DNA from: Nitrospira sp.
GTDB taxonomy: Bacteria; Nitrospirota; Nitrospiria; Nitrospirales; Nitrospiraceae
Length of the DNA: 64,000 nucleotides
Reading direction: 5' to 3'
Assembly (NCBI GenBank): GCA_015709715.1
Contig: CP054184.1
Coordinates: forward strand, 3,643,001-3,707,000
In this document: positions 1 through 64,000 of the stretch, one piece after another
Numbering within the stretch: position 1 is the first letter of the stretch
How the letters are laid out: each line of letters starts with the position of its first letter
Notes under the pieces: model-generated
Databases searched by the model: none
Seen by the model: only the letters and a program-made list of their open reading frames with translations
What the model was told of the DNA's origin: nothing
Translations under genes and position numbers: made by a program

Positions 1-2112
1 ATTCGCGAACAGGTCAAGATCCTCTACGGAACCGGCTACTTCGAGGACGTGCAGGTGGAAACGGACCCCGGCGCCACCGGCGTGGCCGTCACGTTCATTG
101 TGCGAGAGAAGCCGTTCATCACCGAGATCGTCTTCGACGGGAATCAAGAGTTGAGCGACGACAAGCTCAAAGAGAAGATCACGATCAAAAGCCAGACCTT
201 CCTCGACCAGCAACAGGCGAAAGAAAGCGCGGAAAAAATCAGGCTGACCTATCAAGAGGACGGCTTCTTCAATTGTCAGGTGATTCCCGTCATTCAGACC
301 GTCGACGAAGACCGCAAGCGCCTCACCTTCTTCATCAAGGAAGGCACCAAGGCCAAGGTACGTCGCGTCAATTTCGAAGGCATGCGGTCGGTGACCAAGC
401 AAGAGATCTTCAAGGTGACGGCCACTCGCGAGTGGATTCCCTGGTACGGCCTGTTCACGCAATTGAAGGTGCCGTCGTTGTTGTCGGATGCGGGCGTGCT
501 CAAGCGGGAAGAGCTGGGCAACGACATCGAGCGGATACGGGAGGTCTATCTGAACAAAGGCTACATGAACGTTCAGATCAGCCAGCCGACGGTGGAACTC
601 AGCGAAGACAAGAAGTGGTTCGAAGTCAGTTACGCCATCGTGGAAGGCGAGCCGTTCATCGTGCAGGAAGTCGGGTTCCGCGGCAACACCGTGTTCGAGG
701 ATCACGAATTGCGTGAAGGCCTGAACATCAGGCCGGGGGAAATCTTCCAGCGGGCCAAGATTCGCAGCGAGATCACCCGGATCACCGATCTCTACGGCGC
801 CAAGGGGTATGCCTTCGCCGACGTCGTGCCGAACGTGACGCCGGACAACAAGGCGCACACCGCCACGATCACGCTCAACGTCAAGGAAGGCGAAATGATG
901 CGGATCCGCGAGATCCACGTCAACGGCAACGACAAGACCCGCGACAACGTCATCCGCCGGGAGCTGCGCCTGGACGAGCAGGACGTCATCGACACCCTGG
1001 CCTTGAAGCGCAGTTTCCAACGGCTGAACAACCTCAACTTTTTCGAGACCGTAGAAATCCTCCCGCAGCAGGTCGACGTCGACAAGGTCGATCTCAACGT
1101 GAAGGTCAAGGAAAAGCCGACGGGACAGTTCAGCATCGGCGGCGGATTCAGCACGCTCGATAAATTGGTCGCGATCGCGGACATTACGGAAGGGAATCTG
1201 GGCGGCAACGGTTGGTTGGGCCGGGTCCGCGGCCAGTTGGGCCAGCAACGGTCGTTAGGCTTGGTGACGTTCCGCAATCCCTACGTCAACGACTCCTACA
1301 ATGCCCTGCAGCTCGACATCTACCGCACGATGACCAACTACATTTCGTATTTCGAGTCGAAGTCCGGAGCCAGCGTCACCTGGAGCCGATGGTTGTCGGA
1401 GTATGTGAACGGCAGCGTGAGCCTCTTCGGCGAACAGTTGGAGTACCGCGACCCGCAGGCAGGGTTGTGTCCGGACCTCATCCCGCTCATTTGCCGTCAG
1501 TTAGGCACGCAGTCATCAACCGGCGTGCGCACCTCGATTTTCAGAGATACGCGGGACTATTACCTGGACCCTCGGACGGGGTGGCGCATCAGCGTGGGTG
1601 TCGATTATGGAACGCCCGCGCTCGGCGGCACGAATCACTTCTTCAAATACTATGCCGATGTCGTCAAATATACGCCGTTGATCTACGATACCCGGTTCTC
1701 GGTGCGCGTACGATACGGGGCGACGGAGGGAATCGGGGGCCGGCCCATTCCCTTGACCGAGCGCTTCTTCGTCGGAGGCATCAATACCATGCGCGGATTC
1801 GTGTTCGGACGCGCCGGTCCCGTGACGCCGTCCGGATCGCTGTTGGGGTCCGCCAAGGAGCTCATCTTCAACAACGATTTCATCTTCACCATTTCATCCG
1901 AGGCGAAATTGAACGGGGTGTTCTTTTTCGACTACGGTAACGGGTTCGACGACAACGAGCCGGTGACCTTCAAACTGCGAAGCGCCGTCGGCTTCGAAGC
2001 CCGGTGGATTTCTCCGTTCGGGCCGTTGCGCGCAGCCTACGGACTCAATCTCGATCCGCGCCCCACCGAGCGGCAGGGAGTCTTCGAGTTTACGATCGGC
2101 TCGCTGTTCTGA
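1..2112 (+). CDS. bamA: Outer-membrane protein assembly factor BamA (5' truncated by window edge)
   Basis: BamA is the central outer-membrane protein of the Bam complex, which inserts beta-barrel proteins. The frame is open from base 1 and runs into the first in-window ATG at 49, so the gene starts upstream; 703 codons are visible. Repeated POTRA-type modules fill roughly the first 360 residues (for example GYFEDV, VREKPFI, VEGEPFIVQEVGFRGN, VKEGEMMRIREIHVNGN). A beta-barrel domain follows, with the conserved RGF motif inside TMRGFVFG. The chain ends in Phe (FTIGSLF), the usual outer-membrane barrel signature. The two ompH-like chaperone genes directly downstream are the classical bamA neighbours. 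The signal peptide and first POTRA start lie outside the window. Family assignment is secure. Confidence 0.96.
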   Translation: MREQVKILYGTGYFEDVQVETDPGATGVAVTFIVREKPFITEIVFDGNQELSDDKLKEKITIKSQTFLDQQQAKESAEKIRLTYQEDGFFNCQVIPVIQTVDEDRKRLTFFIKEGTKAKVRRVNFEGMRSVTKQEIFKVTATREWIPWYGLFTQLKVPSLLSDAGVLKREELGNDIERIREVYLNKGYMNVQISQPTVELSEDKKWFEVSYAIVEGEPFIVQEVGFRGNTVFEDHELREGLNIRPGEIFQRAKIRSEITRITDLYGAKGYAFADVVPNVTPDNKAHTATITLNVKEGEMMRIREIHVNGNDKTRDNVIRRELRLDEQDVIDTLALKRSFQRLNNLNFFETVEILPQQVDVDKVDLNVKVKEKPTGQFSIGGGFSTLDKLVAIADITEGNLGGNGWLGRVRGQLGQQRSLGLVTFRNPYVNDSYNALQLDIYRTMTNYISYFESKSGASVTWSRWLSEYVNGSVSLFGEQLEYRDPQAGLCPDLIPLICRQLGTQSSTGVRTSIFRDTRDYYLDPRTGWRISVGVDYGTPALGGTNHFFKYYADVVKYTPLIYDTRFSVRVRYGATEGIGGRPIPLTERFFVGGINTMRGFVFGRAGPVTPSGSLLGSAKELIFNNDFIFTISSEAKLNGVFFFDYGNGFDDNEPVTFKLRSAVGFEARWISPFGPLRAAYGLNLDPRPTERQGVFEFTIGSLF

Positions 2113-2149
2113 CAGGATGGTTTGGGCGGCGGAGAAAGGAACGAACGGT

Positions 2150-2734
2150 ATGAGTGGAGACAGCGACGAACGGGGGCGACGGCGAGCGGCGGGGACGCGA
2201 CGGGCCTGGCTGGGCCTGGCCATCCTCCTTCTGCTGCCGTGGGTCGGCGGCTGTGGCGCGAACCAGTCGTCCGTGTCGCCGGCCATGCGGATCGGCGTCG
2301 TGGACCCGCAGCGGCTCTTGAATGAAACCAATGCGGGGAAGAAAGCCAAGGACATGCTGGCCGCCTTCACCAAGAACCGCCAGGCCTTGATCGAGCTGGA
2401 GGAAAAAGAGTTGCGCCGCATGGAAGAAGATTTCATGAAACAAGGCAGCGTGCTGAGCGCCAACGCCAAGCGCGAACGCGAAGAACAATTCCGCCGCCGC
2501 ATGGCGGAGTATCAGCAGAAGGTCCAGGATTTGAATCGCGAAGTGCAAGACAAGCAGAAGAGCGTGTTGGACGATTTCCGCGACAAGATCGAAGCGCTTT
2601 CCGGCCGGGTGGCCAAACGGATGGGCCTGCAAGCGATCTTCGATCGTGGCCGCGGGGGGCCGACGCTGTATTTTGAAGAGACGGTGGATGTATCGTCGCA
2701 GGTCATCGAGGAATTCAACAAGGTGTACCCATGA
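2150..2734 (+). CDS. OmpH/Skp-family periplasmic chaperone-like lipoprotein
   Basis: This is a Skp/OmpH-like protein of 194 residues, expected to hold outer-membrane proteins in the periplasm before BamA takes them. I chose ATG 2150 because AAAGGA at 2135-2140 is correctly spaced. An in-frame ATG at 2117 lacks such a site. The N-terminus has basic residues, a hydrophobic stretch LGLAILLLLP and then WVGGC, a plausible lipobox with the lipid-bearing Cys at residue 35. The mature part starts with RIGVVDPQRLLNE, typical of OmpH, followed by a long charged, coiled-coil-like segment rich in Lys/Glu/Arg. Classical Skp is soluble, so predicted lipid anchoring is the odd feature. It overlaps the next gene by 4 bases (ATGA). 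Confidence 0.88.
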   Translation: MSGDSDERGRRRAAGTRRAWLGLAILLLLPWVGGCGANQSSVSPAMRIGVVDPQRLLNETNAGKKAKDMLAAFTKNRQALIELEEKELRRMEEDFMKQGSVLSANAKREREEQFRRRMAEYQQKVQDLNREVQDKQKSVLDDFRDKIEALSGRVAKRMGLQAIFDRGRGGPTLYFEETVDVSSQVIEEFNKVYP

Positions 2735-3282
2735 AGAGGAACTCCATGAAGGGACGGAACGGGGGGATGGCCGTGGTGCTGGTGGCCGTAGCGGCATGGT
2801 TCGCCCAATCGGCCGAGGCGGCGGACCGGATCAAGGTCGGCATGATGGATCAACAACAGGTCATCGAACGCACGGTGGCCGGGAAGCGTGCGCTGGAAGA
2901 ACTCAAGAGTTACTCCCTGACGCGCCAGAAGATCATCGATTCAGATGATCAGGAATTGAAACAGCTGGAGAAGGATGTCCAGGACCAGGCGCTGTCCGAG
3001 GAGGTTCGCAAGGAAAAGCAGGACCAGTTCCGAACCAAGCTTGAGGCGTATCAGCGCCGAATCCAGGACTTCAACCGCGAAGTGCAGGAGAAGCAGCGCG
3101 CGATGGTGGCGGAATATGCCCAGAAGATCCGCGCAGCCGCCGAGGCGGTCGCCCAGAAGGAAGGGTACGCGGCCGTCCTCGATCGGGGCAGCGAGTCCAC
3201 CGTCAAGATCGTCATCTACGGCCATCCGTCGGTCGACCTGACGGAACAGATCATCAAGGAATTCGATCGGCAAAACAAATAG
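2731..3282 (+). CDS. OmpH/Skp-family periplasmic chaperone
   Basis: This is a second Skp/OmpH homologue of 183 residues, in tandem with the preceding gene. A signal peptide is visible, with a hydrophobic core MAVVLVAVAAWFA and a cleavage site after AEA at residue 30, so the mature protein should be soluble and periplasmic. The mature sequence starts DRIKVGMMDQQQVIER and continues as a long amphipathic helix-rich tentacle region, as in Skp. Start is ambiguous: ATG 2731 overlaps the upstream stop, whereas ATG 2746 has AGAGGA at 2735-2740. Both leave the signal peptide intact. The pair probably arose by duplication. In many genomes lpxD follows this position, but here fabZ follows directly. Confidence 0.92.
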   Translation: MKRNSMKGRNGGMAVVLVAVAAWFAQSAEAADRIKVGMMDQQQVIERTVAGKRALEELKSYSLTRQKIIDSDDQELKQLEKDVQDQALSEEVRKEKQDQFRTKLEAYQRRIQDFNREVQEKQRAMVAEYAQKIRAAAEAVAQKEGYAAVLDRGSESTVKIVIYGHPSVDLTEQIIKEFDRQNK

Positions 3283-3325
3283 CCGATCGAGGCAGCCATC
3301 TACCAATGCAGAGGAGGCGGGGCCG

Positions 3326-3775
3326 ATGTCAGTGATGGACAACGTGCAGATTCAATCGATCCTTCCCCACCGGTATCCGTTTTTGCTCGTCGATCGGATC
3401 CAGGAGCTGGATCCCGATCGACGGATCGTGGGGATCAAGAACGTCACCATCAACGAACCGTTTTTTCAGGGGCATTTCCCGGGACGGCCGGTCATGCCGG
3501 GCGTCTTGATGCTCGAAGCGCTGGCGCAGGTCGGCGGCGTGTTGGCGTTCAAGTCCCTGGGGAACGTCGGTCGCCCCGTGGTCTATTTGACCGGCATCGA
3601 TGCGGCCAAGTTCCGAAGGCCGGTGGTGCCGGGCGATATCCTGCGTCTGGAGGTCGATGTGGTGCGGAAGCGTCCGCCCTTCTGGAAAATGCAGGGCAAG
3701 GCCTTCGTCGACTCCGAATTGGTGTGCGAAGCCGAAGTGACCGCAATGGTGACGGACGAAAAGGCCGACAAGTAG
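3326..3775 (+). CDS. fabZ: 3-hydroxyacyl-[acyl-carrier-protein] dehydratase FabZ
   Basis: FabZ removes water from 3-hydroxyacyl-ACP to give trans-2-enoyl-ACP in fatty acid elongation. It competes with LpxA for 3-hydroxyacyl-ACP, which fits its place next to lpxA. The 149-residue protein has the family size, the N-terminal signature PHRYPFLLVDR and the active-site segment FFQGHFPGRPVMPGV with catalytic His50, followed by Glu64 in LMLEALAQ. ATG 3326 is preceded by GAGGAGG at 3311-3317. A second ATG three codons on is less well placed. Cytoplasmic, single hot-dog domain. The stop is followed by a GC-rich 119-base gap with a palindrome, described separately. Confidence 0.97.
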   Translation: MSVMDNVQIQSILPHRYPFLLVDRIQELDPDRRIVGIKNVTINEPFFQGHFPGRPVMPGVLMLEALAQVGGVLAFKSLGNVGRPVVYLTGIDAAKFRRPVVPGDILRLEVDVVRKRPPFWKMQGKAFVDSELVCEAEVTAMVTDEKADK

Positions 3776-3802
3776 GGCCGGATCCGGCCGAGGTAGGGCC
3801 GG
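3776..3802. repeat. 14-base palindrome and 10-base direct repeat after fabZ
   Basis: Immediately after the fabZ stop, GGCCGGATCCGGCC (3776-3789) is a perfect palindrome. The decamer GTAGGGCCGG occurs at 3772-3781 and again at 3793-3802, offset by 21 bases. No T tract follows, so a classical intrinsic terminator is unlikely. The site may be an operator or a chance product of high GC. No protein-coding gene is seen in the 3776-3894 gap. Confidence 0.4.
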
Positions 3803-3894
3803 GCGGGAATGAACGGGAACGGCAGGGGGGCGACGGGGCCGTGCGGCGAGCCGGCGGACCGGGCCACAGCCTGCGAGAGGGCGAGGAGGTGTGA

Positions 3895-4704
3895 GTGAAG
3901 ATACATCCGACCGCGGTGATCCATCCTAAAGCCGTGCTGGCGGACGACGTGGAAGTGGGGGCTTACTCCGTCATCGGCGAGCATGTCCGGATCGGCGCCG
4001 GGACGCGCGTGTTGTCCCATGTCTCGATCGACGGGTGGACGGAAATCGGCGAGCGGTGCGAGCTGCATCCCTTCGTGTCGGTGGGGGGGCCGCCGCAGCA
4101 CATGCAGTACAAGGGCGAGCCGACGAAAGTCATCATCGGTCACGACAACATCCTGCGCGAGTATGTGACGGTCAATCGGGCGACCGTGCAGGGGGGTGGC
4201 GTGACCAGTCTCGGCAACGCCAATTTCCTCATGGCTTATGTGCATGTGGCGCATGACTGCCATCTGGGCAACCAGTTGATCCTGGCGAATGCGGCCAGCC
4301 TGGCCGGCCATATCACGATCGGCGACCACGCCATCATCGGCGGGCTGTCGGGCATCCACCAGTTCGTGCGGATCGGCGCCTATGCCATGGTCGGGGGCTG
4401 TTGTGCGCTCGGCCAGGATTTACCTCCCTTCATGAGGGCGGCAGGCGGGTACCGCGCGCGTATGTACGGTTTGAATTCCATCGGTCTGCGGCGCCACGGG
4501 TTTTCGGCGGATCGGATTTCCCTCTTGAAGCAGGCGTACGAGTTGTTGTTCCGCTCGGGGCATCGCGTGGGGGCGGCGGCCAAGCTGGCCCGCGATACGT
4601 TTGCGAACAGCCGGGATGTCATGCAGGTGGTCGATTTCATGGAGGGCACCAAGCGGGGCATCTGCCGATCGGTCGGCAAAGAACAGGAAGGGGACGAGGA
4701 GTAA
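3895..4704 (+). CDS. lpxA: UDP-N-acetylglucosamine acyltransferase LpxA
   Basis: LpxA transfers an R-3-hydroxyacyl chain from ACP to position 3 of UDP-GlcNAc (or to the 3-amine of UDP-GlcNAc3N in some bacteria), the first step of lipid A synthesis. The 269-residue protein shows left-handed beta-helix hexapeptide repeats through about residue 190 and an alpha-helical C-terminal domain. The catalytic His is His120 in VHVAHDC. LAGHITIGDHAIIGG, HQFVRIGAYAMVGG and the GEPTKV segment align with known LpxA. The Gly matching the E. coli chain-length ruler Gly173 appears kept in MVGG, hinting at a C14-type acyl group (inference). Start is GTG 3895, five bases after GAGGAGG at 3883-3889. Confidence 0.96.
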   Translation: MKIHPTAVIHPKAVLADDVEVGAYSVIGEHVRIGAGTRVLSHVSIDGWTEIGERCELHPFVSVGGPPQHMQYKGEPTKVIIGHDNILREYVTVNRATVQGGGVTSLGNANFLMAYVHVAHDCHLGNQLILANAASLAGHITIGDHAIIGGLSGIHQFVRIGAYAMVGGCCALGQDLPPFMRAAGGYRARMYGLNSIGLRRHGFSADRISLLKQAYELLFRSGHRVGAAAKLARDTFANSRDVMQVVDFMEGTKRGICRSVGKEQEGDEE

Positions 4705-4708
4705 CGCC

Positions 4709-5548
4709 GTGGGGCATCAAGGTGAAGCAACCCAGGTGGTCGAGGACTTGCGGATCGGCCTCATTGCGGGCAACGGCCGGTTTCCGATCATCTTCGCCGA
4801 CAATGCCCGCCGGTTGGGCTACTTCGTGTCCGCCGTCGCCCACGAGGGAGAGACCGAGCCTGAATTGGCCCGGCACGTCGACCGTATCCATTGGATCAAG
4901 ATCGGGCAGTTCAACAAGTTGATCGAGTCGCTCAAGGGCGACGGTATCCAGGAAGCCGTCATGCTCGGCGGCATCAAGAAGACCCATGTGTTCACCACGG
5001 TTCGTCCGGACTTTCGGGCCCTCGCGCTGGCCGCCAAATTGATGTACCTCAAGGACGATGAAATTCTCCGCACGGTGGCCGATGAACTGGAGGGGGAGGG
5101 GATTCGGATCCGCGAGTCCACCTTCGGGCTGCAGGGTATTCTGGTGGAGGAAGGAACCTTGACGAAACGCGCGCCGGACAAAAAGGAGTGGGACGATATC
5201 CGGTACGGTTGGGAGGTGGGCAAACAGATCGGCGCGCTGGACATTGGCCAATGCGTGGTCGTCAAGGATCGTGTCATCGTTGCGGTCGAAGCGGTGGAGG
5301 GGACCGATGGGGCGATTCGACGGGGCGGAGAGTTGGCGCGCGAGGGGGCTGTCGTGGTGAAGCGGTGCAAGCCTCAACAGGACCTTCGCTTCGACCTGCC
5401 GGCGGTCGGGCCTCGCACGATCGACGTGATGGAATCCGTGAAGGCCTCCGTGTTGGCGTTGGAAGCCGGTCGCGGCATTCTCTTGGATCGGGAAGAGACC
5501 CTCGCGAAGGCGAATCGCGCCGGAATCGCGATCGTCGGGCTGGCATGA
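4709..5548 (+). CDS. lpxI: UDP-2,3-diacylglucosamine pyrophosphatase LpxI (DUF1009)
   Basis: LpxI hydrolyses UDP-2,3-diacylglucosamine to lipid X and UMP. It is an unrelated functional replacement for LpxH. The 279-residue protein starts GTG 4709, eight bases after GAGGA at 4696-4700; any longer frame would overlap lpxA heavily. Family marks include IGLIAGNGRFPIIFAD near the N-terminus, EAVMLGGIKKTHVF in the middle and the C-terminal catalytic-domain signature VVAVEAVEGTDGAI in nearby form (VIVAVEAVEGTDGAI), followed by VKRCKPQQDLRFDLPAVG. It sits between lpxA and lpxB, as in other lpxH-less bacteria. It is cytoplasmic or membrane-peripheral. Confidence 0.95.
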   Translation: MGHQGEATQVVEDLRIGLIAGNGRFPIIFADNARRLGYFVSAVAHEGETEPELARHVDRIHWIKIGQFNKLIESLKGDGIQEAVMLGGIKKTHVFTTVRPDFRALALAAKLMYLKDDEILRTVADELEGEGIRIRESTFGLQGILVEEGTLTKRAPDKKEWDDIRYGWEVGKQIGALDIGQCVVVKDRVIVAVEAVEGTDGAIRRGGELAREGAVVVKRCKPQQDLRFDLPAVGPRTIDVMESVKASVLALEAGRGILLDREETLAKANRAGIAIVGLA

Positions 5549-5564
5549 GCGGGAGCCATCACGC

Positions 5565-6533
5565 ATGCTGAAGCCCCTGCGGGCCGGAGTCATCGGTGTC
5601 GGCCATTTGGGGCAACACCATGCCCGTCACTATGCCGGCCTTCCGGGAGCCGTCCTGGCGGGCGTCTGTGATGCGGATGGGGCGCGTGCCAAGATGATTG
5701 CCGACCGGCATGGGGCGCAGGCTTGGACCAGTCTCGACGAGCTGCTCCGGCATGTCGATCTCGTGAGCGTGGCCGTTCCTACGGTGGCGCATTTCGCCGC
5801 CGCCAAGGCCTGTCTGGAAGCCGGCAAACATGTCTTGGTGGAGAAGCCGATCGCCGCGACCGCGACGGAGGCGAGGGAACTGGTTGAAACCGCCGCGCGC
5901 CACGGATGCCTCCTGCAGGTCGGGCATAGCGAGCGGTTCAATCCGATCATGCAACAGATGCGGTCGTACATCGAGCGTCCCGCCTTCATCGAAGGCCATC
6001 GACTAAGCCCGTTCGGCGAGCGCGGCACCGATGTGGATGTCGTGCTGGACTTGATGATCCACGATCTGGACCTGGTGTTGTCCTTCAACCCGGGGCCGGT
6101 GGAAGAGGTGCGCGCGGCGGGTGTCCCCGTCCTGTCGCCGAACATCGATATTGCCAACGCCAGGATCGCATTCGCCGGGGGCTGTGTGGCCAATTTGACC
6201 GCCAGCCGCGTCTCGACCAACCGCATGCGCCGCCTCAGGGTGTTTCAACGCGACCGGTACGTCTCGATCGATTTTCAAACCAGGCAGGCGGTCGTCTCGC
6301 GCCGTGTGCAGGCCGGAGGGGCCAAACCGACGATCGATATCGAGCCGTTCCAGGCCGGGAATGAAGAACCCTTGCGGTTGGAGTTGGATTCCTTCATTCG
6401 CGCCGTGTCGACCGGTTCGCGGCCTGTCGTGTCCGGCGAGGACGGAGAGGCTGCGCTCAATTTGGCCGGGCGCGTGCTCGACGCTATCGGGCAGTTCACG
6501 CAACGCCATGCGGCAGCCGAGCCGGGCTCGTGA
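5565..6533 (+). CDS. Gfo/Idh/MocA-family NAD(P)-dependent oxidoreductase in the lipid A operon
   Basis: This 322-residue protein has the dinucleotide-binding motif GVGHLG at 11-16, the family motif VEKP at 92-95 and the substrate-side segment MIHDLDL with His166. It therefore resembles sugar dehydrogenases of the Gfo/Idh/MocA family. Lying between lpxI and lpxB, it probably acts on a UDP-sugar. The known precedent is GnnA, which oxidises UDP-GlcNAc at C3 so that GnnB can install a 3-amino group for all-amide lipid A. No GnnB-like aminotransferase is visible in the window, so this role is only a hypothesis. ATG 5565 is 16 bases after the lpxI stop. The stop overlaps the possible GTG start of lpxB. 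Confidence 0.88.
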   Translation: MLKPLRAGVIGVGHLGQHHARHYAGLPGAVLAGVCDADGARAKMIADRHGAQAWTSLDELLRHVDLVSVAVPTVAHFAAAKACLEAGKHVLVEKPIAATATEARELVETAARHGCLLQVGHSERFNPIMQQMRSYIERPAFIEGHRLSPFGERGTDVDVVLDLMIHDLDLVLSFNPGPVEEVRAAGVPVLSPNIDIANARIAFAGGCVANLTASRVSTNRMRRLRVFQRDRYVSIDFQTRQAVVSRRVQAGGAKPTIDIEPFQAGNEEPLRLELDSFIRAVSTGSRPVVSGEDGEAALNLAGRVLDAIGQFTQRHAAAEPGS

Positions 6534-6541
6534 AGGGCGCC

Positions 6542-7675
6542 ATGCCGCGCATTCTCATCGTGACCGGCGAAGCTTCCGGCGATCTGCATGGAGCCCATTT
6601 GGTCAAGGCCCTCAGGGACCTGGCTCCTTCGTTGCAGGTGGTCGGCATCGGCGGCCCGCTCATGCGGGAAGCCGGCGCGGAAGTGGTGAAGGACATTCCG
6701 CAACTCGATGTCATGGGGCTCATCGGGCTGTCCGCGGTCAAGGCGATGGGGCAGCGCATCTTGCGAATCAGACGATTGATCCAAGGTGAGCGCTGGGATC
6801 TGGTCGTGTTGATCGATAACCCCGGACTGAACTTTCATTTTGCGCGGGTGGCCAAGGCCTGCGGACTCAAGGTGCTCTATTATATCGCCCCGCAGATTTG
6901 GGCCTGGCGGCGAGGCCGCATGCGCTGGATCCAGCAACGTGTGGACCATGTGCTGGCGATTCTTCCCTTCGAGGAGCCGCTCTACCGACAGGCCGGCGTG
7001 CGCTGCACCTTCGTCGGCAATCCCCTGCTCGACGAAGTGGCCCCGACGTACGATCGCGAGGGCTTGCGGCAGCAGTTCGGCGTCTCGCATGCGGGGCCTG
7101 TGATCGCCCTCTTTCCCGGCAGTCGCAAAGCCGAATTGGAGCAGCACGTGCCCCTGCTGCTGGAGACGGTGAAGCGTTTGGCCGAGCGGCATCCGACCAT
7201 GCAGTTTCTCCTGGCGCAGGCCTCGTCGATACAGGATGATGTGTTGGAGGGGATGCTGCGGAACAGTCCGGTGCCGATCAGGGTGTTTCGCCACCAGTCC
7301 AGCGAGATCATGGCCGCGGCTGACCTGGTCATCGTGAAGTCCGGGACGTCGACGTTACAGGCGGCGGTGGTCGGCACGCCGATGGTACTGTTTTACCGGG
7401 CGCCGTCCTGGGTTACCTATCGCTTGGCCAAATGGTTGATTCGTGTTCCCTGGATCGGGTTGGCGAACCTGGTCGCGGGCAAGGGGATCGTGCCGGAGCT
7501 GATTCAGGACGACGCCACTCCCGATCGCTTGGTGCAGGAAACCGAACGGTTGCTGCAGGATCAACGAGCCTATGAGGAGATGAAGAGCGCCTTGTCGGCG
7601 GTGCGTCGCGCCTTGGGCGAACCGGGCGCCTCACGCCGGGCGGCGGAAGCAATCGTGGCTGAGTGTCGAGCATGA
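6542..7675 (+). CDS. lpxB: Lipid-A-disaccharide synthase LpxB
   Basis: LpxB (GT19) joins lipid X and UDP-2,3-diacylglucosamine into the beta-1,6 disaccharide of lipid A at the inner face of the cytoplasmic membrane. The protein starts with the family hallmark ILIVTGEASGDLHGAHL. It also has the motifs APQIWAWRRGR, FVGNPLLDE, FPGSRKAEL and, near the C-terminus, KSGTSTLQAAVVGTPMVLFYR, which line the UDP-sugar site. ATG 6542 gives 377 residues and follows AAGGG at 6533-6537. GTG 6530, overlapping the previous stop, would add four residues and cannot be excluded. It overlaps msbA by ATGA at 7672. Confidence 0.96.
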   Translation: MPRILIVTGEASGDLHGAHLVKALRDLAPSLQVVGIGGPLMREAGAEVVKDIPQLDVMGLIGLSAVKAMGQRILRIRRLIQGERWDLVVLIDNPGLNFHFARVAKACGLKVLYYIAPQIWAWRRGRMRWIQQRVDHVLAILPFEEPLYRQAGVRCTFVGNPLLDEVAPTYDREGLRQQFGVSHAGPVIALFPGSRKAELEQHVPLLLETVKRLAERHPTMQFLLAQASSIQDDVLEGMLRNSPVPIRVFRHQSSEIMAAADLVIVKSGTSTLQAAVVGTPMVLFYRAPSWVTYRLAKWLIRVPWIGLANLVAGKGIVPELIQDDATPDRLVQETERLLQDQRAYEEMKSALSAVRRALGEPGASRRAAEAIVAECRA

Positions 7676-9408
7676 AACAGTACCTTCGACTGCTCACATA
7701 TTTGAACCCCTATCGGTTCCGTCTCGGAGCGGCGTTTGTGTGCGCGGCATTGGTGGCTGGGCTCTCGGCGGCCTATGCCTGGCTGGTACGGCCTGTGCTC
7801 GACGGGCTCTTCATCAGCAAGGACGAGAGTCTGCTGATGGTGCTGCCCATTGCCATCCTGCTGGTGGCGATTCTCAAGGGCGTGTTCAACTACGGCCAGA
7901 ATTACCTGATGAATTACGTCGGCAACCAAGTCATCGGCGACATCCGCGAGCAACTCTTCACCAAGATGGTGCGGCTGCCGGTGCGTTTTCACGATACCAA
8001 TACCTCGGGTCGGCTGGTCTCGCGGGTCATCAATGACGTGAACCAGATGGCCAATGCCATCGCGGGCGTGCTGAAGGATCTCTTCCAGCAGGGCTTGACC
8101 TTTCTGGCCATGATCGGCGTGATCGTATACCAGAACTGGAAGCTGGCGATGGTCTCGATGATCGTCGTTCCGCTGTCCGTGGTGACCATGGTCCGGATGG
8201 GCCAACGGTTGCGCAAGTTGGCCACGCGGGGGCAAGAGCGCATGGGTGACATGGCCTCCACGCTTCAGGAAGCCCTCGCCGGGATTCGCATGGTGAAATC
8301 CTTCGGGCGCGAAGAGGAAGAAGCCAAGCGCTTTCGCCAGAGCAACGATGCCTTCATCTATACGACGATGAAGGCGATTCAGGTGTCCTCCTTGGGTTCC
8401 TCTCACATGGAGGTCATCGGCGTGCTCGGCGTGGCCGGCATCATCTGGTACGGCGGATACTTGGTCATTCATGACGAGATGACGCCCGGCGCCTTTTTCT
8501 CCTTCTTGGCCGCCATGTTCATGGCCTTTACGCCGATCCGTCGGCTGTCCGGCGCGAACAACACCGTGCAACAGGCGCTGGCGGCGGCCGAGCGGGTGTT
8601 TGAAGTGCTTGATCTACCGACCGAGCAGGACGCCAACGGCGGCCAGACGGAATTGCCGACCATCTCGCGCTCGCTGGAGTTCCGGCAGGTGGCGTTTCAG
8701 TACGAGGGGCAGGCCGATGCGGCGCTGAGCGGCATCGATTTGACGATTCGGGCCGGGGAAGTCATCGCCTTCGTGGGCAGCAGCGGCAGCGGCAAGACGA
8801 CCCTCGTGAGCCTCTTGCCACGGTTTTATGAGCCGACCGGCGGGACGATCCTGATCGATGGGGTGGATCTCCGCACCTGCACCCTGCGCTCGGTGCGCAG
8901 CCAAATCGGGATCGTGTCGCAGGAGGTCATCCTCTTCGACGATACCGTCCGGAACAACATCGGCTACGGCCGGCAAGGTGCTACACCGGATGAAGTGATG
9001 CAGGCGGCGCAGTTGGCCTATGCGCATGAGTTCATCGTGCGCATGCCCGAGGGCTATGACACCCTCATCGGCGAACGCGGACTCAAGCTGTCCGGCGGTG
9101 AACGGCAGCGTCTTGCGATCGCCCGGGCCATTCTCCGCGATCCGCCGATCCTGATTCTGGACGAGGCCACCTCCGCGTTGGATACGCAGTCGGAGCGGAT
9201 CGTGCAGATGGCGCTGGCCAACCTGATGAAAAACCGCACGACGTTGGTGGTGGCCCATCGCCTCTCGACCATTCAGAACGCCGACCGTATCGTCGTCTTG
9301 GACCGTGGCCGAGTCATGGAGGTCGGATCCCACGAAGAACTGCTGCGGAGAGGCGGGATGTACAGGCGGCTGCATGCGATGCAGTTTGCGGAGGCGCTCC
9401 CGGAGTGA
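7672..9408 (+). CDS. msbA: Lipid A export ABC transporter MsbA (permease/ATP-binding)
   Basis: MsbA flips core-lipid A across the inner membrane using ATP. The 578-residue half-transporter has an N-terminal membrane domain with about six helices (residues 15-300). The nucleotide-binding domain follows, with Walker A GSSGSGKT at 369-376, signature LSGGERQR at 473-480, Walker B ILILDEA at 493-499 and H-loop His529. All catalytic positions are intact. ATG 7672 forms an ATGA overlap with the lpxB stop; a GTG three codons upstream is the alternative. Its place between lpxB and waaA supports the lipid A role over a drug-export role. Confidence 0.94.
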   Translation: MKQYLRLLTYLNPYRFRLGAAFVCAALVAGLSAAYAWLVRPVLDGLFISKDESLLMVLPIAILLVAILKGVFNYGQNYLMNYVGNQVIGDIREQLFTKMVRLPVRFHDTNTSGRLVSRVINDVNQMANAIAGVLKDLFQQGLTFLAMIGVIVYQNWKLAMVSMIVVPLSVVTMVRMGQRLRKLATRGQERMGDMASTLQEALAGIRMVKSFGREEEEAKRFRQSNDAFIYTTMKAIQVSSLGSSHMEVIGVLGVAGIIWYGGYLVIHDEMTPGAFFSFLAAMFMAFTPIRRLSGANNTVQQALAAAERVFEVLDLPTEQDANGGQTELPTISRSLEFRQVAFQYEGQADAALSGIDLTIRAGEVIAFVGSSGSGKTTLVSLLPRFYEPTGGTILIDGVDLRTCTLRSVRSQIGIVSQEVILFDDTVRNNIGYGRQGATPDEVMQAAQLAYAHEFIVRMPEGYDTLIGERGLKLSGGERQRLAIARAILRDPPILILDEATSALDTQSERIVQMALANLMKNRTTLVVAHRLSTIQNADRIVVLDRGRVMEVGSHEELLRRGGMYRRLHAMQFAEALPE

Positions 9409-10114
9409 AGACCCACCAGACGAATTCCGTGCGAACGGAGCCATGGCTGAAGCGTGCGGTGAATGCGCTCAAGATCGCCGTGGTTCCGCCGGTCGGGTAC
9501 ACCATCATTCGCCTGCTGGGCCGTACGATGACCATGCGCAGCGAAGGCATGGAGCATGTCGATCGGCTGCTGGGACGGGGACAGCGGATGATCATCGCCT
9601 TTTGGCATGCGCAGCAATTGATGATGCCGCTTGCCCACCGGGGCTTCGAGGCCCATGTGCTGATCAGCCGCCATCGAGACGGTGAATTGATCCGGCGCAT
9701 CGCGGCGCGCTTCGGTCTTCACGCGGTGCGCGGCTCCAGCACCAGAGGGGGGGCAGAGGCCTTTCGCGAGCTGATCCGCATCGGCCGGGCCGGGGGGAAT
9801 CTGGTGGTGACCCCGGATGGCCCGAAGGGGCCGCGCCAGGTCGCCAAGGTCGGCGTGGTGCAATTGGCGAGGGCCACCGGTTTACCTATCGTGCCCATGG
9901 CCTTTGCCTGCTCAAAAAAAAACTCTTCGCGAGCTGGGACCGTTTCCTCCTGCCCTATCCCTTTTCGCGGGGCCTCTTCCTGCTGGGCCCTCCCCTCGTC
10001 GTTCCATCGGAGGCGTCTTCCGATGAGTTGGAGTCGGTGCGCCTGAGGTTGGAAGAGACGCTGAACCGCATGACGAGCGAGGCCGAGGCGGCGGTCCTGC
10101 GGGCTGATTCCTGA
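9405..10114 (+). CDS. DUF374 lysophospholipid acyltransferase-family protein, frameshifted in an A9 run
   Basis: DUF374 proteins resemble lipid acyltransferases and often sit beside msbA and waaA, where they may acylate lipid A or a related lipid. The first part reads well from GTG 9405: FWHAQQLMMPL, SRHRDGELI, RGSSTRGGAEA and TPDGPKGPR are the family motifs. At a run of nine A (9914-9922) the frame breaks. The literal frame ends at 10046 with an unrelated tail. Reading one extra A instead continues as LFASWDRFLLPYPFSRG and on to a stop at 10112-10114 that overlaps the waaA ATG (TGATG). This strongly suggests the second frame is the true C-terminus. Causes could be a sequencing error in a homopolymer, a recent mutation, or slippage at the A run. 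Confidence 0.85.
9914..9922 (+). other. A9 homopolymer at the frameshift in the DUF374 gene
   Basis: Nine consecutive A bases mark the exact point where the DUF374-family reading frame moves to a different phase. Ten (or seven) A bases would join the two halves. Runs of nine or more A are known to permit transcriptional slippage in some bacteria. They are also a common place for sequencing errors. Confidence 0.85.
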
Positions 10115-11472
10115 TGTGGTACCTCCTGTACAACGTGCTGCTGCTGGCGGCATCCCCTGTCATCCTGCTGGTGTTGCTGGCTAAACGACGGTGCCGGCGC
10201 GGTTTGCCGCAACGCTTGGGCCTGGCGGCGGAAGCGGCTACGAGCGGAACGTTCGGCGCTTCGATCCCGGTGATTTGGATCCATGCCGTGTCGCTGGGGG
10301 AAGTCGTGGCGGTTGCCCCGCTGGTCCGGGATCTGCGCCGACAGTATCCCATCGCTCGGTTGATCGTCTCGACGGTTACGGAAACGGGCCGGGAGGCCGT
10401 CGAACAGCGCCTGGCGGGCGTCGCTGAACACCGGTATGCGCCCCTGGATTTCCCGTGGGTCGTCGAGCAGGTGATCGATCGCCTCCGGCCCAGCCTCTAC
10501 ATCTTCGTCGAGACGGAACTCTGGCCGAATCTCCTGCGCAGCCTGCACCGGCGCCACATCCCGTCGGTCTTGGTGAATGGGCGTCTGTCCACACGCTCGT
10601 TCAAGCGGCAGCGCCTGCCCGTGATACGAGATTTCTATCGGTCGATGCTACGCATGATCAGCTGTTGTCTCATGCAGTCGGAGCGTGATGCGCAGCGGAT
10701 CATCGAACTGGGGGCCGATCCTGCGTCGGTCCGGTCCACCGGCAACATCAAATTCGATCAGCCGCTGCCGCAGGCCGGCGCGGCCGGACAGCTGTTGAGC
10801 AGGGCCTCGCTGGGAATCGCGGAGGAGGACCAGATCCTAGTGGCCGGGAGCACGCATCCGGGGGAAGAGGAGGCGATTGTCGCGGCCTATCGGACCCTCA
10901 GCAAGGAATTTCCGCAGCTCCTCCTGATCCTCGCCCCGCGCCACATCGAACGCACGCCGCAGGTCGAACAGTGGCTCAGGGCCCAGGGGCTCGCGTTGTC
11001 GCTGCGGAGCCGTGGCGGCTCCCTGCCGCCGGCCGGCAGCGGGCCGCGGGTGCTGCTGTTGGATAGCAGAGGGGAGTTAGCGTTGATCTATCGCGAGGCG
11101 GTGGCGGCCTTCGTGGGCGGAACCTTGGCGCCGATCGGGGGCCACAATTTGCTGGAGCCGGCAGTATGGGGGAAACCGGTCCTGTTCGGGCCCCACACGG
11201 ACCATTGTGCAGAGGTTGCCGCGCTGCTCACCAACGCGGGCGGCGGCCTGGTGGTGCAGAATGAGGCGGAGTTGGCCCAAGTCCTCCACAGCTTATTGCG
11301 CGATCCCGTTGCGCGGCAACGGATGGGGCAGGCGGCGCAGCAGGTGGTGGCGGACAATCAGGGGGCCCTCAGCCGAAGCGCGGAGATCATTGCGACGTTC
11401 TTGCCGTCGAGAGAAAACTCGGTGGCGGGAGGATGCGAGGCGGCGTCACCGGCCGTGGGGCGGCCATCGTGA
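10114..11472 (+). CDS. waaA: 3-deoxy-D-manno-octulosonic acid (Kdo) transferase WaaA
   Basis: WaaA (KdtA, GT30) adds one or more Kdo residues from CMP-Kdo to the lipid A precursor on the cytoplasmic side of the inner membrane. The 452-residue protein has an N-terminal membrane anchor (VLLLAASPVILLVLLA), the motif FVETELWPNLL, the segment VAGSTHPGEEE and the C-terminal GGTLAPIGGHNLLEPA with nucleotide-binding residues, all diagnostic. ATG 10114 overlaps the corrected stop of the preceding DUF374 gene. The 3' end overlaps lpxK by GTGA at 11469. How many Kdo units it adds cannot be read from the sequence. Confidence 0.95.
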   Translation: MWYLLYNVLLLAASPVILLVLLAKRRCRRGLPQRLGLAAEAATSGTFGASIPVIWIHAVSLGEVVAVAPLVRDLRRQYPIARLIVSTVTETGREAVEQRLAGVAEHRYAPLDFPWVVEQVIDRLRPSLYIFVETELWPNLLRSLHRRHIPSVLVNGRLSTRSFKRQRLPVIRDFYRSMLRMISCCLMQSERDAQRIIELGADPASVRSTGNIKFDQPLPQAGAAGQLLSRASLGIAEEDQILVAGSTHPGEEEAIVAAYRTLSKEFPQLLLILAPRHIERTPQVEQWLRAQGLALSLRSRGGSLPPAGSGPRVLLLDSRGELALIYREAVAAFVGGTLAPIGGHNLLEPAVWGKPVLFGPHTDHCAEVAALLTNAGGGLVVQNEAELAQVLHSLLRDPVARQRMGQAAQQVVADNQGALSRSAEIIATFLPSRENSVAGGCEAASPAVGRPS

Positions 11473-12554
11473 CCGGGGCGCAGATGGGGCTGCGTCGGGG
11501 ATCTCCCTGGCACTGGATGGGCGCTCCATACGAGCTTGCGGCTCGGATTCGAGTCTGGTGTTATGAACGGGGGTGGTTCCGAACGAGAACGTTGCCCCGT
11601 CCCGTGATCAGCGTGGGAAATCTGACCGTGGGGGGCACCGGCAAGACGCCGGTCGTGATCTATCTGGTCGAGCGATTGATGCAGCAGGGGCGGCGCGTGG
11701 CGGTACTGAGCCGCGGGTATCGGCGGCGAAGCCGGGTGCCGCGGCTGCTCGTGTCGGATGGCAATCAGGTGCTGGTCGGGCCGGAGGAGGCGGGTGACGA
11801 ACCCCATTTGATCGCGAGTCGTTGTCCCGGTGTCGTCGTGGCCGTCGGTGCGGATCGTCATGCCCTGGGGCAATGGCTGTTGAGCCGGCTGTCCGTCGAC
11901 TGCTTCGTGCTGGATGATGGATTTCAACATCTCGCGCTCCATCGCGACGTGAACCTCCTGCTGCTGGATGCCACAGACCTGGACGGCCTGCAGGCGCTCT
12001 TGCCCATTGGACGGCTGCGCGAGCCACTGACGGCGGCGGCTCGGGCGAGCGCGATCCTCATCACCAGAGCCGATCGCGAGGATCAGGTGGAGGCCCTGTG
12101 GGACTACGTGCGTGGCGCCAACGGTGGCTTGTCTTCACCCCTCCGGGTAACGTTCCCCGCCGATGGCTTTCGCCGGGTCGGCTCCAACGAATCGCAGCCG
12201 TCCTCTCGATTTCGCGCGCGCAAGGCGTTTCTGGTCAGCGGTATCGGCAATGCCGGGTCGTTCCACCGGCTGGTGGCGTTGCAGGGCCTGATCGTAGCGG
12301 GGACCTGGGCCTTGGCCGACCATGCGCACTATACCCAGGCTTCGGTGGAGGCGGTTCGAGCCAGAGCCAAGGCCTGCGGCGCGGAGTTGGTGGTGACGAC
12401 CGAGAAGGATGCCGGCAAGGTCGCCCCCTTCCTCACGGAAGGCGAGGGCTGGTGGGCGCTGGCGCTCCGGACCGAGATCACCAGCGGGCGCGAACGGCTG
12501 GATCAGCTGTTGGCCCTGCCGTTTCCGCCGCCTTCGAAGGAGGGCCATGCGTAA
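11469..12554 (+). CDS. lpxK: Tetraacyldisaccharide 4'-kinase LpxK
   Basis: LpxK phosphorylates the 4' position of the lipid A disaccharide, using ATP at the inner membrane. The P-loop GGTGKTP lies at residues 55-61, after the typical lead PRPVISVGNLTV. DDGFQH and VVTTEKDAGKV further on are conserved in the family. I chose GTG 11469 (361 residues), which overlaps the waaA stop by GTGA. An ATG at 11433 would overlap waaA by 40 bases, and ATG 11484 is a shorter alternative. Downstream, the stop overlaps the waaF-gmhB ATG. Confidence 0.94.
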   Translation: MTGAQMGLRRGSPWHWMGAPYELAARIRVWCYERGWFRTRTLPRPVISVGNLTVGGTGKTPVVIYLVERLMQQGRRVAVLSRGYRRRSRVPRLLVSDGNQVLVGPEEAGDEPHLIASRCPGVVVAVGADRHALGQWLLSRLSVDCFVLDDGFQHLALHRDVNLLLLDATDLDGLQALLPIGRLREPLTAAARASAILITRADREDQVEALWDYVRGANGGLSSPLRVTFPADGFRRVGSNESQPSSRFRARKAFLVSGIGNAGSFHRLVALQGLIVAGTWALADHAHYTQASVEAVRARAKACGAELVVTTEKDAGKVAPFLTEGEGWWALALRTEITSGRERLDQLLALPFPPPSKEGHA

Positions 12555-14235
12555 AGAAGGGGTACGCCGCATCGTCGTGCGTGGACCGAATTGGCTCGGC
12601 GACGCCGTGATGTGTGAGCCGGCTCTGAGTCAGGTGCGGACGCTCTTTCCCCTGGCCGAGATTACGTTGCTGGTCAAACCGGCCATTGCCGAGTTGCTGG
12701 CCCAACATCCTGCGGTGACCAAGACCCTTGTGTATGACGACAAAGGCCGCCACACCGGTCTGGGGGGAAAGTGGACGCTGGCTGGGACGCTGCGCCGCCA
12801 TCGGTTCGATCTGGCCATTCTCTTTCAGAACGCCTTCGAGGCGGCATTGATTACGCTGCTTGCCGGAATTCCTCGCCGATTCGGCTACGGAACGGACGGG
12901 CGGAGCTTGCTGTTGACCGACCCCGTGGCCGTCCCGCCGCGGACCAGCGGACGCCACCAGGTGGAATACTATTGGGATCTATTGAAACCGCTCGGGGGAA
13001 CGGGTACAGCGCCGGCTCCGCGTCTGTTCGTCACGGCGGAGGAAGCCCTAGCCATTGCGCGCCGGCTGGCCGAGGCCGGGATCGGTCCGGCGGACCTCGT
13101 TATCGGCGTGAATCCCGGCTCGACCTATGGGCAGGCCAAACGCTGGTTGCCTGAACGGTATGCGGCGGTGGTGAATCGCCTGTTGCAAGATGTGCAGGGG
13201 CAGGAAAACGCGCGCGTCGGTGTGGTCATCCTAGGCGCCAAGGGTGAAGAACAGCTGGGGCAGTCCATCGCCGAACAGATCAAGACGCGCACCGTCGTCT
13301 GTTCGGGACAAACTTCGGTGCGAGAATTGCTGGCCTTGGTGAAACGCTGCCAGCTGTTTCTCACGAACGACACGGGACCGATGCATGTGGCGGCCGCCTT
13401 CAAGGTGCCTCTGGTGGCCGTATTCGGTCCGACTGACTGGCAGACCACCTCGCCCTTCGGCGTGGAGGCACAATTGGTGCGGCAACCGGTGTCTTGCGCG
13501 CCCTGCCTCCTGCGGGAATGTCCTATCGATCACCGCTGTATGACCGGCGTGACGGTGGAACAGGTCTATGAGGCGACCAGGCGGCATCTCCCGCTCGCAG
13601 CGCCGCAGCAGGCGGAGTCGAATGGGGGCTTCCCTGACGAGACGCGTCGTCCCCTGGAGGGAGTCACGGTGTTTTTGGACCGCGACGGCACCTTGAACGT
13701 GGACAGCGGCTATGTGAAGTCGGTGAACGAGTTGCAGATCTTGCCCGGAGTGGGGGCGGCGCTGGCGCGGCTGCAGCGGGCTGGAGCCAGGCTGGTCGTG
13801 GTGACAAACCAGTCGGGGGTGGCTCGGGGCTACTTCGGCTTCAAACAGCTGGAGGCGATTCATGCCGCTTTGCGATTGGGGCTGGCCGTCGACGGCGTCA
13901 CGCTGGAAGGCCTGTATGTCTGTCCCCACCACCCCGACGATCGATGCGGCTGTCGAAAACCTGCCAGGGGCATGGTCGATCGGGCCGCGGCTGAGTTGCA
14001 GATCGATTTGAGCCATGCCTATGTCGTCGGCGACAGCGCCCGCGACATCGAACTGGCCAAGCAGGTGGGCGCCTGCGGGCTTCTCGTCATGACCGGTCCT
14101 GCGGGAGCGGAGGCACTGACGGAGCTGACGGCACGTGGACTCGCGCCGGATGCCGTCGTCGAGGCCCTGCCGCAAGCGGCGGACTGGATCATGAGCCATG
14201 CAACCAAGCGGGCCGCGACCCGGAGCCACCCGTGA
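12547..14235 (+). CDS. waaF: Fusion: heptosyltransferase II (WaaF) with D-glycero-D-manno-heptose 1,7-bisphosphate phosphatase (GmhB)
   Basis: This is one 562-residue polypeptide with two enzymes. Residues 1-350 are a GT9 heptosyltransferase: RGPNWLGDAVMCEPAL at the N-terminus, NPGSTYGQAKRW, TNDTGPMHVAAA at 273-284 and FGPTDWQTTSP. Residues 372-550 are a HAD phosphatase of the GmhB type: DxD nucleophile Asp378/Asp380 in FLDRDGTLN, VTNQSGVARGYF, a zinc loop CPHHPDDRCGC (Cys459, His461, Cys467, Cys469) and VVGDSARDIELA. GmhB makes heptose-1-phosphate for ADP-heptose and WaaF uses ADP-heptose, so donor synthesis and transfer are linked. ATG 12547 follows AAGGAGGG at 12536-12543. No hldE or hldD is in the window. 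Confidence 0.93.
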   Translation: MRKEGVRRIVVRGPNWLGDAVMCEPALSQVRTLFPLAEITLLVKPAIAELLAQHPAVTKTLVYDDKGRHTGLGGKWTLAGTLRRHRFDLAILFQNAFEAALITLLAGIPRRFGYGTDGRSLLLTDPVAVPPRTSGRHQVEYYWDLLKPLGGTGTAPAPRLFVTAEEALAIARRLAEAGIGPADLVIGVNPGSTYGQAKRWLPERYAAVVNRLLQDVQGQENARVGVVILGAKGEEQLGQSIAEQIKTRTVVCSGQTSVRELLALVKRCQLFLTNDTGPMHVAAAFKVPLVAVFGPTDWQTTSPFGVEAQLVRQPVSCAPCLLRECPIDHRCMTGVTVEQVYEATRRHLPLAAPQQAESNGGFPDETRRPLEGVTVFLDRDGTLNVDSGYVKSVNELQILPGVGAALARLQRAGARLVVVTNQSGVARGYFGFKQLEAIHAALRLGLAVDGVTLEGLYVCPHHPDDRCGCRKPARGMVDRAAAELQIDLSHAYVVGDSARDIELAKQVGACGLLVMTGPAGAEALTELTARGLAPDAVVEALPQAADWIMSHATKRAATRSHP

Positions 14236-15302
14236 ACGGTGGTCTCCTCGAACGCGCTAGGGCCAATCCCACCCGGCGACTCCTCTTGATCAAGCCGAGT
14301 TCGTTAGGGGATATCGTCCATGCGATGCCGACCCTAGCCGCCCTGCGCGCCCATTTCCCTCAGGCCGAGGTGACCTGGTTGGTGAAACGGCAATGGGCCC
14401 CGTTGGTCGAGGTGATTCAGGGCGTCGATCGGGTCTGTATGGTGGATCGAGGCGTCAGCGGATGGTTGGGACGGGTTCCCGGACTACGCGCTGCGCGCTA
14501 CGACCTGGTCGTCGACCTCCAGGGCCTGTTCCGGAGCGGCGCCATGGCCTGGTTGACCGGCTGCAGCCGACGGGTCGGATTTGCCAATGCGCGGGAAGGG
14601 AGTCCGCTCTTTTACACCCATAGGGTCGCGGTGCCGACGACCGCGATGCATGCGGTGGATCGGTACCTGCTGGTCGCGGAGGCACTGGGAGCCGCGCGTC
14701 CCGCCGTTCCATCGTTCCAGTTTGTCGACCGTCCTGAGGATCGGCACAGGGTGGACAGTCTGCTTCGGGACGGGGGGCTGCCGAAGGGGACGCCTTGGAT
14801 TGCGATGAACGTGTCGGCACGCTGGGAGACGAAGCGCTGGCCGGCGGCTTCCTTCGCCGACGCGGCCGACCGGCTCGCTCAGGGCCGAGCCTTGCCCGTC
14901 GTCCTGATCGGGGGACCGGCGGAACGGGCAGAATCCAAAGCCGTGCTCGACCGCATGGGAACGAAAGCAATTGATCTGACCGGACTGACCCCTGTAGGCT
15001 TACTGCCCGGTTTACTGCGGCGCGCGGCCCTGTTGGTAACCAACGACTCCGGTCCGATGCATATTGCGGCGGCGGTGGGTACGCCGGTGGTCGCCCTGTT
15101 CGGCCCCACCGATCCGGCTCGAACGGGACCCTATGGGAGCGGGCATGCCGTCCTCTCGCATCAGGTGGACTGCCGTCCCTGTTTTCGTCGAGACTGCACG
15201 CGTGCCGTGACGCTGGAGTGTCTGACCGGGGTTCGGCCGGAGCAGGTCGTGCAAGCCGCCGAAGCGCAACTGAATCGGGCGTCGAAGGGACAGTCATCGT
15301 GA
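14232..15302 (+). CDS. waaC: Heptosyltransferase I (WaaC-like, GT9)
   Basis: This GT9 enzyme of 356 residues is expected to add the first L,D-heptose to Kdo in the LPS inner core. The N-terminal LLLIKPSSLGDIVHAMPTL is characteristic of WaaC. Also present are a WETKRWPAASFADA acceptor-side segment, TNDSGPMHIAAAVGTPVVA and FGPTDPARTGPYG, the ADP-heptose binding region. A cysteine pattern CRPCFRRDC near the end matches heptosyltransferases. GTG 14232 forms a GTGA overlap with the waaF-gmhB stop. The assignment to I rather than II rests on the KPSSLGDIVHAMPTL signature and the order after waaF. Confidence 0.9.
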   Translation: MNGGLLERARANPTRRLLLIKPSSLGDIVHAMPTLAALRAHFPQAEVTWLVKRQWAPLVEVIQGVDRVCMVDRGVSGWLGRVPGLRAARYDLVVDLQGLFRSGAMAWLTGCSRRVGFANAREGSPLFYTHRVAVPTTAMHAVDRYLLVAEALGAARPAVPSFQFVDRPEDRHRVDSLLRDGGLPKGTPWIAMNVSARWETKRWPAASFADAADRLAQGRALPVVLIGGPAERAESKAVLDRMGTKAIDLTGLTPVGLLPGLLRRAALLVTNDSGPMHIAAAVGTPVVALFGPTDPARTGPYGSGHAVLSHQVDCRPCFRRDCTRAVTLECLTGVRPEQVVQAAEAQLNRASKGQSS

Positions 15303-16402
15303 AAATCGTGATTGCGGAATCCAGCACAGCCGTCGGCGGGCAGGAGCTGGCCGTCTTGCTGCATGCCGAGCATTTGGTGAAACGCGGGCATCAGCTGCGG
15401 CTGGTCTTAGAGCCGCAGAGCCCCATTATGGCGATGGCGAAGGTCCGCGGCCTCCCGGTCGAGCCCTTCGTGATGCGGCAATGGCGGCTGCCGTGGTCGA
15501 TCCTGACCTTTCGACAGCTCCTCCGCCGCGAGCGCCCCGACATCGTCCATGTGAACAGTTCGCGTGACAGCTGGCTCGCTGCCTTGGCGGTCCGCCTGGT
15601 TCGGCCGCGACCGAAGCTGATTCGCACCCGGCACATCTCGGCTCCCCTGACGAACAATGCGGCGACCCATTTCCTCTACCGACGCCTCTTCGATATGGTG
15701 ATCGTGACCGGAGGAGAGCGGAATCGGCAGGATCTCATCCAGCGTGATGGGTTGGCGCCCGATCGAGTGGCGGCCTTCCCCATCGGCCTCGACGTGGAAC
15801 ATTTCTCGCCCGCGGCTCCGGCGCACGATCTGCGGGCCGAGCTGGGCATTCCGGCGCAGCACGCACTGGTGGGGCTCATTTCCTACCTGCGGGATTATAA
15901 AGGCCATCGCTACTTCGTCGAGGCGGCGGCGACGGTCCTCAAGGAGCAGCCCGGCGCGACCTTCCTCATCGTCGGGGAAGGGCCGGAGGAACACAACATC
16001 CGGGCGCAGATCGAACGGTTGGGACTGACCGCGAACGTCCGCATGTTGGGGTTTCGCGACGATTTGTTGGATGTCTTCCGGTCGTTGGATCTTTTCGTGA
16101 TGCCCACCGTCGAGGGCGATACCATTCCACAGGTCTTGATGCAGGCCCTGGCGATCGGGCTTCCGGTCGTGACCACGACGACCGGATCGATTCCCGATGT
16201 CGTGGTCGACGGAAAGTCCGGCTTTATCGTGCCGCCGCGCGATGCCGAGGCCTTGGCCGATCGAATTGCGCAGTTGCTCGCCGATCCTGCCCTGCGAGCG
16301 GCGGTGGGCCGGCGAGGCCGTGAGACGGTGAAGCAATCGTACTCCCTCGACCGGATGGTCGATGAACTGGAACGTGTCTATCGGCAGGTGCTGTCTGTAT
16401 GA
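15299..16402 (+). CDS. GT4-family glycosyltransferase (LPS core)
   Basis: This is a GT-B fold, retaining-type glycosyltransferase of 367 residues. It has the GT4 donor-site segment VEGDTIPQVLMQALAIGLPVV and an IVGEGPEEHNIRAQIERLGL linker. The protein has no membrane segment and should act at the cytoplasmic face. GTG 15299 overlaps the waaC stop by GTGA and gives the canonical start KIVIAESSTAVGGQEL. Longer frames read back into waaC. It follows waaC directly, so an inner-core sugar transfer is likely, but donor and acceptor are unknown. Confidence 0.88.
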   Translation: MKIVIAESSTAVGGQELAVLLHAEHLVKRGHQLRLVLEPQSPIMAMAKVRGLPVEPFVMRQWRLPWSILTFRQLLRRERPDIVHVNSSRDSWLAALAVRLVRPRPKLIRTRHISAPLTNNAATHFLYRRLFDMVIVTGGERNRQDLIQRDGLAPDRVAAFPIGLDVEHFSPAAPAHDLRAELGIPAQHALVGLISYLRDYKGHRYFVEAAATVLKEQPGATFLIVGEGPEEHNIRAQIERLGLTANVRMLGFRDDLLDVFRSLDLFVMPTVEGDTIPQVLMQALAIGLPVVTTTTGSIPDVVVDGKSGFIVPPRDAEALADRIAQLLADPALRAAVGRRGRETVKQSYSLDRMVDELERVYRQVLSV

Positions 16403-18528
16403 ACGAGCCTGAGACCCTCCCGCGATTTTCCATCCGCAAAACCCTGCTTTTCTGGTGGATTCTGTTCGTGGTGATGCAGAGCGCGGAACGGCTCTTCTTG
16501 CTCCGTGACGCATGGGCGCAGGAAGTGCCGAGTCTGACGCTGCTGTTCCACACCCTCGTCGTCGGGGTTCGGGGAGACTTCATTACCGCGACCTTTGCGC
16601 TGCTCTTGGCGGGGTTCGGCGCGGGGCTTTGGACAGGCCTGCGGCAGGTCTGGCTGCGGCGAGCGGGAACCGCGGGGCCGGTGGCTCCCCTGTTCCAGCG
16701 GGCGTTGCGAGGCAGCGGCACCCTCGTCGCCCTGCTGCTGTTCATCCTGTTGGCCGTGGATATGGGGTACTACGGGTTCAACCGTCAGCACATGGATTTC
16801 GTGTTCCTTGAGTACGTAGGCGATCTGCTGGCTCCCCCGGCTACCTCCCAGGGGAGCAATGCGCAGGCGATGAAACAGACCGGCGCGGAACTGGGGGAGG
16901 GGAGCAGATGGGCCGGGCGCGTGGCGCTGTTTGTGTCCATCCAGGCTTTGGGGATCGGTCTCTGGTGGTGGAGTTTCTCGACGCTCGTGGCGCCGGTGCT
17001 GGCGCGCTGGCAGCCGGGTTCCGGCTTTCAAGCGAACGCGCTCTTGTGCGTCTGTCTGGTCGGGGGTGGCGCCGGATTTCATCCCTTGGGGCCCTACGGC
17101 ATCAGGGTCGCCCACATCGGGAGCACGGTGTACTACACCCTGGCGCAGAATCCCATCCTCTTCGCCGGAGAGGCCCTGCGCGTCGCTTGGGTGTCCCGTG
17201 GCTCCATCGGAAAACACAACGGGGAGACTCTGCCATACGACGAAGCCGTTCAGGTAGTGCAGCAGCTTTTGGGGCCTGCAACTGCCTTTGTGGATCAACG
17301 GTACCCCCTGGTTCGGACCATCGCATCCACGCCGGACACCGTGCGGTTGCCGAAACCGGCCAACGTCCTCTTGGTGCTTCTGGAAGGACTGGACCGCCGT
17401 TATCTCGGCCAGAGTTACGACGGTATTCAGGGTACCCCGTTCTTGGACCGGCTTCGAGCCGACAGCATCTATTTCGAAAACTTTTTCTCCAACGGCGTGC
17501 AGACCTCACGGGGGTTGTTCGCCACCCTCTGCAGCGCCTACCCGCGGCATGGCGCCGCAGCCATGAAGACGCGGTATGCGCATGACTATCTCTGCTTGCC
17601 CTCCCTCCTGCAGCGCGGCGGCTATGCGACGGAGATGGTGATCGGCCAACATCGCGACCTCAATCGGCTGCAAACCTTTCTGTCCCGCAACGGGTTGCAA
17701 CAGCTGTTCGATGAGAGCGATTTTCCGCCGACCGCCGAACGGGCCGGGTTGGGGATCGTCGACGGGGCACTGTTCGATTTCTGTTATGAGCGGATCAAGG
17801 AGCGTCAGGCCGGAGATCGGCCGTTCCTGCTGGCCACGCTGACCCTGTCGACCCACCATCCCTTCGCGGCGCCGACGCACGATCCCGAAGTCCGCGCGCT
17901 GCAGGCGAAGGTGGACGATCAATATGTCGCGGCACTGCATTATGCGGACACAGAGCTGGGACGGATGTTTACGCGACTCCAGCGGGAAGGGTTGCTGCGC
18001 AACACGGTGGTGGTCATCCTGGGTGACCATGGACGGCACGAACAGGTCGGTCGCACGGAACTCGACCGGAAGGCCGGGCACTTCGCCTCCTCCCTCTTTG
18101 TCTGGATGGACGAGTCGTTACGGACGCCCGAGACCTATCGACCCCGCACCGTCTCGACGGTGGCAAGCCAAGTGGACATCGCGCCGACCCTGCTGGCTTT
18201 GAACGGACTCATGCCGGCTACGGTTGCCTTCGCAGGAACCGACCTGACCTGCACCCTCGTGCGGGACTGTCTACCCGACCATATCGCGTATCTGACGAGT
18301 GTCTACGACAATCTGGTGGGACTGGCCGGTCGTGACGGGCTCCTGCTGTATTCCTTCTTGACTGAAACCTTCCAGGCAGCCGGCCTGAACTTCGATCCTT
18401 TGGCGGACGGTGCCGAACGACTGACTGCGGCCCATGCCCGAGACTTGATGGCGCTGTACGAGGTGTCCAATCAGACGCTGGACGCCAATCGTCTCTGGTC
18501 CTGGCGGGAGTTCGGGTCACGGTTGTAA
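16399..18528 (+). CDS. Membrane-anchored LtaS/sulfatase-fold phosphotransferase (LPS/glycan modification)
   Basis: This is a 709-residue protein of the alkaline phosphatase/sulfatase superfamily with several N-terminal membrane helices (about residues 15-35, 50-80, 105-125, 170-200 and 210-230). A periplasmic catalytic domain follows. Visible catalytic features are Glu329 in LLVLLEGLD, the nucleophile candidate Thr369 in SNGVQTSRGLF, and the metal site Asp543/His544 in VVILGDHGRHE. This pattern is that of LtaS-type phosphoglycerol and phosphoethanolamine transferases, not of sulfate-ester sulfatases with formylglycine. It likely adds a phospho-substituent to core sugars from a phospholipid. 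It overlaps the preceding GT4 gene by ATGA. Confidence 0.85.
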   Translation: MNEPETLPRFSIRKTLLFWWILFVVMQSAERLFLLRDAWAQEVPSLTLLFHTLVVGVRGDFITATFALLLAGFGAGLWTGLRQVWLRRAGTAGPVAPLFQRALRGSGTLVALLLFILLAVDMGYYGFNRQHMDFVFLEYVGDLLAPPATSQGSNAQAMKQTGAELGEGSRWAGRVALFVSIQALGIGLWWWSFSTLVAPVLARWQPGSGFQANALLCVCLVGGGAGFHPLGPYGIRVAHIGSTVYYTLAQNPILFAGEALRVAWVSRGSIGKHNGETLPYDEAVQVVQQLLGPATAFVDQRYPLVRTIASTPDTVRLPKPANVLLVLLEGLDRRYLGQSYDGIQGTPFLDRLRADSIYFENFFSNGVQTSRGLFATLCSAYPRHGAAAMKTRYAHDYLCLPSLLQRGGYATEMVIGQHRDLNRLQTFLSRNGLQQLFDESDFPPTAERAGLGIVDGALFDFCYERIKERQAGDRPFLLATLTLSTHHPFAAPTHDPEVRALQAKVDDQYVAALHYADTELGRMFTRLQREGLLRNTVVVILGDHGRHEQVGRTELDRKAGHFASSLFVWMDESLRTPETYRPRTVSTVASQVDIAPTLLALNGLMPATVAFAGTDLTCTLVRDCLPDHIAYLTSVYDNLVGLAGRDGLLLYSFLTETFQAAGLNFDPLADGAERLTAAHARDLMALYEVSNQTLDANRLWSWREFGSRL

Positions 18529-18549
18529 CGACGACAGGCTGGGCCGGTC

Positions 18550-19728
18550 ATGAGGGTTGCCTTTCTCATCGAACGATTGGACCCTGCCCGCGGCGGCATG
18601 GAGCGCTCTGCCTATGATTTCTTGATCGAGTTGACGGCGTTGGGAGTGGAGACGCATGTCGTCACGCAATCGGCGGTCGATGCGCCGACTGCGGTGCAGG
18701 TCCATGAACTGGGACAGGAGGGGTGGACGGATGAACTGCAGTATCGGCACTTCGTCATCCGTGCCCAACGATTTGTGGCGGAGCGGCCATGGGATGTCGT
18801 CCATGCCATTCGGCCCTGCCTGTCCTGTGACCTCTACCAGCCGCGCGGCGGTCTGGTGAAGACCGGCCAGATTCGGACCATCGCGGCCAGAACGACATTC
18901 TTGTCGAAGGCGCTGCGCCGGGTCGGCCTGTTCTTTGACGGCAAGGAGCGTCTCCTGGTGCAGCTTGAACAGCAGCTCCTGACCGGGCCCAAGGCTCCGA
19001 TGGTCGTCGTGCCCAGCCACTATGTCGGCTGTCAGGTGGAACAGGAATACGGGAGCGCCCGCGTCGCCACCAAGCGGATCTTCAACGCCGTTCAGATCAG
19101 TCCGCCCTTGGGAGTGAATCGAGCGACAGTGCGTCGGCGTCGGCGCGCGGAATGGAACATTCCTCTCGACAGGCCGGTGGCTATCTTCGTCGGCCATAAT
19201 TTCAGGCGCAAGGGGTTGGCGCGTGCAATCGAGGTCCTGGCCGACCGGCGATGCGTCGATTGGTATCTGCTGGTGGTGGGACGAGACGCGCCCACTCCCT
19301 ACGAGCGGCGGGCCGAGCGTCTCGGGGTGGCCTCACGGGTTCGGATGCTCGGGGAACAGTCGGATGTGGCTGAGCTGTATTGGGCCGCGGACGCCTGTGT
19401 CCTGCCGACGTACAATGATCCCTGTTCCCGCACCGTCCTGGAGGCCCTCTCGTTGGGAGTGCCTTGCATCACCACGGTCTTCGATGGATCGTCGGAATGC
19501 ATTACGCCGGGCGAACAGGGGTTCGTCTTGCCGAGGCCGGAGGCGGGCGACCTGCTGGCGGAAGCTCTCCGGACCCTGCGGGATGAGTCGGTCCGGCGGC
19601 GGATGTCGCGCGAGGCGGAAGGCCTGGCCGCCATGCTTTCCATGCGGCGGCATGCGGCGGAAGTCGCTCAGGTCTATGGGGAGATCGCGGCTCGCCGATC
19701 CGTCGCTCAGGGCCTGTGTCTCGTGTGA
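18550..19728 (+). CDS. GT4-family glycosyltransferase, WaaG-like
   Basis: This is a 392-residue GT-B enzyme. The opening VAFLIERLDPARGGMERSA and the donor-site segment YNDPCSRTVLEALSLGVP are similar to WaaG, the glucosyltransferase that adds the first outer-core hexose. It also has IFVGHNFRRKGLARAIEVL, typical of the family. It is followed, with a TGATG overlap, by a kinase related to WaaP/InaA. In enterobacteria WaaG and WaaP also occur together, which supports the assignment. ATG 18550 starts 21 bases after the previous stop. The exact sugar is not deducible. Confidence 0.86.
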   Translation: MRVAFLIERLDPARGGMERSAYDFLIELTALGVETHVVTQSAVDAPTAVQVHELGQEGWTDELQYRHFVIRAQRFVAERPWDVVHAIRPCLSCDLYQPRGGLVKTGQIRTIAARTTFLSKALRRVGLFFDGKERLLVQLEQQLLTGPKAPMVVVPSHYVGCQVEQEYGSARVATKRIFNAVQISPPLGVNRATVRRRRRAEWNIPLDRPVAIFVGHNFRRKGLARAIEVLADRRCVDWYLLVVGRDAPTPYERRAERLGVASRVRMLGEQSDVAELYWAADACVLPTYNDPCSRTVLEALSLGVPCITTVFDGSSECITPGEQGFVLPRPEAGDLLAEALRTLRDESVRRRMSREAEGLAAMLSMRRHAAEVAQVYGEIAARRSVAQGLCLV

Positions 19729-20531
19729 TGGCAGTGACACCATTCGGTTCATCACCTGCCCCTCCTGGTTTTGAGCGACGCTCCCATTCCTCCCTTGCGT
19801 GGGTGGTGCGAGCCTCGGTTGACGATCCTGCGCTGGCCCATCTTCTGTGTGATCCGGAGACGCACCTGGCTCACAGCCCACGAATCTTCAAAAACGAGGG
19901 GCGCTGCGTCGTTGCGCTGGTGGGGGGCTATGTCATGAAGCGCTGGAGTGGGTACGGCGGCCTTGAACGGTGGAAAACCAGATGGCGCGGAACGCGCGCC
20001 GCGCGGGCCGGATGGGCTGCGACGGCGCTGGAGCAGGCCGGCGTGGCGACGGTTCCGGTCCTGGCCTGGGGGACGCGGGAGGGCGTGATCGGCGCGCCGA
20101 GTTATCTGCTGATGGCCTATCTGGCCGATGCCGTCGACTTGCGATCCTGGCAGGGCAACCGTCTGGAGATGGCCGAGCGGCTGGGAGGCCTGATCGGGTT
20201 GCTGCATGAACGGGGTTTCACCCATCGCGATCTCAAACCCTCCAATCTCCTGGTCACGCCGGACGGCTGCCCGCTGCTCATCGACCTGGACGGGCTGCGC
20301 TCGGTCGGGCCGGTGCCTCGCAGCAGGGCCATCGCCGATGTGGTCAAGTTGGGGCGTCGCATGGTCGCACCCTCCAGCCTCACGCCCTCCGAGGCGTCGC
20401 GATTCCTGTCGCGTTACTGTCTTGCGCGCGGCTTTCGCGGTCGTCGAAACTGGTGGACTGTCCTCAGGGAAGAGGCCGGTCGGCACGACGAATTTCGAAC
20501 CCTACGAGCGGCACGGAAGACGCGCGCTTGA
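19728..20531 (+). CDS. WaaP/InaA-like lipopolysaccharide core kinase
   Basis: This 267-residue protein has a eukaryotic-like kinase fold. The candidate catalytic Lys is Lys71 in YVMKRWSG, the catalytic loop is HRDLKPSN at 166-173, and the metal site IDLDG at 185-189 takes the place of DFG. The family includes WaaP (heptose kinase) and InaA-like proteins, which phosphorylate inner-core sugars. ATG 19728 overlaps the WaaG-like stop (TGATG). GTG 19716 would extend it by four codons. Neighbouring heptosyltransferase genes make heptose phosphorylation the most likely reaction. An 81-base gap follows. Confidence 0.84.
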   Translation: MAVTPFGSSPAPPGFERRSHSSLAWVVRASVDDPALAHLLCDPETHLAHSPRIFKNEGRCVVALVGGYVMKRWSGYGGLERWKTRWRGTRAARAGWAATALEQAGVATVPVLAWGTREGVIGAPSYLLMAYLADAVDLRSWQGNRLEMAERLGGLIGLLHERGFTHRDLKPSNLLVTPDGCPLLIDLDGLRSVGPVPRSRAIADVVKLGRRMVAPSSLTPSEASRFLSRYCLARGFRGRRNWWTVLREEAGRHDEFRTLRAARKTRA

Positions 20532-20612
20532 CAGGGGGAAGGGGGACCTGTTACGAGGCCCGCAGCCCTGTTGAAGACCGGGCATTCCGATTTTGAAAGA
20601 GGATAATCCGTC

Positions 20613-21410
20613 GTGAGCCATCAGCCGGTATCCGCCGTCGTCATCGCTTACAACGATGAACCCAATATGCGGGCCTGCTTGGAGACCCTCACCTGGGCGG
20701 ATGAAATCATCGTGGTCGATTCCCACAGCACGGATGCGACGGCGCGCATCAGCGCCGAGTTCACCGACAAGGTCTTCCAGCAGGACTTCCATGGGTTCGG
20801 CCGTCTCCGGAACGAGGCCATCGCCCATGCGGCGCATGAATGGGTGTTCAGCCTCGATACGGACGAGCGGACGACACCGGAGTTGCGGGATGAAATACGA
20901 CGGGTTCTCGATGCCGGGCCGGAGGCCGAGGCCTATTTCGTGCCGCGCAAGAATTATTTTCTCGGGCGCTGGATCAAACATTGCGGCTGGTATCCCGACT
21001 ATCGCCAGCCGCAGCTGTTTCGGAAGAGCCGCCTGCGCTATCGGGACGAGCTGGTCCATGAGAGCTTCGATCTGGACGGACGCATCGGATACCTGACCCA
21101 GGCCGCGCTGCAATTTCCCTTTCGCAATATCGATCACTTTCTGCTCAAGCAGGAACGCTACTGCGACCTGATGGCGCGTCGCATGGTCGAGCAGGGACGC
21201 GCGTTTGCCTGGCACCAGCTGCTCTCGCATCCCTGCTTCACCTTTTTCAAGATGTACGTGGGCCGCAAGGGGTGCCTTGACGGCGTGCCGGGGCTGATCC
21301 TGTCGGGGCTCTATGCCTACTACACATTCATCAAGTACGCGCGATTCTGGGAACTTCAGCAGACGGCGGCGCGAAGTCGGTCGTTGGTCGCGGAGCCGGG
21401 GCGACCGTGA
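20613..21410 (+). CDS. GT2-family glycosyltransferase, WaaE/KdtX-like (copy 1)
   Basis: This is a 265-residue GT-A fold glycosyltransferase with the N-terminal SAVVIAYNDEPNM, the metal/nucleotide segment FSLDTDERTTPEL and the family-specific block WIKHCGWYPDYRQPQLFRKS followed by HESFDLDG. Proteins with this block resemble WaaE/KdtX, which adds beta-1,4-glucose to inner-core heptose. GTG 20613 follows an AGAGGA-type site at about 20598-20604. It overlaps the next gene by GTGA at 21407, and the two are clear paralogues. Confidence 0.9.
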   Translation: MSHQPVSAVVIAYNDEPNMRACLETLTWADEIIVVDSHSTDATARISAEFTDKVFQQDFHGFGRLRNEAIAHAAHEWVFSLDTDERTTPELRDEIRRVLDAGPEAEAYFVPRKNYFLGRWIKHCGWYPDYRQPQLFRKSRLRYRDELVHESFDLDGRIGYLTQAALQFPFRNIDHFLLKQERYCDLMARRMVEQGRAFAWHQLLSHPCFTFFKMYVGRKGCLDGVPGLILSGLYAYYTFIKYARFWELQQTAARSRSLVAEPGRP

Positions 21411-22228
21411 GGCCGGAGGTGAACGAGGGACAGACGGGCGGCCGGACGGCGACGATCGCGGCCGTGGTGATCACGAAGGATGAGGAAACGAACATTGCCG
21501 ACTGCCTGGAGTCGCTGCGGTGGGCGGATGAACTGATCGTCGTCGATGCCGAAAGCCGGGATCGCACCGTCGAACTGGCGAACACGTACAGGTCGCGCGT
21601 GTTCGTGCGGCCTTGGCCCGGCTATGGCCCGCAGAAAAACTTCGGGATCGACCAGGCGGGCGCGGACTGGATCTTGATCGTGGATGCCGATGAACGGGTG
21701 CCGGCGGCATTACGACAGGAGATCGAGTCGCTTTTGGCCGACGGACCGCCGGTCGAAATCGGCGGCTACGAGATCCCCCGCCGCAATTTCTTTTACGGCA
21801 AATGGATCCAAGGCGGCGGACTGTACCCGGATTATCAACTGCGGCTGTTTCGCAAAAGTGCCGGTCGATACGATGATGTGAAGCTCCACGAAAACCTCCA
21901 GCTCACCGGACGTCGCGCGCGGCTCCGAGAACCCTTCGACCACTACAGCATGCCCACCATTCTCTTCCATGTCAGGAAGATGATGCGGTACACCACGTTG
22001 GGGGCGGAGGAGAAGCTCAAACGCACCCAGTCCATCGGTGGATGGGTCATCGCCACGCATCATCTGGGGACCATGCTCAAGACCCTGTGGCTCCGCGGCG
22101 GCTATCGGGATGGTGTGCATGGGCTGGTCGTGGCCATGTTCGCCGGCCTGCACACGTTTGTGAAATATGCCAAGGCCTGGGAACGGTTGAACGTGAAACC
22201 GCGCACATCGGTCAAGGGAGAGTCGTGA
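21407..22228 (+). CDS. GT2-family glycosyltransferase, WaaE/KdtX-like (copy 2)
   Basis: This is a 273-residue paralogue of the preceding gene. It has AAVVITKDEETNIADCLESL, ILIVDADERVPAAL and the same family block KWIQGGGLYPDYQLRLFRKS with a following HENLQLTG. The two neighbours differ enough in the first 100 residues to suggest different acceptors, and the tandem arrangement indicates an old duplication. GTG 21407 overlaps the upstream stop. The C-terminus contains a hydrophobic stretch (VHGLVVAMFAGLHTFV) that may bind the membrane surface. Donor sugar is unknown. Confidence 0.9.
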   Translation: MRPEVNEGQTGGRTATIAAVVITKDEETNIADCLESLRWADELIVVDAESRDRTVELANTYRSRVFVRPWPGYGPQKNFGIDQAGADWILIVDADERVPAALRQEIESLLADGPPVEIGGYEIPRRNFFYGKWIQGGGLYPDYQLRLFRKSAGRYDDVKLHENLQLTGRRARLREPFDHYSMPTILFHVRKMMRYTTLGAEEKLKRTQSIGGWVIATHHLGTMLKTLWLRGGYRDGVHGLVVAMFAGLHTFVKYAKAWERLNVKPRTSVKGES

Positions 22229-22250
22229 TCGGGGAGGCGGGCTGGGCCTG

Positions 22251-23354
22251 ATGCGTATCGGGATCGACGCGGCCTCGGTGGTCGGCGATAAGGGCGGAGT
22301 CGGTTGGCACACCCATCACCTGCTGCGTGCTCTGCTGGAGGTGGAGGAAGAGACGGACTATGTCGGGTACGTGCGGCCCGGGTCTTTGCGGGACGGGGAG
22401 GTGCCTGGTTGGCCGCCGCATGGACGACTCCGCTGGCTGGAGGTGCCGAAGTGGGCGATGGCTTGGCGCGGGGCCTGGGATCGACTGGATCTCTTTCATG
22501 GGCCGAACTTTAAAATGTCGACCCGGGGCCGGTTCGGCGGCATCGTCACGATCCATGATTTGTGGTTGGTGCGTTATCCGGAGTATTCGCGCAAACTGCT
22601 GGGGCAGGCCGGGTCCTCGCGGCGGGCCAAGGCGACGGCGGCTCGGGCGCGGAAGGTGGTGACCGTGTCGGAGTTTTCAGCCAAGGAGATCGAGGCCCTG
22701 TATGGGGTCCCGCGCGACCGCATCGTCGTGATTCACAACGGAGTGTCGGAAGAGTTTCGTCCCTTGCGCGATGAGCCGGGCATGGCGGTCTTGCGGGCAC
22801 GCTGGGCGCTTCCCGCGGCCGGGTTCATCCTGTTCGTCGGAGGCGCCGACCCAAGGAAAAACCATCGGGTGTTTCTCGAGGCCGTGGCTCGGGTGCAGTC
22901 TCACTTGCAGGGGCGTGCGGTCGTGCTGGTGGGAGATGCGGAACATCCGCAGGGCAGTTATCGTGCGACGGCTCAGGAACTGGGGTTGGAGTCGGTGGTG
23001 CGTTGCCCCGGTCGGCTCGACCGTGACGACCTGCGACGACTCTATTCCTTTACCGACCTCTTCGTGTTTCCGTCGCGATACGAAGGGTTCGGCATGCCGG
23101 TGCTGGAGGCCATGGCCTGTGGGGCGCCCACGATCACGTCGTCCACGTCTGCGTTGCCCGAGGTGGCCGGTGACGCAGCCTGCCTGGTGCATCACGACGA
23201 TGCGGAGGCCTTAGGGCAGACCATCGTGAAGGTGTTGGGTGATCGAGAATTGCAGGCGCACTTGCGGCAACGGGGTTTCGAGCGGGCACGGCAATTCACG
23301 TGGGAGCGGGCGGCTCAGCAGACGAGCGCCCTGTATCATGACCTCTGTGCGTAA
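22251..23354 (+). CDS. GT4-family glycosyltransferase
   Basis: This is a 367-residue GT-B enzyme with RIGIDAASVVGDKGGVGWH at the start, VTIHDLWLVRYPEYSR in the acceptor domain and the classical GT4 donor motif YEGFGMPVLEAMACGAPTI. It resembles mannosyl- or rhamnosyltransferases of O-antigen and capsule loci, though the exact sugar is not determinable. ATG 22251 is 22 bases after the preceding stop and about 13 bases after a GGGGAGG run at 22231-22237. It overlaps the following GT9 gene by 17 bases. Confidence 0.88.
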   Translation: MRIGIDAASVVGDKGGVGWHTHHLLRALLEVEEETDYVGYVRPGSLRDGEVPGWPPHGRLRWLEVPKWAMAWRGAWDRLDLFHGPNFKMSTRGRFGGIVTIHDLWLVRYPEYSRKLLGQAGSSRRAKATAARARKVVTVSEFSAKEIEALYGVPRDRIVVIHNGVSEEFRPLRDEPGMAVLRARWALPAAGFILFVGGADPRKNHRVFLEAVARVQSHLQGRAVVLVGDAEHPQGSYRATAQELGLESVVRCPGRLDRDDLRRLYSFTDLFVFPSRYEGFGMPVLEAMACGAPTITSSTSALPEVAGDAACLVHHDDAEALGQTIVKVLGDRELQAHLRQRGFERARQFTWERAAQQTSALYHDLCA

Positions 23355-24453
23355 CTTCTGGCCCATACGGATCGGTCGCGGCTCCGATACCCCTTCGCCG
23401 GGCGGCACGAGGGACGTTCGGAACATTCTGGTCATCAAGCTCCGGCACATCGGCGACGTGTTGCTGGCGACGCCCGTGTTGCGCGCGTTGCGGGAGGCCT
23501 ATCCCTCGGCGAAGATCACCATGTTGGTCAATCGTGGGACCGAAGGCGTGCTGGTGCACAACCCCGACGTGAACGAGGTCCTGTGTCTGGAGAAGGGGAC
23601 GTGGGGAGCGCAGCTCGCGTTCGTGCAGAAACTGCGGCGGCGCGGGTTTGACTGTATCGTCGACCTGACGGACGGGGATCGGTCGGCATTTGTGAGTCTG
23701 GCGAGCGGCGCGCAGCTGCGGGTGGGATTCAATGCCGAACATCGCTGGCGGGGATTGTTGTACAGCCATGTGGCCAAACCTCGACCGGCTGATCGCCATC
23801 GGGTGGAGTATGATCTCTGTGCCCTCCGCGCCCTCGGGGTGGATCCGAAACCGACGACGCCCGCGGTCCATGTCACGCCGGCGGAGGAGGCCGTCGTCGG
23901 CGCATGGCTCACGGAGCAGGGCCTGGCGCCGTCGTCGGATGGCCCGTTGCTGATCCTGCTTCAGCCCGGTGCCCGCTACTCATTGAAGGTGTGGCCGCAT
24001 GACCGGTTTGCGCGCCTGGCCGATCGCCTCGCCGAGCGATTTTCCTGCCGCATCTTGCTGGGCGGCGACCAGCGTGAACGTGAAGTAGCCGAGCAGGTTG
24101 CTCGCGAGGCCCATTGCGCGCCGAAGGTGGTGGCCGGGCGGTTTTCGCTGCTGCAGTTCGCGGCGCTGATGAAACGCTGCGCCTTGTTCGTAGGAAATGA
24201 CGGCGGGGCCATGCATATCGCCGCCGCGATCGGGACGCCGGTGGTGGCGTTGTTCGGACCGACCTATCCTCAGCGGTGGGGGCCGCGAGGGGGACCGTCG
24301 CAGATCCTGTACAAAGGCTTGGATTGCCGGGCTTGTTATCACCCGACCTGCCTGCGGGGCGACGACAGCTGCATGCAGCAGATTACTGTCGATGAAGTCT
24401 ATGCGGCGGCCTGCCGCCTCTTGGAAGACGCGGGGCCGAACGTGCGCGCATGA
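23338..24453 (+). CDS. GT9-family heptosyltransferase (WaaQ-like, third copy in the window)
   Basis: This is a GT9 enzyme of 371 residues. The core begins ILVIKLRHIGDVLLATPVL after a 27-residue lead. LQPGARYSLKVWP and GNDGGAMHIAAAIGTPVVA then FGPTYPQRWGP are the ADP-heptose binding elements. The HIGDVLLATPVL variant is typical of WaaQ-type heptosyltransferase III, which adds a branching heptose. ATG 23338 lies inside the 3' end of the GT4 gene; a frame extending to 23239 would overlap much more. The end overlaps the next GT2 gene by ATGA. Confidence 0.9.
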   Translation: MTSVRNFWPIRIGRGSDTPSPGGTRDVRNILVIKLRHIGDVLLATPVLRALREAYPSAKITMLVNRGTEGVLVHNPDVNEVLCLEKGTWGAQLAFVQKLRRRGFDCIVDLTDGDRSAFVSLASGAQLRVGFNAEHRWRGLLYSHVAKPRPADRHRVEYDLCALRALGVDPKPTTPAVHVTPAEEAVVGAWLTEQGLAPSSDGPLLILLQPGARYSLKVWPHDRFARLADRLAERFSCRILLGGDQREREVAEQVAREAHCAPKVVAGRFSLLQFAALMKRCALFVGNDGGAMHIAAAIGTPVVALFGPTYPQRWGPRGGPSQILYKGLDCRACYHPTCLRGDDSCMQQITVDEVYAAACRLLEDAGPNVRA

Positions 24454-25355
24454 GTGAAGCCCAAGCATTGGTGAGCGTGGTGATCCCGGTGTTCAACGGG
24501 GCGTCCTTCGTCGCGAAGGCGGTGGCCAGCGTCCGGGCGCAAGGGGATGACGCCATCGAGATTCTGGTGGTCGACGATGGCTCGACGGATGGTACCCAGG
24601 AGGTGTTGCGAGGGCTGGAGCGCAGCCACGCCATTCGCTGGTTTCAACGCGATCACGGCGGACCGGCGCGCTCGCGTAATTACGGCATCGAGGCGGCGAC
24701 GGGGCAATTCATCGCACTGCTGGATTGCGACGACGAATGGTTGCCGGGCAAGTTGGGTGCACAGTTGGCGATCATGCGACGACGGCCGGAGGTCGGGTTG
24801 GTCCATACGGATTTTGAGGTGCGGTTCGAGGACGGGACGTTGGAGGAACGGGTCTCGGCCCGCGCGAGCCGCGAGCCGATGGTGCAGGCCTTCGCCGGCG
24901 GCCATGTGGCCTTGCCCTCCACCTTGCTCATCAGAAAATCGGTTCTGGACCAGGTCGGGAGACTGGACCCTGAACTCTACGGCTCGGAGGATTCCGATTT
25001 GACCATTCGGCTCTTTCGCGTCACGACATTCGAATGCATCGACCGGGTCTTGGTGAAGAAACTGCAGCGTGGCCACGGGTACCGCGACATGGCCTTCGAT
25101 GAACAGACGCATCGGGAGCGGGTGCTGACGAGCCGAGAACGGTTCTTGCGCCGCCTCGAAGGATTCTCGCCGCTGACGGCGGAGCAGCGGTCGGCCTTGG
25201 ACCGAGAGTGGGCCAATTATTATTTGTTGCGTGGCGCGGCAGCCGAACGGATCGGACGGCCGCAGGAGGCCCGGGCCCATTACCGGGAGGCGATCCGCAA
25301 GGCGCCGGGGCGCGTGCGCTGTTATACGCGCTGGCTGCGCACGTGGAAGCCCTGA
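24450..25355 (+). CDS. GT2-family glycosyltransferase
   Basis: This is a 301-residue GT-A fold enzyme. Visible are SVVIPVFNGASFVAKAV, the nucleotide-binding VVDDGSTDGT, GGPARSRNYGIEAATG and the DxD-like metal site LLDCDDEWLPGKL. It should transfer a sugar from a nucleotide donor to a lipid-linked or core acceptor. ATG 24450 overlaps the GT9 stop by ATGA, so expression is coupled. The C-terminal 70 residues carry a TPR-like helical segment (AERIGRPQEARAHYREAIR). The donor is unknown. Confidence 0.9.
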   Translation: MSEAQALVSVVIPVFNGASFVAKAVASVRAQGDDAIEILVVDDGSTDGTQEVLRGLERSHAIRWFQRDHGGPARSRNYGIEAATGQFIALLDCDDEWLPGKLGAQLAIMRRRPEVGLVHTDFEVRFEDGTLEERVSARASREPMVQAFAGGHVALPSTLLIRKSVLDQVGRLDPELYGSEDSDLTIRLFRVTTFECIDRVLVKKLQRGHGYRDMAFDEQTHRERVLTSRERFLRRLEGFSPLTAEQRSALDREWANYYLLRGAAAERIGRPQEARAHYREAIRKAPGRVRCYTRWLRTWKP

Positions 25356-25361
25356 CCGCCC

Positions 25362-26384
25362 ATGGAAACCGTCACTTGCGAACTGTGCGGAAGCGCCTCT
25401 CACCAGGTTGTGTTGGAGCAGTATGACCTGGCCCATCGGATCACGGACGACCTCTTCACCGTGGTGCGCTGCCGAATCTGTGGTCTTCTGTTTCTGAACC
25501 CCCGTCCCACCCGCGAAGAAATCGGCGGATACTATCCCTCCACCTATTACCCCGCTGCGCCTCCTCGCCAAGCGGGCGATCTGAAACGAGCCGCCAAGCG
25601 ATGGTCGGCTCAGGTGCGTCGATGGATTGCGCAGGACTTTTACGGGTATCCGATCACCGACCGCGCGCGCGGATGGCAATGGCTGCGTCGACTGCTGCTC
25701 TGGCCGGAATATCTGTGGCGCCGCTGGCGTGGGCGCGGGCTCTTGCCCTGGGTCGGCCGAGGCCGGGCCTTGGATGTGGGGTGCGGATCCGGCAGCAATC
25801 TCGTGACCTTGCAGGAGCAGGGCTGGGAGGTGTCGGGAGTGGACGCTAGTGCCGTGGCCGTGGCGCAGGCGCGCTCCCGCTTCGGGGATCGAGTCCGTCA
25901 GGGGGATTTGCTCTCGATGGCGTACGCGGACCGCAGCTTCGATACGGTCCTATTCAGCCATGTGCTGGAGCATCTCCATGGCCCGCTGCCGTTGCTGAAG
26001 GAAGTCTGGCGCATTCTTGACTGGGGCGGGCGCGTGGTGATCCTTTGTCCCAATGCCGGCAGCCTGGAGGCGCGGTGGTTCGGGCGTTGGTGGTTTCCAT
26101 GGGAATTGCCGCGGCATCTGTTTCACTACGAGGAGGCCAGCTTGACGCGGGCGTTGGAGACGGCCGGGTTTCGCGTCGAGTCCATCACGACGGGACTCGG
26201 GTCTCTCTACTTCATGGCGAGTCTGGATCGACTGTGGGAGCAGCGCCTCGGCCGCCCCGTTCCCTGTCGCCGTCTGCTGGAGAAGGTGCTGGTTCGGCCG
26301 TTCTGCTTCGTGATCGGCCACCTCGGGTACGGAACCGAATTGAAGGCGTATGCGAGGAAGGACCCGCCTGCGCGACGCGACTAA
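25362..26384 (+). CDS. Class I SAM-dependent methyltransferase with N-terminal zinc ribbon
   Basis: This 340-residue protein starts with a putative zinc-binding module: Cys6 and Cys9 in CELC and Cys37 and Cys40 in CRIC. A Rossmann methyltransferase domain then begins near ALDVGCGSGSNLV, with the acidic strand-end residue in VSGVDAS and the family motif LFSHVLEHLHG. This type is frequent in O-antigen and capsule clusters, where it methylates sugars or acts at a chain end. The substrate cannot be named. Start ATG 25362 is six bases after the preceding stop. The stop overlaps the stop region of the inverted GT2 gene by three or four bases, so the two genes converge without a spacer or a visible terminator. 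Confidence 0.88.
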   Translation: METVTCELCGSASHQVVLEQYDLAHRITDDLFTVVRCRICGLLFLNPRPTREEIGGYYPSTYYPAAPPRQAGDLKRAAKRWSAQVRRWIAQDFYGYPITDRARGWQWLRRLLLWPEYLWRRWRGRGLLPWVGRGRALDVGCGSGSNLVTLQEQGWEVSGVDASAVAVAQARSRFGDRVRQGDLLSMAYADRSFDTVLFSHVLEHLHGPLPLLKEVWRILDWGGRVVILCPNAGSLEARWFGRWWFPWELPRHLFHYEEASLTRALETAGFRVESITTGLGSLYFMASLDRLWEQRLGRPVPCRRLLEKVLVRPFCFVIGHLGYGTELKAYARKDPPARRD

Positions 26385-27256
26385 GCAAAGAACGAGCGGA
26401 CCAATCGCGACCAGGTCTTGAAGTTGAGCGGCCGATGGCGGAGCGAATGGCGAAAGGCTTCGCGGGCCTGTTGCCGCGCGCGGGCCCGCAAGTGATGTTT
26501 CCCCAGGTCGGCATAGTAGACGGCCCAGTCTTGAGCCAAGGCGTCGGCTTCGGGGGTTCCGGCTCGGCAGGCAGGAGCATGTTTTTCCAGAAACCGTCGA
26601 CGACCTTCCAAGGCCCGCAAGGAGGGGATATCGCGCGAAGCATTGTGGCCGTAGAGCCGATGACGGTACAGAGGCTTGGCCAAGTGAATGAAGCGGCCGG
26701 GGCCATAGAGGCGAATCGCCAGGTCAATGTCTTCCCAAATCGACAGCTGCGCGTCATACCCGCCGACCGCATCGAATGCCTGTTTGCGGAACAGGGAGCC
26801 CGATGTGGCGACATCGTGGCCGCCTCGCAGCAACTGAGTAATGCTCCGAGGGTGTTTCATGGCGGCATCGTATTCGAGCACGCGATTGTGCTCGTCCACC
26901 TGATACCCATCACAATGCACGACGACTGCCTGCTCGGCCGGCTCCAAAATGGCCAGCGTCTCTTCCAGAAACGTAGGCTCCCACAGATCGTCCTGGTCGA
27001 GAAAGGCGAGGTATGGGCCCTGGGCGAGATGGGCCCCGGTGTTGCGGGCCGCGGCCTGGCCGCCGTTTTGGCTCCGACGGACGTAACGTACGCGAGGCAT
27101 GGTCTGTACCAGCGCACCCGTGTCGTCGGTCGAGGCATCGTCCACTACGATGAGCTCGCGGTCGGCGCAGGTCTGCGCGAGCACGGAAAGAATGGCCTGT
27201 TCCAGATAGCGGGTGGTGCCGTTGTAGGCGGGAATGACGACGCTGACTCGTACCAC
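26381..27256 (-). CDS. GT2-family glycosyltransferase (inverted gene)
   Basis: This is a 291-residue GT-A fold glycosyltransferase on the minus strand. The N-terminal VSVVIPAYNGTTRYLEQAI, VVDDASTDDTG, NGGQAAARNTGAHLAQG and LDQDDLWEPTFLEE give the GT2 nucleotide- and metal-binding sites. GTG 27256 (minus strand) follows an AAGGA-type site about 11 bases upstream. A long open frame on the plus strand over the same region (26045-27265) has no recognisable family motif and was set aside. This is the only gene here against the prevailing direction, so it must have its own promoter in 27257-27428. Its sequence also resembles the GT2 at 24450-25355. Confidence 0.93.
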   Translation of the reverse strand: MVRVSVVIPAYNGTTRYLEQAILSVLAQTCADRELIVVDDASTDDTGALVQTMPRVRYVRRSQNGGQAAARNTGAHLAQGPYLAFLDQDDLWEPTFLEETLAILEPAEQAVVVHCDGYQVDEHNRVLEYDAAMKHPRSITQLLRGGHDVATSGSLFRKQAFDAVGGYDAQLSIWEDIDLAIRLYGPGRFIHLAKPLYRHRLYGHNASRDIPSLRALEGRRRFLEKHAPACRAGTPEADALAQDWAVYYADLGKHHLRARARQQAREAFRHSLRHRPLNFKTWSRLVRSFFA

Positions 27257-27428
27257 GGTGAATGATGTCCTTCGGCTCCATCGGTAACACAGGCCATCGT
27301 CTCAGTCAATCGGCGTCGGCCAGGATCTTCGCCTTGACTTGCCGCAGGGCCTATGGTTCCATCGCTCGACCCGTGGCTGCCCCAACACCCTTCATAACCT
27401 CTTCGTTGTCGTCGGTCGGCCTGTCGTC
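27257..27428. promoter_or_regulatory. Divergent intergenic region
   Basis: This 172-base non-coding gap separates the minus-strand GT2 gene from the plus-strand GT4 gene. The plus strand contains TTGACT at 27334-27339 and, 17 bases on, TTCCAT at 27357-27362, a weak sigma70-like pair. Transcription must start here for the minus gene, but I cannot identify a convincing minus-strand promoter by eye. No terminator-like hairpin with a T tract is visible. Confidence 0.35.
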
Positions 27429-28526
27429 GTGAACATCGTCATCGCCGCCTGGCACCTCAAGAACTTCAACGTGGGCATCGGCCGATATGCCCGAGAATTG
27501 ATCGAGGCGCTGGGGCGGGTCGATCACAAGCACCACTATGAGATTTTGCTGCCGCAGGCCGAGCATCCGTTTCAGCCTCGCCCGAACATGCGCTACCGCG
27601 TGGTGCGGATTCCTCTGTTTCGCCGACGAGTCTGGGAGCAGGTGGCGCCGCTGTTGCTGGGGCCGTATGATCTGTTGCACCTGCCGTACGATTCTTGCGT
27701 GGCATGGAAGCGCGGCAAGTTGGTGACCACGATTCACGACGTGAAGCCGGTGCTCTTTCCTCAACTCCGGACCCGCGGAAATCTGAACAGCGCCATCGAG
27801 CAATGGCTGGTGGGCGACCGCTGGAGCAAGATCGATCATGTGCTCACCATTTCCGAACATTCCCGCCGCGATCTCTTGGCGCATGTGCCCTTGAGAGCCG
27901 ACCAGGTGACGGTGACGCCGCTTGGGCTCGATGGCAATCGGTTTCGACCGGCGGCGCAGAGGGCTGTTGGCAAACCCTATGTGTTTTGCGTGGCCGGCTC
28001 CGATCCGACCAAGAATGTCGGTAGTTTGGTTGAGGCCTATGCGAAGCTTCCAGACTTCCTTCGTAACCGATTCGATCTGCTGTTGGCCGGGGATGTATGC
28101 AGGCGCGAGGACATTCGCGCAGCGATCGAGCGGCTGGGGTTGGGCGCGCAGACCAGATTGGTCGGCGTCCTCTCGGATGAGGAGTTAGTGTCGACCTATC
28201 AAGGCGCCACGGTATTCGTGTTTCCTTCCCTGTACGAGGGATTCGGCCTCCCCGTGCTGGAAGCGATGGGGTGCGGCTGTCCGGTGATCTGTTCGAACAC
28301 TTCCTCCTTGCCGGACGTGGCGGGTGATGCGGCATTGCTGGTCGATCCGCGCAACAGTGGGCGGTTGGCCGTCGAACTGACTCGTGTGCTGGAGTCTCCG
28401 TCCTTGCAAGAGGAATTGCGCGGTCGCGGCTTGATGAGGGCCCGTGAATTTTCCTGGGACCGCACCGCGGCAGAGACCGTCGCCGTCTATGAACGTGTGG
28501 TTGCGGGAGCCGCAACGCTTCCCTGA
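27429..28526 (+). CDS. GT4-family glycosyltransferase
   Basis: This is a 365-residue GT-B enzyme with IVIAAWHLKNFNVGIGRYA at the start, VTTIHDVKPVLFPQLR and the donor-site segment YEGFGLPVLEAMGCGCPVI. I chose GTG 27429 because it begins just before the first beta-strand. An upstream in-frame TTG at 27339 would add 30 residues of no recognisable character. The ribosome site of the GTG is weak, so the start is uncertain by a few tens of residues. The gene restarts plus-strand transcription after the inverted GT2. Sugar specificity unknown; mannosyltransferase-like by general pattern. Confidence 0.85.
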   Translation: MNIVIAAWHLKNFNVGIGRYARELIEALGRVDHKHHYEILLPQAEHPFQPRPNMRYRVVRIPLFRRRVWEQVAPLLLGPYDLLHLPYDSCVAWKRGKLVTTIHDVKPVLFPQLRTRGNLNSAIEQWLVGDRWSKIDHVLTISEHSRRDLLAHVPLRADQVTVTPLGLDGNRFRPAAQRAVGKPYVFCVAGSDPTKNVGSLVEAYAKLPDFLRNRFDLLLAGDVCRREDIRAAIERLGLGAQTRLVGVLSDEELVSTYQGATVFVFPSLYEGFGLPVLEAMGCGCPVICSNTSSLPDVAGDAALLVDPRNSGRLAVELTRVLESPSLQEELRGRGLMRAREFSWDRTAAETVAVYERVVAGAATLP

Positions 28527-28538
28527 TCTGGGAGTTTC

Positions 28539-28567
28539 TTGACAGGGTGTCACCCCTGTGTTGTCAT
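28539..28567 (+). promoter_or_regulatory. Sigma70-like promoter before the lhgO-like gene
   Basis: A perfect -35 hexamer TTGACA (28539-28544) is followed after exactly 17 bases by TGTCAT (28562-28567; 4 of 6 match to TATAAT). Transcription would start near 28574, about 35 bases before ATG 28609. The spacer contains the small palindrome GGGTGTCACCC (28545-28555), which could be a repressor half-site pair. This fits a separate start for the nucleotide-sugar block. Confidence 0.55.
28545..28555. repeat. 11-base palindrome in promoter spacer (GGGTG-T-CACCC)
   Basis: A perfect inverted repeat of five bases around a single T lies between the -35 and -10 hexamers of the predicted promoter at 28539-28567. 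A site there would block RNA polymerase if bound. It may also be chance in GC-rich DNA. Confidence 0.35.
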
Positions 28568-28608
28568 TTGACCCATCGTCAGGGTCGTCCACTTCAGAGA
28601 GTCGCGCC

Positions 28609-29814
28609 ATGGGATCAACAGAAACATGTGATTTTTTGATTGCGGGGGCCGGCGTCATCGGCGTGGCGATTGCCAGGGAGCTTCGGCGCCGCCATGGGGC
28701 GAAGGTCGTGGTGCTGGAGAAGGAGCCCGTGGCCGGATTCCATGCCAGCGGCCGCAACAGCGGAGTCCTCCATGCCGGGGTCTACTACAAGGCGGGCACG
28801 CTCAAGGCCAAATTGTGCGTCGAGGGCAACCGGCGGTTGCGCGCGTATTGTCACGAGAAAGCCATTCCGCTCAACGACTATGGCAAGGTAATTGTTGCCA
28901 GACGCGAGGCGGAGCTCCCGGCCTTGCGCGAATTGTATACACGCTCCGAGGCCAACGGCGTGCGGGTGAGTCTGCTGGATCAAGCGGCGCTCCGCGAGGT
29001 GGAGCCTTGTGCCAAGACGGTGCAGCAGGCCTTGTATGTGAAAGATACGGCGGTGGTGAACCCCCAGCGGGTCATGGCGGCGATGGTCGCCGATGCGGAG
29101 CGTGAAGGGGTGCAGTTCCGGTTGGGCACCGCCTGGTTGGCGCGCGAGGGCGAAGCGGCGGTGAGGACGACGCAGGGGGACTTCGCCTACGGACATTTCG
29201 TCAACTGCGGCGGACTCTTTGCCGATCGGATCGCCCATGCCTATGGGGTCGGCCTGCATTACAAGATCTTGCCGTTTCGCGGCCAGTTCTACCGCTTGCG
29301 TCCCGAGTCCAAACTGCAGGTGAGGGGGAATATCTATCCGGTCCCGGACCTCCGCAATCCGTTCCTGGGCGTGCACTTTACGCGCCGGCCCGAGGGGGAG
29401 GTCACCATCGGACCTTCGGCCTTGCCCCTGTTGGGGCGCGAGCAATATCGGGGACTCAGCGGAGCCACCCTCGGCGATGGTCTGACGATGCTGACCTATC
29501 TCATCAGGCTCTTCGGCCGGAATCGGGACCATTTCCGTTCCATCGCCTGGACCGAGATGGTCAAGCTTACGCGAACGGGATTCTTCCGCGAGGCGGAGGA
29601 TCTGGGCATCGGATTCGAGAAGTCGGATCTGCTGCCGGGGAAGGAACCGGGGATCCGCGCGCAATTGATCGATACGAGAACGGCGGATCTCCTGAGCGAT
29701 TTCGTGATCGAACCGGGTTCTCGGTCGACCCATGTTCTCAACGCTGTGTCGCCCGCCTTCACGTCTTCGCTGCCCTTTGCCGAACATGTCGTGGGCATGA
29801 TGAAGGTCGAGTAG
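28609..29814 (+). CDS. lhgO: FAD-dependent L-2-hydroxyglutarate oxidase-like oxidoreductase (LhgO/YgaF family)
   Basis: This 401-residue DAO-type flavoprotein has the FAD dinucleotide motif GAGVIGVAIAREL from residue 13, the family block SGRNSGVLHAGVYY and, near the end, NAVSPAFTSSLPFAE, as in L-2-hydroxyglutarate dehydrogenases/oxidases. Those enzymes oxidise L-2-hydroxyglutarate to 2-oxoglutarate and pass electrons to quinone or oxygen. Its presence inside a polysaccharide locus is unusual, and a role on a sugar-linked hydroxy acid is conceivable but unproven. ATG 28609 is used; in-frame extension to 28558 would run through the predicted -10 box. The preceding promoter suggests independent expression. 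Confidence 0.88.
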   Translation: MGSTETCDFLIAGAGVIGVAIARELRRRHGAKVVVLEKEPVAGFHASGRNSGVLHAGVYYKAGTLKAKLCVEGNRRLRAYCHEKAIPLNDYGKVIVARREAELPALRELYTRSEANGVRVSLLDQAALREVEPCAKTVQQALYVKDTAVVNPQRVMAAMVADAEREGVQFRLGTAWLAREGEAAVRTTQGDFAYGHFVNCGGLFADRIAHAYGVGLHYKILPFRGQFYRLRPESKLQVRGNIYPVPDLRNPFLGVHFTRRPEGEVTIGPSALPLLGREQYRGLSGATLGDGLTMLTYLIRLFGRNRDHFRSIAWTEMVKLTRTGFFREAEDLGIGFEKSDLLPGKEPGIRAQLIDTRTADLLSDFVIEPGSRSTHVLNAVSPAFTSSLPFAEHVVGMMKVE

Positions 29815-29828
29815 GTCCATGGTATAAA
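29800..29828 (+). promoter_or_regulatory. Possible promoter before rmlA
   Basis: TATAAA at 29823-29828 is a good -10 box. With a 17-base spacer the -35 position is ATGAAG (29800-29805), matching TTGACA in only three bases. A start near 29835 would give a leader of about 45 bases before ATG 29880. AT-rich hexamers are rare in this window, which raises the chance that this one is real. Confidence 0.4.
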
Positions 29829-29879
29829 GTCGTCGCAATGGTCAGAGCGTGCCTGTTCATGTTGCCTAGGGGGTGATGG

Positions 29880-30614
29880 ATGAAGGGAGTCGTGTTGGCC
29901 GGTGGGCTCGGGTCTCGCTTGATGCCGCTCACCAAAGTCACAAACAAACATCTCCTTCCGGTCTACGACAAGCCCATGATCTATTACCCCATCCAGACCC
30001 TGGTGAACGCCGGGATCATGGAGGTCATGCTGGTCACGGGCGGCAACAGCGCAGGAGACTTTCTGAAGCTGTTGGGGAACGGCCGCGAGTTCGGCTTGAA
30101 ACATCTCAGCTACACCTACCAACAGGGAGAAGGCGGCATCGCCGATGCCTTACGGTTGGCCGAGCATTTCGCCGATCAAGGACCGGTCTGCGTCGTTCTG
30201 GGCGACAACCTGATCGAAGGCAATATCGTGAAGGCGGCTGACGCCTTCCGTGCCCAAAAAACAGGCGCCAAGATTCTTCTGAAGGAGGTCAAGGACCCGC
30301 AACGCTTCGGCGTCCCTCAGCTGGAGGGCGATCGGGTGGTGGGCATCGAAGAAAAGCCGTCCCAACCCAAGTCGTCCTACGCGGTTACGGGAATTTATTT
30401 CTACGACGCGCGCGTGTTCGAGATCACGCGTAATCTACGGCCCTCCAATCGCGGAGAGTTGGAAATTACGGACGTCAACAACGCCTACATCGCGTCGGGT
30501 GAATTGACCTGGGACTTGCTGGAGGGCTGGTGGACGGATGCGGGTACGATCGAGTCATTGTTCGCGGCCAATCAGTTGGTCGCCAAAACCGGTGCGAATA
30601 GGATGGAGCGGTAA
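29880..30614 (+). CDS. rfbA: Glucose-1-phosphate thymidylyltransferase, short RmlA form
   Basis: RmlA activates glucose-1-phosphate to dTDP-glucose, the entry to dTDP-6-deoxysugars. The 244-residue protein has GVVLAGGLGSRLMPLT, KHLLPVYDKPMIYYPIQTL, VVLGDNLIEGN, VKDPQRFGVPQL, IEEKPSQPKS, YAVTGIYFYD and GELEITDVNN, all strongly RmlA-like. Full-length RmlA is about 290 residues; this one ends soon after WWTDAGTIESLFAAN, so the C-terminal segment is missing. That matches a short RmlA class more than a truncation, since the next gene starts immediately after. ATG 29880 follows a GGGGGTG site. Confidence 0.92.
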   Translation: MKGVVLAGGLGSRLMPLTKVTNKHLLPVYDKPMIYYPIQTLVNAGIMEVMLVTGGNSAGDFLKLLGNGREFGLKHLSYTYQQGEGGIADALRLAEHFADQGPVCVVLGDNLIEGNIVKAADAFRAQKTGAKILLKEVKDPQRFGVPQLEGDRVVGIEEKPSQPKSSYAVTGIYFYDARVFEITRNLRPSNRGELEITDVNNAYIASGELTWDLLEGWWTDAGTIESLFAANQLVAKTGANRMER

Positions 30615-31643
30615 ATGCGAATACTCGTGACGGGCGGCGCAGGCTTCATCGGCTCTCACCTGGTTCGTCGACTGGTGGAGGGCGGACAGCATTCGGTGGT
30701 GAACCTCGACGCCCTCAAATATTCCGGTAATCTGGCGAATCTGGCGGACCTCGCCGGCAATCCTCGGTATACCTTCGTGCAGGCCGATATCGCCGACCAG
30801 CCGACGGTGCGCGCGGTGCTGCGAGATCACCGTATCGAGGGCATCATCAACTGCGCTGCGGAAACCCATGTCGACCGCTCGATCCTCGATCCCGGCGCCT
30901 TCGCCCGCACCGATGTGGTCGGGACCGGCGTGTTGCTGGAGGAGGCGCGCCAGGCCGGCGTGCGGCGGTTTCTCCAAGTCAGTACCGATGAAGTGTACGG
31001 CAGCGTCGAGCGGGGCAGCTCCACGGAACAGGACCGACTCGAGCCGAGGAGTCCCTACTCCGCCAGCAAAGCGGGCGGAGACCTGCTGGTCTTGAGCTAC
31101 TGGACGACCTACCGGTTCCCCGTCGTCGTCACTCGGGGGAGCAATACCTATGGCCCGAACCAGTATCCGGAAAAATTCATCCCGTTGTTCGTGACGAATG
31201 CGATCGAGAACGAACCGCTCCCGCTCTATGGAGACGGGAAACATTGCCGGGATTGGTTGTCCGTGTACGATCATGCCGCCGGCATCGAGCATGTGTTCGA
31301 ACGTGGCGAACCCGGCGCCGTCTACAACATCGGCGGCGGCAACGAGCGAGAAAATATCACCGTGGCGGAGCAGATCGTGGCGGCCCTGGGCAAGTCGCGG
31401 TCGCTCATTCGGTTCGTGCAGGACCGCCCGGGTCATGACCGGCGCTATTCCATCGACTGTAGCCGACTGCGCGCCCTGGGCTGGGCGCCGAAGGTTGCCT
31501 TCGAGACGGGGTTGAAGCAAACGGTCGAGTGGTACCGTACCCACGAGAGCTGGTGGCGAACCATCAAATCGGGGGAGTTCAAGGAGTACTACCGACAACA
31601 GTATGCGGCGCGGTTGCAGAAGGGAACCTCGTGCGGGTCGTAA
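30615..31643 (+). CDS. rfbB: dTDP-glucose 4,6-dehydratase RmlB
   Basis: RmlB converts dTDP-glucose to dTDP-4-keto-6-deoxyglucose, a common precursor of rhamnose and other deoxysugars. The 342-residue SDR protein has the NAD motif GGAGFIG at 7-13, AAETHVDRSI, STDEVYGSVERG with the catalytic Asp/Glu, YSASKAGGD (YxxxK) and TRGSNTYGPNQYPEK. All catalytic positions are in place. ATG 30615 begins on the base after the rmlA stop. It overlaps rmlD by 13 bases. Confidence 0.96.
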   Translation: MRILVTGGAGFIGSHLVRRLVEGGQHSVVNLDALKYSGNLANLADLAGNPRYTFVQADIADQPTVRAVLRDHRIEGIINCAAETHVDRSILDPGAFARTDVVGTGVLLEEARQAGVRRFLQVSTDEVYGSVERGSSTEQDRLEPRSPYSASKAGGDLLVLSYWTTYRFPVVVTRGSNTYGPNQYPEKFIPLFVTNAIENEPLPLYGDGKHCRDWLSVYDHAAGIEHVFERGEPGAVYNIGGGNERENITVAEQIVAALGKSRSLIRFVQDRPGHDRRYSIDCSRLRALGWAPKVAFETGLKQTVEWYRTHESWWRTIKSGEFKEYYRQQYAARLQKGTSCGS

Positions 31644-32470
31644 TTACCGGGGCGCAGGGACAATTGGGCACCGATTTGGTGCGGTCGTTCCAGGGGCATG
31701 AGGTGACGGCGCTGGATCTCCCGACCTTCGATCTGACGGCAGCCGACTGTGTCCGTGCGATCGTGGACGCGGCGCCGGAGGTGGTGATCCACGGCGGCGC
31801 CTATACGGATGTCGACGGAGCCGAGCGGAATCGTGACTTGGCCATGGCCGTCAATGCCGACGGGACCGAACGGGTGGCGAAGGCGGCGGCCAAGGCCGGC
31901 GCTCGGTTGATCTGCATCTCCACGGACTATGTGTTCGACGGACGAGGCGCGCGACCCTACGTCGAAACCGATCCGACCAATCCCATCAACGTGTACGGTG
32001 AATCGAAGCGCGCCGGCGAGCTGCGGGCGCTGGCCTGTTGCGAGAACACCCTGATCGTTCGGACCGCCTGGCTCTGTGGGCAGAAGGGCAAGAATTTCGT
32101 CAAGACCATGCTGCAGTTGGCGGCCGAGCGGCCGCTTTTGAAGGTCGTGGCTGATCAGCGGGGTTGCCCGACCTTTACCGAGGACCTGGCAGCTATGGTC
32201 GCCCAGCTTGCAGCGCAGCCGGATCAAGGCATTCTCCATGTCACGAACGAAGGCCACTGCACGTGGCATGAGTTCGCGTCCGAAATCGTCAGGTTGGCTG
32301 GATATCAGGTTCCGGTTGAAGCGATTACCACTGCGGAGATGCCTCGTCCGGCAAAGCGGCCGGCCTACTCGGTTCTCTCGTCGGACCGACTCCACCATCT
32401 TGGATTCACCATGCCGCCCTGGCGTGACGGGTTGCAGCGACTGTTGACGGCACTCTCGGCTGCCGCCTGA
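31631..32470 (+). CDS. rfbD: dTDP-4-dehydrorhamnose reductase RmlD
   Basis: RmlD reduces dTDP-4-keto-L-rhamnose to dTDP-L-rhamnose with NAD(P)H. The 279-residue SDR protein has GAQGQLG at 7-13, INVYGESKRAGE (YxxxK), STDYVFDG and a C-terminal RPAKRPAYSVLSSDRL, typical of the family. GTG 31631 follows AAGGGAA at about 31620 and overlaps the rmlB end by 13 bases; a longer frame from 31529 would cover over 100 bases of rmlB. RmlC, the 3,5-epimerase that makes its normal substrate, is not seen in the window, so either it lies elsewhere or the real product differs. Confidence 0.93.
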   Translation: MRVVITGAQGQLGTDLVRSFQGHEVTALDLPTFDLTAADCVRAIVDAAPEVVIHGGAYTDVDGAERNRDLAMAVNADGTERVAKAAAKAGARLICISTDYVFDGRGARPYVETDPTNPINVYGESKRAGELRALACCENTLIVRTAWLCGQKGKNFVKTMLQLAAERPLLKVVADQRGCPTFTEDLAAMVAQLAAQPDQGILHVTNEGHCTWHEFASEIVRLAGYQVPVEAITTAEMPRPAKRPAYSVLSSDRLHHLGFTMPPWRDGLQRLLTALSAAA

Positions 32471-32545
32471 TTCGTTCGACTCTGCTCTACCCACTTCCCC
32501 GGTGTGCCAGACTAAGGCAATTCGGCTTCGGGCAGCCGGCGCTTC

Positions 32546-32574
32546 TTGTGGCCATCCCGTAATTCCACTATACT
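32546..32574 (+). promoter_or_regulatory. Sigma70-like promoter before the O-antigen ligase/polymerase gene
   Basis: TTGTGG (32546-32551) and TATACT (32569-32574) are separated by exactly 17 bases. The -10 box matches the consensus in five of six positions. Initiation would be near 32581, leaving about 29 bases of leader to ATG 32610. The 139-base gap after rmlD otherwise has no recognisable feature. This looks like the start of a second transcription unit. Confidence 0.6.
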
Positions 32575-32609
32575 GCGCTCCCGCACCGCTCTGTTGTCTC
32601 TGCCTGCAC

Positions 32610-33986
32610 ATGAATGCGCCTATCACACAATCAGCCGGTTTCGAGGGCCGGCCTTCCCGCGCCGTCGGTGTGAGCCTCCCGGGACAGGCGCTGTTTTGGG
32701 CATTTCAGAGCGCCGTGCTGGTCGCCCTCGCCTGCACGAGTTTTTTCCCCATCCTGTTCCGGTATCAGGAGCATGCCGTTATCATCTTGTTCGTGTTGTG
32801 CCTGGGCATGTGCTGGGCGGAGCGGTCGAGCCCTTGGATCAGAACGCCCCTCGATGTCCCCATTGCAGTGTTCGTGTTGTGGGTCCTGGCCACGGTGCCG
32901 TTCGCTACGGATCCGGCCTACAGTTTTGCGGAATGGAAGAAGTTCGTAGCGCAGGTCCTCGTCTATTACTGGAGCCTGCTCGTCCTGCACCGTCGCCGAC
33001 GCAGGGAGCTTCCTCAACAGGTCCTGTCTTCGTTGGTGGCAGGCGCGGCGGCATTGTCCTCCTATGCCATCATTGAATTCCTGGCGCGGGGAGGCACTTG
33101 GCGTGATCGATTCATCCGGGCCCATGCCTTTGGGTCGGATTACAATTGGCTCAGCACCTATATGGTGATGACGATTCCGGTGGTGGCCGGGTTGGTTGCC
33201 GTGGCGGCGCGAGGGCGGTGGAGAGCGGTCCAAGCTGGTGCGCTCGTGTTGACCGGCGCGGCGCAGCTGTTTTCCTATACGCGGGGGGGATGGCTCGGCC
33301 ATGCTGCTCAAGGAGTCATGGCGGCGCTCATGGTCGGGGGACGCCGGTTGCTGTTGGGCGTGTTGGGCGCGATCGTCTTGGTCGGTGCCGGACTCGTGGT
33401 CGCCTCGCAGGTGGGGTTACAGAAGGATACCGTCGACTCCACGACCGTGGGCACCAGGCTCGCCGTCTGGTCGATCGGCCTGCGCGAGGTGGCGGCCTCT
33501 CCGTTGGTCGGCATCGGCTACGGAAATAATTCGTTCGTGAAGAAGTTCCCGCAGTACTCGCTGGAAAACCAGGCGGGCATCCCGGAACGCGAGCGGGTGA
33601 TCCCGGCGATGCACAGCACGTTTCTCATGGTGGCTTTGGGAAGCGGTCTTCCGGCCTTGGCGGGCCTGCTCTGGATCTTTGTCGCCCTCCTCCGTCGGCT
33701 TTTGCCGGTACCCTGGGTCCCGGCGACGAGTGATCGTCGGACCTGGTTGGCGGTGGCGATTGGGTTGGCGGTGCTCGGATTCGGTGTGCGGAATTGTTTC
33801 GACTATATGTTCATGGGCAGCCTAGCCCATGTCTTTTGGTTGCTGGCCGCCGTCGGCGTGACCCTGACCAATCCGACGTGGCACGACCTGGTCGCCGGGA
33901 GGGACGGGGAGATCCGCACGGAGAGCAACAGACGCCCGGACACATCCGGCACGGGCCATGCGGGAGTGCGAACGACCACGGCTTGA
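32610..33986 (+). CDS. O-antigen ligase/polymerase family membrane protein (Wzy_C/WaaL-like)
   Basis: This is a 458-residue polytopic inner-membrane protein with about ten to twelve hydrophobic segments. The periplasmic-loop motif [14 protein letters not shown] and the later [16 protein letters not shown] are typical of the Wzy_C domain. The same holds for [20 protein letters not shown] near the C-terminal helices. It either polymerises O-units (Wzy) or ligates glycan to lipid A-core (WaaL), which motifs alone do not separate. ATG 32610 is chosen because it lies after the -10 box at 32569-32574; an in-frame ATG-like start at 32502 would lie inside the promoter. A second such protein begins at 63415. 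Confidence 0.88.
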
Positions 33987-34092
33987 CAGGACCGGCGAGA
34001 TCGATCAAAAGAAGACGGACGCGCATGTCGCGCCGGACGGAGAAAGCCGAGATGGGCTCGTACAGCGGCAGCATGATCACAGTGGGGCGCGG

Positions 34093-35100
34093 GTGAAGGC
34101 ACTGATAACCGGGATCACCGGTCAAGACGGGTCGTACCTGGCCGAATTCCTCCTCGCGAAGGGCTATGATGTCTATGGCATCATCCGTCGCTCCAGTTCC
34201 TTCAATACCGCCCGCATCGACGGCATCTATCAAGATCCGCACATCACCGACGCCAAATTGCATTTGCTGTACGGCGATCTGAACGACGCGAGTTCTTTGA
34301 ATAAGGTCTTGCGCACGATTCGCCCGGATGAAATCTACAATCTCGGGGCGCAAAGTCACGTTCGGGTCAGTTTCGACATCCCCGAATATACCGGAGAGAT
34401 CACCGGCCTGGGGACCGTCCGGCTGTTGGAAGCCATCCGTGAATCAGGACTGCGCCCCAAGTTTTACCAGGCCTCTTCGAGCGAGATGTTCGGCAAGGTG
34501 CTGGAGGTGCCGCAACGGGAAACCACCCCCTTCTATCCCCGTAGTCCCTATGGCGCGGCGAAGGTCTATGCCCACTGGATCACCGTGAACTACCGTGAAG
34601 CCTACGGGCTGTTCGCCTGCAACGGCATCCTGTTCAACCATGAGTCGCCGCGCCGTGGCGAAACGTTCGTCACGCGCAAGATCACCAAGGCGGCGGCCCG
34701 CATCAAGTTGGGGCTGCAACGGGACCTATTTCTCGGCAACCTCGAAGCCAAGCGGGACTGGGGCTATGCGGGCGACTATGTGGAAGCCATGTGGCTGATG
34801 CTGCAGCAGGAGCAGCCGGACGACTATGTGGTGGCGACGGGCGAGACCCATACGGTGCGTGAGTTCCTGGATGTCGCCTTCGGTCATCTCGGGCTCGACT
34901 GGCAACAGCACGTCCAGATCGATCCGCGGTACTATCGGCCGACGGAGGTCGATCTGTTGATCGGCGATGCGGCCAAGGCGCGGCAACGGCTGGGCTGGAA
35001 ACCGACGGTCGATTTCCGACATCTGGCGGTCATGATGGTCGAAGCCGACTTGGAAGCGGAGCGTGTAAAGCTGCAAGGCACTGCTTCGAGGGGAGCGTAG
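34093..35100 (+). CDS. gmd: GDP-mannose 4,6-dehydratase
   Basis: Gmd turns GDP-D-mannose into GDP-4-keto-6-deoxymannose, the precursor of GDP-L-fucose and other deoxysugars. The 335-residue SDR protein has [53 protein letters not shown] and [10 protein letters not shown] (YxxxK). GTG 34093 places the Rossmann strand at the N-terminus; an in-frame start at 33958 would overlap the preceding gene. A TTGACA at 33983-33988 lies upstream, but its -10 partner is poor. The stop is followed directly by fcl. GDP-mannose synthesis genes (manB/manC) are not in the window. Confidence 0.95.
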
Positions 35101-35103
35101 GTG

Positions 35104-36048
35104 ATGGAGAAACAGGCGCGTATCTATGTCGCCGGCCATCGAGGCATGGTCGGTTCCGCGATCGTCAGGGCCCTCAGGGCTCGCGGATACGACAATGTCC
35201 TGTTGCGAACCAGCCAAGAGCTGGACTTGCGCGACAATCGCCAAGTCGCTGCCTGGTTCGCGGAGGCCAAGCCGGACTATGTGTTCCTGGCCGCGGCGAA
35301 AGTCGGCGGCATCCTGGCGAACAGCACCTTTCCCGCCGATTTCATCTACGACAACTTAGCGATTCAAACCAATGTGATTCACCAGGCCTATAACCATGCG
35401 GTCAAGAAGCTCTTGCTGCTGGGGTCGTCCTGCATCTATCCGCGCGATGCGCCGCAACCGATGAAGGAGGAGTATCTCCTGACCGGTCCGCTCGAACCGA
35501 CCAATGAATGGTACGCGGTGGCCAAGATTGCGGGCATCAAGATGTGCCAGGCCTATCGGTGGCAGTACGGTTGCGATTTCATTGCCGCGATGCCGACCAA
35601 CCTGTACGGGCCCCACGATAACTTCGATCTACAGACGGCCCATGTGCTGGCAGCCTTGCTGCGGCGCTTCCATGAGGCGCGGGAGCAGGGCACGGTGCCC
35701 ACCCTCTGGGGCAGCGGCAAGCCGCGGCGGGAGTTCCTGCATGTGGACGACTGTGCGGAAGCCTGCCTGTTTCTCATGGATCACTATTCCGATCCCATGA
35801 TCATGAACGTCGGTGCCGGTGAAGATATCGCCATCGCCGAGTTGGCCAGGCTGGTGGCAGAGGTCGTCGGTTATCGAGGACCCGTCCAGTGGGATCGCAG
35901 CAAGCCCGACGGGATGCCGCGCAAACTCATGGACTCCGGTCGTATGGCCTCCTTGGGGTGGAAGCCGACCATCGCGCTGAAGGAAGGGCTGCGCCGGACG
36001 TACGACTGGTACCGGCAGATGATCCTGTCGCAGACCGGGGCTTCATGA
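35104..36048 (+). CDS. fcl: GDP-L-fucose synthase (GDP-4-keto-6-deoxymannose epimerase/reductase)
   Basis: Fcl (WcaG) epimerises and reduces GDP-4-keto-6-deoxymannose to GDP-L-fucose with NADPH. The 314-residue SDR protein has IYVAGHRGMVGSAIV with the dinucleotide motif at 11-17, AAKVGGI, LGSSCIYP, WYAVAKIAGIKMCQAYR (YxxxK) and TNLYGPHDNFD, all diagnostic. ATG 35104 is preferred; GTG 35101 on the base after the gmd stop is an alternative sharing the GGGGAG site at 35090-35095. With gmd it forms the complete route from GDP-mannose. Fucose is therefore a likely component of the glycan. Confidence 0.95.
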   Translation: MEKQARIYVAGHRGMVGSAIVRALRARGYDNVLLRTSQELDLRDNRQVAAWFAEAKPDYVFLAAAKVGGILANSTFPADFIYDNLAIQTNVIHQAYNHAVKKLLLLGSSCIYPRDAPQPMKEEYLLTGPLEPTNEWYAVAKIAGIKMCQAYRWQYGCDFIAAMPTNLYGPHDNFDLQTAHVLAALLRRFHEAREQGTVPTLWGSGKPRREFLHVDDCAEACLFLMDHYSDPMIMNVGAGEDIAIAELARLVAEVVGYRGPVQWDRSKPDGMPRKLMDSGRMASLGWKPTIALKEGLRRTYDWYRQMILSQTGAS

Positions 36049-36144
36049 GCTGGGACTCCGCCGCTCACCACGCCCTTGCCGTCGACTCGCCGCCGTTCCT
36101 CCATGTGGGGCTACTGCCGTCATGAACCTGCGGAGTGCCGGTCC

Positions 36145-38043
36145 ATGTGCGGCATAGTCGGCACGTTGGTGTTTGACGGAGGGAGCTTCCGCGTCACTGA
36201 ACCCTACCTCGTCAAGATGAGGGACCGCATGGTGCACCGCGGGCCAGATGGGGCCGGGCTCTGGATCGAGGCCGGCGGGCGGATCGGTCTGGGCCATCGG
36301 CGGCTCTCGATCATCGACCTCGCGTCGTCGGCAGCGCAGCCCATGCCCAACGAAGATGAGCGGCTATGGATCGCGTTCAACGGCGAAATCTACAACCATG
36401 CGGCGATCAGGCGAGAACTGGAAACGCTGGGCGGCCATCGGTGGAGGACCGACCATTCCGACACCGAAGTCATCCTCCACGCCTTCGAAACCTGGGGCAT
36501 CGGCTGCCTTGATAAATTTCGCGGCATGTTTGCCATCGCCCTGTGGGATGGACGTCGTCGGGAGTTGTGGCTGATCCGCGATCGGATCGGTGTGAAGCCC
36601 CTCTACTACAGCCTGCACCACGGTCGGCTGACCTTCGCGTCGGAGATCAAGGCGCTGCTGGAAGATCCCGACCAACCGAAAGCTTTGCACGAAGAATCGC
36701 TGTTCCACTACCTGTCTTTTCTGACGGCCCCCGCTCCACAGACCCTGTTTCACGGCATCAAGAAGATTCCCGGCGGCACCTGGCTGCGGGTACAGGCCGA
36801 CGGAACAATAGAAGAGCGCCGGTATTGGGATGTGTGGGACCACACCGCACCGCTGGTCGGCCGTTCGGATGGCGACATCGCCGCCTGCGTCTTGGAGAAG
36901 CTGCGGGAGTCGGTTGCGCTGCGCAAGGTGAGTGATGTGCCGGTCGGGGTGTTTCTGTCCGGAGGAGTCGATTCGAGCACCAACGCGGCGCTGTTTTCCC
37001 AAGGAGAGGCCAGGCCGGTCCGTACGTTCACGATCGGGTATGACCGGGAATACGCCAGCTATCGCAACGAATTGGCCCATGCTCGCTTGGTGGCGAACCA
37101 TGTCGGGGCGGAGCACCATGAGCGGCTCCTGTCCGTGGACGACCTCATTAACTTCCTCCCGCAAATGGTCGTGCTGCAGGATGAACCGATCGCCGACCCG
37201 GTCTGCATCCCGGTGTATTACGTGTCGCAGCTGGCTCGCGAGCGGGGGGTGATCGTCTGCCAAGTGGGCGAAGGGGCGGATGAGTTGTTCTGGGGGTATC
37301 CGGCTTGGAAAACCGCGCTGCAACTCGAGGCCTGGAATCGATGGCCCGTGCCGTTCTTCGCGAAACGATGCGGCCTCCACCTGCTGCGGTGGATCGGCCA
37401 GGGCGAGTCGTTTCATTATGAGCGGCTGCGGCGAGGGCTGCTCAACCAGCCGGTTTTCTGGGGCGGGGCGGAAGCCTTTCCCGAGGCGCTGAAGCAACGG
37501 CTGTTGTCCCCGTCGCTCAGAAAACGATTCCGCGACCTCACATCCTGGGAAGCGATCCGGCCGATTCGTCAGCGGTTTGAAGCCAAGGCCTGGGAACAGA
37601 GTCCGCTCCAGTGGATGAGTTACTTAGATCTGAATTTCAGGCTTCCCGAATTGCTGCTGATGCGCGTCGACAAGATGAGTATGGGAGCCGGTCTGGAAGC
37701 GCGCGTACCGTTCTTGGACCATGAGTTCGTGCAAATGGCCATGAGCATTCCCGAAGCCGTGAAGACCAGGGGCGGGGTCATGAAAACCCTCTTGAAACAG
37801 GCGGTGCGCGGGGTGATTCCGGACCGCATCATCGATCGGCCGAAGCAGGGTTTCGGGGTGCCGGTGCATGAGTGGATGCAGGGCCGCCTCGGCTCCCTCA
37901 TGCAGGAGACGTTGACGGACTTTTGCCGCCGGACCGACCTGCTCGATGGCGCCGAGGCCATGCGCGTGTTGCGCGATCAGCGTGATCCCCGTGGCTGGTA
38001 CCTGTTCAACTTGGCGCTCTGGTGGAGAACCTACCTTGCCTAG
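36145..38043 (+). CDS. asnB: AsnB-type glutamine-dependent amidotransferase (asparagine synthase family), copy 1
   Basis: The 632-residue protein starts MCGIVGTLVF with the nucleophile Cys2, the mark of a class II glutamine amidotransferase, and has RGPDG and NGEIYNH in the glutaminase half. The synthetase half has SGGVDSS (PP-loop) and a C-terminal VPFLDHEFV. Because Cys2 must be exposed, ATG 36145 is the only sensible start. In surface-glycan loci AsnB-like enzymes (for example WbpS in Pseudomonas O-antigen) amidate uronic acid sugars rather than make asparagine, which is the likely role beside a heparinase-like gene. A second copy is at 54706. Confidence 0.93.
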   Translation: MCGIVGTLVFDGGSFRVTEPYLVKMRDRMVHRGPDGAGLWIEAGGRIGLGHRRLSIIDLASSAAQPMPNEDERLWIAFNGEIYNHAAIRRELETLGGHRWRTDHSDTEVILHAFETWGIGCLDKFRGMFAIALWDGRRRELWLIRDRIGVKPLYYSLHHGRLTFASEIKALLEDPDQPKALHEESLFHYLSFLTAPAPQTLFHGIKKIPGGTWLRVQADGTIEERRYWDVWDHTAPLVGRSDGDIAACVLEKLRESVALRKVSDVPVGVFLSGGVDSSTNAALFSQGEARPVRTFTIGYDREYASYRNELAHARLVANHVGAEHHERLLSVDDLINFLPQMVVLQDEPIADPVCIPVYYVSQLARERGVIVCQVGEGADELFWGYPAWKTALQLEAWNRWPVPFFAKRCGLHLLRWIGQGESFHYERLRRGLLNQPVFWGGAEAFPEALKQRLLSPSLRKRFRDLTSWEAIRPIRQRFEAKAWEQSPLQWMSYLDLNFRLPELLLMRVDKMSMGAGLEARVPFLDHEFVQMAMSIPEAVKTRGGVMKTLLKQAVRGVIPDRIIDRPKQGFGVPVHEWMQGRLGSLMQETLTDFCRRTDLLDGAEAMRVLRDQRDPRGWYLFNLALWWRTYLA

Positions 38044-38046
38044 ACG

Positions 38047-40173
38047 ATGCGCCTTCCTCCCATGAGCCGCGACCGGCCCTTAACCGGCACAGAACGCCTC
38101 CGCGCCAAGCTCCACCACCTGGGACTGGGCGCCACAGGACTCATGCTGGTCCGGAAGGCTCTCCGGCCGTGGTCGACCAGACGGCGTCGTCGGCAGGCGA
38201 CTCCAGAACGGTACGCGGTCGGGAAGGACGGATTGGCCGCCGCGCTCGGCACGTCGGCGCAGGAGCTCGAGGCCGCTGTCGCCGCCATCCGACAGCAACT
38301 GGCGCAGCGTATGCCGGTACAACCTGGTGACCGGCCGACGATCCGCGAGCGGTATCGACAGCAAGCGCCGGATCAGTTGCGCACGACCCTCGAAGCCGCC
38401 GACCAGATCTGTCGTCATGTGTTCGATCTCCTGGGATCGGGCCCTGTCGCCCTCGGAGATCGGATCGATTGGCATCGCGATTTCAAGAGCGGCTTTCGCT
38501 GGGATCCGACGGCTCCTTTCATGGATATCGCCGAGGGGCGGGGGAATGGCGTCGACATCAAGGTGCCCTGGGAGTTGTCGCGGGGACAGCAGGTTGTCCT
38601 GCTGGCGCAGGCTGCGTGGCTGAGCGGAGAGTCGCGCTACGCCCGCGAGTGCGTGGCGCAGATGGCCGATTGGATTGCGGCCAACCCGGCCGGATATGGG
38701 GTGAATTGGGCCTGTCCGATGGACGTGGCGATTCGAGCCGTGAACTGGTTGTGGGCCCTCTCGCTCCTCGCACCCTCCTCCGAACTGACCGAGGCGATCC
38801 TGGCGGACATCGTCGCCTCTCTCGTTGCGCACGGCCGCTTCCTCACGGACAACCTGGAAGTCCGCGAAGACGGTGTCACCACGAATCACTACCTGGCCGA
38901 TATCGTGGGGCTGCTCTACTTAGGCCTCTGCTTGAAGGAGGTCGGCGAGGCCGGGCCGTGGCGCACGCTTGCCGTCGGCGAACTCGTTCGCGAAATGGAC
39001 CGACAGGTCCTGCCCGACGGCGTCCACTACGAATCGAGCCTGTCGTACCATCGGCTGGTCGCGGAAATGTTCCTGTCCTCCGCCCTGCTCTGTCGGCGCC
39101 ACGGGGTCGTGTTGCCTCCTGCTTTTCACGAACGCCTGAAGAAGATGTGCGAGTTCGTGTGGGTCTATACGAAGCCGAACGGCCTGGCCCCGCAAGTCGG
39201 CGATGGGGACAACGGCCGCCTGCATATCCTCTCAGGGTACGGCTGTGGTGATGTGCGTGACCACCGCCATCTGTTGGCCGCCGGAGGCCTGCTCTATGAT
39301 CGAACCGACTGGATCGCGGCTGCCGGTCCCTGGTGGATCGAAAGCCTCTGGCTTGGCGGCGCAGACCGGCCTCGCCAGGGAGAGGCATCCGTGGACCGGT
39401 TGCCGCAGAGCCGGGCGTTCGCGACCGCCGGCTTCTACATCCTTCGCGATCGCGACGACTACGTCCTGTTCAACTGCAACGCTCCCGGCACCAACGGGGT
39501 GGGGACGCATAAACACAATGATCTGCTCTCTGTGGAACTGCAGCTCGGCGGGGAAGATATCCTTGTGGATCCCGGTTGTTTTCTCTATACTTCCGACCCT
39601 CAGGCCTACGAGCGCTTCCGTCGCACCGCGCACCACTCGACGGTCATGGTGGATGAGGCGGAGCAGAATCGCGTGATCCCCGGGAAACTCTTTTGCCTCC
39701 ATCCGGATAGTCGTGTGCAAGTCCTGCAGTGGGACGATGGACCGGCTGTCCAATCGGTTGTAGCCGAACATGACGGGTACGGACGGCTGACCGCTCCGGT
39801 CATCCACCGCCGGGACCTCCGTTACGATCGTGATCGTGCGACATGGCTGGTGGTCGATCGGCTGACTGGGTCCTCCGGCGCCTCGCACTCGCATCGGCTG
39901 GAATGGACCCTGGTCTTCGCCCCCCACTGCCGTCTCGAGCCCATCGAACAGGGCTGGAGTCTCGTGACCCCACGCGGGCGATTCCGGCTGGACGGGCCGC
40001 ACCTGCAGGCCGGAGGACAAGACATGCCTATCCGTGCCTCCGTCGAACAGGGGCTGGTGGCTCCGCGCTATGGCGTGACCTTCGAGACGTCTCTGCTTCG
40101 GTGGCAATGGGACGGGCCCCTGCCGGTGGAAGGACGGTTTTCGATTTCCCGGCAGGTACATGCTCCGAGGTGA
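38047..40173 (+). CDS. Heparinase II/III-family protein
   Basis: This 708-residue protein has a helical alginate-lyase-like N-terminal half (DVAIRAVNWLWALSLL, SLSYHRLVAEMFLSSALL) and a beta-sandwich heparinase II/III-like second half. The hallmark GVGTHKHNDLLSVEL and a later RTAHHSTVMVDE carry the conserved His residues. Family enzymes cleave or epimerise uronic acid-containing polysaccharides. No signal peptide is visible at the N-terminus, so the protein may stay inside or the true start may differ. It follows asnB with 3 bases between, and this pair recurs in exopolysaccharide clusters. ATG 38062 is an alternative start. Confidence 0.9.
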   Translation: MRLPPMSRDRPLTGTERLRAKLHHLGLGATGLMLVRKALRPWSTRRRRRQATPERYAVGKDGLAAALGTSAQELEAAVAAIRQQLAQRMPVQPGDRPTIRERYRQQAPDQLRTTLEAADQICRHVFDLLGSGPVALGDRIDWHRDFKSGFRWDPTAPFMDIAEGRGNGVDIKVPWELSRGQQVVLLAQAAWLSGESRYARECVAQMADWIAANPAGYGVNWACPMDVAIRAVNWLWALSLLAPSSELTEAILADIVASLVAHGRFLTDNLEVREDGVTTNHYLADIVGLLYLGLCLKEVGEAGPWRTLAVGELVREMDRQVLPDGVHYESSLSYHRLVAEMFLSSALLCRRHGVVLPPAFHERLKKMCEFVWVYTKPNGLAPQVGDGDNGRLHILSGYGCGDVRDHRHLLAAGGLLYDRTDWIAAAGPWWIESLWLGGADRPRQGEASVDRLPQSRAFATAGFYILRDRDDYVLFNCNAPGTNGVGTHKHNDLLSVELQLGGEDILVDPGCFLYTSDPQAYERFRRTAHHSTVMVDEAEQNRVIPGKLFCLHPDSRVQVLQWDDGPAVQSVVAEHDGYGRLTAPVIHRRDLRYDRDRATWLVVDRLTGSSGASHSHRLEWTLVFAPHCRLEPIEQGWSLVTPRGRFRLDGPHLQAGGQDMPIRASVEQGLVAPRYGVTFETSLLRWQWDGPLPVEGRFSISRQVHAPR

Positions 40174-40201
40174 CGCGCCTCGGCGGGTACGGCAGGATCG
40201 T

Positions 40202-40741
40202 ATGAAAGCATTGACCATCTGGTTGACCGGCTTGCCCTGCGCGGGGAAGACGACCCTGGCCAACATGTTGGCGCGACGCCTTTTGGCGCAGGGCCTGACC
40301 AATGTGGAGGTCATGGACGGGGATGTGGTCCGTACCCATCTGTCCAAGGGGTTGGGGTTTTCTCGTGCCGATCGCGATACGAACGTACTGCGTATCGGGT
40401 GGGTCTGCCAGGTCTTGACGAAGCACGGAGTGTGCAGTATCGTCGCCGCCGTTTCGCCCTTTCGGTCTGCGAGAAACGAGGTGCGGGCGATGGTCGAAAA
40501 GGTCGGAGGAGTCGGCTCGTTCGTCGAGGTGTGGGTCCGTTGCGGAGTCGACGAATGTATCCGGCGGGACGTGAAGGGCATGTATGCCAAGGCGCTCCGA
40601 GGAGAGATCCAGCAGTTCACCGGCGTGTCGGACCCCTATGAAGAGCCGTTGGCGGCCGAGGTCGTGGTCGACACGAGCGCCGAGCCTCCGGACGCATCCG
40701 TCACCCGCATCCTGGAGGTCGTTCACCGTGCCGCGCCATGA
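40202..40741 (+). CDS. cysC: Adenylylsulfate kinase CysC (APS kinase)
   Basis: CysC phosphorylates adenosine 5'-phosphosulfate to PAPS, the sulfate donor. The 179-residue protein has the P-loop GLPCAGKTT at 10-18, MDGDVVRTHLS, the APS-binding segment GLGFSRADRDTN, VSPFRSARNEVRAMV and GVSDPYEEPL, matching APS kinases over the full length. ATG 40202 is preceded by a CAGGAT-type site. The stop overlaps the flippase ATG by ATGA. ATP sulfurylase (cysD/cysN) is not present here, so APS must come from elsewhere. With the sulfotransferase at 46855 this supports local sulfation of the glycan. Confidence 0.94.
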   Translation: MKALTIWLTGLPCAGKTTLANMLARRLLAQGLTNVEVMDGDVVRTHLSKGLGFSRADRDTNVLRIGWVCQVLTKHGVCSIVAAVSPFRSARNEVRAMVEKVGGVGSFVEVWVRCGVDECIRRDVKGMYAKALRGEIQQFTGVSDPYEEPLAAEVVVDTSAEPPDASVTRILEVVHRAAP

Positions 40742-42207
40742 GCCGCGTATTGCATGATGCCCCTTCGCCAAAGGCTCGCATGGGGGTGGAGGCGAGCTTT
40801 CTGTGGTTTCTGCTGCCGACTCTGCTCCAAACCCTGCTGGGCGTCGGCGTCATGGTTCCCCTCACGACGTATTACCTGGATCCCGCCGATCTGGGAACGG
40901 TCGCCATTCTCACGGCCTTCGCCATGCTCGTGACGCCGCTGGCCACCACCGGCGACAATTGGGTGTTATCGAGCCACTGGCATGCTACGTCGGAGGCTGA
41001 TCGCAAGGAATTGCTCTTCAACCTCTTGCTGGCCAATCTGGGGATGAAGGTCTGTTGGGCGACCCTGTTCTGGTTGGCGGCCCCGCTGTTGTTGCCCCGC
41101 GTGATTCGCGACTATCGTCCCGAATATCACCATTATTTCGGCCTGGCCCTGCTGGGGTTGGTGGCGGGCACCTTTTGGCCGACGTTGAGCGCGTTGATGG
41201 TGATCGAGCGGGCGCCCGTGAGCCACGCGGTGAATGAATCGCTCCAATGGAGTGCCGGCGCGCTTACGACCGTGATCGGCCTGGTGGTGGCGAAGCTCGG
41301 CGTGCTGGCCCTGTTCTTGGCCCCGATCGCCGCCGGGCTCATGTCCATGGGGCATGGACTCTGGTACGGTGCGGGCCGCGTGGCCTTCCGACCAAGCAGG
41401 CGCTGGGGAAAAGAAATCATGCGGACCGGATTACCGGCGGTTCCCTTCGCCATCATGGACGTGCTGTCGAACAGTCTCGATCGCTTCGTCATCCAACGGT
41501 GGTTGGATCTCTCGACCCTGGGGATTTACGCCCATTCGCAAAGTTATCGCGGGATGTTCGTGACCATGACCAAGGCCTATTCGCGCACGATGACCCCGAC
41601 GTTTCTGGAGCTCTTCGCCCAACCGAAGGCCGAGTCGCCTCAACAGGTTGAACAGGTTGTGTCGCTGTGGTACCTCTGTGTCACGGCGGGCGGGATTGTG
41701 GTCACGCTGTTCGCGCCGGAAGTGATCCATCTGCTGACGCACGGAAAGTTCGATCGGGCTGCGGAGTTGGTGCCGATTTGGTTTCTCCTCGTCTTGGCGC
41801 ATACTGCGGCGATCCCCTATACGCAGTATCTGCTCACGGTACGGCAGAACGTGCTCTTGTCGTGGTCGTCGGTGGGCATGAGTGTGGTGACGATGGTCAT
41901 GGTCTGCGTGGCCACGTGGCAATTCGGTGTGCTCGGCGCGACCGGCGCCGCTGTGGCGGGCTCGTTCGCGCTGCACGGCATTCGGTTCCTTCTGGCCCGC
42001 CGGTTCGGCTGTCCCTATGGGTTGGAGCCGGGGCTGCTCTGGGGGCTGGGAATCGTCCTCGGCGTCTACCTCCTGACGTACTGGGTGGGCGTGCCGTTCA
42101 CGGCGAAGCTGCTGCTTACGGGGGTGGTTGTGGCCACGGTCTTGGTCAAGGCTGCACCGTTCTGTTCGAACGGAAGGTGGGCGACCCTGTGGCCGACCTC
42201 TAAGTAA
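40738..42207 (+). CDS. Polysaccharide flippase, Wzx-like (oligosaccharide transporter of MOP type)
   Basis: This is a 489-residue polytopic membrane protein with about twelve hydrophobic segments, no signal peptide and the polysaccharide-transporter pattern GVGVMVPLTTYYLDPADLGTV at the first helix pair. Its size and charge fit Wzx-type flippases, which move undecaprenyl-linked repeat units to the periplasm. It shares an operon with glycosyltransferases, sugar genes and an O-antigen ligase/polymerase, so Wzx/Wzy assembly is the probable route. ATG 40738 overlaps the cysC stop. MATE-type transporters are the main alternative, less likely here. Confidence 0.88.
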   Translation: MSRVLHDAPSPKARMGVEASFLWFLLPTLLQTLLGVGVMVPLTTYYLDPADLGTVAILTAFAMLVTPLATTGDNWVLSSHWHATSEADRKELLFNLLLANLGMKVCWATLFWLAAPLLLPRVIRDYRPEYHHYFGLALLGLVAGTFWPTLSALMVIERAPVSHAVNESLQWSAGALTTVIGLVVAKLGVLALFLAPIAAGLMSMGHGLWYGAGRVAFRPSRRWGKEIMRTGLPAVPFAIMDVLSNSLDRFVIQRWLDLSTLGIYAHSQSYRGMFVTMTKAYSRTMTPTFLELFAQPKAESPQQVEQVVSLWYLCVTAGGIVVTLFAPEVIHLLTHGKFDRAAELVPIWFLLVLAHTAAIPYTQYLLTVRQNVLLSWSSVGMSVVTMVMVCVATWQFGVLGATGAAVAGSFALHGIRFLLARRFGCPYGLEPGLLWGLGIVLGVYLLTYWVGVPFTAKLLLTGVVVATVLVKAAPFCSNGRWATLWPTSK

Positions 42208-42248
42208 CGCGCGCAGGCGAGGAGCGTGGATTGAGAAGCAATGGAGTG

Positions 42249-42255
42249 AAAGGAG
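42249..42255 (+). promoter_or_regulatory. Ribosome-binding site deciding the start of the C-methyltransferase
   Basis: AAAGGAG ends six bases before ATG 42262 and abuts ATG 42256. The optimum spacing therefore selects 42262 as the translation start. Confidence 0.7.
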
Positions 42256-42261
42256 ATGCCG

Positions 42262-43560
42262 ATGGCGAGTGAGCGAGCAGCGGGTGTGGCGCGACAGGAC
42301 GGCAACGAACCGGGCGCAACGGTCAGCGGCCATTTCGACCATTGCCAAAATTGCAGCCACCGGCCGCTCATTCCCGTCATGGACTTCGGCCATCACCCGC
42401 CTTGCGACTCCTTGTTGCGGCCTGAGCAGTTGGCCAAACCAGAGGCCTTCTACCCCCTCCATGTGTTTCGATGTGAACGCTGCGGGTTGGTGCAGATCGA
42501 CTATGCAGTCGATCCGGCGGAGTTGTTCTACGAAGGGTACCCCTACATGACCGGCATCACCGGCGCGTTGAAGACCAACTTCGACGCCATGGCGGCGAAG
42601 GTCATCGAAACGTTGCGGCTCAAGCCGGGCCGTCTCGTGCTGGACATCGGGTCGAACGACGGTACCATCTTGCAGGGGTTCAAAACGAGGGGCATGCGCG
42701 TGTTGGGGGTCGAACCGACCGGTATCGCGAAGATCGCCAATTCGAGAGGGATTCCGACCAGACAGGCCTTCTTCAGCGAGGAGGTGGCGAGGGACATTCG
42801 ACAGGCGGAAGGCCCCGCGTCGCTCATCACCGCGGCCAACGTGTTCGCGCACGTGGCGAATCTGGGGCCCTGCCTGCGCGGCATCCACGCACTGCTCGCC
42901 GACGACGGCACCTTCATTTCCGAATCCCACTACCTGCTCGACCTGATCGACACGCTGCAATACGACACGATTTACCACGAGCACCTGCGGTTCTATTCGA
43001 TCAAGCCCATGCAGGACATGATGAACCGTTTCGGGTTCAGCGTGGTCGATGTCGAACGCATTCCCAACCACGGCGGCTCGATTCGCGTGTATGCCGTGAA
43101 GGGGACCGCCGGCAGGCCCAGCGAGCGCATGTGCGACTTGGTGAAACAGGAAGAGGCCTATGGTCTGTACGGCGCTGCACTCTACGAGACCTTCGCCCAG
43201 CGGGTCAGGCAGTCGAAGTGGAAACTCATGCGCCTCCTGTCCGACCTGAAGACCAACGGCCATCGTATCGTCGGGATCGGCTCGCCGGGACGGTCGAGCA
43301 CCGTGATGAACTATTGCGGCATCGGCCCGGACTATTTGGATTACACCGCGGAGCAGGCCACGTCGCTGAAGGTCGGTCTCTTCACGCCGGGCACCCACGT
43401 GCCGGTGGTGGACGAACAACGCCTCTTCGACGAACAGCCGGAGTACGCCTTGGTCCTCGCGTGGCATTTGGGTGAGGGGTTGCCCCGCAAGCTCCGCAGC
43501 AAGGGGTTGCGGTCGAAATTCATCATGCCGCTGCCGGACCCCGTCGTCCTGGATTGGTAG
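42262..43560 (+). CDS. Zinc-finger SAM methyltransferase, sugar C-methyltransferase family (NovU/TcaB9-like)
   Basis: The 432-residue protein has three parts. A zinc-binding N-terminus has Cys28, Cys31, Cys71 and Cys74. A SAM-binding Rossmann domain follows (LVLDIGSNDGTIL). The third is the C-terminal domain of this family, with the catalytic block YHEH at 237-240 inside YDTIYHEHLRFYSI. The block is shared with C-3-methyltransferases such as TcaB9 and NovU, which methylate dTDP-4-keto-6-deoxysugars. AAAGGAG at 42249-42255 is spaced six bases from ATG 42262 and would be too close to ATG 42256, so the second ATG is chosen. Substrate is inferred only; O-methylation is also possible. Confidence 0.88.
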   Translation: MASERAAGVARQDGNEPGATVSGHFDHCQNCSHRPLIPVMDFGHHPPCDSLLRPEQLAKPEAFYPLHVFRCERCGLVQIDYAVDPAELFYEGYPYMTGITGALKTNFDAMAAKVIETLRLKPGRLVLDIGSNDGTILQGFKTRGMRVLGVEPTGIAKIANSRGIPTRQAFFSEEVARDIRQAEGPASLITAANVFAHVANLGPCLRGIHALLADDGTFISESHYLLDLIDTLQYDTIYHEHLRFYSIKPMQDMMNRFGFSVVDVERIPNHGGSIRVYAVKGTAGRPSERMCDLVKQEEAYGLYGAALYETFAQRVRQSKWKLMRLLSDLKTNGHRIVGIGSPGRSSTVMNYCGIGPDYLDYTAEQATSLKVGLFTPGTHVPVVDEQRLFDEQPEYALVLAWHLGEGLPRKLRSKGLRSKFIMPLPDPVVLDW

Positions 43561-43580
43561 GGGTGGGTGTCACGCCTCGC

Positions 43581-44696
43581 ATGACGACCGTGACTGTCGG
43601 CATTGTCGGGACCGGTTTCGGCGCTCAGGTACATCTGCCGGCCTTTCGCCGGCTGTCCGCGGTCACCGTGGCCGGGATCGCCGGACAGGATCGGGACAAA
43701 ACGGCTCGCGTGGCGCAGGCCCAGGGCGTTCCCACCGCCTATGGGTCTTGGCAGGCCTTGATCGACGATAAGAAGATCGAGGCCGTGGTGATCGCGGTGC
43801 CGCCGCGATTCCACTGCGAGATGGTCCTGCGGGCCTTGGAGGCCGGCAAACATGTCCTCTGTGAGAAGCCATTCGGGGTTGATCCGGTCGAGGCGGCGTC
43901 GATGCTGGAGAAGGCGAGGCACAGCGACCTGGTCTGCATGGTGGATTACCAGTTTCGGATGGCGCCGGAACGGATTCGGCTGAAGGAACTGTTGGAAGCG
44001 GGGGCGATCGGGCGGGTCCGCAGGGTGACGGTCGAATGGACGGTGCGGGGCCGAGCTGCCGGAAACAGGGCCTGGTCGTGGCAGTTCGATCCCACCGTCG
44101 GCGGTGGCGTGCTGTTCGCGTTCGGTTCCCATGTTGTGGACTATCTGCAGTGGTTGATGGGGCCCGCCAAGAGCGTCACCGCGCACCTCAGCACGAGAGG
44201 CGGCCCTGCGGTCATGGGGCCGGATGCTCGCCCGGCGGCAGCCGATACGTTGGACGGCATTCTTCTGTTGCAGGACGACATTCCCGCGTCGATCACGATT
44301 TCCAATGCCACCCCCGGCGGGCGCGGCCATTGGCTGACGGTCTACGGAGAACGGGGCGCGTTGGTCGTCGGGAACCCGAATCAGGCCGACGCCGTAATCG
44401 GGACCTGTTTGTATGAGTCGGATCCGACGACCGGGGTCCTGCGGGAAGTGCCGGTGTCCGCTCCGTCGACCGACGGTCTGTCCGACGGACGGACGTTGTT
44501 GGTCGGCCGGCTTGCCGAGACCTTTGCCTCGGCCATTCGTGCGGGCACGCCGACGGCGCCCTCGTTCGAGGATGGGTGGCGCGCGCAGGTCGTCATGCAG
44601 GCCATGCGGGAGGCGCACGAACGACGACGGTGGATGCCGGTGGACATGCCGGGGGGGCGTGGTCGATCCTGGAGCCATGTCCGTCGAACACCATGA
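43581..44696 (+). CDS. Gfo/Idh/MocA-family oxidoreductase (sugar modification)
   Basis: This is a 371-residue two-domain dehydrogenase. The cofactor motif is GIVGTGFGAQVHLPAF. The family motif CEKPFGVDP and the substrate-side block FGSHVVDYLQWLMG with its conserved His are clear. Such proteins oxidise sugars or reduce keto-sugars, here possibly a nucleotide-sugar intermediate of the same branch as the C-methyltransferase just upstream. ATG 43581 is used; a frame starting at TTG 43554 would add nine residues and overlap. The stop overlaps the next gene by ATGA. It is clearly different from the lipid A-linked Gfo/Idh protein at 5565. Confidence 0.88.
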   Translation: MTTVTVGIVGTGFGAQVHLPAFRRLSAVTVAGIAGQDRDKTARVAQAQGVPTAYGSWQALIDDKKIEAVVIAVPPRFHCEMVLRALEAGKHVLCEKPFGVDPVEAASMLEKARHSDLVCMVDYQFRMAPERIRLKELLEAGAIGRVRRVTVEWTVRGRAAGNRAWSWQFDPTVGGGVLFAFGSHVVDYLQWLMGPAKSVTAHLSTRGGPAVMGPDARPAAADTLDGILLLQDDIPASITISNATPGGRGHWLTVYGERGALVVGNPNQADAVIGTCLYESDPTTGVLREVPVSAPSTDGLSDGRTLLVGRLAETFASAIRAGTPTAPSFEDGWRAQVVMQAMREAHERRRWMPVDMPGGRGRSWSHVRRTP

Positions 44697-46015
44697 AGAT
44701 TTTTCTCCTGTTGTCCAACGCTCCCGATCCCGCAGGCGAGGCGATCGAAGTGGTGGGGCAGGAGGTCGTCGAAAAGGCGCAGCAGCTCGGACATCGAGTC
44801 TTCGTGCAGGTCATTCTGCGTGACCCACGGAACAGTCGCGCAGCCGAACAGACAGAACGGGCCCTGGCTCGGTTGCAGTTGCCTGAGGTGACGGTCTGCC
44901 CCACGCTGTATGTGGCCGATGTCGCGGAGCCGGCCCAGGCGCAGAACCTGGTGGCGCGGATCCTTCGCGTGTCGGCTGCCTTGAGCCTGCGCCGGCTCTT
45001 CCCGGCGTCGAGGCTCGGACCGACGGTCGAGCGGCGGGTCCGGGAGGCGGGCGCGGAGGCGATTCTGAGTATTTGGAGCTGGGAAGCCTTGGCCGCCAGT
45101 TATCACATCGCAGGAGTTCCGAAGTTCGTGTACTACGGCAACCCCGACCATCTGCCGCCCCAGGCGCGGCTCAGGAATCCGGAGCTGTTCGGCATCCCGA
45201 CCGCGTCCTGGCGTGATCGTCTCTGGTGGCGATGGGAGTGGGTGCGGAACGAACGGCGTAAGCAGCTCAACATCCGGATGATGCATGCCTGTGAAGTGAC
45301 GGCTAACAATTCGGTGTTGGATGCGGAGTTCTATCGCGCCCACGGCCATGCGCGGTCGATCTATCTCCAGAACATGTGGCCGCCGGTCAAAGCGTCCACG
45401 CCGCCGGTGTCGGTGCAGGATCAACCCGGACCGGTGAAGATCATCGGCAGCGTAGGCAACTTGGGCGCGACCGGCAACACCTTTGCGTTGGCGTATCTAG
45501 GGAGGGAGCTGTTGCCGCGGTTGTTCGAACGTTTCAGAGATCGCCCTGTGGAAATTCACCTGTTGGGGAAGGGCACGTTGTCGCCTGCCGCGGCAGCGTC
45601 CCTCGGGGATGCCCGAGTGAAAATTCGTGGCTGGGTGGATGACATCCATGAAGAGTTCCGTTCCGCCGCGATGTTTCTCGTGTTGACGAACGTGAACCCC
45701 GACTTCCTTGTCGGCAATACCAGAATTTTGCTCGCCTGGGCGTTGGGGACCTGCGTCGTCATGCATGAGAACAGCCGGTTGGCGATGCCGGAGATTCAGC
45801 ATGGAGTCAATGCCTTGTTGGGCCGCACGCCCGACGAGTTGGCGGACCTGATTGTCGCCGCGTCGGACGATCACGCGCTCAGGCAGCGGATCGGCGAAGG
45901 AGGCCGGCAGACCTTCGAGACCTACTACCGATCGGACGTCGTCGTGCCGACCATGATGCGGTTGGTTCAGGAGATGGTGGATCGTCATCGAGCGGGGCAG
46001 GGTGCGTCGGCCTGA
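44693..46015 (+). CDS. GT4-like glycosyltransferase
   Basis: This 440-residue GT-B-like protein has SNAPDPAGEAIEVVGQEVVE at the start, IIGSVGNLGATGNTFALAYL in the hinge and a C-terminal donor region RILLAWALGTCVVMHENSRL with a general GT4 appearance. The donor motif is less canonical than in neighbouring GT4 genes (VGNTRILLAWALG), so this is a divergent member. ATG 44693 overlaps the Gfo/Idh stop by ATGA; longer frames read back into that gene. Acts in the cytoplasm. Donor unknown. Confidence 0.75.
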   Translation: MKIFLLLSNAPDPAGEAIEVVGQEVVEKAQQLGHRVFVQVILRDPRNSRAAEQTERALARLQLPEVTVCPTLYVADVAEPAQAQNLVARILRVSAALSLRRLFPASRLGPTVERRVREAGAEAILSIWSWEALAASYHIAGVPKFVYYGNPDHLPPQARLRNPELFGIPTASWRDRLWWRWEWVRNERRKQLNIRMMHACEVTANNSVLDAEFYRAHGHARSIYLQNMWPPVKASTPPVSVQDQPGPVKIIGSVGNLGATGNTFALAYLGRELLPRLFERFRDRPVEIHLLGKGTLSPAAAASLGDARVKIRGWVDDIHEEFRSAAMFLVLTNVNPDFLVGNTRILLAWALGTCVVMHENSRLAMPEIQHGVNALLGRTPDELADLIVAASDDHALRQRIGEGGRQTFETYYRSDVVVPTMMRLVQEMVDRHRAGQGASA

Positions 46016-46063
46016 GCGGTGACGCGGGAGACCTGACTCGGATTGCAGAAGAAAGAGGAGACT

Positions 46064-46846
46064 GTGAAAAACGCCATTGTCGCTCGCATCGGAGAAGGGC
46101 TTGCCACGTTGTTGCCGGATGTCGTCTGCACCGCCTTTGCGAGGCAATTGGCCGAGCGGAATCCGCAACTGTTGTTGGAGGCGCTCGGGCCCAAGCTGAA
46201 CCGCACGCCGTCGCTGGATACCATGCCGTTCGACTTGGCGCCGACGGCGCCGCTTCAGTTCGAAGACCTGGCCGGACTGTTCGCCAGCACCTCGCTGGAC
46301 CACGGCGTCATCGCCATGACGGTGAGGCAAACGGCCTACCTCTTCGGGTTGGTTCGACGCATGAAGCCTCGTAAGGTGATCGAGATTGGGCGCTACAAGG
46401 GCGGATCGACCGTCACGATTGCGGCCGCTATGGCGGGGCAGGGCGAGTTTTGGTCGATCGACATCGGGGAGAAGGAAGCGCGCCTGCATCAACGAGCCGC
46501 CGCGCGTACGTTCGACGACGAGATCCGCGACATCTGCAACCGGTTCGGCCTGCGGGTCACCCTGCTGGTGGGAGACTCGCGCGCGATTCAAGTCGAGACG
46601 GGCGAAGTCGATCTGGTCTTCATCGACGGAGACCACAGTTACGAAGGGGTGCGGAACGATTTCGAACGGTTCGGCACACGTGTGCGGGTCGGGGGAGCTG
46701 TGTTGTTCGACGATGCCTGCGACGAAGCCATGTTCCACACCCATTCGGAATCCGTCGGCAAGTTGCTCACGGAAATCGTGGCGGCAGGATCGTTCCGGTT
46801 GGTCAAGTCGGTGAATCGTCTCGCCCACATCGAGCGAATCCGGTAG
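46064..46846 (+). CDS. Class I SAM-dependent methyltransferase (Methyltransf_24-like)
   Basis: This is a 260-residue protein with a short helical N-terminal part and a Rossmann domain starting KVIEIGRYKGGSTVTIAAAM, continuing with WSIDIGE and the family motif LVFIDGDHSYEGVRNDFERF. The DGDHSYEG block is typical of enzymes that act on sugars or small molecules in glycan loci, including cephalosporin hydroxylase-like proteins and rhamnosyl O-methyltransferases. GTG 46064 follows AGAGGAG at about 46054-46060; an in-frame TTG at 46043 is the alternative. A sulfotransferase gene follows after eight bases. Confidence 0.85.
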   Translation: MKNAIVARIGEGLATLLPDVVCTAFARQLAERNPQLLLEALGPKLNRTPSLDTMPFDLAPTAPLQFEDLAGLFASTSLDHGVIAMTVRQTAYLFGLVRRMKPRKVIEIGRYKGGSTVTIAAAMAGQGEFWSIDIGEKEARLHQRAAARTFDDEIRDICNRFGLRVTLLVGDSRAIQVETGEVDLVFIDGDHSYEGVRNDFERFGTRVRVGGAVLFDDACDEAMFHTHSESVGKLLTEIVAAGSFRLVKSVNRLAHIERIR

Positions 46847-46854
46847 GAGGCATC

Positions 46855-47982
46855 GTGTTGGTCGGCATCTTCGGCGCAGGTCGAAACGGATCCTCGCTCC
46901 TCATGCGGCTGTTGGACGGCAGTCCGGGCTTGTGGATTTACCCGATCGAGCTCAACTACCTGCGCGGGTTTGCGCCCCGTTCGTTGAAGGGCCTGGTGAA
47001 GCAGGCCCTGGCTGCCTGCAGCGCGATGGTGCCCGGCCAAGCCGGAGGGACACTCGAAAGCCGGCAGCGACAGTTGATGAGGGGCTGGGCGACGGAACAG
47101 ATGCAGGAGTTGAAGGCGACCTATCTCGACAAACTCGTCGACCCCATCGTGCCGATCGGTGATCCGATCGAGACGGTCATGCGCCGCACGCACGGCGACC
47201 TCGTGGGTGATCTCGCAGGGTACCTGGAAGCCGTCCGCTCCTGTTACGACCAACGGCGGTTGCCCTCGGCCCCGATGCCCATGTTCAAGTCGATCGAGGT
47301 CTCGGATCTGCCGCGGTATCACCGGCTCTTTCCGGACATGAAGTTCATCCACATCATGCGGCATCCCTACTCCAACTACAGCTCGCTCAAACGCACCGAC
47401 ATGGTGTTGAAGCAGAAACCCTTTTGGTTTCAAGGTGGCGACATCCTGAGGCTGCAGCTGGAGTCCCGTTGGATTCCCCATGCGGAGTTCACCCTGGAGG
47501 GATTGAAGCGCGAACCCTCCAAGCACTACTTGGTCCGGTACGAAGATTTGTGCGATGCGCCGACCGATACGGTGAACGGTATCTGTGCCTGGCTGGGTGT
47601 GCCGCCCCCTGAGGAGCCGACGGTGCAAACCGTGTTGGGAGGTCGGCATACGAAGTCCTTGCCGATCAATTCGAGTCTCAAAGGTGTGGAGACGCCGGCC
47701 CAGGTCGTGTCGGACATGGCGAAGACCTATGGGTACGACGACATCCTGACCGAGCGGGAACGGGCCTTGATCCTGCTGCGTACCTATCGACTCGGCCGTC
47801 GATTAGGCTATTTTTCCGAGGAGGAGGGCACGCAGGTGCCGGCGAAGTTTCCGTTGTTCCTCCAGTGGCTGGCCCCGGATCAATGGGAATACATGAACGC
47901 GTCCTCGCGTCTCCGGTTGGCGCGCGCGCTGATCCAGCGCCGGCTCTACCTCTGCCGGGTGCTGCTCTCGCCGCTCGGGTAG
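46855..47982 (+). CDS. Sulfotransferase-family protein (PAPS-dependent)
   Basis: The 375-residue protein has the 5'-phosphosulfate binding loop IFGAGRNGSSLLMRLL at 5-20 and the 3'-phosphate binding segment FIHIMRHPYSNYSS with RHP at 169-171, the two hallmark sites of PAPS sulfotransferases. GTG 46855 follows AGGAGG; the in-frame TTG at 46858 is an alternative. A longer frame from 46450 would overlap the methyltransferase. It probably transfers sulfate from PAPS, supplied via cysC at 40202, to a sugar of the glycan. There is no membrane segment, so transfer should happen in the cytoplasm before export. Confidence 0.9.
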   Translation: MLVGIFGAGRNGSSLLMRLLDGSPGLWIYPIELNYLRGFAPRSLKGLVKQALAACSAMVPGQAGGTLESRQRQLMRGWATEQMQELKATYLDKLVDPIVPIGDPIETVMRRTHGDLVGDLAGYLEAVRSCYDQRRLPSAPMPMFKSIEVSDLPRYHRLFPDMKFIHIMRHPYSNYSSLKRTDMVLKQKPFWFQGGDILRLQLESRWIPHAEFTLEGLKREPSKHYLVRYEDLCDAPTDTVNGICAWLGVPPPEEPTVQTVLGGRHTKSLPINSSLKGVETPAQVVSDMAKTYGYDDILTERERALILLRTYRLGRRLGYFSEEEGTQVPAKFPLFLQWLAPDQWEYMNASSRLRLARALIQRRLYLCRVLLSPLG

Positions 47983-48012
47983 CGGCCGGTCGCGTCGGGA
48001 TGGTCGGGCAGC

Positions 48013-49053
48013 ATGAAGTTTTCCTCACGTGACAAGACGATGTTTCAAACGGTCTTTGCACCGACGCCGGCGGAGGCCTGCACGTTGCTCGACTATGTGC
48101 GGTTCCTGTGGGAGGAACGGATCGGCGAACGTATCGCGAACGATCCGCTCTACCGGCCGTCGGATCTGTGGAGGCAGTGGGCCGCGCAGACCTTCACCGG
48201 ATTTTCGTTGGAGAAGCTGCTGCTGCAGGGTGGCCATGCCTTTCCCGCCTCGATGGAGGTGGCGGCTGGTCCCATGGCACCGCAGCCGCGGTGGCGGCGC
48301 GCGTTGGGTGCCTTGTTGGGGGGGAAGGAAGCCGAGCGCATCCGGCAGGGGCGCGAGGTGGGACCTCTTCAGGCCTGGTTCCGGCGGTTCTATCCCCAGG
48401 TGGGGATCTGCCCCGAACATGCGCATTGGTATGCCTGGCACCCCAATCCCTATTTCCGCTGCCTGGAGGCCTATGTCCTGCGGGAGAAACGGCCGCTGCC
48501 GGCCACGATGTTGGAAGTCGGCGCCGGGGCCTGCGTGAACGTGGCGTTTTACCGCAGCCTGAATCCGGCCTTGCGCGCGACCGTCGTCGATCTGCCGGAA
48601 ACGATGCTGTTCGGCTACTGTTTCTTGAAGAGCGTGTTTCCCGACCTCCGCGTGACCTTGCCTCATCAGGTCGAATCGAACCAGACGGGCGCCGAGGCGG
48701 AGGTCCGGTTCCTGCTGCCGACCCAGGTTGAGACTGTCCCCAGCGAGAGCATGGATTTCTGTTTCAACATGTCTTCGTTTCAGGAAATGACTATCGACAG
48801 CGTCAACCATTACCTTCGGTTCTTGGCACGGGTGCTCAAGCCGGGCGGAACGCTCCTGTCCGTCAACCTGGAGACCTCGCGGTACCTGGCAGGGAACGCA
48901 TTGAAGAATTATGACTTTGCCCTGTACCATGCGGCACCTCGACTCAAGCCGGCTCCCTTCGGCACGGACTTGATCGACCATGTGCCCGGGATGAACATTG
49001 TGCATGCCGAGGTGACCAAAGGGGGCGGGCCTCAAGGTGTTGCGGAGGCCTGA
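48013..49053 (+). CDS. Putative sugar O-methyltransferase (SAM-dependent), next to nonulosonate genes
   Basis: This 346-residue protein has the SAM-binding motif MLEVGAGACVNVAF near residue 165 and, further on, MDFCFNMSSFQEM, typical of a putative sugar O-methyltransferase family found beside sialic acid genes. The N-terminal 150 residues form a helical region with several Trp residues (DLWRQWAAQTF). It overlaps neuA by one base (TGATG at 49053), so it is likely expressed with neuABC. O-methylation of the nonulosonic acid is a reasonable guess. ATG 48013 has a GC-rich lead without a clear ribosome site. Confidence 0.8.
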   Translation: MKFSSRDKTMFQTVFAPTPAEACTLLDYVRFLWEERIGERIANDPLYRPSDLWRQWAAQTFTGFSLEKLLLQGGHAFPASMEVAAGPMAPQPRWRRALGALLGGKEAERIRQGREVGPLQAWFRRFYPQVGICPEHAHWYAWHPNPYFRCLEAYVLREKRPLPATMLEVGAGACVNVAFYRSLNPALRATVVDLPETMLFGYCFLKSVFPDLRVTLPHQVESNQTGAEAEVRFLLPTQVETVPSESMDFCFNMSSFQEMTIDSVNHYLRFLARVLKPGGTLLSVNLETSRYLAGNALKNYDFALYHAAPRLKPAPFGTDLIDHVPGMNIVHAEVTKGGGPQGVAEA

Positions 49054-49745
49054 TGCGGGTCTTGGCCGTCATCCCGGCGCGAGGCGGGTCGAAATCGATC
49101 CCGCTGAAAAACATTCGGCCGCTCCAGGGCCTGCCCCTGTTGGCCTATACGATCAAGGCCGCCAAGGCCTGTTCCAGGCTCGACCGGTGCGTGGTGTCGA
49201 CCGACCATCCGGAGATCGCGACGGTGGCCAAGGACTATGGCGCCGAGGTTATCGAGCGGCCGGCCGATTTGGCGACCGATCAGGCGCCGACTGAGTGGGC
49301 GCTGCTGCAGGTCGTGGAGGTCTTGGGGCGCGAGGGCTATCGGCCCGACTATGTGGTGACCCTGGAGCCGACCTCGCCGCTACGTACGGCTGGGCTGATC
49401 GATCGCTGCATCGACACCGCGATCGCGCATCCGGAGGTCGATTGCGTGATGACGGTCACCGAGACCAGGAAATGTTACGGACGCCTGGAAAACGGGCGGT
49501 TCGAATACCTGTTTCCCAACCAGCCCCGGCGTAGACAGGAACGCCGGCCCTTGTACGAAGAGAGCAGTACGGTGTATGTGACGAAGACCGAGGTGCTGGA
49601 GCGAGACCGGTCGGTCCTGGGGCGCACGCGTCAGGGGCTCGTGGTGGATGATCCTCGCGAGGCGATCGACATCAACGAACCATTGGATTTCATCGTGGCG
49701 GAGGCGGTGCTGGCCCAACGCCTTCTGGAGGAGCAACATGGCTGA
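49053..49745 (+). CDS. neuA: Acylneuraminate cytidylyltransferase (CMP-nonulosonic acid synthetase)
   Basis: NeuA activates a nonulosonic acid with CTP. The 230-residue protein begins AVIPARGGSKSIPLKNI, the family nucleotide-binding signature, and has TLEPTSPLRTAGLID and DDPREAIDINEPLDF near its ends, as in NeuA and pseudaminic or legionaminic CMP-transferases. Which sugar it prefers cannot be read off. ATG 49053 overlaps the methyltransferase stop. The 3' end overlaps neuB by eight bases. Cytoplasmic. Confidence 0.93.
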   Translation: MRVLAVIPARGGSKSIPLKNIRPLQGLPLLAYTIKAAKACSRLDRCVVSTDHPEIATVAKDYGAEVIERPADLATDQAPTEWALLQVVEVLGREGYRPDYVVTLEPTSPLRTAGLIDRCIDTAIAHPEVDCVMTVTETRKCYGRLENGRFEYLFPNQPRRRQERRPLYEESSTVYVTKTEVLERDRSVLGRTRQGLVVDDPREAIDINEPLDFIVAEAVLAQRLLEEQHG

Positions 49746-50784
49746 GATCGCATCGATTCCCATCGGGCCCTATCGCATCGGACCGGAGCATCCGCCCCTG
49801 GTCATCGCCGAAGCGGCGGTCAACCATCAGGGCGACTTCGAGACGGCCAAGCGTATGGTCTACATCGCCCACGCGATGGGGGCACATATCATCAAGTTCC
49901 AGATCCACGTGCTAGACAACGAGATGCTGCGGGAGACACCGCAATCGGCCAACTTTGCCGAGCCGTTGTACGTGACGTTGGACAAGACGAACCTCACCGT
50001 CGACCAACATCGGGAGCTGAAGCGGCTCTGTGAATCGTTAGGCATTCTGTACCTGTGCACGCCCTTCAGCCGAGTGGGAGCCGATATCCTGGAAGATTTG
50101 GGGGTAGCGGCCTACAAGACCGGATCGGGAGAATTGACCAACCTGCCGCTCATCGAACATATCGGGCGGAAGGGCAAACCGATGATCGTGTCGACCGGCA
50201 TGTGCACCATCGACGAGGTGGGCGAAACAGTCGCGTTGCTGCGGCAACTGAAGACGCCCTTCGCGCTGACCCATTGCGTCTCCGCCTATCCGACGCCCTA
50301 TGACCGAGTGAATCTGGGCATGATTGCCCGGTATCGTGACCTGTTCCACGTGCCGGTCGGCCTGTCCGACCATTCGCGGGGCATCTATACGGGCATCGGC
50401 GCCGCCGCACTGGGGGCCTGCGTGATCGAAAAACATTTCACGCTCGACCGCCAGCAGCCGGGCCCGGACCATCCGGTGTCCATCGAGCCGGACGAACTCA
50501 GCGACCTGGTGAAAGGTGTGGATGCGGTGTTTCGCGCGCGCGGCGCGGAGCGGGAGATCTTCCCGGAGGAGCGCGAGATCGTGGCCTGGGCGCGCGAGAG
50601 CGTCGTGTCGGAGGTGCCCATCGCGCGCGGCAGCGTCATCACGAAGGACATGGTGTGGGTCAAGCGTCCGAGCCCCGGTCCCGGGGCGGTGGCGGCCAAA
50701 GATTTGGGGAAGGTCATCGGCAAGGTCGCGCAAGTCGATATTCCGAAGGACAGCCAGATCCGATGGGAGCAGCTGAACGCATGA
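49738..50784 (+). CDS. neuB: N-acetylneuraminate synthase family protein (NeuB)
   Basis: NeuB condenses a 2-acetamido-2-deoxymannose-type sugar with phosphoenolpyruvate to give a nine-carbon nonulosonic acid. The 348-residue protein has VIAEAAVNHQGD (residues 22-33), a TIM-barrel core with STGMCTIDEV, HCVSAYPTPYD and IEKHFTLDRQQPGPDH, and a C-terminal SAF-type domain (about 285-345) that closes the active site. ATG 49738 is eight bases inside neuA. It overlaps neuC by ATGA. Neu5Ac, legionaminic and pseudaminic synthases share these motifs. Confidence 0.94.
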   Translation: MAEIASIPIGPYRIGPEHPPLVIAEAAVNHQGDFETAKRMVYIAHAMGAHIIKFQIHVLDNEMLRETPQSANFAEPLYVTLDKTNLTVDQHRELKRLCESLGILYLCTPFSRVGADILEDLGVAAYKTGSGELTNLPLIEHIGRKGKPMIVSTGMCTIDEVGETVALLRQLKTPFALTHCVSAYPTPYDRVNLGMIARYRDLFHVPVGLSDHSRGIYTGIGAAALGACVIEKHFTLDRQQPGPDHPVSIEPDELSDLVKGVDAVFRARGAEREIFPEEREIVAWARESVVSEVPIARGSVITKDMVWVKRPSPGPGAVAAKDLGKVIGKVAQVDIPKDSQIRWEQLNA

Positions 50785-51929
50785 AGCGCAAGATCGCGGT
50801 CGTGTCCGAAGCCAGGGCCACCTACGGCTACATCAAGCGCGTGATGCATCTGGTCGAAGCGTCCGATCGGCTGGAGTTGCAGCTCATCGTCACCGGCATG
50901 CACCTCTTGAAGGAGTACGGGGCCTCGATCAACGAAATCCTGCGGGATGGGTTCGTGCCGGCGGCCTGGGTGGATATGTACCTGGGCGGGGATACGCCGA
51001 CGGCCTGGGCCAAGTCGCTCGGTGTGGAGATGCAGGGGTTGGCGCAGGTCTATGACATGCTGAAGCCCGATCTCCTGCTCGTGGCCGGCGATCGAGCGGA
51101 AATCCTCGCGGCCACCGTGACGGCGGCCTATATGAACATTCCCGTCGCCCACATCCAGTCCGGCGACCTGTCCGGCCACATCGACGGGTCGGCCCGGCAC
51201 GCCATTACGAAGCTTGCGCATGTCCACCTGCCAGCCTGCGAAGATTCCGCCGAGCGGGTGCGGAAAATGGGCGAAGAAGTCTGGCGCATCTTCAACGTGG
51301 GGGCGCCGCAGCTGGACGATGTGGTGCAGGGCAAGAAGTTGTCGCGCGCGGAGTTGGCCAGGATCTTCGGGGTGGACTTCGACCAGCCGGTCCTGTTGGT
51401 GATTCAGCATGCGGTGTTGGCGGAAGTGCACCTGGCGAGGAAGCAGATGGAAGAAACCTTGGCCGCCGTGAAAGACAGCGGGCACCAGGCGCTGGTGATC
51501 TATCCTAACGTAGATGCGGCGGGGCAGGAGATCATCGCGGTCATCCGCCAATATGAACAGGTGCCCACGATCAAGACCTTCAAGAACCTGGAGCGCGAGG
51601 TATTTCTCAGCCTCCTGTCCGCCGTGTCGGTCTTGATCGGCAACTCCAGCGTCGGCATTCTGGAAGCGCCGTCGTTCAAATTGCCGGCCTTGGACATCGG
51701 CAGCCGCCAGACCGGCCGCATGCGGGCCTGCAATGTCATTACCGTGCCGGAGTTCGATCGCCGCCTGATCGGTCAGGCCATCGAGCGGGCGCTCTACGAC
51801 GAGGGGTTCCGGGCCGCTGTACAGACCTGCGAGAATCCCTACGGCGACGGCCACAGTTCGGAGCGGATCTGCCGGATCTTGGAAGAGGTGGACCTGGGCC
51901 GGTTGCTGAACAAACAGATGACCTATTAG
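50781..51929 (+). CDS. neuC: UDP-N-acetylglucosamine 2-epimerase, hydrolysing (NeuC)
   Basis: NeuC releases UDP from UDP-GlcNAc (or a diacetamido analogue) and inverts C2, giving the ManNAc-type substrate for NeuB. The 382-residue GT-B fold protein has VVSEARATYGYIKRVM, GDRAEILAATVTAAYMNIPV, HIDGSARHAITKLAH and GNSSVGILEAPSFKLP then GSRQTGRM, as in hydrolysing epimerases. ATG 50781 overlaps the neuB stop. neuA, neuB and neuC are therefore together in the order A-B-C. No dehydratase/aminotransferase pair of the legionaminate route is visible here. Confidence 0.93.
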   Translation: MKRKIAVVSEARATYGYIKRVMHLVEASDRLELQLIVTGMHLLKEYGASINEILRDGFVPAAWVDMYLGGDTPTAWAKSLGVEMQGLAQVYDMLKPDLLLVAGDRAEILAATVTAAYMNIPVAHIQSGDLSGHIDGSARHAITKLAHVHLPACEDSAERVRKMGEEVWRIFNVGAPQLDDVVQGKKLSRAELARIFGVDFDQPVLLVIQHAVLAEVHLARKQMEETLAAVKDSGHQALVIYPNVDAAGQEIIAVIRQYEQVPTIKTFKNLEREVFLSLLSAVSVLIGNSSVGILEAPSFKLPALDIGSRQTGRMRACNVITVPEFDRRLIGQAIERALYDEGFRAAVQTCENPYGDGHSSERICRILEEVDLGRLLNKQMTY

Positions 51930-51942
51930 AGGCGACGCGAGT

Positions 51943-52941
51943 ATGAATGCTCCAGTCTTGGTGACCGGGGGAGCCGGCTGCATCGGAATTCAAGTTTGTC
52001 GTGAACTGGATCGGCGGGGGATCGAGGTGCATCTGCTGGATCTGGGCGAGCAGATCGCGCGGGTCAAGCAGGCGCTGCCGCCGAAGGTCAAGGTCTTTTA
52101 CGGGTCGATCCTGGACGTGTCGTCGATTCGCGAGGCGATGCAGGGCTGCGGGGCGGTGATCCACCTTGCGGCGTTGCTCGGCGTGCGGCGCACCGAGGTC
52201 AATCGCCTTCGCTGCCTCGAAATCAACGTAGAGGGCACGAAGCGGGTGCTCGATTGCGCGATTCAACACCGCATCCGGCGCCTCGTCTTCGCCTCCTCCT
52301 CGGAAGTGTACGGGGAACCGCTGGAGAACCCCATCACCGAAGAGACCATCACGCAGGGTAAGACGGTCTATGCCGTGAGCAAACTCGCCGGCGAGGAACT
52401 TTGCATCGGGTATGCGCAGCGTTATCCCGAATTCGAGCACGTGATCCTGCGGTTCTTCAACGCCTACGGCCCCTACCAGGCGGCGCAGTTCGTGCTGCCC
52501 AAGTTCATCCAGAACGCCATGACGGGCAGGCCGATCGTGATCAACGGCAGCGGCGACCAAATCCGCTCCTACTGCTATAGCGAGGATACGGGGCGCGGCG
52601 TGGTGGAGGCCTTGCTGCGGCCGGAGGCGCGCGGAGAGATCATCAATCTGGGCAACAGCGACCGTCCCATCTCGCTCACGGAGTTGGCGGACATCGTGGT
52701 CGAGGCCAGCGGCAACCCCTCGGTGACGATCAAGTACGCCGAAGATTTTCAAGGTACCGATCGCCATGCGAGCCGTGAAATCCACCGGCGCTACTGTTCC
52801 GGCGACAAGGCAAAGCGCCTGCTGGGGTTCGAATCCCGCGTCCCGCTGGAAGCGGGGATCCGTCGGATCATCGAGATGAACAGTATCTTCGAAAAGTGGG
52901 AAAGCACCGAGTTGCCGTACTTGATCGACGAAATGACCTGA
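51943..52941 (+). CDS. NAD-dependent epimerase/dehydratase (extended SDR), nucleotide-sugar modifying
   Basis: This 332-residue extended-SDR protein has VLVTGGAGCIGIQVC, VIHLAALLGVRR, FASSSEVYGEP, YAVSKLAGEEL (YxxxK) and RFFNAYGPYQAAQFVLP, which place it with UDP-glucose 4-epimerase and UDP-glucuronate decarboxylase-like enzymes. Being 14 bases after neuC, it may act in the nonulosonate route or provide another sugar. The exact reaction cannot be told by eye. ATG 51943 is preceded by a weak GAGGCG site. Confidence 0.9.
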   Translation: MNAPVLVTGGAGCIGIQVCRELDRRGIEVHLLDLGEQIARVKQALPPKVKVFYGSILDVSSIREAMQGCGAVIHLAALLGVRRTEVNRLRCLEINVEGTKRVLDCAIQHRIRRLVFASSSEVYGEPLENPITEETITQGKTVYAVSKLAGEELCIGYAQRYPEFEHVILRFFNAYGPYQAAQFVLPKFIQNAMTGRPIVINGSGDQIRSYCYSEDTGRGVVEALLRPEARGEIINLGNSDRPISLTELADIVVEASGNPSVTIKYAEDFQGTDRHASREIHRRYCSGDKAKRLLGFESRVPLEAGIRRIIEMNSIFEKWESTELPYLIDEMT

Positions 52942-52971
52942 GAAGGGATATCCGCGCGTCCGCCTGCCTGC

Positions 52972-54657
52972 ATGACCCACGGGAACTGGAAAACGACCGC
53001 CAAACGCCTTCTCTCACGCACCGGCCTGCTGCCCGCCGCGCGTGAGCTTCGTTATCAAACTCGACGAGCGACCGATTCCACCTTTCGCGCGCACGAACAA
53101 CAGGTGGAGCAGGAATTCCGCCGATTCGCAGACCAGTATGGAGCGGCGTTCCGTCAGGTCGCGCCTGCCCAGCAGGAGGGGCGGCGAGTCCTGATCGTCA
53201 GTTCGGGCTCGCTGGGGCAGTTGGTGGAGATCGCCCTTGTCACGGCCTTTCGCGCGGCAGGGTATCGGCCGATGATCCTAGGCGATTACGACCGATGGAT
53301 GGAGGCGTACTACCGCGAGGTGGGCGTGCCGGATCAACGGTATTGGGATGAGTGGTTCAAGCCGGTGCCGCAGGCGGAGGCGGCAGCCCTCCTGGGAACG
53401 ATCGGGTCGTTTGAACAATTGATCAAGCTCGAATATGCCGGGACGCGAGTCGGGAAATATGCGGCCTCGACCGCTCTGCGCCATCTGCGGGTCGGACGAA
53501 TCGACCTGGCGGACCGAGGCATCAAGGACGCGCTGTTGCCGTTTCTGCACCGCGCCATGTGTGATGCAGAGACCGCGCGAGCGATCGTGGAGGAGCTGCG
53601 GCCGCACCTCGTCCTGTCAGTCGATTTGGGTTATTCACCGCGCGGGCAACTCTTCGATGTCTGTCTGGCGGCCGGCATCGATACGATCACCTGGAACGCC
53701 GCCCATCGCAACAACACCCTGATGCTGAAACGGTACAACCGCGTCAATCGCGACGTCCATCCCGCGTCGCTCTCGGCGCACACCTGGCGGACCCTGACGG
53801 CGAGGCCCTGGACCGATCAGGAGCGTGAGCGACTCCGTCAGGAACTGATCGGCAGTTACCAAAGCGGTGAGTGGTACAGCGAGGTCGGGACGCAGTTCCG
53901 TACGTCGCTGCGGGAAGCGGAGGAGGTGCGCCGGACGTTGGACCTCGATCCGGGCAAGAAGACTGTCGTGGTCTTTCCGCACATCTTCTGGGACGGCACC
54001 TTTTTTTACGGCACCGATCTCTTCGAAAGTTACGAGGAGTGGTTCGTGGAAACGATGCGCGTCGCCTACGCCAATTCCCGCGTCAATTGGGTGGTGAAGA
54101 TCCATCCCGCCAACCTCGTGAAGAATATCCGTGACGGGATCGGGTCCGAGCCGTCTGAACTCGCAGCGCTTCGCAGCCTCGGTCAAAACCTTCCCTCACA
54201 GGTGCGGCTCGTCCCGCCGGACAGTCCGATCAGCACGCTCTCCCTCTATGCCATTATGGATTGTTGTGTGACGGTACGGGGTACCGTCGGAATCGAGGCG
54301 GCCAGCTTCGGCATTCCGGTGCTGACGGCGGGCACGGGACGATACGACCGGCTGGGCTTCACGATCGATTCCGCCTCCAGGGCGCAGTATCTCGACCGGC
54401 TGGCCCACATCGACAGCCTGCCTCCGATGACGGGCGAGCAGCGGCGGCTAGCAGAGCAGTTTGCCTACGGGATCTTCGTGCTCCGGCCCCTCACGCTCAG
54501 GACGGTCGCATTGGAATATCAACGTGACGCCAAGGCGAGTTTGCGGACCATGGTGCGGGTCCCGACGAGCAGCGCCGTGCGCGAGGCACCCGATCTCCGA
54601 GCCCTGGCCGAGTGGGTCCGCAGTGGAGAGGAAGATTTCATCGCGCCGCATGTCTAG
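52972..54657 (+). CDS. Hypothetical GT-B-like protein, capsule-synthesis/KpsC-like C-terminus
   Basis: I do not recognise a specific family for this 561-residue protein. Residues 70-110 (RRVLIVSSGSLGQLVEIAL) look like the first strand-helix of a Rossmann or GT-B domain. Residues 380-470 carry VKIHPANLVKN and RGTVGIEAASFGIPVL, similar to the nucleotide-binding half of capsule-synthesis and Kdo-type GT-B transferases. The N-terminal 65 residues are basic and helical. No membrane segment is seen. Because the gene directly follows neuABC and the epimerase, a role as the nonulosonic acid transferase is possible but unproved. ATG 52972 gives a 30-base gap after the epimerase. Confidence 0.75.
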   Translation: MTHGNWKTTAKRLLSRTGLLPAARELRYQTRRATDSTFRAHEQQVEQEFRRFADQYGAAFRQVAPAQQEGRRVLIVSSGSLGQLVEIALVTAFRAAGYRPMILGDYDRWMEAYYREVGVPDQRYWDEWFKPVPQAEAAALLGTIGSFEQLIKLEYAGTRVGKYAASTALRHLRVGRIDLADRGIKDALLPFLHRAMCDAETARAIVEELRPHLVLSVDLGYSPRGQLFDVCLAAGIDTITWNAAHRNNTLMLKRYNRVNRDVHPASLSAHTWRTLTARPWTDQERERLRQELIGSYQSGEWYSEVGTQFRTSLREAEEVRRTLDLDPGKKTVVVFPHIFWDGTFFYGTDLFESYEEWFVETMRVAYANSRVNWVVKIHPANLVKNIRDGIGSEPSELAALRSLGQNLPSQVRLVPPDSPISTLSLYAIMDCCVTVRGTVGIEAASFGIPVLTAGTGRYDRLGFTIDSASRAQYLDRLAHIDSLPPMTGEQRRLAEQFAYGIFVLRPLTLRTVALEYQRDAKASLRTMVRVPTSSAVREAPDLRALAEWVRSGEEDFIAPHV

Positions 54658-54691
54658 CACCATTCCATCGTTCGACTCGACGCATCGTGTC

Positions 54692-54697
54692 GGGAGG
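54692..54697 (+). promoter_or_regulatory. Ribosome-binding site for a TTG start (asnB copy 2)
   Basis: GGGAGG lies eight bases before TTG 54706, which encodes the residue just before the catalytic Cys2. The spacing supports initiation at the TTG. Confidence 0.7.
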
Positions 54698-54705
54698 CTC
54701 CTGCC

Positions 54706-56658
54706 TTGTGCGGCATAGCGGGCATGGTCGGCCCCGGCGCCTCGGAGGCCGTCCGTCGCATGACCGGCTCGTTGGTGCATCGCGGGCCGGACGACGGCGG
54801 CCATTACGACGCTCCTGCAGCCCGCCTCTGTTTGGGCATGCGGCGGCTGAGCATCCTGGATTTAGCCCACGGCCACCAACCGATGGCCAATCAAGACGAG
54901 TCGGTCTGGATCGTCTACAACGGTGAGGTCTTCAATTCGCCGGAGTTGCGTGGGCGCTTGGAGCGCGACGGCCGCCGCTTCGCGACCGCGAACTCCGACA
55001 CGGAAACGCTGCTGCATCTGTACGACGAGAAGCAGGAAGCCATGCTGGCGGATCTCAACGGCATGTTCGCCTTCGTCCTGCACGACAAGCGGCGCCGGCT
55101 GTTGTTCGGCGCGCGCGATCGCCTCGGCATCAAACCGTTGTACTATGCGCTCACACCGAGCGGATTCGCCTTCGCGTCGGAACTGAAGGGCCTGCTCACC
55201 GCGCCCGGCATACGGCGCGAATTGAACCGCGATAGCCTGTCCCATTACGTCACGCTGCGGTTCGTGCCGGGCACGGCATCCATAGTCCGAGGGGTCGCTC
55301 GCCTCGCGCCAGGCCATTGGTTTCGGTACGACCTGACCAGCGGCGCGTTCGAAACACAGTGTTACTGGCGGCCGTCCTTTGCGCCTCAGGAGGGACGCTC
55401 CGTCCAGGAATGGAGCGAACAGGTCCGCACCGACCTCCGAGCCGCCGTACGTCGCTGGAGCCTGAGCGATGTGGCGATCGGTTGCTCGCTGTCGGGCGGA
55501 CTCGATTCGTCGAGCATCGTCGGGCTGCTGGCCGACAGCGGCCACCGCCGGCTCAAGACCTATTCGCTGGGGTTCGTCGGAGAGGGGGCGGCGGCGCTGG
55601 ATGAATTGCCCTTGGCGCGCCAGGTGGCGGAGCGTTGGGGGACGGATCACCATGAGTTGATCCTGCGCCCCGAGGATCTGCTGCGAGACCTTCTCAAGAT
55701 GGTCTGGGCCTTGGATGAACCCTACGGCGGCGGGCTCCCCTCCTGGTACGTATTCCAGTTCATGCAACAGGACGTCAAGGTTGGAATGACGGGGAGCGGC
55801 GGTGATGAGCTGTTCGGCGACTACGGGCGGTATATTGCCTTGGAACGACGCCTGGGAGAGGGACGGGACACATCCTGCCCTTCCTGGATGGAGCGTGGCT
55901 GGCCGCTGGTGGCGTCGTTCGTGGATCGACTTCCGCATGGGCTCGGCGGTCTCCGGCGCAAGGATCGCTGGCGCCACTATCCGCTGGTGCGCCGTGACCC
56001 GTTCGGCTGGGACTACGTGCAGGCGTTTTATTATTGTTCTGAACCTATGAAGAGCCGTGATGTGCTCTTGCCGGCGGAGGACGGACGGCCGATCGCCGAT
56101 ACCGTAGAGTGTCTGCGGACTTACTACCAAGAGTCCGGCAGCGCGGAGCCGCGAGACGCCTTGACGTACGTCGCCCTGCGTACGCAACTGCCCGAAGAAT
56201 TCCTGTTCATGACCGATCGGTTTTCCATGGCCCACTCGTTGGAGGCGCGGGTTCCCTTTCTCGATCACCTGTTCGTGGAATCCGTCCTGCGGATTCCGGC
56301 GCACATCCGCACGAAACCGGAGGATCCGAAGTATCTACTGCGGCAGGCCCTGCGCGATTTGTTGCCCGATGACCTGGTGCATGCGCCGAAGCGTGGGTTC
56401 GTGATTCCGACGGCGCAATGGCTGCGTGGGCCGCTTCGTCCGCTTGCCGAGCGGATGTTGAATCCGGCGCGACTGGCCGAGCAGGGGCTGTTCCGTCCGG
56501 AGTTCCACGCGCGATTCGTCCGTCCCCATGTCGAGGGACAAGCGGACTATCACCCGCAAGTCTGGACCGCCCTCATGTTTCAGCTGTGGCACAGCCTCTA
56601 TGTCGAACAGCAGCTAACGGAGGCTCCCAGCATGACCTGGCAGGATCTCTGCGCCTAG
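54706..56658 (+). CDS. asnB: AsnB-type glutamine-dependent amidotransferase, copy 2 (TTG start)
   Basis: This is a 650-residue paralogue of the gene at 36145. The glutaminase N-terminus is (M)CGIAGMVGPG with nucleophile Cys2. The start must be the TTG at 54706 because it is the only initiator that exposes that Cys, and GGGAGG precedes it. RGPDDGGHY, NGEVFNSPEL, the PP-loop SGGLDSSSIVG and ARVPFLDHLFVE are all conserved. A rare start codon may keep its level low. As with copy 1, amidation of a sugar acid or a lipid-linked intermediate is more likely than asparagine synthesis. It follows the GT-B-like gene by 48 bases. Confidence 0.93.
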   Translation: MCGIAGMVGPGASEAVRRMTGSLVHRGPDDGGHYDAPAARLCLGMRRLSILDLAHGHQPMANQDESVWIVYNGEVFNSPELRGRLERDGRRFATANSDTETLLHLYDEKQEAMLADLNGMFAFVLHDKRRRLLFGARDRLGIKPLYYALTPSGFAFASELKGLLTAPGIRRELNRDSLSHYVTLRFVPGTASIVRGVARLAPGHWFRYDLTSGAFETQCYWRPSFAPQEGRSVQEWSEQVRTDLRAAVRRWSLSDVAIGCSLSGGLDSSSIVGLLADSGHRRLKTYSLGFVGEGAAALDELPLARQVAERWGTDHHELILRPEDLLRDLLKMVWALDEPYGGGLPSWYVFQFMQQDVKVGMTGSGGDELFGDYGRYIALERRLGEGRDTSCPSWMERGWPLVASFVDRLPHGLGGLRRKDRWRHYPLVRRDPFGWDYVQAFYYCSEPMKSRDVLLPAEDGRPIADTVECLRTYYQESGSAEPRDALTYVALRTQLPEEFLFMTDRFSMAHSLEARVPFLDHLFVESVLRIPAHIRTKPEDPKYLLRQALRDLLPDDLVHAPKRGFVIPTAQWLRGPLRPLAERMLNPARLAEQGLFRPEFHARFVRPHVEGQADYHPQVWTALMFQLWHSLYVEQQLTEAPSMTWQDLCA

Positions 56659-56679
56659 GGCTTGCGTGGATCTCGGACG

Positions 56680-57915
56680 ATGAATATTCTGCATCTCAGC
56701 ACGGAATATAATCAGGGCGGCTCCGGTCGAGCGGCCTATCGCATCCACGCGAGCCTTCGGCGGCGGGGGCACACGTCCCATATGTTGGTGTCCGGCCTGG
56801 TGCACGGTGCTCCCGAAGCAGGACCGATCTGGGGGACCATGCCTTGGCGGGCGGCGGATTGGCTGGCCCGGCGGGCGACCGATGCCTTGAGCCTGCAATA
56901 CCTGTTTTTACCTTCCTCCTGGCGGCTGCTGCGGCATCCCTGGTTCCGGGAGGCGGACTTGGTGCAGCTGTACAATACCCACGGCGGGTACCTGAGCCAT
57001 GCGGTGTTCGGTGTGGCGAGTCGCAAGAAGCCGTTCGTGTGGCGCCTTTCCGACATGTGGCCCTTCACCGGCCATTGCTGTTATGCCTATGACTGCGATC
57101 GTTGGAAGACCGGTTGCGGCGCTTGCCCGCTGTTGCAGGATGAGCCGGCCTTGCGAACGGACCGCACGGCGTTGTTGTGGCGGATCAAGCAGCGCATCTA
57201 CGCCGACGCGAAGGTCACGCTGGTGGCGCCGTCGCGGTGGATCGCGGGCTTGGCCCGCCACAGTCCTCTCGTGGGCCATTGGCCGTTGGAGGTGATTCCC
57301 AACGGTCTGGACCTGTCGGTGTTTCGGCCGATCCGCCGGACCGCCGCCCGTGAGGTGTTGGGGCTGCCGCAGGATGAGTCGGTGGTCCTGTTCAGCTCCG
57401 TGGAGACCCAGGCTCACCGCAAAGGCGGCACCTTCGTAGCTGAGGCTGTGAAGCGGCTCAAGGGCCGGACGCGCCGCCCCTTTCGCCTCCTGGTCGTCGG
57501 GCAACGGGCGCGGGATTGGGAGCAGGCCATGCCTGTCCCGGTGACGGCGATCGACTTGGTGAAGGACGATCATCTCTTGGCCCTGCTCTATTCGGCGGCG
57601 GATGTCTTCGTGCATCCGGCTTTGGCGGATAACCTGCCTAACGGGGTGCTGGAGAGCCTTGCCTGTGGGACGCCGGTGGTTGCGTTTGAGGTGGGCGGGG
57701 TGGGCGAGGCCGTGCGCCCGATGGAGACCGGGTATCTCGCGCGCCACAAGGATGCGGATGACCTGGCGGAAGGAATGCGATCGCTGTTGGACGACGACGA
57801 TCTCCGACACCGCCTCAGCCGGCGATGCCGGGAAATTGCGGAAACCGAATACGACATGGAGCTGCAGACAACGCGGTTCGAACAACTCTATCAAGCGGTG
57901 GCCTGTGGTCGGTAG
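56680..57915 (+). CDS. GT4-family glycosyltransferase with Cys-rich acceptor-domain motif
   Basis: This is a 411-residue GT-B enzyme with ILHLSTEYNQGGSGRAA and a distinctive block WRLSDMWPFTGHCCYAYDC followed by CGACPLL. Its cysteines are shared by a subset of exopolysaccharide GT4 enzymes. The donor site VHPALADNLPNGVLESLACG is canonical. ATG 56680 is preferred; an upstream in-frame TTG at 56662 would add six residues. The end overlaps the methyltransferase by 11 bases. Donor and acceptor unknown. Whether the Cys cluster binds metal is not known. Confidence 0.87.
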   Translation: MNILHLSTEYNQGGSGRAAYRIHASLRRRGHTSHMLVSGLVHGAPEAGPIWGTMPWRAADWLARRATDALSLQYLFLPSSWRLLRHPWFREADLVQLYNTHGGYLSHAVFGVASRKKPFVWRLSDMWPFTGHCCYAYDCDRWKTGCGACPLLQDEPALRTDRTALLWRIKQRIYADAKVTLVAPSRWIAGLARHSPLVGHWPLEVIPNGLDLSVFRPIRRTAAREVLGLPQDESVVLFSSVETQAHRKGGTFVAEAVKRLKGRTRRPFRLLVVGQRARDWEQAMPVPVTAIDLVKDDHLLALLYSAADVFVHPALADNLPNGVLESLACGTPVVAFEVGGVGEAVRPMETGYLARHKDADDLAEGMRSLLDDDDLRHRLSRRCREIAETEYDMELQTTRFEQLYQAVACGR

Positions 57916-58741
57916 GTCACCCGAACCGTTTCCTGAAACGCCCTACGGGATCGTCAAGCGGCTCCGGACTATCGAAGCTTGGACGGACCGGGTCGTGGCG
58001 CGCCTGAGGCAGACCTCGCTCTCCATCTTGGATTACGGCTGCGGCACCGGCGACCATGTGACCCATCCGCTGGCCTGTCGATCGCACCGGGTGCTGGGGG
58101 TGGATTGCCATGAGGCGTCCATCCGGCAGGCAAGCCGCACCTATCCATTGCCCAATCTGTCTTTCCGTCGGGCGGACATCGGGGACCTGGTTCGAGAAGC
58201 GATGACGTTCGACCTGATCGTCTGCTCAGAGGTCTTGGAACACCTGCATGACCCGCGGGAGTTTCTGCAAGCGGTCCGGCGTCTGCTCCGTCCCGGCGGC
58301 GGGCTCATCATTACCACGCCCAACGGGTACGGATCGTTCGAATGGTTGATGAGCCTCCAGAAGGGCTTGAATCGCATCGGGCTGCACGGACTCCTGCGTC
58401 GGGCTGCCAGCCCGCTGTTGGGTGCGAAGACCAACGGCCAGGCGCGACCGGATTCCACAGGAAGCGTCACTGCGGATCCGTCCATCGGGTATTTGAACAT
58501 GGATTCCACGCACGTGCAGTTTTTTCGACTTGGTCGCTTGGAAACGATCTTTGCCGAGAGCGGATTTCGGATTCTGGATCGGCGGGCCCGCACGCTGTGC
58601 TGCGGTCCTTACGTGGATCTGCTCTTTCGCGCGCTGCCGTTCGAGCAGGCGCTGTACCGAATGAACAATCGCCTGGCTGATCTGCTGCCTTTCGCGTGGG
58701 CGGCTGATTGGATGTTTTTCCTGGAAGCCGGTGTCGAATGA
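57905..58741 (+). CDS. Class I SAM-dependent methyltransferase
   Basis: This is a 278-residue protein with the SAM motif ILDYGCGTGDHV, the acidic residue in VLGVDCHEAS and VCSEVLEHLHDPREFL, then GGGLIITTPNGYGSFEW, a typical Methyltransf_23-like order. The C-terminal third has a hydrophobic helix (LLFRALPFEQALY) that may bind an acceptor. I chose GTG 57905, 11 bases inside the preceding GT4 gene; the longer frame (from 57602) would overlap by 300 bases. The ribosome site is poor, suggesting coupling. It overlaps the next gene by ATGA. Confidence 0.82.
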   Translation: MVGRSPEPFPETPYGIVKRLRTIEAWTDRVVARLRQTSLSILDYGCGTGDHVTHPLACRSHRVLGVDCHEASIRQASRTYPLPNLSFRRADIGDLVREAMTFDLIVCSEVLEHLHDPREFLQAVRRLLRPGGGLIITTPNGYGSFEWLMSLQKGLNRIGLHGLLRRAASPLLGAKTNGQARPDSTGSVTADPSIGYLNMDSTHVQFFRLGRLETIFAESGFRILDRRARTLCCGPYVDLLFRALPFEQALYRMNNRLADLLPFAWAADWMFFLEAGVE

Positions 58742-60039
58742 GCGAGGAATTCCCGCGGGTGCTGGTCGTCACGGCCAATAACTTCAACCTCATTACCGGC
58801 GGAGGGATTACCCTCACCAATCTGTTCCGTGGTTGGCCGTCAGACCATCTGGCGAACGTGCATGAGGATGCCCTGCCCGAGGACCGGACTGTCTGCCAGA
58901 GATGTTATCGGCTGACCCACGAGGAGATTCGCTGGGTCGGGCCGTTCTCGCTCGTGCAGGGGTGGTACGGGCAAAAAAAACAACAGGGCCTCGCGATGGG
59001 GGCTACGGAGGGGGCTTCGTCTGCCGGAGGCTGGCTCAGCGTAGTGAAGCGGCTGTTGGGTGATGGGGCGCCGAAACGGGCCCAGCTGACGCCGCAGCTC
59101 ATCGAATGGGTGGAGCGGTTTCAGCCGACGGTGCTCTATGGGTTTCTCGGTTCGCTGGAGCAAATCACCCTCCTACGGTCCCTGGCCGCTCGTTTCCATG
59201 TGCCGACCGTCGTGCACATGATGGACGACTGGCCGGCGGTCCTGCATCGCCGAGGCCTCCTGGGGCCGATCGTCGGTCCGATGGTTCGGCGTGAACTCGC
59301 CGGGGCGTTGCGGGAAGCGCGCGTCCGCCTGGCCATCTGCGAGGAGATGTGCGAGGAGTATCGCCGCCGGTACGGATACGAGTTCACCGCCTTTCAGAAC
59401 GCCCTCGACCCGGCTCAGTGGCTGCCGCATGCGCGCACCGACTGGGGCGCCGGCAGGCCGTTCGTGGTCCGCTATGTCGGTTCGATCCTGCCGGACGGCC
59501 AGAAGGACAGCTTGAAGGACATCGCCCAGGCGGTAGTTGGGCTCTGGAAGTCCGGACGGAGAGTCCAGTTGCGGGTCCATGCGCCGAAGGCCGATGCGGA
59601 CTATTTGCGCGCGCTGGCGGCGCCGTCGGAGGCCCTGCTGATCGAGGGCCCGCCTGACCCGGCCCTCGTGCCGCGTATGTTGGCCGAGGCCGATCTGTTG
59701 CTGTTGCCGTACAACTTCGACGAGCGGAGCGCTCGCTACATCCGGTTTTCGCTGCCGACGAAGGCGCCGGCCTACATGATGTCCGCCACACCGGTTTTAG
59801 TGTATGCTCCCGCCGACGTCGCGACCGCGCGTTATGCGGATCGAGAGGGCTGGGGGTATGTGCTGTCGTCCCAGGGGGAAGAAGCAGTACAGGCGGCGTT
59901 GACGCTCCTGATGGAGGATGTCGCGCTTCGTGAGCGGTTGGGGCGCAGGGCCCAGACGGTCGCGCTGGTTCGGCATGATGCAGCCCAGGTGCGTCACGCC
60001 TTTTGGGAAAGTCTGCGGGCCGCCGCTCGGTCCTCATAG
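58738..60039 (+). CDS. GT4-like glycosyltransferase
   Basis: This 433-residue GT-B-like protein has VLVVTANNFNLITGGGITLTN in the first domain and YNFDERSARYIRFSLPTKAP in the donor domain, then YMMSATPVLVYAP. These suggest a GT4 relative with a divergent donor site. ATG 58738 overlaps the preceding methyltransferase stop. A KKQQ segment at about residue 80, with an AAAAAAAA run in the DNA, is the only low-complexity spot. The glycan position is not known. It should act in the cytoplasm. Confidence 0.82.
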   Translation: MSEEFPRVLVVTANNFNLITGGGITLTNLFRGWPSDHLANVHEDALPEDRTVCQRCYRLTHEEIRWVGPFSLVQGWYGQKKQQGLAMGATEGASSAGGWLSVVKRLLGDGAPKRAQLTPQLIEWVERFQPTVLYGFLGSLEQITLLRSLAARFHVPTVVHMMDDWPAVLHRRGLLGPIVGPMVRRELAGALREARVRLAICEEMCEEYRRRYGYEFTAFQNALDPAQWLPHARTDWGAGRPFVVRYVGSILPDGQKDSLKDIAQAVVGLWKSGRRVQLRVHAPKADADYLRALAAPSEALLIEGPPDPALVPRMLAEADLLLLPYNFDERSARYIRFSLPTKAPAYMMSATPVLVYAPADVATARYADREGWGYVLSSQGEEAVQAALTLLMEDVALRERLGRRAQTVALVRHDAAQVRHAFWESLRAAARSS

Positions 60040-60120
60040 ACGAATCGGGAGATGGGAGAGGAGCTGCGAGCAGTCGTCGGCATGGCGACGACGAGCACCA
60101 GGGAGAGGAGATCCGCGGGC

Positions 60121-60912
60121 ATGCACAAGGGGCAGGGGGTTTCGGCGGAGACCTCACCGAACGAAGACGTGCGGCAATATTGGGATCAGGAAGCCTGCGG
60201 CACCTACGAGTCCGTCGTGGGCGACCTGCCGGAGCTGAGTCCTGAATGGTTTGCGCGCGTGGAGCAGCACCGCTACGCTATGGAACCCTTTATCCATACG
60301 ATTGCCGATTTCCCGGCCCATCGCGGCAAGCAGCTGTTGGAGGTCGGGGTCGGAGCCGGGACCGACCATCTGCAATGGGCCCGTGCGGGAGCCGTCTGCC
60401 ACGGAGTGGATTTGACCCAACGGGCGATCGAGACGACGCGCGCGCACTTGGCCTTGCACGGGTTGCGTTCCGATCTTCGCCGCATGGACGCCGAAACGTT
60501 GCCGTTTCCCGACGGCTCGTTCGACGTGGTCTATTCCTGGGGCGTCATTCACCATTCGGCGCATCCCGAGCGGATCGTGCGTGAAATCAGACGGGTGCTC
60601 AAGCCGAACGGCCTCTTCATCGGCATGCTCTACGCCCGGCGCTCCTTGGTGGTCTTCAAGCTGTGGGTGAAACATGCCCTCTTGAAGGGACGGCCCTGGC
60701 GTTCCTGGTCGGACCTGCTGGCGCACCATATGGAAAGTCCGGGGACCAAGGCCTATACGATTCCGGAACTGCAGGCCCTGTGGTCGGAATTTTCCTCGTG
60801 CGACACCACGCAGTTGCTCACGCCGTATGACTACAACTGGTTTCCACGCTGGATGCACCGGTGGTTCCCGACGAGTTGGGGCTGGTTCATCGCAGTGCGG
60901 GCAAGACGATAA
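60121..60912 (+). CDS. Class I SAM-dependent methyltransferase (Methyltransf_11)
   Basis: This is a 263-residue protein with LLEVGVGAGTDHLQWARAG, VDLTQRAIETT, the segment ETLPFPDGSFDVVYSWGVIH and EIRRVLKPNGLFIGMLYARR, the usual Methyltransf_11 order. I chose ATG 60121 because GAGAGGAG at 60103-60110 is well spaced. Earlier in-frame ATGs at 60052 and 60082 would add 23 and 13 residues. The first has a GGGAG directly abutting it, which is too close. Substrate unknown; the protein sits between two GT4 genes. Confidence 0.82.
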   Translation: MHKGQGVSAETSPNEDVRQYWDQEACGTYESVVGDLPELSPEWFARVEQHRYAMEPFIHTIADFPAHRGKQLLEVGVGAGTDHLQWARAGAVCHGVDLTQRAIETTRAHLALHGLRSDLRRMDAETLPFPDGSFDVVYSWGVIHHSAHPERIVREIRRVLKPNGLFIGMLYARRSLVVFKLWVKHALLKGRPWRSWSDLLAHHMESPGTKAYTIPELQALWSEFSSCDTTQLLTPYDYNWFPRWMHRWFPTSWGWFIAVRARR

Positions 60913-60955
60913 CATCGATCCCGACCACCGACGTCCGGCCCCAGACAGGAAGCGA

Positions 60956-62125
60956 ATGAAGCGACGACGGCTGCTCATGGCCAGCGCCAACTATTGGCGG
61001 TCTCCCTTTCAGGTCGGAAGCCACCACTTGGCGCGCGGGTTTGCGCGGGCCGGGTGGGAGGTCGGATTCGTGTCGGATCCGATTTCACCCTGGCACCTGC
61101 TGGGCGGGCAGGTCCGCGACGTTCGGGAACGGTTCGACCTCTATCGCCATGGAGGTGCGCACGATTGCGACGGTCTCGTCTGGACCTACGTGCCTGGGGC
61201 GCTCCTGACGCCGCACAACAAACCGCTGCTGAACAGTCGGTGGGTCGGTGAGCAGTGGCCCAAGATGACGAGGCCGCGTTTGATGGAGGTGCTGCGTCAG
61301 CGAGGGTTCGACGACGTAGATCTCCTGTACTGCGACAGCGTCGCGCATGTCGGGTGGTTGGACGGTATCGTCCGGCGCAAGGCGTTCTACCGCGTGACCG
61401 ATTGTCTGGCAGGTTTCGAGAAGGCGACTCCTGTCGCTCTGGAACTCGAACGCCGTCTCGCGCGCTCCGTCGACCACGTGGTGTATAGCGCCAGGAGCTT
61501 GGAGGGATACGTCAAGACTCTGGAGCCGCGATCTATGGCCTATTTGCCCAATGCGGTGAACTATGCGCATTTCGCCGAGGGGGATCGGACAGTGCCGCCG
61601 GAGTACGCTACGATCCCACGCCCGATCGCCATTTATGTCGGCGCCATGGATGTCTGGTTCGATTATCGCTTGCTTGACGAGGCGGCGGCGCGATTGCCGA
61701 AGGTGTCCTTCGTATTGATCGGGCCGGATGGGTTGGCTCGACAACGGTTGCGCGGCCGGGCCAATCTCCATCTCCTGGGCCCGCGTCCTTACGGCGAGCT
61801 GCCGCGGTATCTCCACCATGCGGATGTCGGGTTGATCCCGTTCGACGCCGTCCACCATGCCGAGCTGGTCCGCAGCATCCACCCCCTGAAACTCTACGAG
61901 TATGCGGCCTGCGGCCTGCCCGTCGTGGCGGTGGAATGGGAGGAACTGACCTATCTCGACAGTCCGGCCCGGCTATGTTGCGGAACTGAAGCCTTCGTGT
62001 CCGCGATCGAGGAGGCGATCTCGCATCGCCCTGAGGAGGCCAAGCTGCAGACCTATGCAGCGTCACATGACTGGGGTGTGCGGGTGGCAACCATCCTTGC
62101 CCAGCTCGGGTTGCAGGCCGGGTAG
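60956..62125 (+). CDS. GT4-family glycosyltransferase
   Basis: This is a 389-residue GT-B enzyme. The N-terminal part has LLMASANYWRSPFQVGSHHL and YRVTDCLAGFEKA. The C-terminal part has IAIYVGAMDVWFDYRL, DVGLIPFDAVHHAELV and HPLKLYEYAACGLPVVA, a donor-site variant seen in teichuronic- and exopolysaccharide-type GT4 proteins. ATG 60956 follows AGGA at 60947-60950. Longer frames read through the previous gene. Donor not identified. Confidence 0.86.
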   Translation: MKRRRLLMASANYWRSPFQVGSHHLARGFARAGWEVGFVSDPISPWHLLGGQVRDVRERFDLYRHGGAHDCDGLVWTYVPGALLTPHNKPLLNSRWVGEQWPKMTRPRLMEVLRQRGFDDVDLLYCDSVAHVGWLDGIVRRKAFYRVTDCLAGFEKATPVALELERRLARSVDHVVYSARSLEGYVKTLEPRSMAYLPNAVNYAHFAEGDRTVPPEYATIPRPIAIYVGAMDVWFDYRLLDEAAARLPKVSFVLIGPDGLARQRLRGRANLHLLGPRPYGELPRYLHHADVGLIPFDAVHHAELVRSIHPLKLYEYAACGLPVVAVEWEELTYLDSPARLCCGTEAFVSAIEEAISHRPEEAKLQTYAASHDWGVRVATILAQLGLQAG

Positions 62126-62160
62126 GGATGTGCCAAAAGAATACGACCGACGGAGCGTCC

Positions 62161-63378
62161 GTGAATATCGTCGTGGTCAGCGATTTTGCCTATGTGAACG
62201 GCGGTAACGCGTCCGTCGCCCTCTCGAGTGCGATCAGGTTGGCACAACAGGGAGACGCCGTGACATTGTTTGCCGGAGCCGGTCCCGTCGATCCCCGTAT
62301 CGGCTCAAGCGCCATCACCGTGGTCTGTACCGATCAACAGGCCATTGGAGAGGACCCAAAGCGGACACGGGCCATCACCCAGGGGATCTGGAACATCAAG
62401 GCTGCGCGAATGATGGCGCAGGTACTCCAGTCTGTGGATCTGGGCCGGACGATCATTCATGTTCATGGATGGGACAAAGTGCTCTCATCGAGCGTTATTC
62501 GAACGGCGTTGGCGATGGGCGCGAAGGTCGTCTGCACCTTGCACGACTATGTTTCCGTCTGCCCCAACGGCGGTTTTTATAATCACCCCCACGATGAAAT
62601 TTGCCCGCTGAGGCCGATGTCCTTCTCTTGCATTCGCGAAGGATGCGATCGGCGAGGCTATACGCACAAGCTGTGGCGCGTCGCGCGACAAGTCGTTCAG
62701 AAACAGTGGGGACTTGTGCCGGACGGAATTCGACATGTCATTGTCGTGTCGGAATTCAGCCGTCGGATCCTCAACCCGTGCCTGTCACCCGCGACCAGAA
62801 TACATCACGTTCCAAACATGATCTCCGTGCCGCGTGGCGTTGCAACTTCTCCTCACGAGAGGACCGCCTACGTGATGGTCGGGAGAATGTCACGGGAAAA
62901 GGGCCCGCACCTTCTCGCACGCGTGGCGGCGAGGACTGATTGGGATGTGCGATTTGTCGGAGGAGGGGAGAGCTTGGCTGATATCAAGCGAATGGCTCCG
63001 CGGGCCACCGTCACCGGCTGGGTCCCGCACGATCAGGCCATGAAAGAACTTGCGGGTGCTCGGGCACTCGTCTTTCCCTCCTTATGGTATGAAACGGAAG
63101 GTCTTGTGGTGCTCGAAGCTGCGGCGTTGGGCATCCCTGCTATCGTGGCCGACTCCTGTGCGGCTCGAGACCTTGTGAGCGACGGCGACACCGGCCTCTA
63201 TTTTCGAAGCGGCGACGAGCAGTCTCTGCAAGCCGCTATGGCGCGGCTCCAGGACGACCGCCTCGTGCGGCGCTTGGGGGCAGCGGCCTATGACCGCTAT
63301 TGGAAGCACCCGCGATCAATGACGAATCATATTCGCGCTCTCAAACGCGTGTACGAGCTAGTTTTAAACGAGAGCTAA
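62161..63378 (+). CDS. GT4-family glycosyltransferase, lower-GC, Cys-rich acceptor motif
   Basis: This is a 405-residue GT-B enzyme with NIVVVSDFAYVNGGNASVA, the Cys-rich acceptor segment LHDYVSVCPNGGFYNHPHDE then CPLRPMSFSCIREGC, the hinge MVGRMSREKGPHLLARVA and the donor motif ETEGLVVLEAAALGIPA. GTG 62161 is favoured because GGAG at 62152-62155 is five bases before it. ATG 62128 directly abuts a GGGTAGGG and is less well spaced. Composition here falls to about 52-55% GC on sampled lines, lower than upstream, suggesting different ancestry. Confidence 0.86.
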   Translation: MNIVVVSDFAYVNGGNASVALSSAIRLAQQGDAVTLFAGAGPVDPRIGSSAITVVCTDQQAIGEDPKRTRAITQGIWNIKAARMMAQVLQSVDLGRTIIHVHGWDKVLSSSVIRTALAMGAKVVCTLHDYVSVCPNGGFYNHPHDEICPLRPMSFSCIREGCDRRGYTHKLWRVARQVVQKQWGLVPDGIRHVIVVSEFSRRILNPCLSPATRIHHVPNMISVPRGVATSPHERTAYVMVGRMSREKGPHLLARVAARTDWDVRFVGGGESLADIKRMAPRATVTGWVPHDQAMKELAGARALVFPSLWYETEGLVVLEAAALGIPAIVADSCAARDLVSDGDTGLYFRSGDEQSLQAAMARLQDDRLVRRLGAAAYDRYWKHPRSMTNHIRALKRVYELVLNES

Positions 63379-63414
63379 CCGGCGCTTCGTTGGGCTGGCT
63401 ACCTCTGGGCAACG

Positions 63415-64000
63415 ATGAAGACAGTGACCAGGCACAGAGCTGGCATCGATCGAGTGGGATTGGGGGTGCTTGTCCTCCTACTTCTCTCTCCCATCGTGTT
63501 CAAAGTTCGTCTGGCCGACAGTCTGGTGGTTCATCCATTCGTGCCGCTGTTGGCAGTGGCATGGATGTGGACTGCCTGGGTCATTCGAGGGACATTGGGA
63601 TCGATTCGGAATGGTCGCTATGTTGCCGAGTGGCAAGCGTGGAACATTCCGATTGGGCTGTTTGCCCTAGTGATTATTAGCTTAGCGGGATCTTTGGTCC
63701 TGAACGGGATCCGCCTGAACTCGGTTCAATCGGTTGGGTGGCTGCTGTTGATTAAATGGATCCTGTACCTGGCTCCCCTCCCGTTCGCGACATTGCTGGT
63801 GATTCGGACCGGTGTTCATGCCCTCAGGCTCGTGAGTTGGGTGGTGCCCCTCGCCGCCCTCGCGACGATCGGGTACTCCCTTATTCGGTTTATGCAGGCC
63901 CTGGCCGGGCGATACTTCAACGCCTATGTGGACGAGCGGACCACCTACTTCGCCATGGGTATGCTGGGAGAAGTCCTGTCGAGCGAGGGGTTGACGGTTA
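63415..64000 (+). CDS. Polytopic membrane protein, O-antigen ligase/polymerase-like (3' truncated by window end)
   Basis: A reading frame from ATG 63415 is open to the last base of the window (195 codons) with no stop. The translation starts MKTVTRHRAGIDRVGLGVLV and contains repeated hydrophobic segments (LVLLLLSPIVFKV, FVPLLAVAWMWTAWV, IGLFALVIISLAGSLVL, VGWLLLIKWILYLAPLPF, VVPLAALATIGYSLI), as expected of the N-terminal half of a Wzy/WaaL-type protein. The family assignment is by topology and context only, so it is tentative. GC is about 50-55%, and two other frames also show short open stretches. It lies 36 bases after the preceding GT4 gene. Confidence 0.7.
   Translation, partial: MKTVTRHRAGIDRVGLGVLVLLLLSPIVFKVRLADSLVVHPFVPLLAVAWMWTAWVIRGTLGSIRNGRYVAEWQAWNIPIGLFALVIISLAGSLVLNGIRLNSVQSVGWLLLIKWILYLAPLPFATLLVIRTGVHALRLVSWVVPLAALATIGYSLIRFMQALAGRYFNAYVDERTTYFAMGMLGEVLSSEGLTV

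Follow-up and report, generated by a model that had tools for sequence, protein, structure and literature searches.

The classical sialyltransferases are, to our knowledge, all inverting, and we know of few nonulosonate transferases outside pathogens. In KpsC, a retaining Kdo transferase, Asp160 is the proven nucleophile and forms a covalent Kdo adduct (PMC10148158). The (K/R)XHP motif binds CMP in sialyl- and Kdo-transferases, and the C-terminal HP domain is common to the inverting GT38 family and the retaining Kdo enzymes (PMC12887879). The Gln of the QXXXD motif binds the carboxylate in Kdo transferases. It has been argued that Kdo-like retaining enzymes may not evolve readily towards sialic acids, in which the C5 group is equatorial (PMC12887879). 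In addition, a D/E-D/E-G motif has been described (PMC6388019).

The locus described here encodes a protein, GTX, of an uncharacterised family in the KpsC clan that is tied to sialic-acid-type synthesis, while the pathway itself is ordinary. Nitrospira, the host, is a nitrite oxidiser and common in wastewater systems. Nonulosonic acids occur in wastewater granules (PMC10483923). Among the papers searched, none on Nitrospira nonulosonates was found.

Gene content and exchange of the cassette

The window, the whole stretch of 64,000 nucleotides that was analysed (C1:3643001-3707000), lies in a closed Nitrospira genome of 4.16 Mb. Annotation of its ORFs showed that surface-polysaccharide genes fill nearly the whole window. 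These genes encode a Kdo transferase (KdtA), LpxK, heptosyltransferases, enzymes of dTDP-rhamnose and GDP-sugars, an O-antigen ligase, two AsnB-like proteins, a heparinase-like protein, an APS kinase, and several glycosyltransferases and methyltransferases. The genes of the locus are listed in Table 1.

Table 1. Genes of the nonulosonate cassette and its flanks, in positions of the window.
Feature	Position	Strand	Basis or remark
APS kinase	40160-40741		
Wzx-type flippase, upstream part of exchanged cassette	40747-42207	+	tblastn to L067 ORF; Polysacc_synt_3
Sugar C-methyltransferase	42256-43560	+	Methyltransf_13/14
Gfo/Idh/MocA oxidoreductase	43554-44696	+	family match
GT4-like glycosyltransferase, cassette-specific, rival transferase	44690-46015	+	Glyco_trans_1_4
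Methyltransferase (O-methyltransferase)	46043-46846	+	Methyltransf_24
Sulfotransferase	46855-47982	+	Sulfotransfer_3
Sugar O-methyltransferase (MT), putative, TIGR04371 type	48013-49053	+	TIGR04371 match; optional decoration gene
neuA, CMP-nonulosonate cytidylyltransferase	49053-49745	+	PF02348
neuB, nonulosonate synthase with SAF domain	49738-50784	+	PF03102 and tree
neuC, hydrolysing UDP-HexNAc 2-epimerase, GNE side	50781-51929	+	TIGR03568, tree and motifs
Extended SDR (SSEVYG, YAVSK), not LegB	51943-52941	+	PF01370
GTX, candidate transferase for CMP-nonulosonate; C-terminal domain like that of KpsC/KpsS	52972-54657	+	profile comparison, motifs
AsnB-like amidotransferase, directly 3' of GTX, conserved flank	54706-56658	+	also adjoins GTX in G168 and G121

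An earlier note on this DNA had described six genes on one strand, from MT to GTX, with neuA, neuB and neuC contiguous and overlapping. All six open frames were found on the plus strand, and the ATG codons of neuB and neuC lay within the ends of neuA and neuB, respectively. The genes from MT to neuC were translationally coupled, with a 1-nt overlap (TGATG) at the MT/neuA junction. A long minus-strand frame (41431-43467) was spurious, as Wzx and the C-methyltransferase are encoded on the plus strand there. Gene order and sequence were kept in other Nitrospira (L035, G224, G094, G129, and G055), with identities of 88–93% for NeuB, NeuC, and the SDR, and 70–73% for GTX and MT. Because this synteny is conserved, the six-gene block is not a chance arrangement.

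The first gene matched TIGR04371 with 71.6 bits (cut-off 44) over residues 163–275 only, in agreement with the putative sugar O-methyltransferase that the note had placed before neuA. MT was conserved in G224, G129, and L035 (72–73% identity), whereas in G094 and G055 it was internally deleted in frame, with the start and end kept and approximately residues 43–266, including the SAM-binding motif, gone. These remnants indicate that methylation is a variable decoration. The remnant is perhaps retained for translational coupling to neuA, and to name the nonulosonate as the target of O-methylation is a guess. The 'epimerase' said to follow neuC proved to be right as to the presence of an SDR-family gene (PF01370, 182 bits), but its motif Glu was of the 4,6-dehydratase/decarboxylase type and not of the GalE type. 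The SDR was found only with this cassette type, in 11 genomes, and therefore belongs to the cassette. Its role may lie with the nonulosonate or, together with the C-methyltransferase and Gfo/Idh oxidoreductase of Table 1, with a C-methylated deoxysugar.

The idea of a self-contained module was too narrow, since the exchanged cassette also contained Wzx, the C-methyltransferase, the Gfo/Idh oxidoreductase, a glycosyltransferase, an O-methyltransferase, and the sulfotransferase. The locus is best explained as one variant of an interchangeable cassette in the Nitrospira surface-polysaccharide cluster. In G121, of the same genus, whose cassette contained neither SDR nor MT, the downstream flanking GT4 was 78% identical, whereas GTX was ~35% and NeuB/C/A were 37–40% identical. 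Therefore, GTX was exchanged together with neuABC rather than staying with the flank.

Donor domain and candidate catalytic residues of GTX

GTX reached no Pfam or NCBIfam cut-off, and the earlier note had likewise assigned it to no family. The best curated carbohydrate match was PF05159 (Capsule_synth), with 15.3 bits against a cut-off of 20, and the sialyltransferase families in Pfam (GT38, GT42, GT52, and GT80) gave no match at E 0.1. When a superfamily profile of 17 members (A3) was compared with all PDB chains, the five best matches were KpsC, with E values from 4e-7 (top 4.4e-7) to 1e-4. The hhalign comparison of the GTX profile gave 1.7e-7 for K1 KpsC and 5e-7 for KpsS, against control values of 1e-3 for NeuC, 0.15 for GT4, 0.3 for polysialyltransferase, and 0.74 for GT9; NeuC itself has a GT-B-like fold. 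The donor-domain homology to KpsC-type retaining ulosonate transferases (GT99/GT107/GT140) was thus significant and was located in the C-terminal half of GTX. A relationship to polysialyltransferase or NeuE found no support, with no hhalign match to the K1 polysialyltransferase. A structure prediction from two sequences was of low confidence (pLDDT 44, pTM 0.38).

The (K/R)XHP motif was present in GTX as K376-I-H378-P379, and its HP was found in 19/19 superfamily members. Residue Asp341 aligned with the nucleophile Asp160 of KpsC and was conserved in 18 of the 19. In the region of the QXXXD motif, Asp341 was kept and the Gln was replaced by His337. A D/E-x-G-like motif, reminiscent of D/E-D/E-G, ended an N-terminal strand. 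From these residues, a donor site can be proposed in which K376-x-H378-P379 would hold CMP and Asp341, at the place of KpsC Asp160, would form a covalent nonulosonate–enzyme intermediate, leading to retention of configuration, with Asp218 as a candidate base. Retention by GTX is held tentatively, close to an even call.

GTX may instead be an inverting CMP-nonulosonate transferase, with Asp218 of the N-terminal domain as the base and Asp341 in a structural role. The occurrence of the HP domain in both inverting and retaining enzymes fits this reading, and so does the conservation of the D/E-x-G-like motif, in which residue 218 was D or E in 10/10 members of the core GTX family (cf. PMC6388019). 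However, D/E218 was lost in the wider superfamily, where Asp341 was almost invariant, and there was no profile similarity between GTX and the K1 polysialyltransferase. An inverting GTX is possible but doubtful.

The retaining reading has to accommodate His337 at the place of the carboxylate-binding Gln of Kdo transferases, as well as the argument that Kdo-like retaining enzymes may not readily take sialic acids, given the equatorial position of their C5 group (PMC12887879). Given this argument, the KpsC-like GTX is a testable candidate counter-example. GTX may also be the first member of a family of sialic-acid-type transferases that are retaining and use a KpsC-like Asp nucleophile, but this is rather unlikely.

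Predicted nonulosonate product

Synthesis of a nonulosonate is almost certainly encoded by the cassette. NeuA matched PF02348 with 79.4 bits (cut-off 22.6) and was below the PseF equivalog (123.9 vs. 205.7 bits). NeuB passed both domain cut-offs, PF03102 (254 bits) and SAF, and missed the Neu5Ac synthase equivalog TIGR03569 (331 vs. 399.65 bits). NeuC matched TIGR03568 (NeuC_NnaA) with 402.8 bits (cut-off 235.9). A genome-wide search found one strong NeuB, the second PF03102 match being weak (41.5 bits). The same genome gave no LegC and no LegB match above cut-off, which agrees with the absence of the legionaminate pair claimed from the window, and no aminotransferase or N-acetyltransferase was found in the cassette.

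Trees of NeuB and NeuC were built from ~40 loci, and loci with an SDR-aminotransferase pair (LegB/LegC arrangement) nearby were labelled as LEG-context. The NeuC tree had two sides with support of 100/99. The NeuC of the window was placed with human GNE and nearly all pair-less loci. On the other side were K1 NeuC and the LegG structure of A. baumannii, together with the majority of the LEG-context genes. The NeuB of the window grouped with N. meningitidis NeuB, with weaker support (82/83). NeuB and NeuC of E. coli K1, which are genuine Neu5Ac enzymes, were on the LEG side in their respective trees, and therefore tree position alone cannot decide between the substrates. The Neu5Ac-like product that the earlier note preferred to a legionaminate-like one is favoured but unproven, by both trees and by the lack of LegB and LegC above cut-off. 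On this sequence evidence, a Neu5Ac-type backbone made from ManNAc is likely. NeuC would most likely convert UDP-GlcNAc to ManNAc, NeuB would form a Neu5Ac-type nonulosonate from ManNAc and phosphoenolpyruvate, and NeuA would activate it to the CMP-nonulosonate. MT, the SDR, and the sulfotransferase may decorate the nonulosonate or a neighbouring sugar.

A legionaminate-like sugar, or some other deoxy or epimeric nonulosonate, is an unlikely product, for which the SDR would act before NeuC as a 4-epimerase or 4,6-dehydratase and the missing steps would be encoded elsewhere. The SDR was as conserved as NeuB and NeuC (90–93%), was seen only with this NeuC/GTX type, and has the dehydratase Glu (SSEVYG), and the NeuC clade of the window has odd motif residues (HIQSGD for HIxGGE, and QHAV for QHPV), all of which are consistent with such a product. 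Although LegB was the best NCBIfam match of the SDR, it was rejected as its identity, with a score of 153 against a cut-off of 475 bits and a position outside the LegB clade. The missing aminotransferase, N-acetyltransferase, and LegC noted above also argue against a legionaminate-like product, and what the SDR makes might just as well be used by the C-methyltransferase and Gfo/Idh oxidoreductase that the cassette also encodes.

Linkage of GTX to nonulosonate genes and comparison with known systems

A profile from 12 GTX proteins was searched against 296 Nitrospirota genomes, with split matches merged, and GTX-superfamily genes were found at 32 places in 29 genomes. A NeuB gene lay within 15 kb at 21 of the 32 places, against 0.39 expected by random placement. 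As a control, this expectation is an underestimate, since polysaccharide genes tend to lie in clusters anyway. NeuB was present in 26 of the 29 carrier genomes, compared with 105 of the 296 overall. Since the random expectation is too low, the co-exchange in G121, a tandem protein in G293, and the plasmid homologues weigh more. The tandem GTX protein of G293 has 1175 residues and is encoded between two neuBC sets. Only two plasmid homologues of GTX were found, both labelled 'hypothetical', one in Azospirillum, ~8 kb from neuB, and one in Legionella adelaidensis, 1.4 kb from an acylneuraminate cytidylyltransferase gene. No GTX relatives were found in viral contigs.

These observations, together with the KpsC/KpsS-like donor domain, support the proposal of the earlier note that the unassigned GT-B protein is the transferase. 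GTX has two domains, and its C-terminal Rossmann domain shares homology with the domain of KpsC/KpsS that binds CMP-Kdo. GTX is probably the enzyme that would transfer the nonulosonate to the growing glycan. Exceptions to the linkage speak against the explanation as a whole: relatives in G083, G062, and G099 were located away from NeuB, and NeuB was not found in the carriers G043, G016, and G286, although in these the GTX genes were close to a contig end or on a short contig. Taken together, the explanation by an exchangeable cassette, a nonulosonate pathway, transfer by GTX, and retention through Asp341 is reasonably likely. It is quite improbable that another cassette glycosyltransferase, such as the GT4-like one of Table 1, adds the nonulosonate and that GTX adds another CMP-sugar (e.g., Kdo) or another residue: the former is likewise cassette-specific (74% identity in close relatives, ~25% elsewhere), and GTX is KpsC-like in a window whose LPS-type genes (KdtA and LpxK) imply that CMP-Kdo is made, but the known members of the GT4-like family (Glyco_trans_1_4) use NDP-sugars, and Kdo leaves unexplained the change of GTX with neuABC, the tandem GTX between neuBC sets, and the linkage in other phyla.

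In both Nitrospirota and Pseudomonadota, the unannotated GTX family is linked to nonulosonate synthesis. It would fill a gap in transferases outside pathogens and offers a convenient way to test if members of the KpsC clan accept sialic-acid-type donors. If GTX is retaining, the sialic-acid linkage in the surface glycan would be opposite to that of known sialyltransferases, and such a retaining transferase of the sialyl type would also add a new tool for synthesis.

When compared with the neuABC pathway of N. meningitidis and animal GNE, the cassette is similar in that its NeuB and NeuC group with those enzymes, whereas it has no known sialyltransferase-family member or polysialyltransferase and has an additional SDR and MT. 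GTX shares the C-terminal donor domain, (K/R)XHP, the aligned Asp, and the GxE region with KpsC/KpsS, the retaining β-Kdo transferases (GT107 and relatives) of the E. coli group 2 capsule. However, GTX (~560 aa) has His for the Gln of QXXXD and an N-terminal half with no detectable KpsC match, and it is linked to neuABC instead of capsule export. The GT118 enzyme KpsS1 of A. baumannii, a retaining pseudaminyltransferase related to KpsC (cited in PMC12887879), is an example of nonulosonate transfer within the KpsC clan. Its pseudaminic acid has an axial C5 group, whereas a Neu5Ac-type donor with an equatorial C5 group is predicted for GTX.

The NCBIfam family NF046086 matched the GTX relative of G259 (E 5e-6) and other relatives weakly, while GTX itself was unmatched and is longer. 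NF046086 is BFO_1060, a Tannerella-type locus name, which may correspond to GtfS. The Tannerella GtfS nonulosonate transferases resemble GTX as nonulosonate-linked glycosyltransferases with an HP motif (PMC6388019).

NeuC loop and reduced methyltransferase genes

Set against the rest of the hydrolysing epimerases in the comparison, the NeuC clade of the window carried unusual active-site-loop residues: HIQSGD, IDG, and QHAV. In two other Nitrospira with a syntenic cassette (G094 and G055), the methyltransferase gene was cut to ~120 codons by an in-frame internal deletion, which removed the SAM-binding motif and retained the start, the stop, and the coupling to neuA.

Coordinates of the features in the window and the comparison loci (L)
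Feature	Genome	Location
NeuC	window	50781-51929
Reduced methyltransferase gene	G094	L067:7873-8217
Reduced methyltransferase gene	G055	L069:13532-13194
Tandem GTX	G293	L070:11393-14920
Two-frame GTX relative	G016	L078:7439-8427
Radical SAM look-alike	G293	L070:9660-11291
Radical SAM look-alike	G085	L085:6872-8482
AsnB-like amidotransferase	window	54706-56658
APS kinase, sulfotransferase	window	40160-47982
426-aa frame	window	24399-25679 (-)

Relatives and neighbours of GTX

The candidate transferase GTX occurred in G293 as two tandem units within a 1175-aa protein, flanked by two neuBC sets. A relative in G016 (57–63% identical) lay on a short contig with its coding sequence split between two frames, and NeuB was not found in this genome. 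Look-alikes of B12-binding radical SAM enzymes adjoined NeuB/NeuC in G293 and in a cluster of G085 that also included an 881-aa Maf-like protein. An AsnB-like amidotransferase adjoined GTX in the window, and was located beside or close to GTX in distant genomes (L072, L073, and L075); it might amidate a glycan carboxylate.

Sulfation genes and a minus-strand frame

Within the polysaccharide region, a 426-aa minus-strand frame had no Pfam match and may be spurious. Because an APS kinase and a sulfotransferase lie near the nonulosonate genes, the glycan is likely both sulfated and sialylated; such a glycan is on record from granular sludge (PMC10483923).
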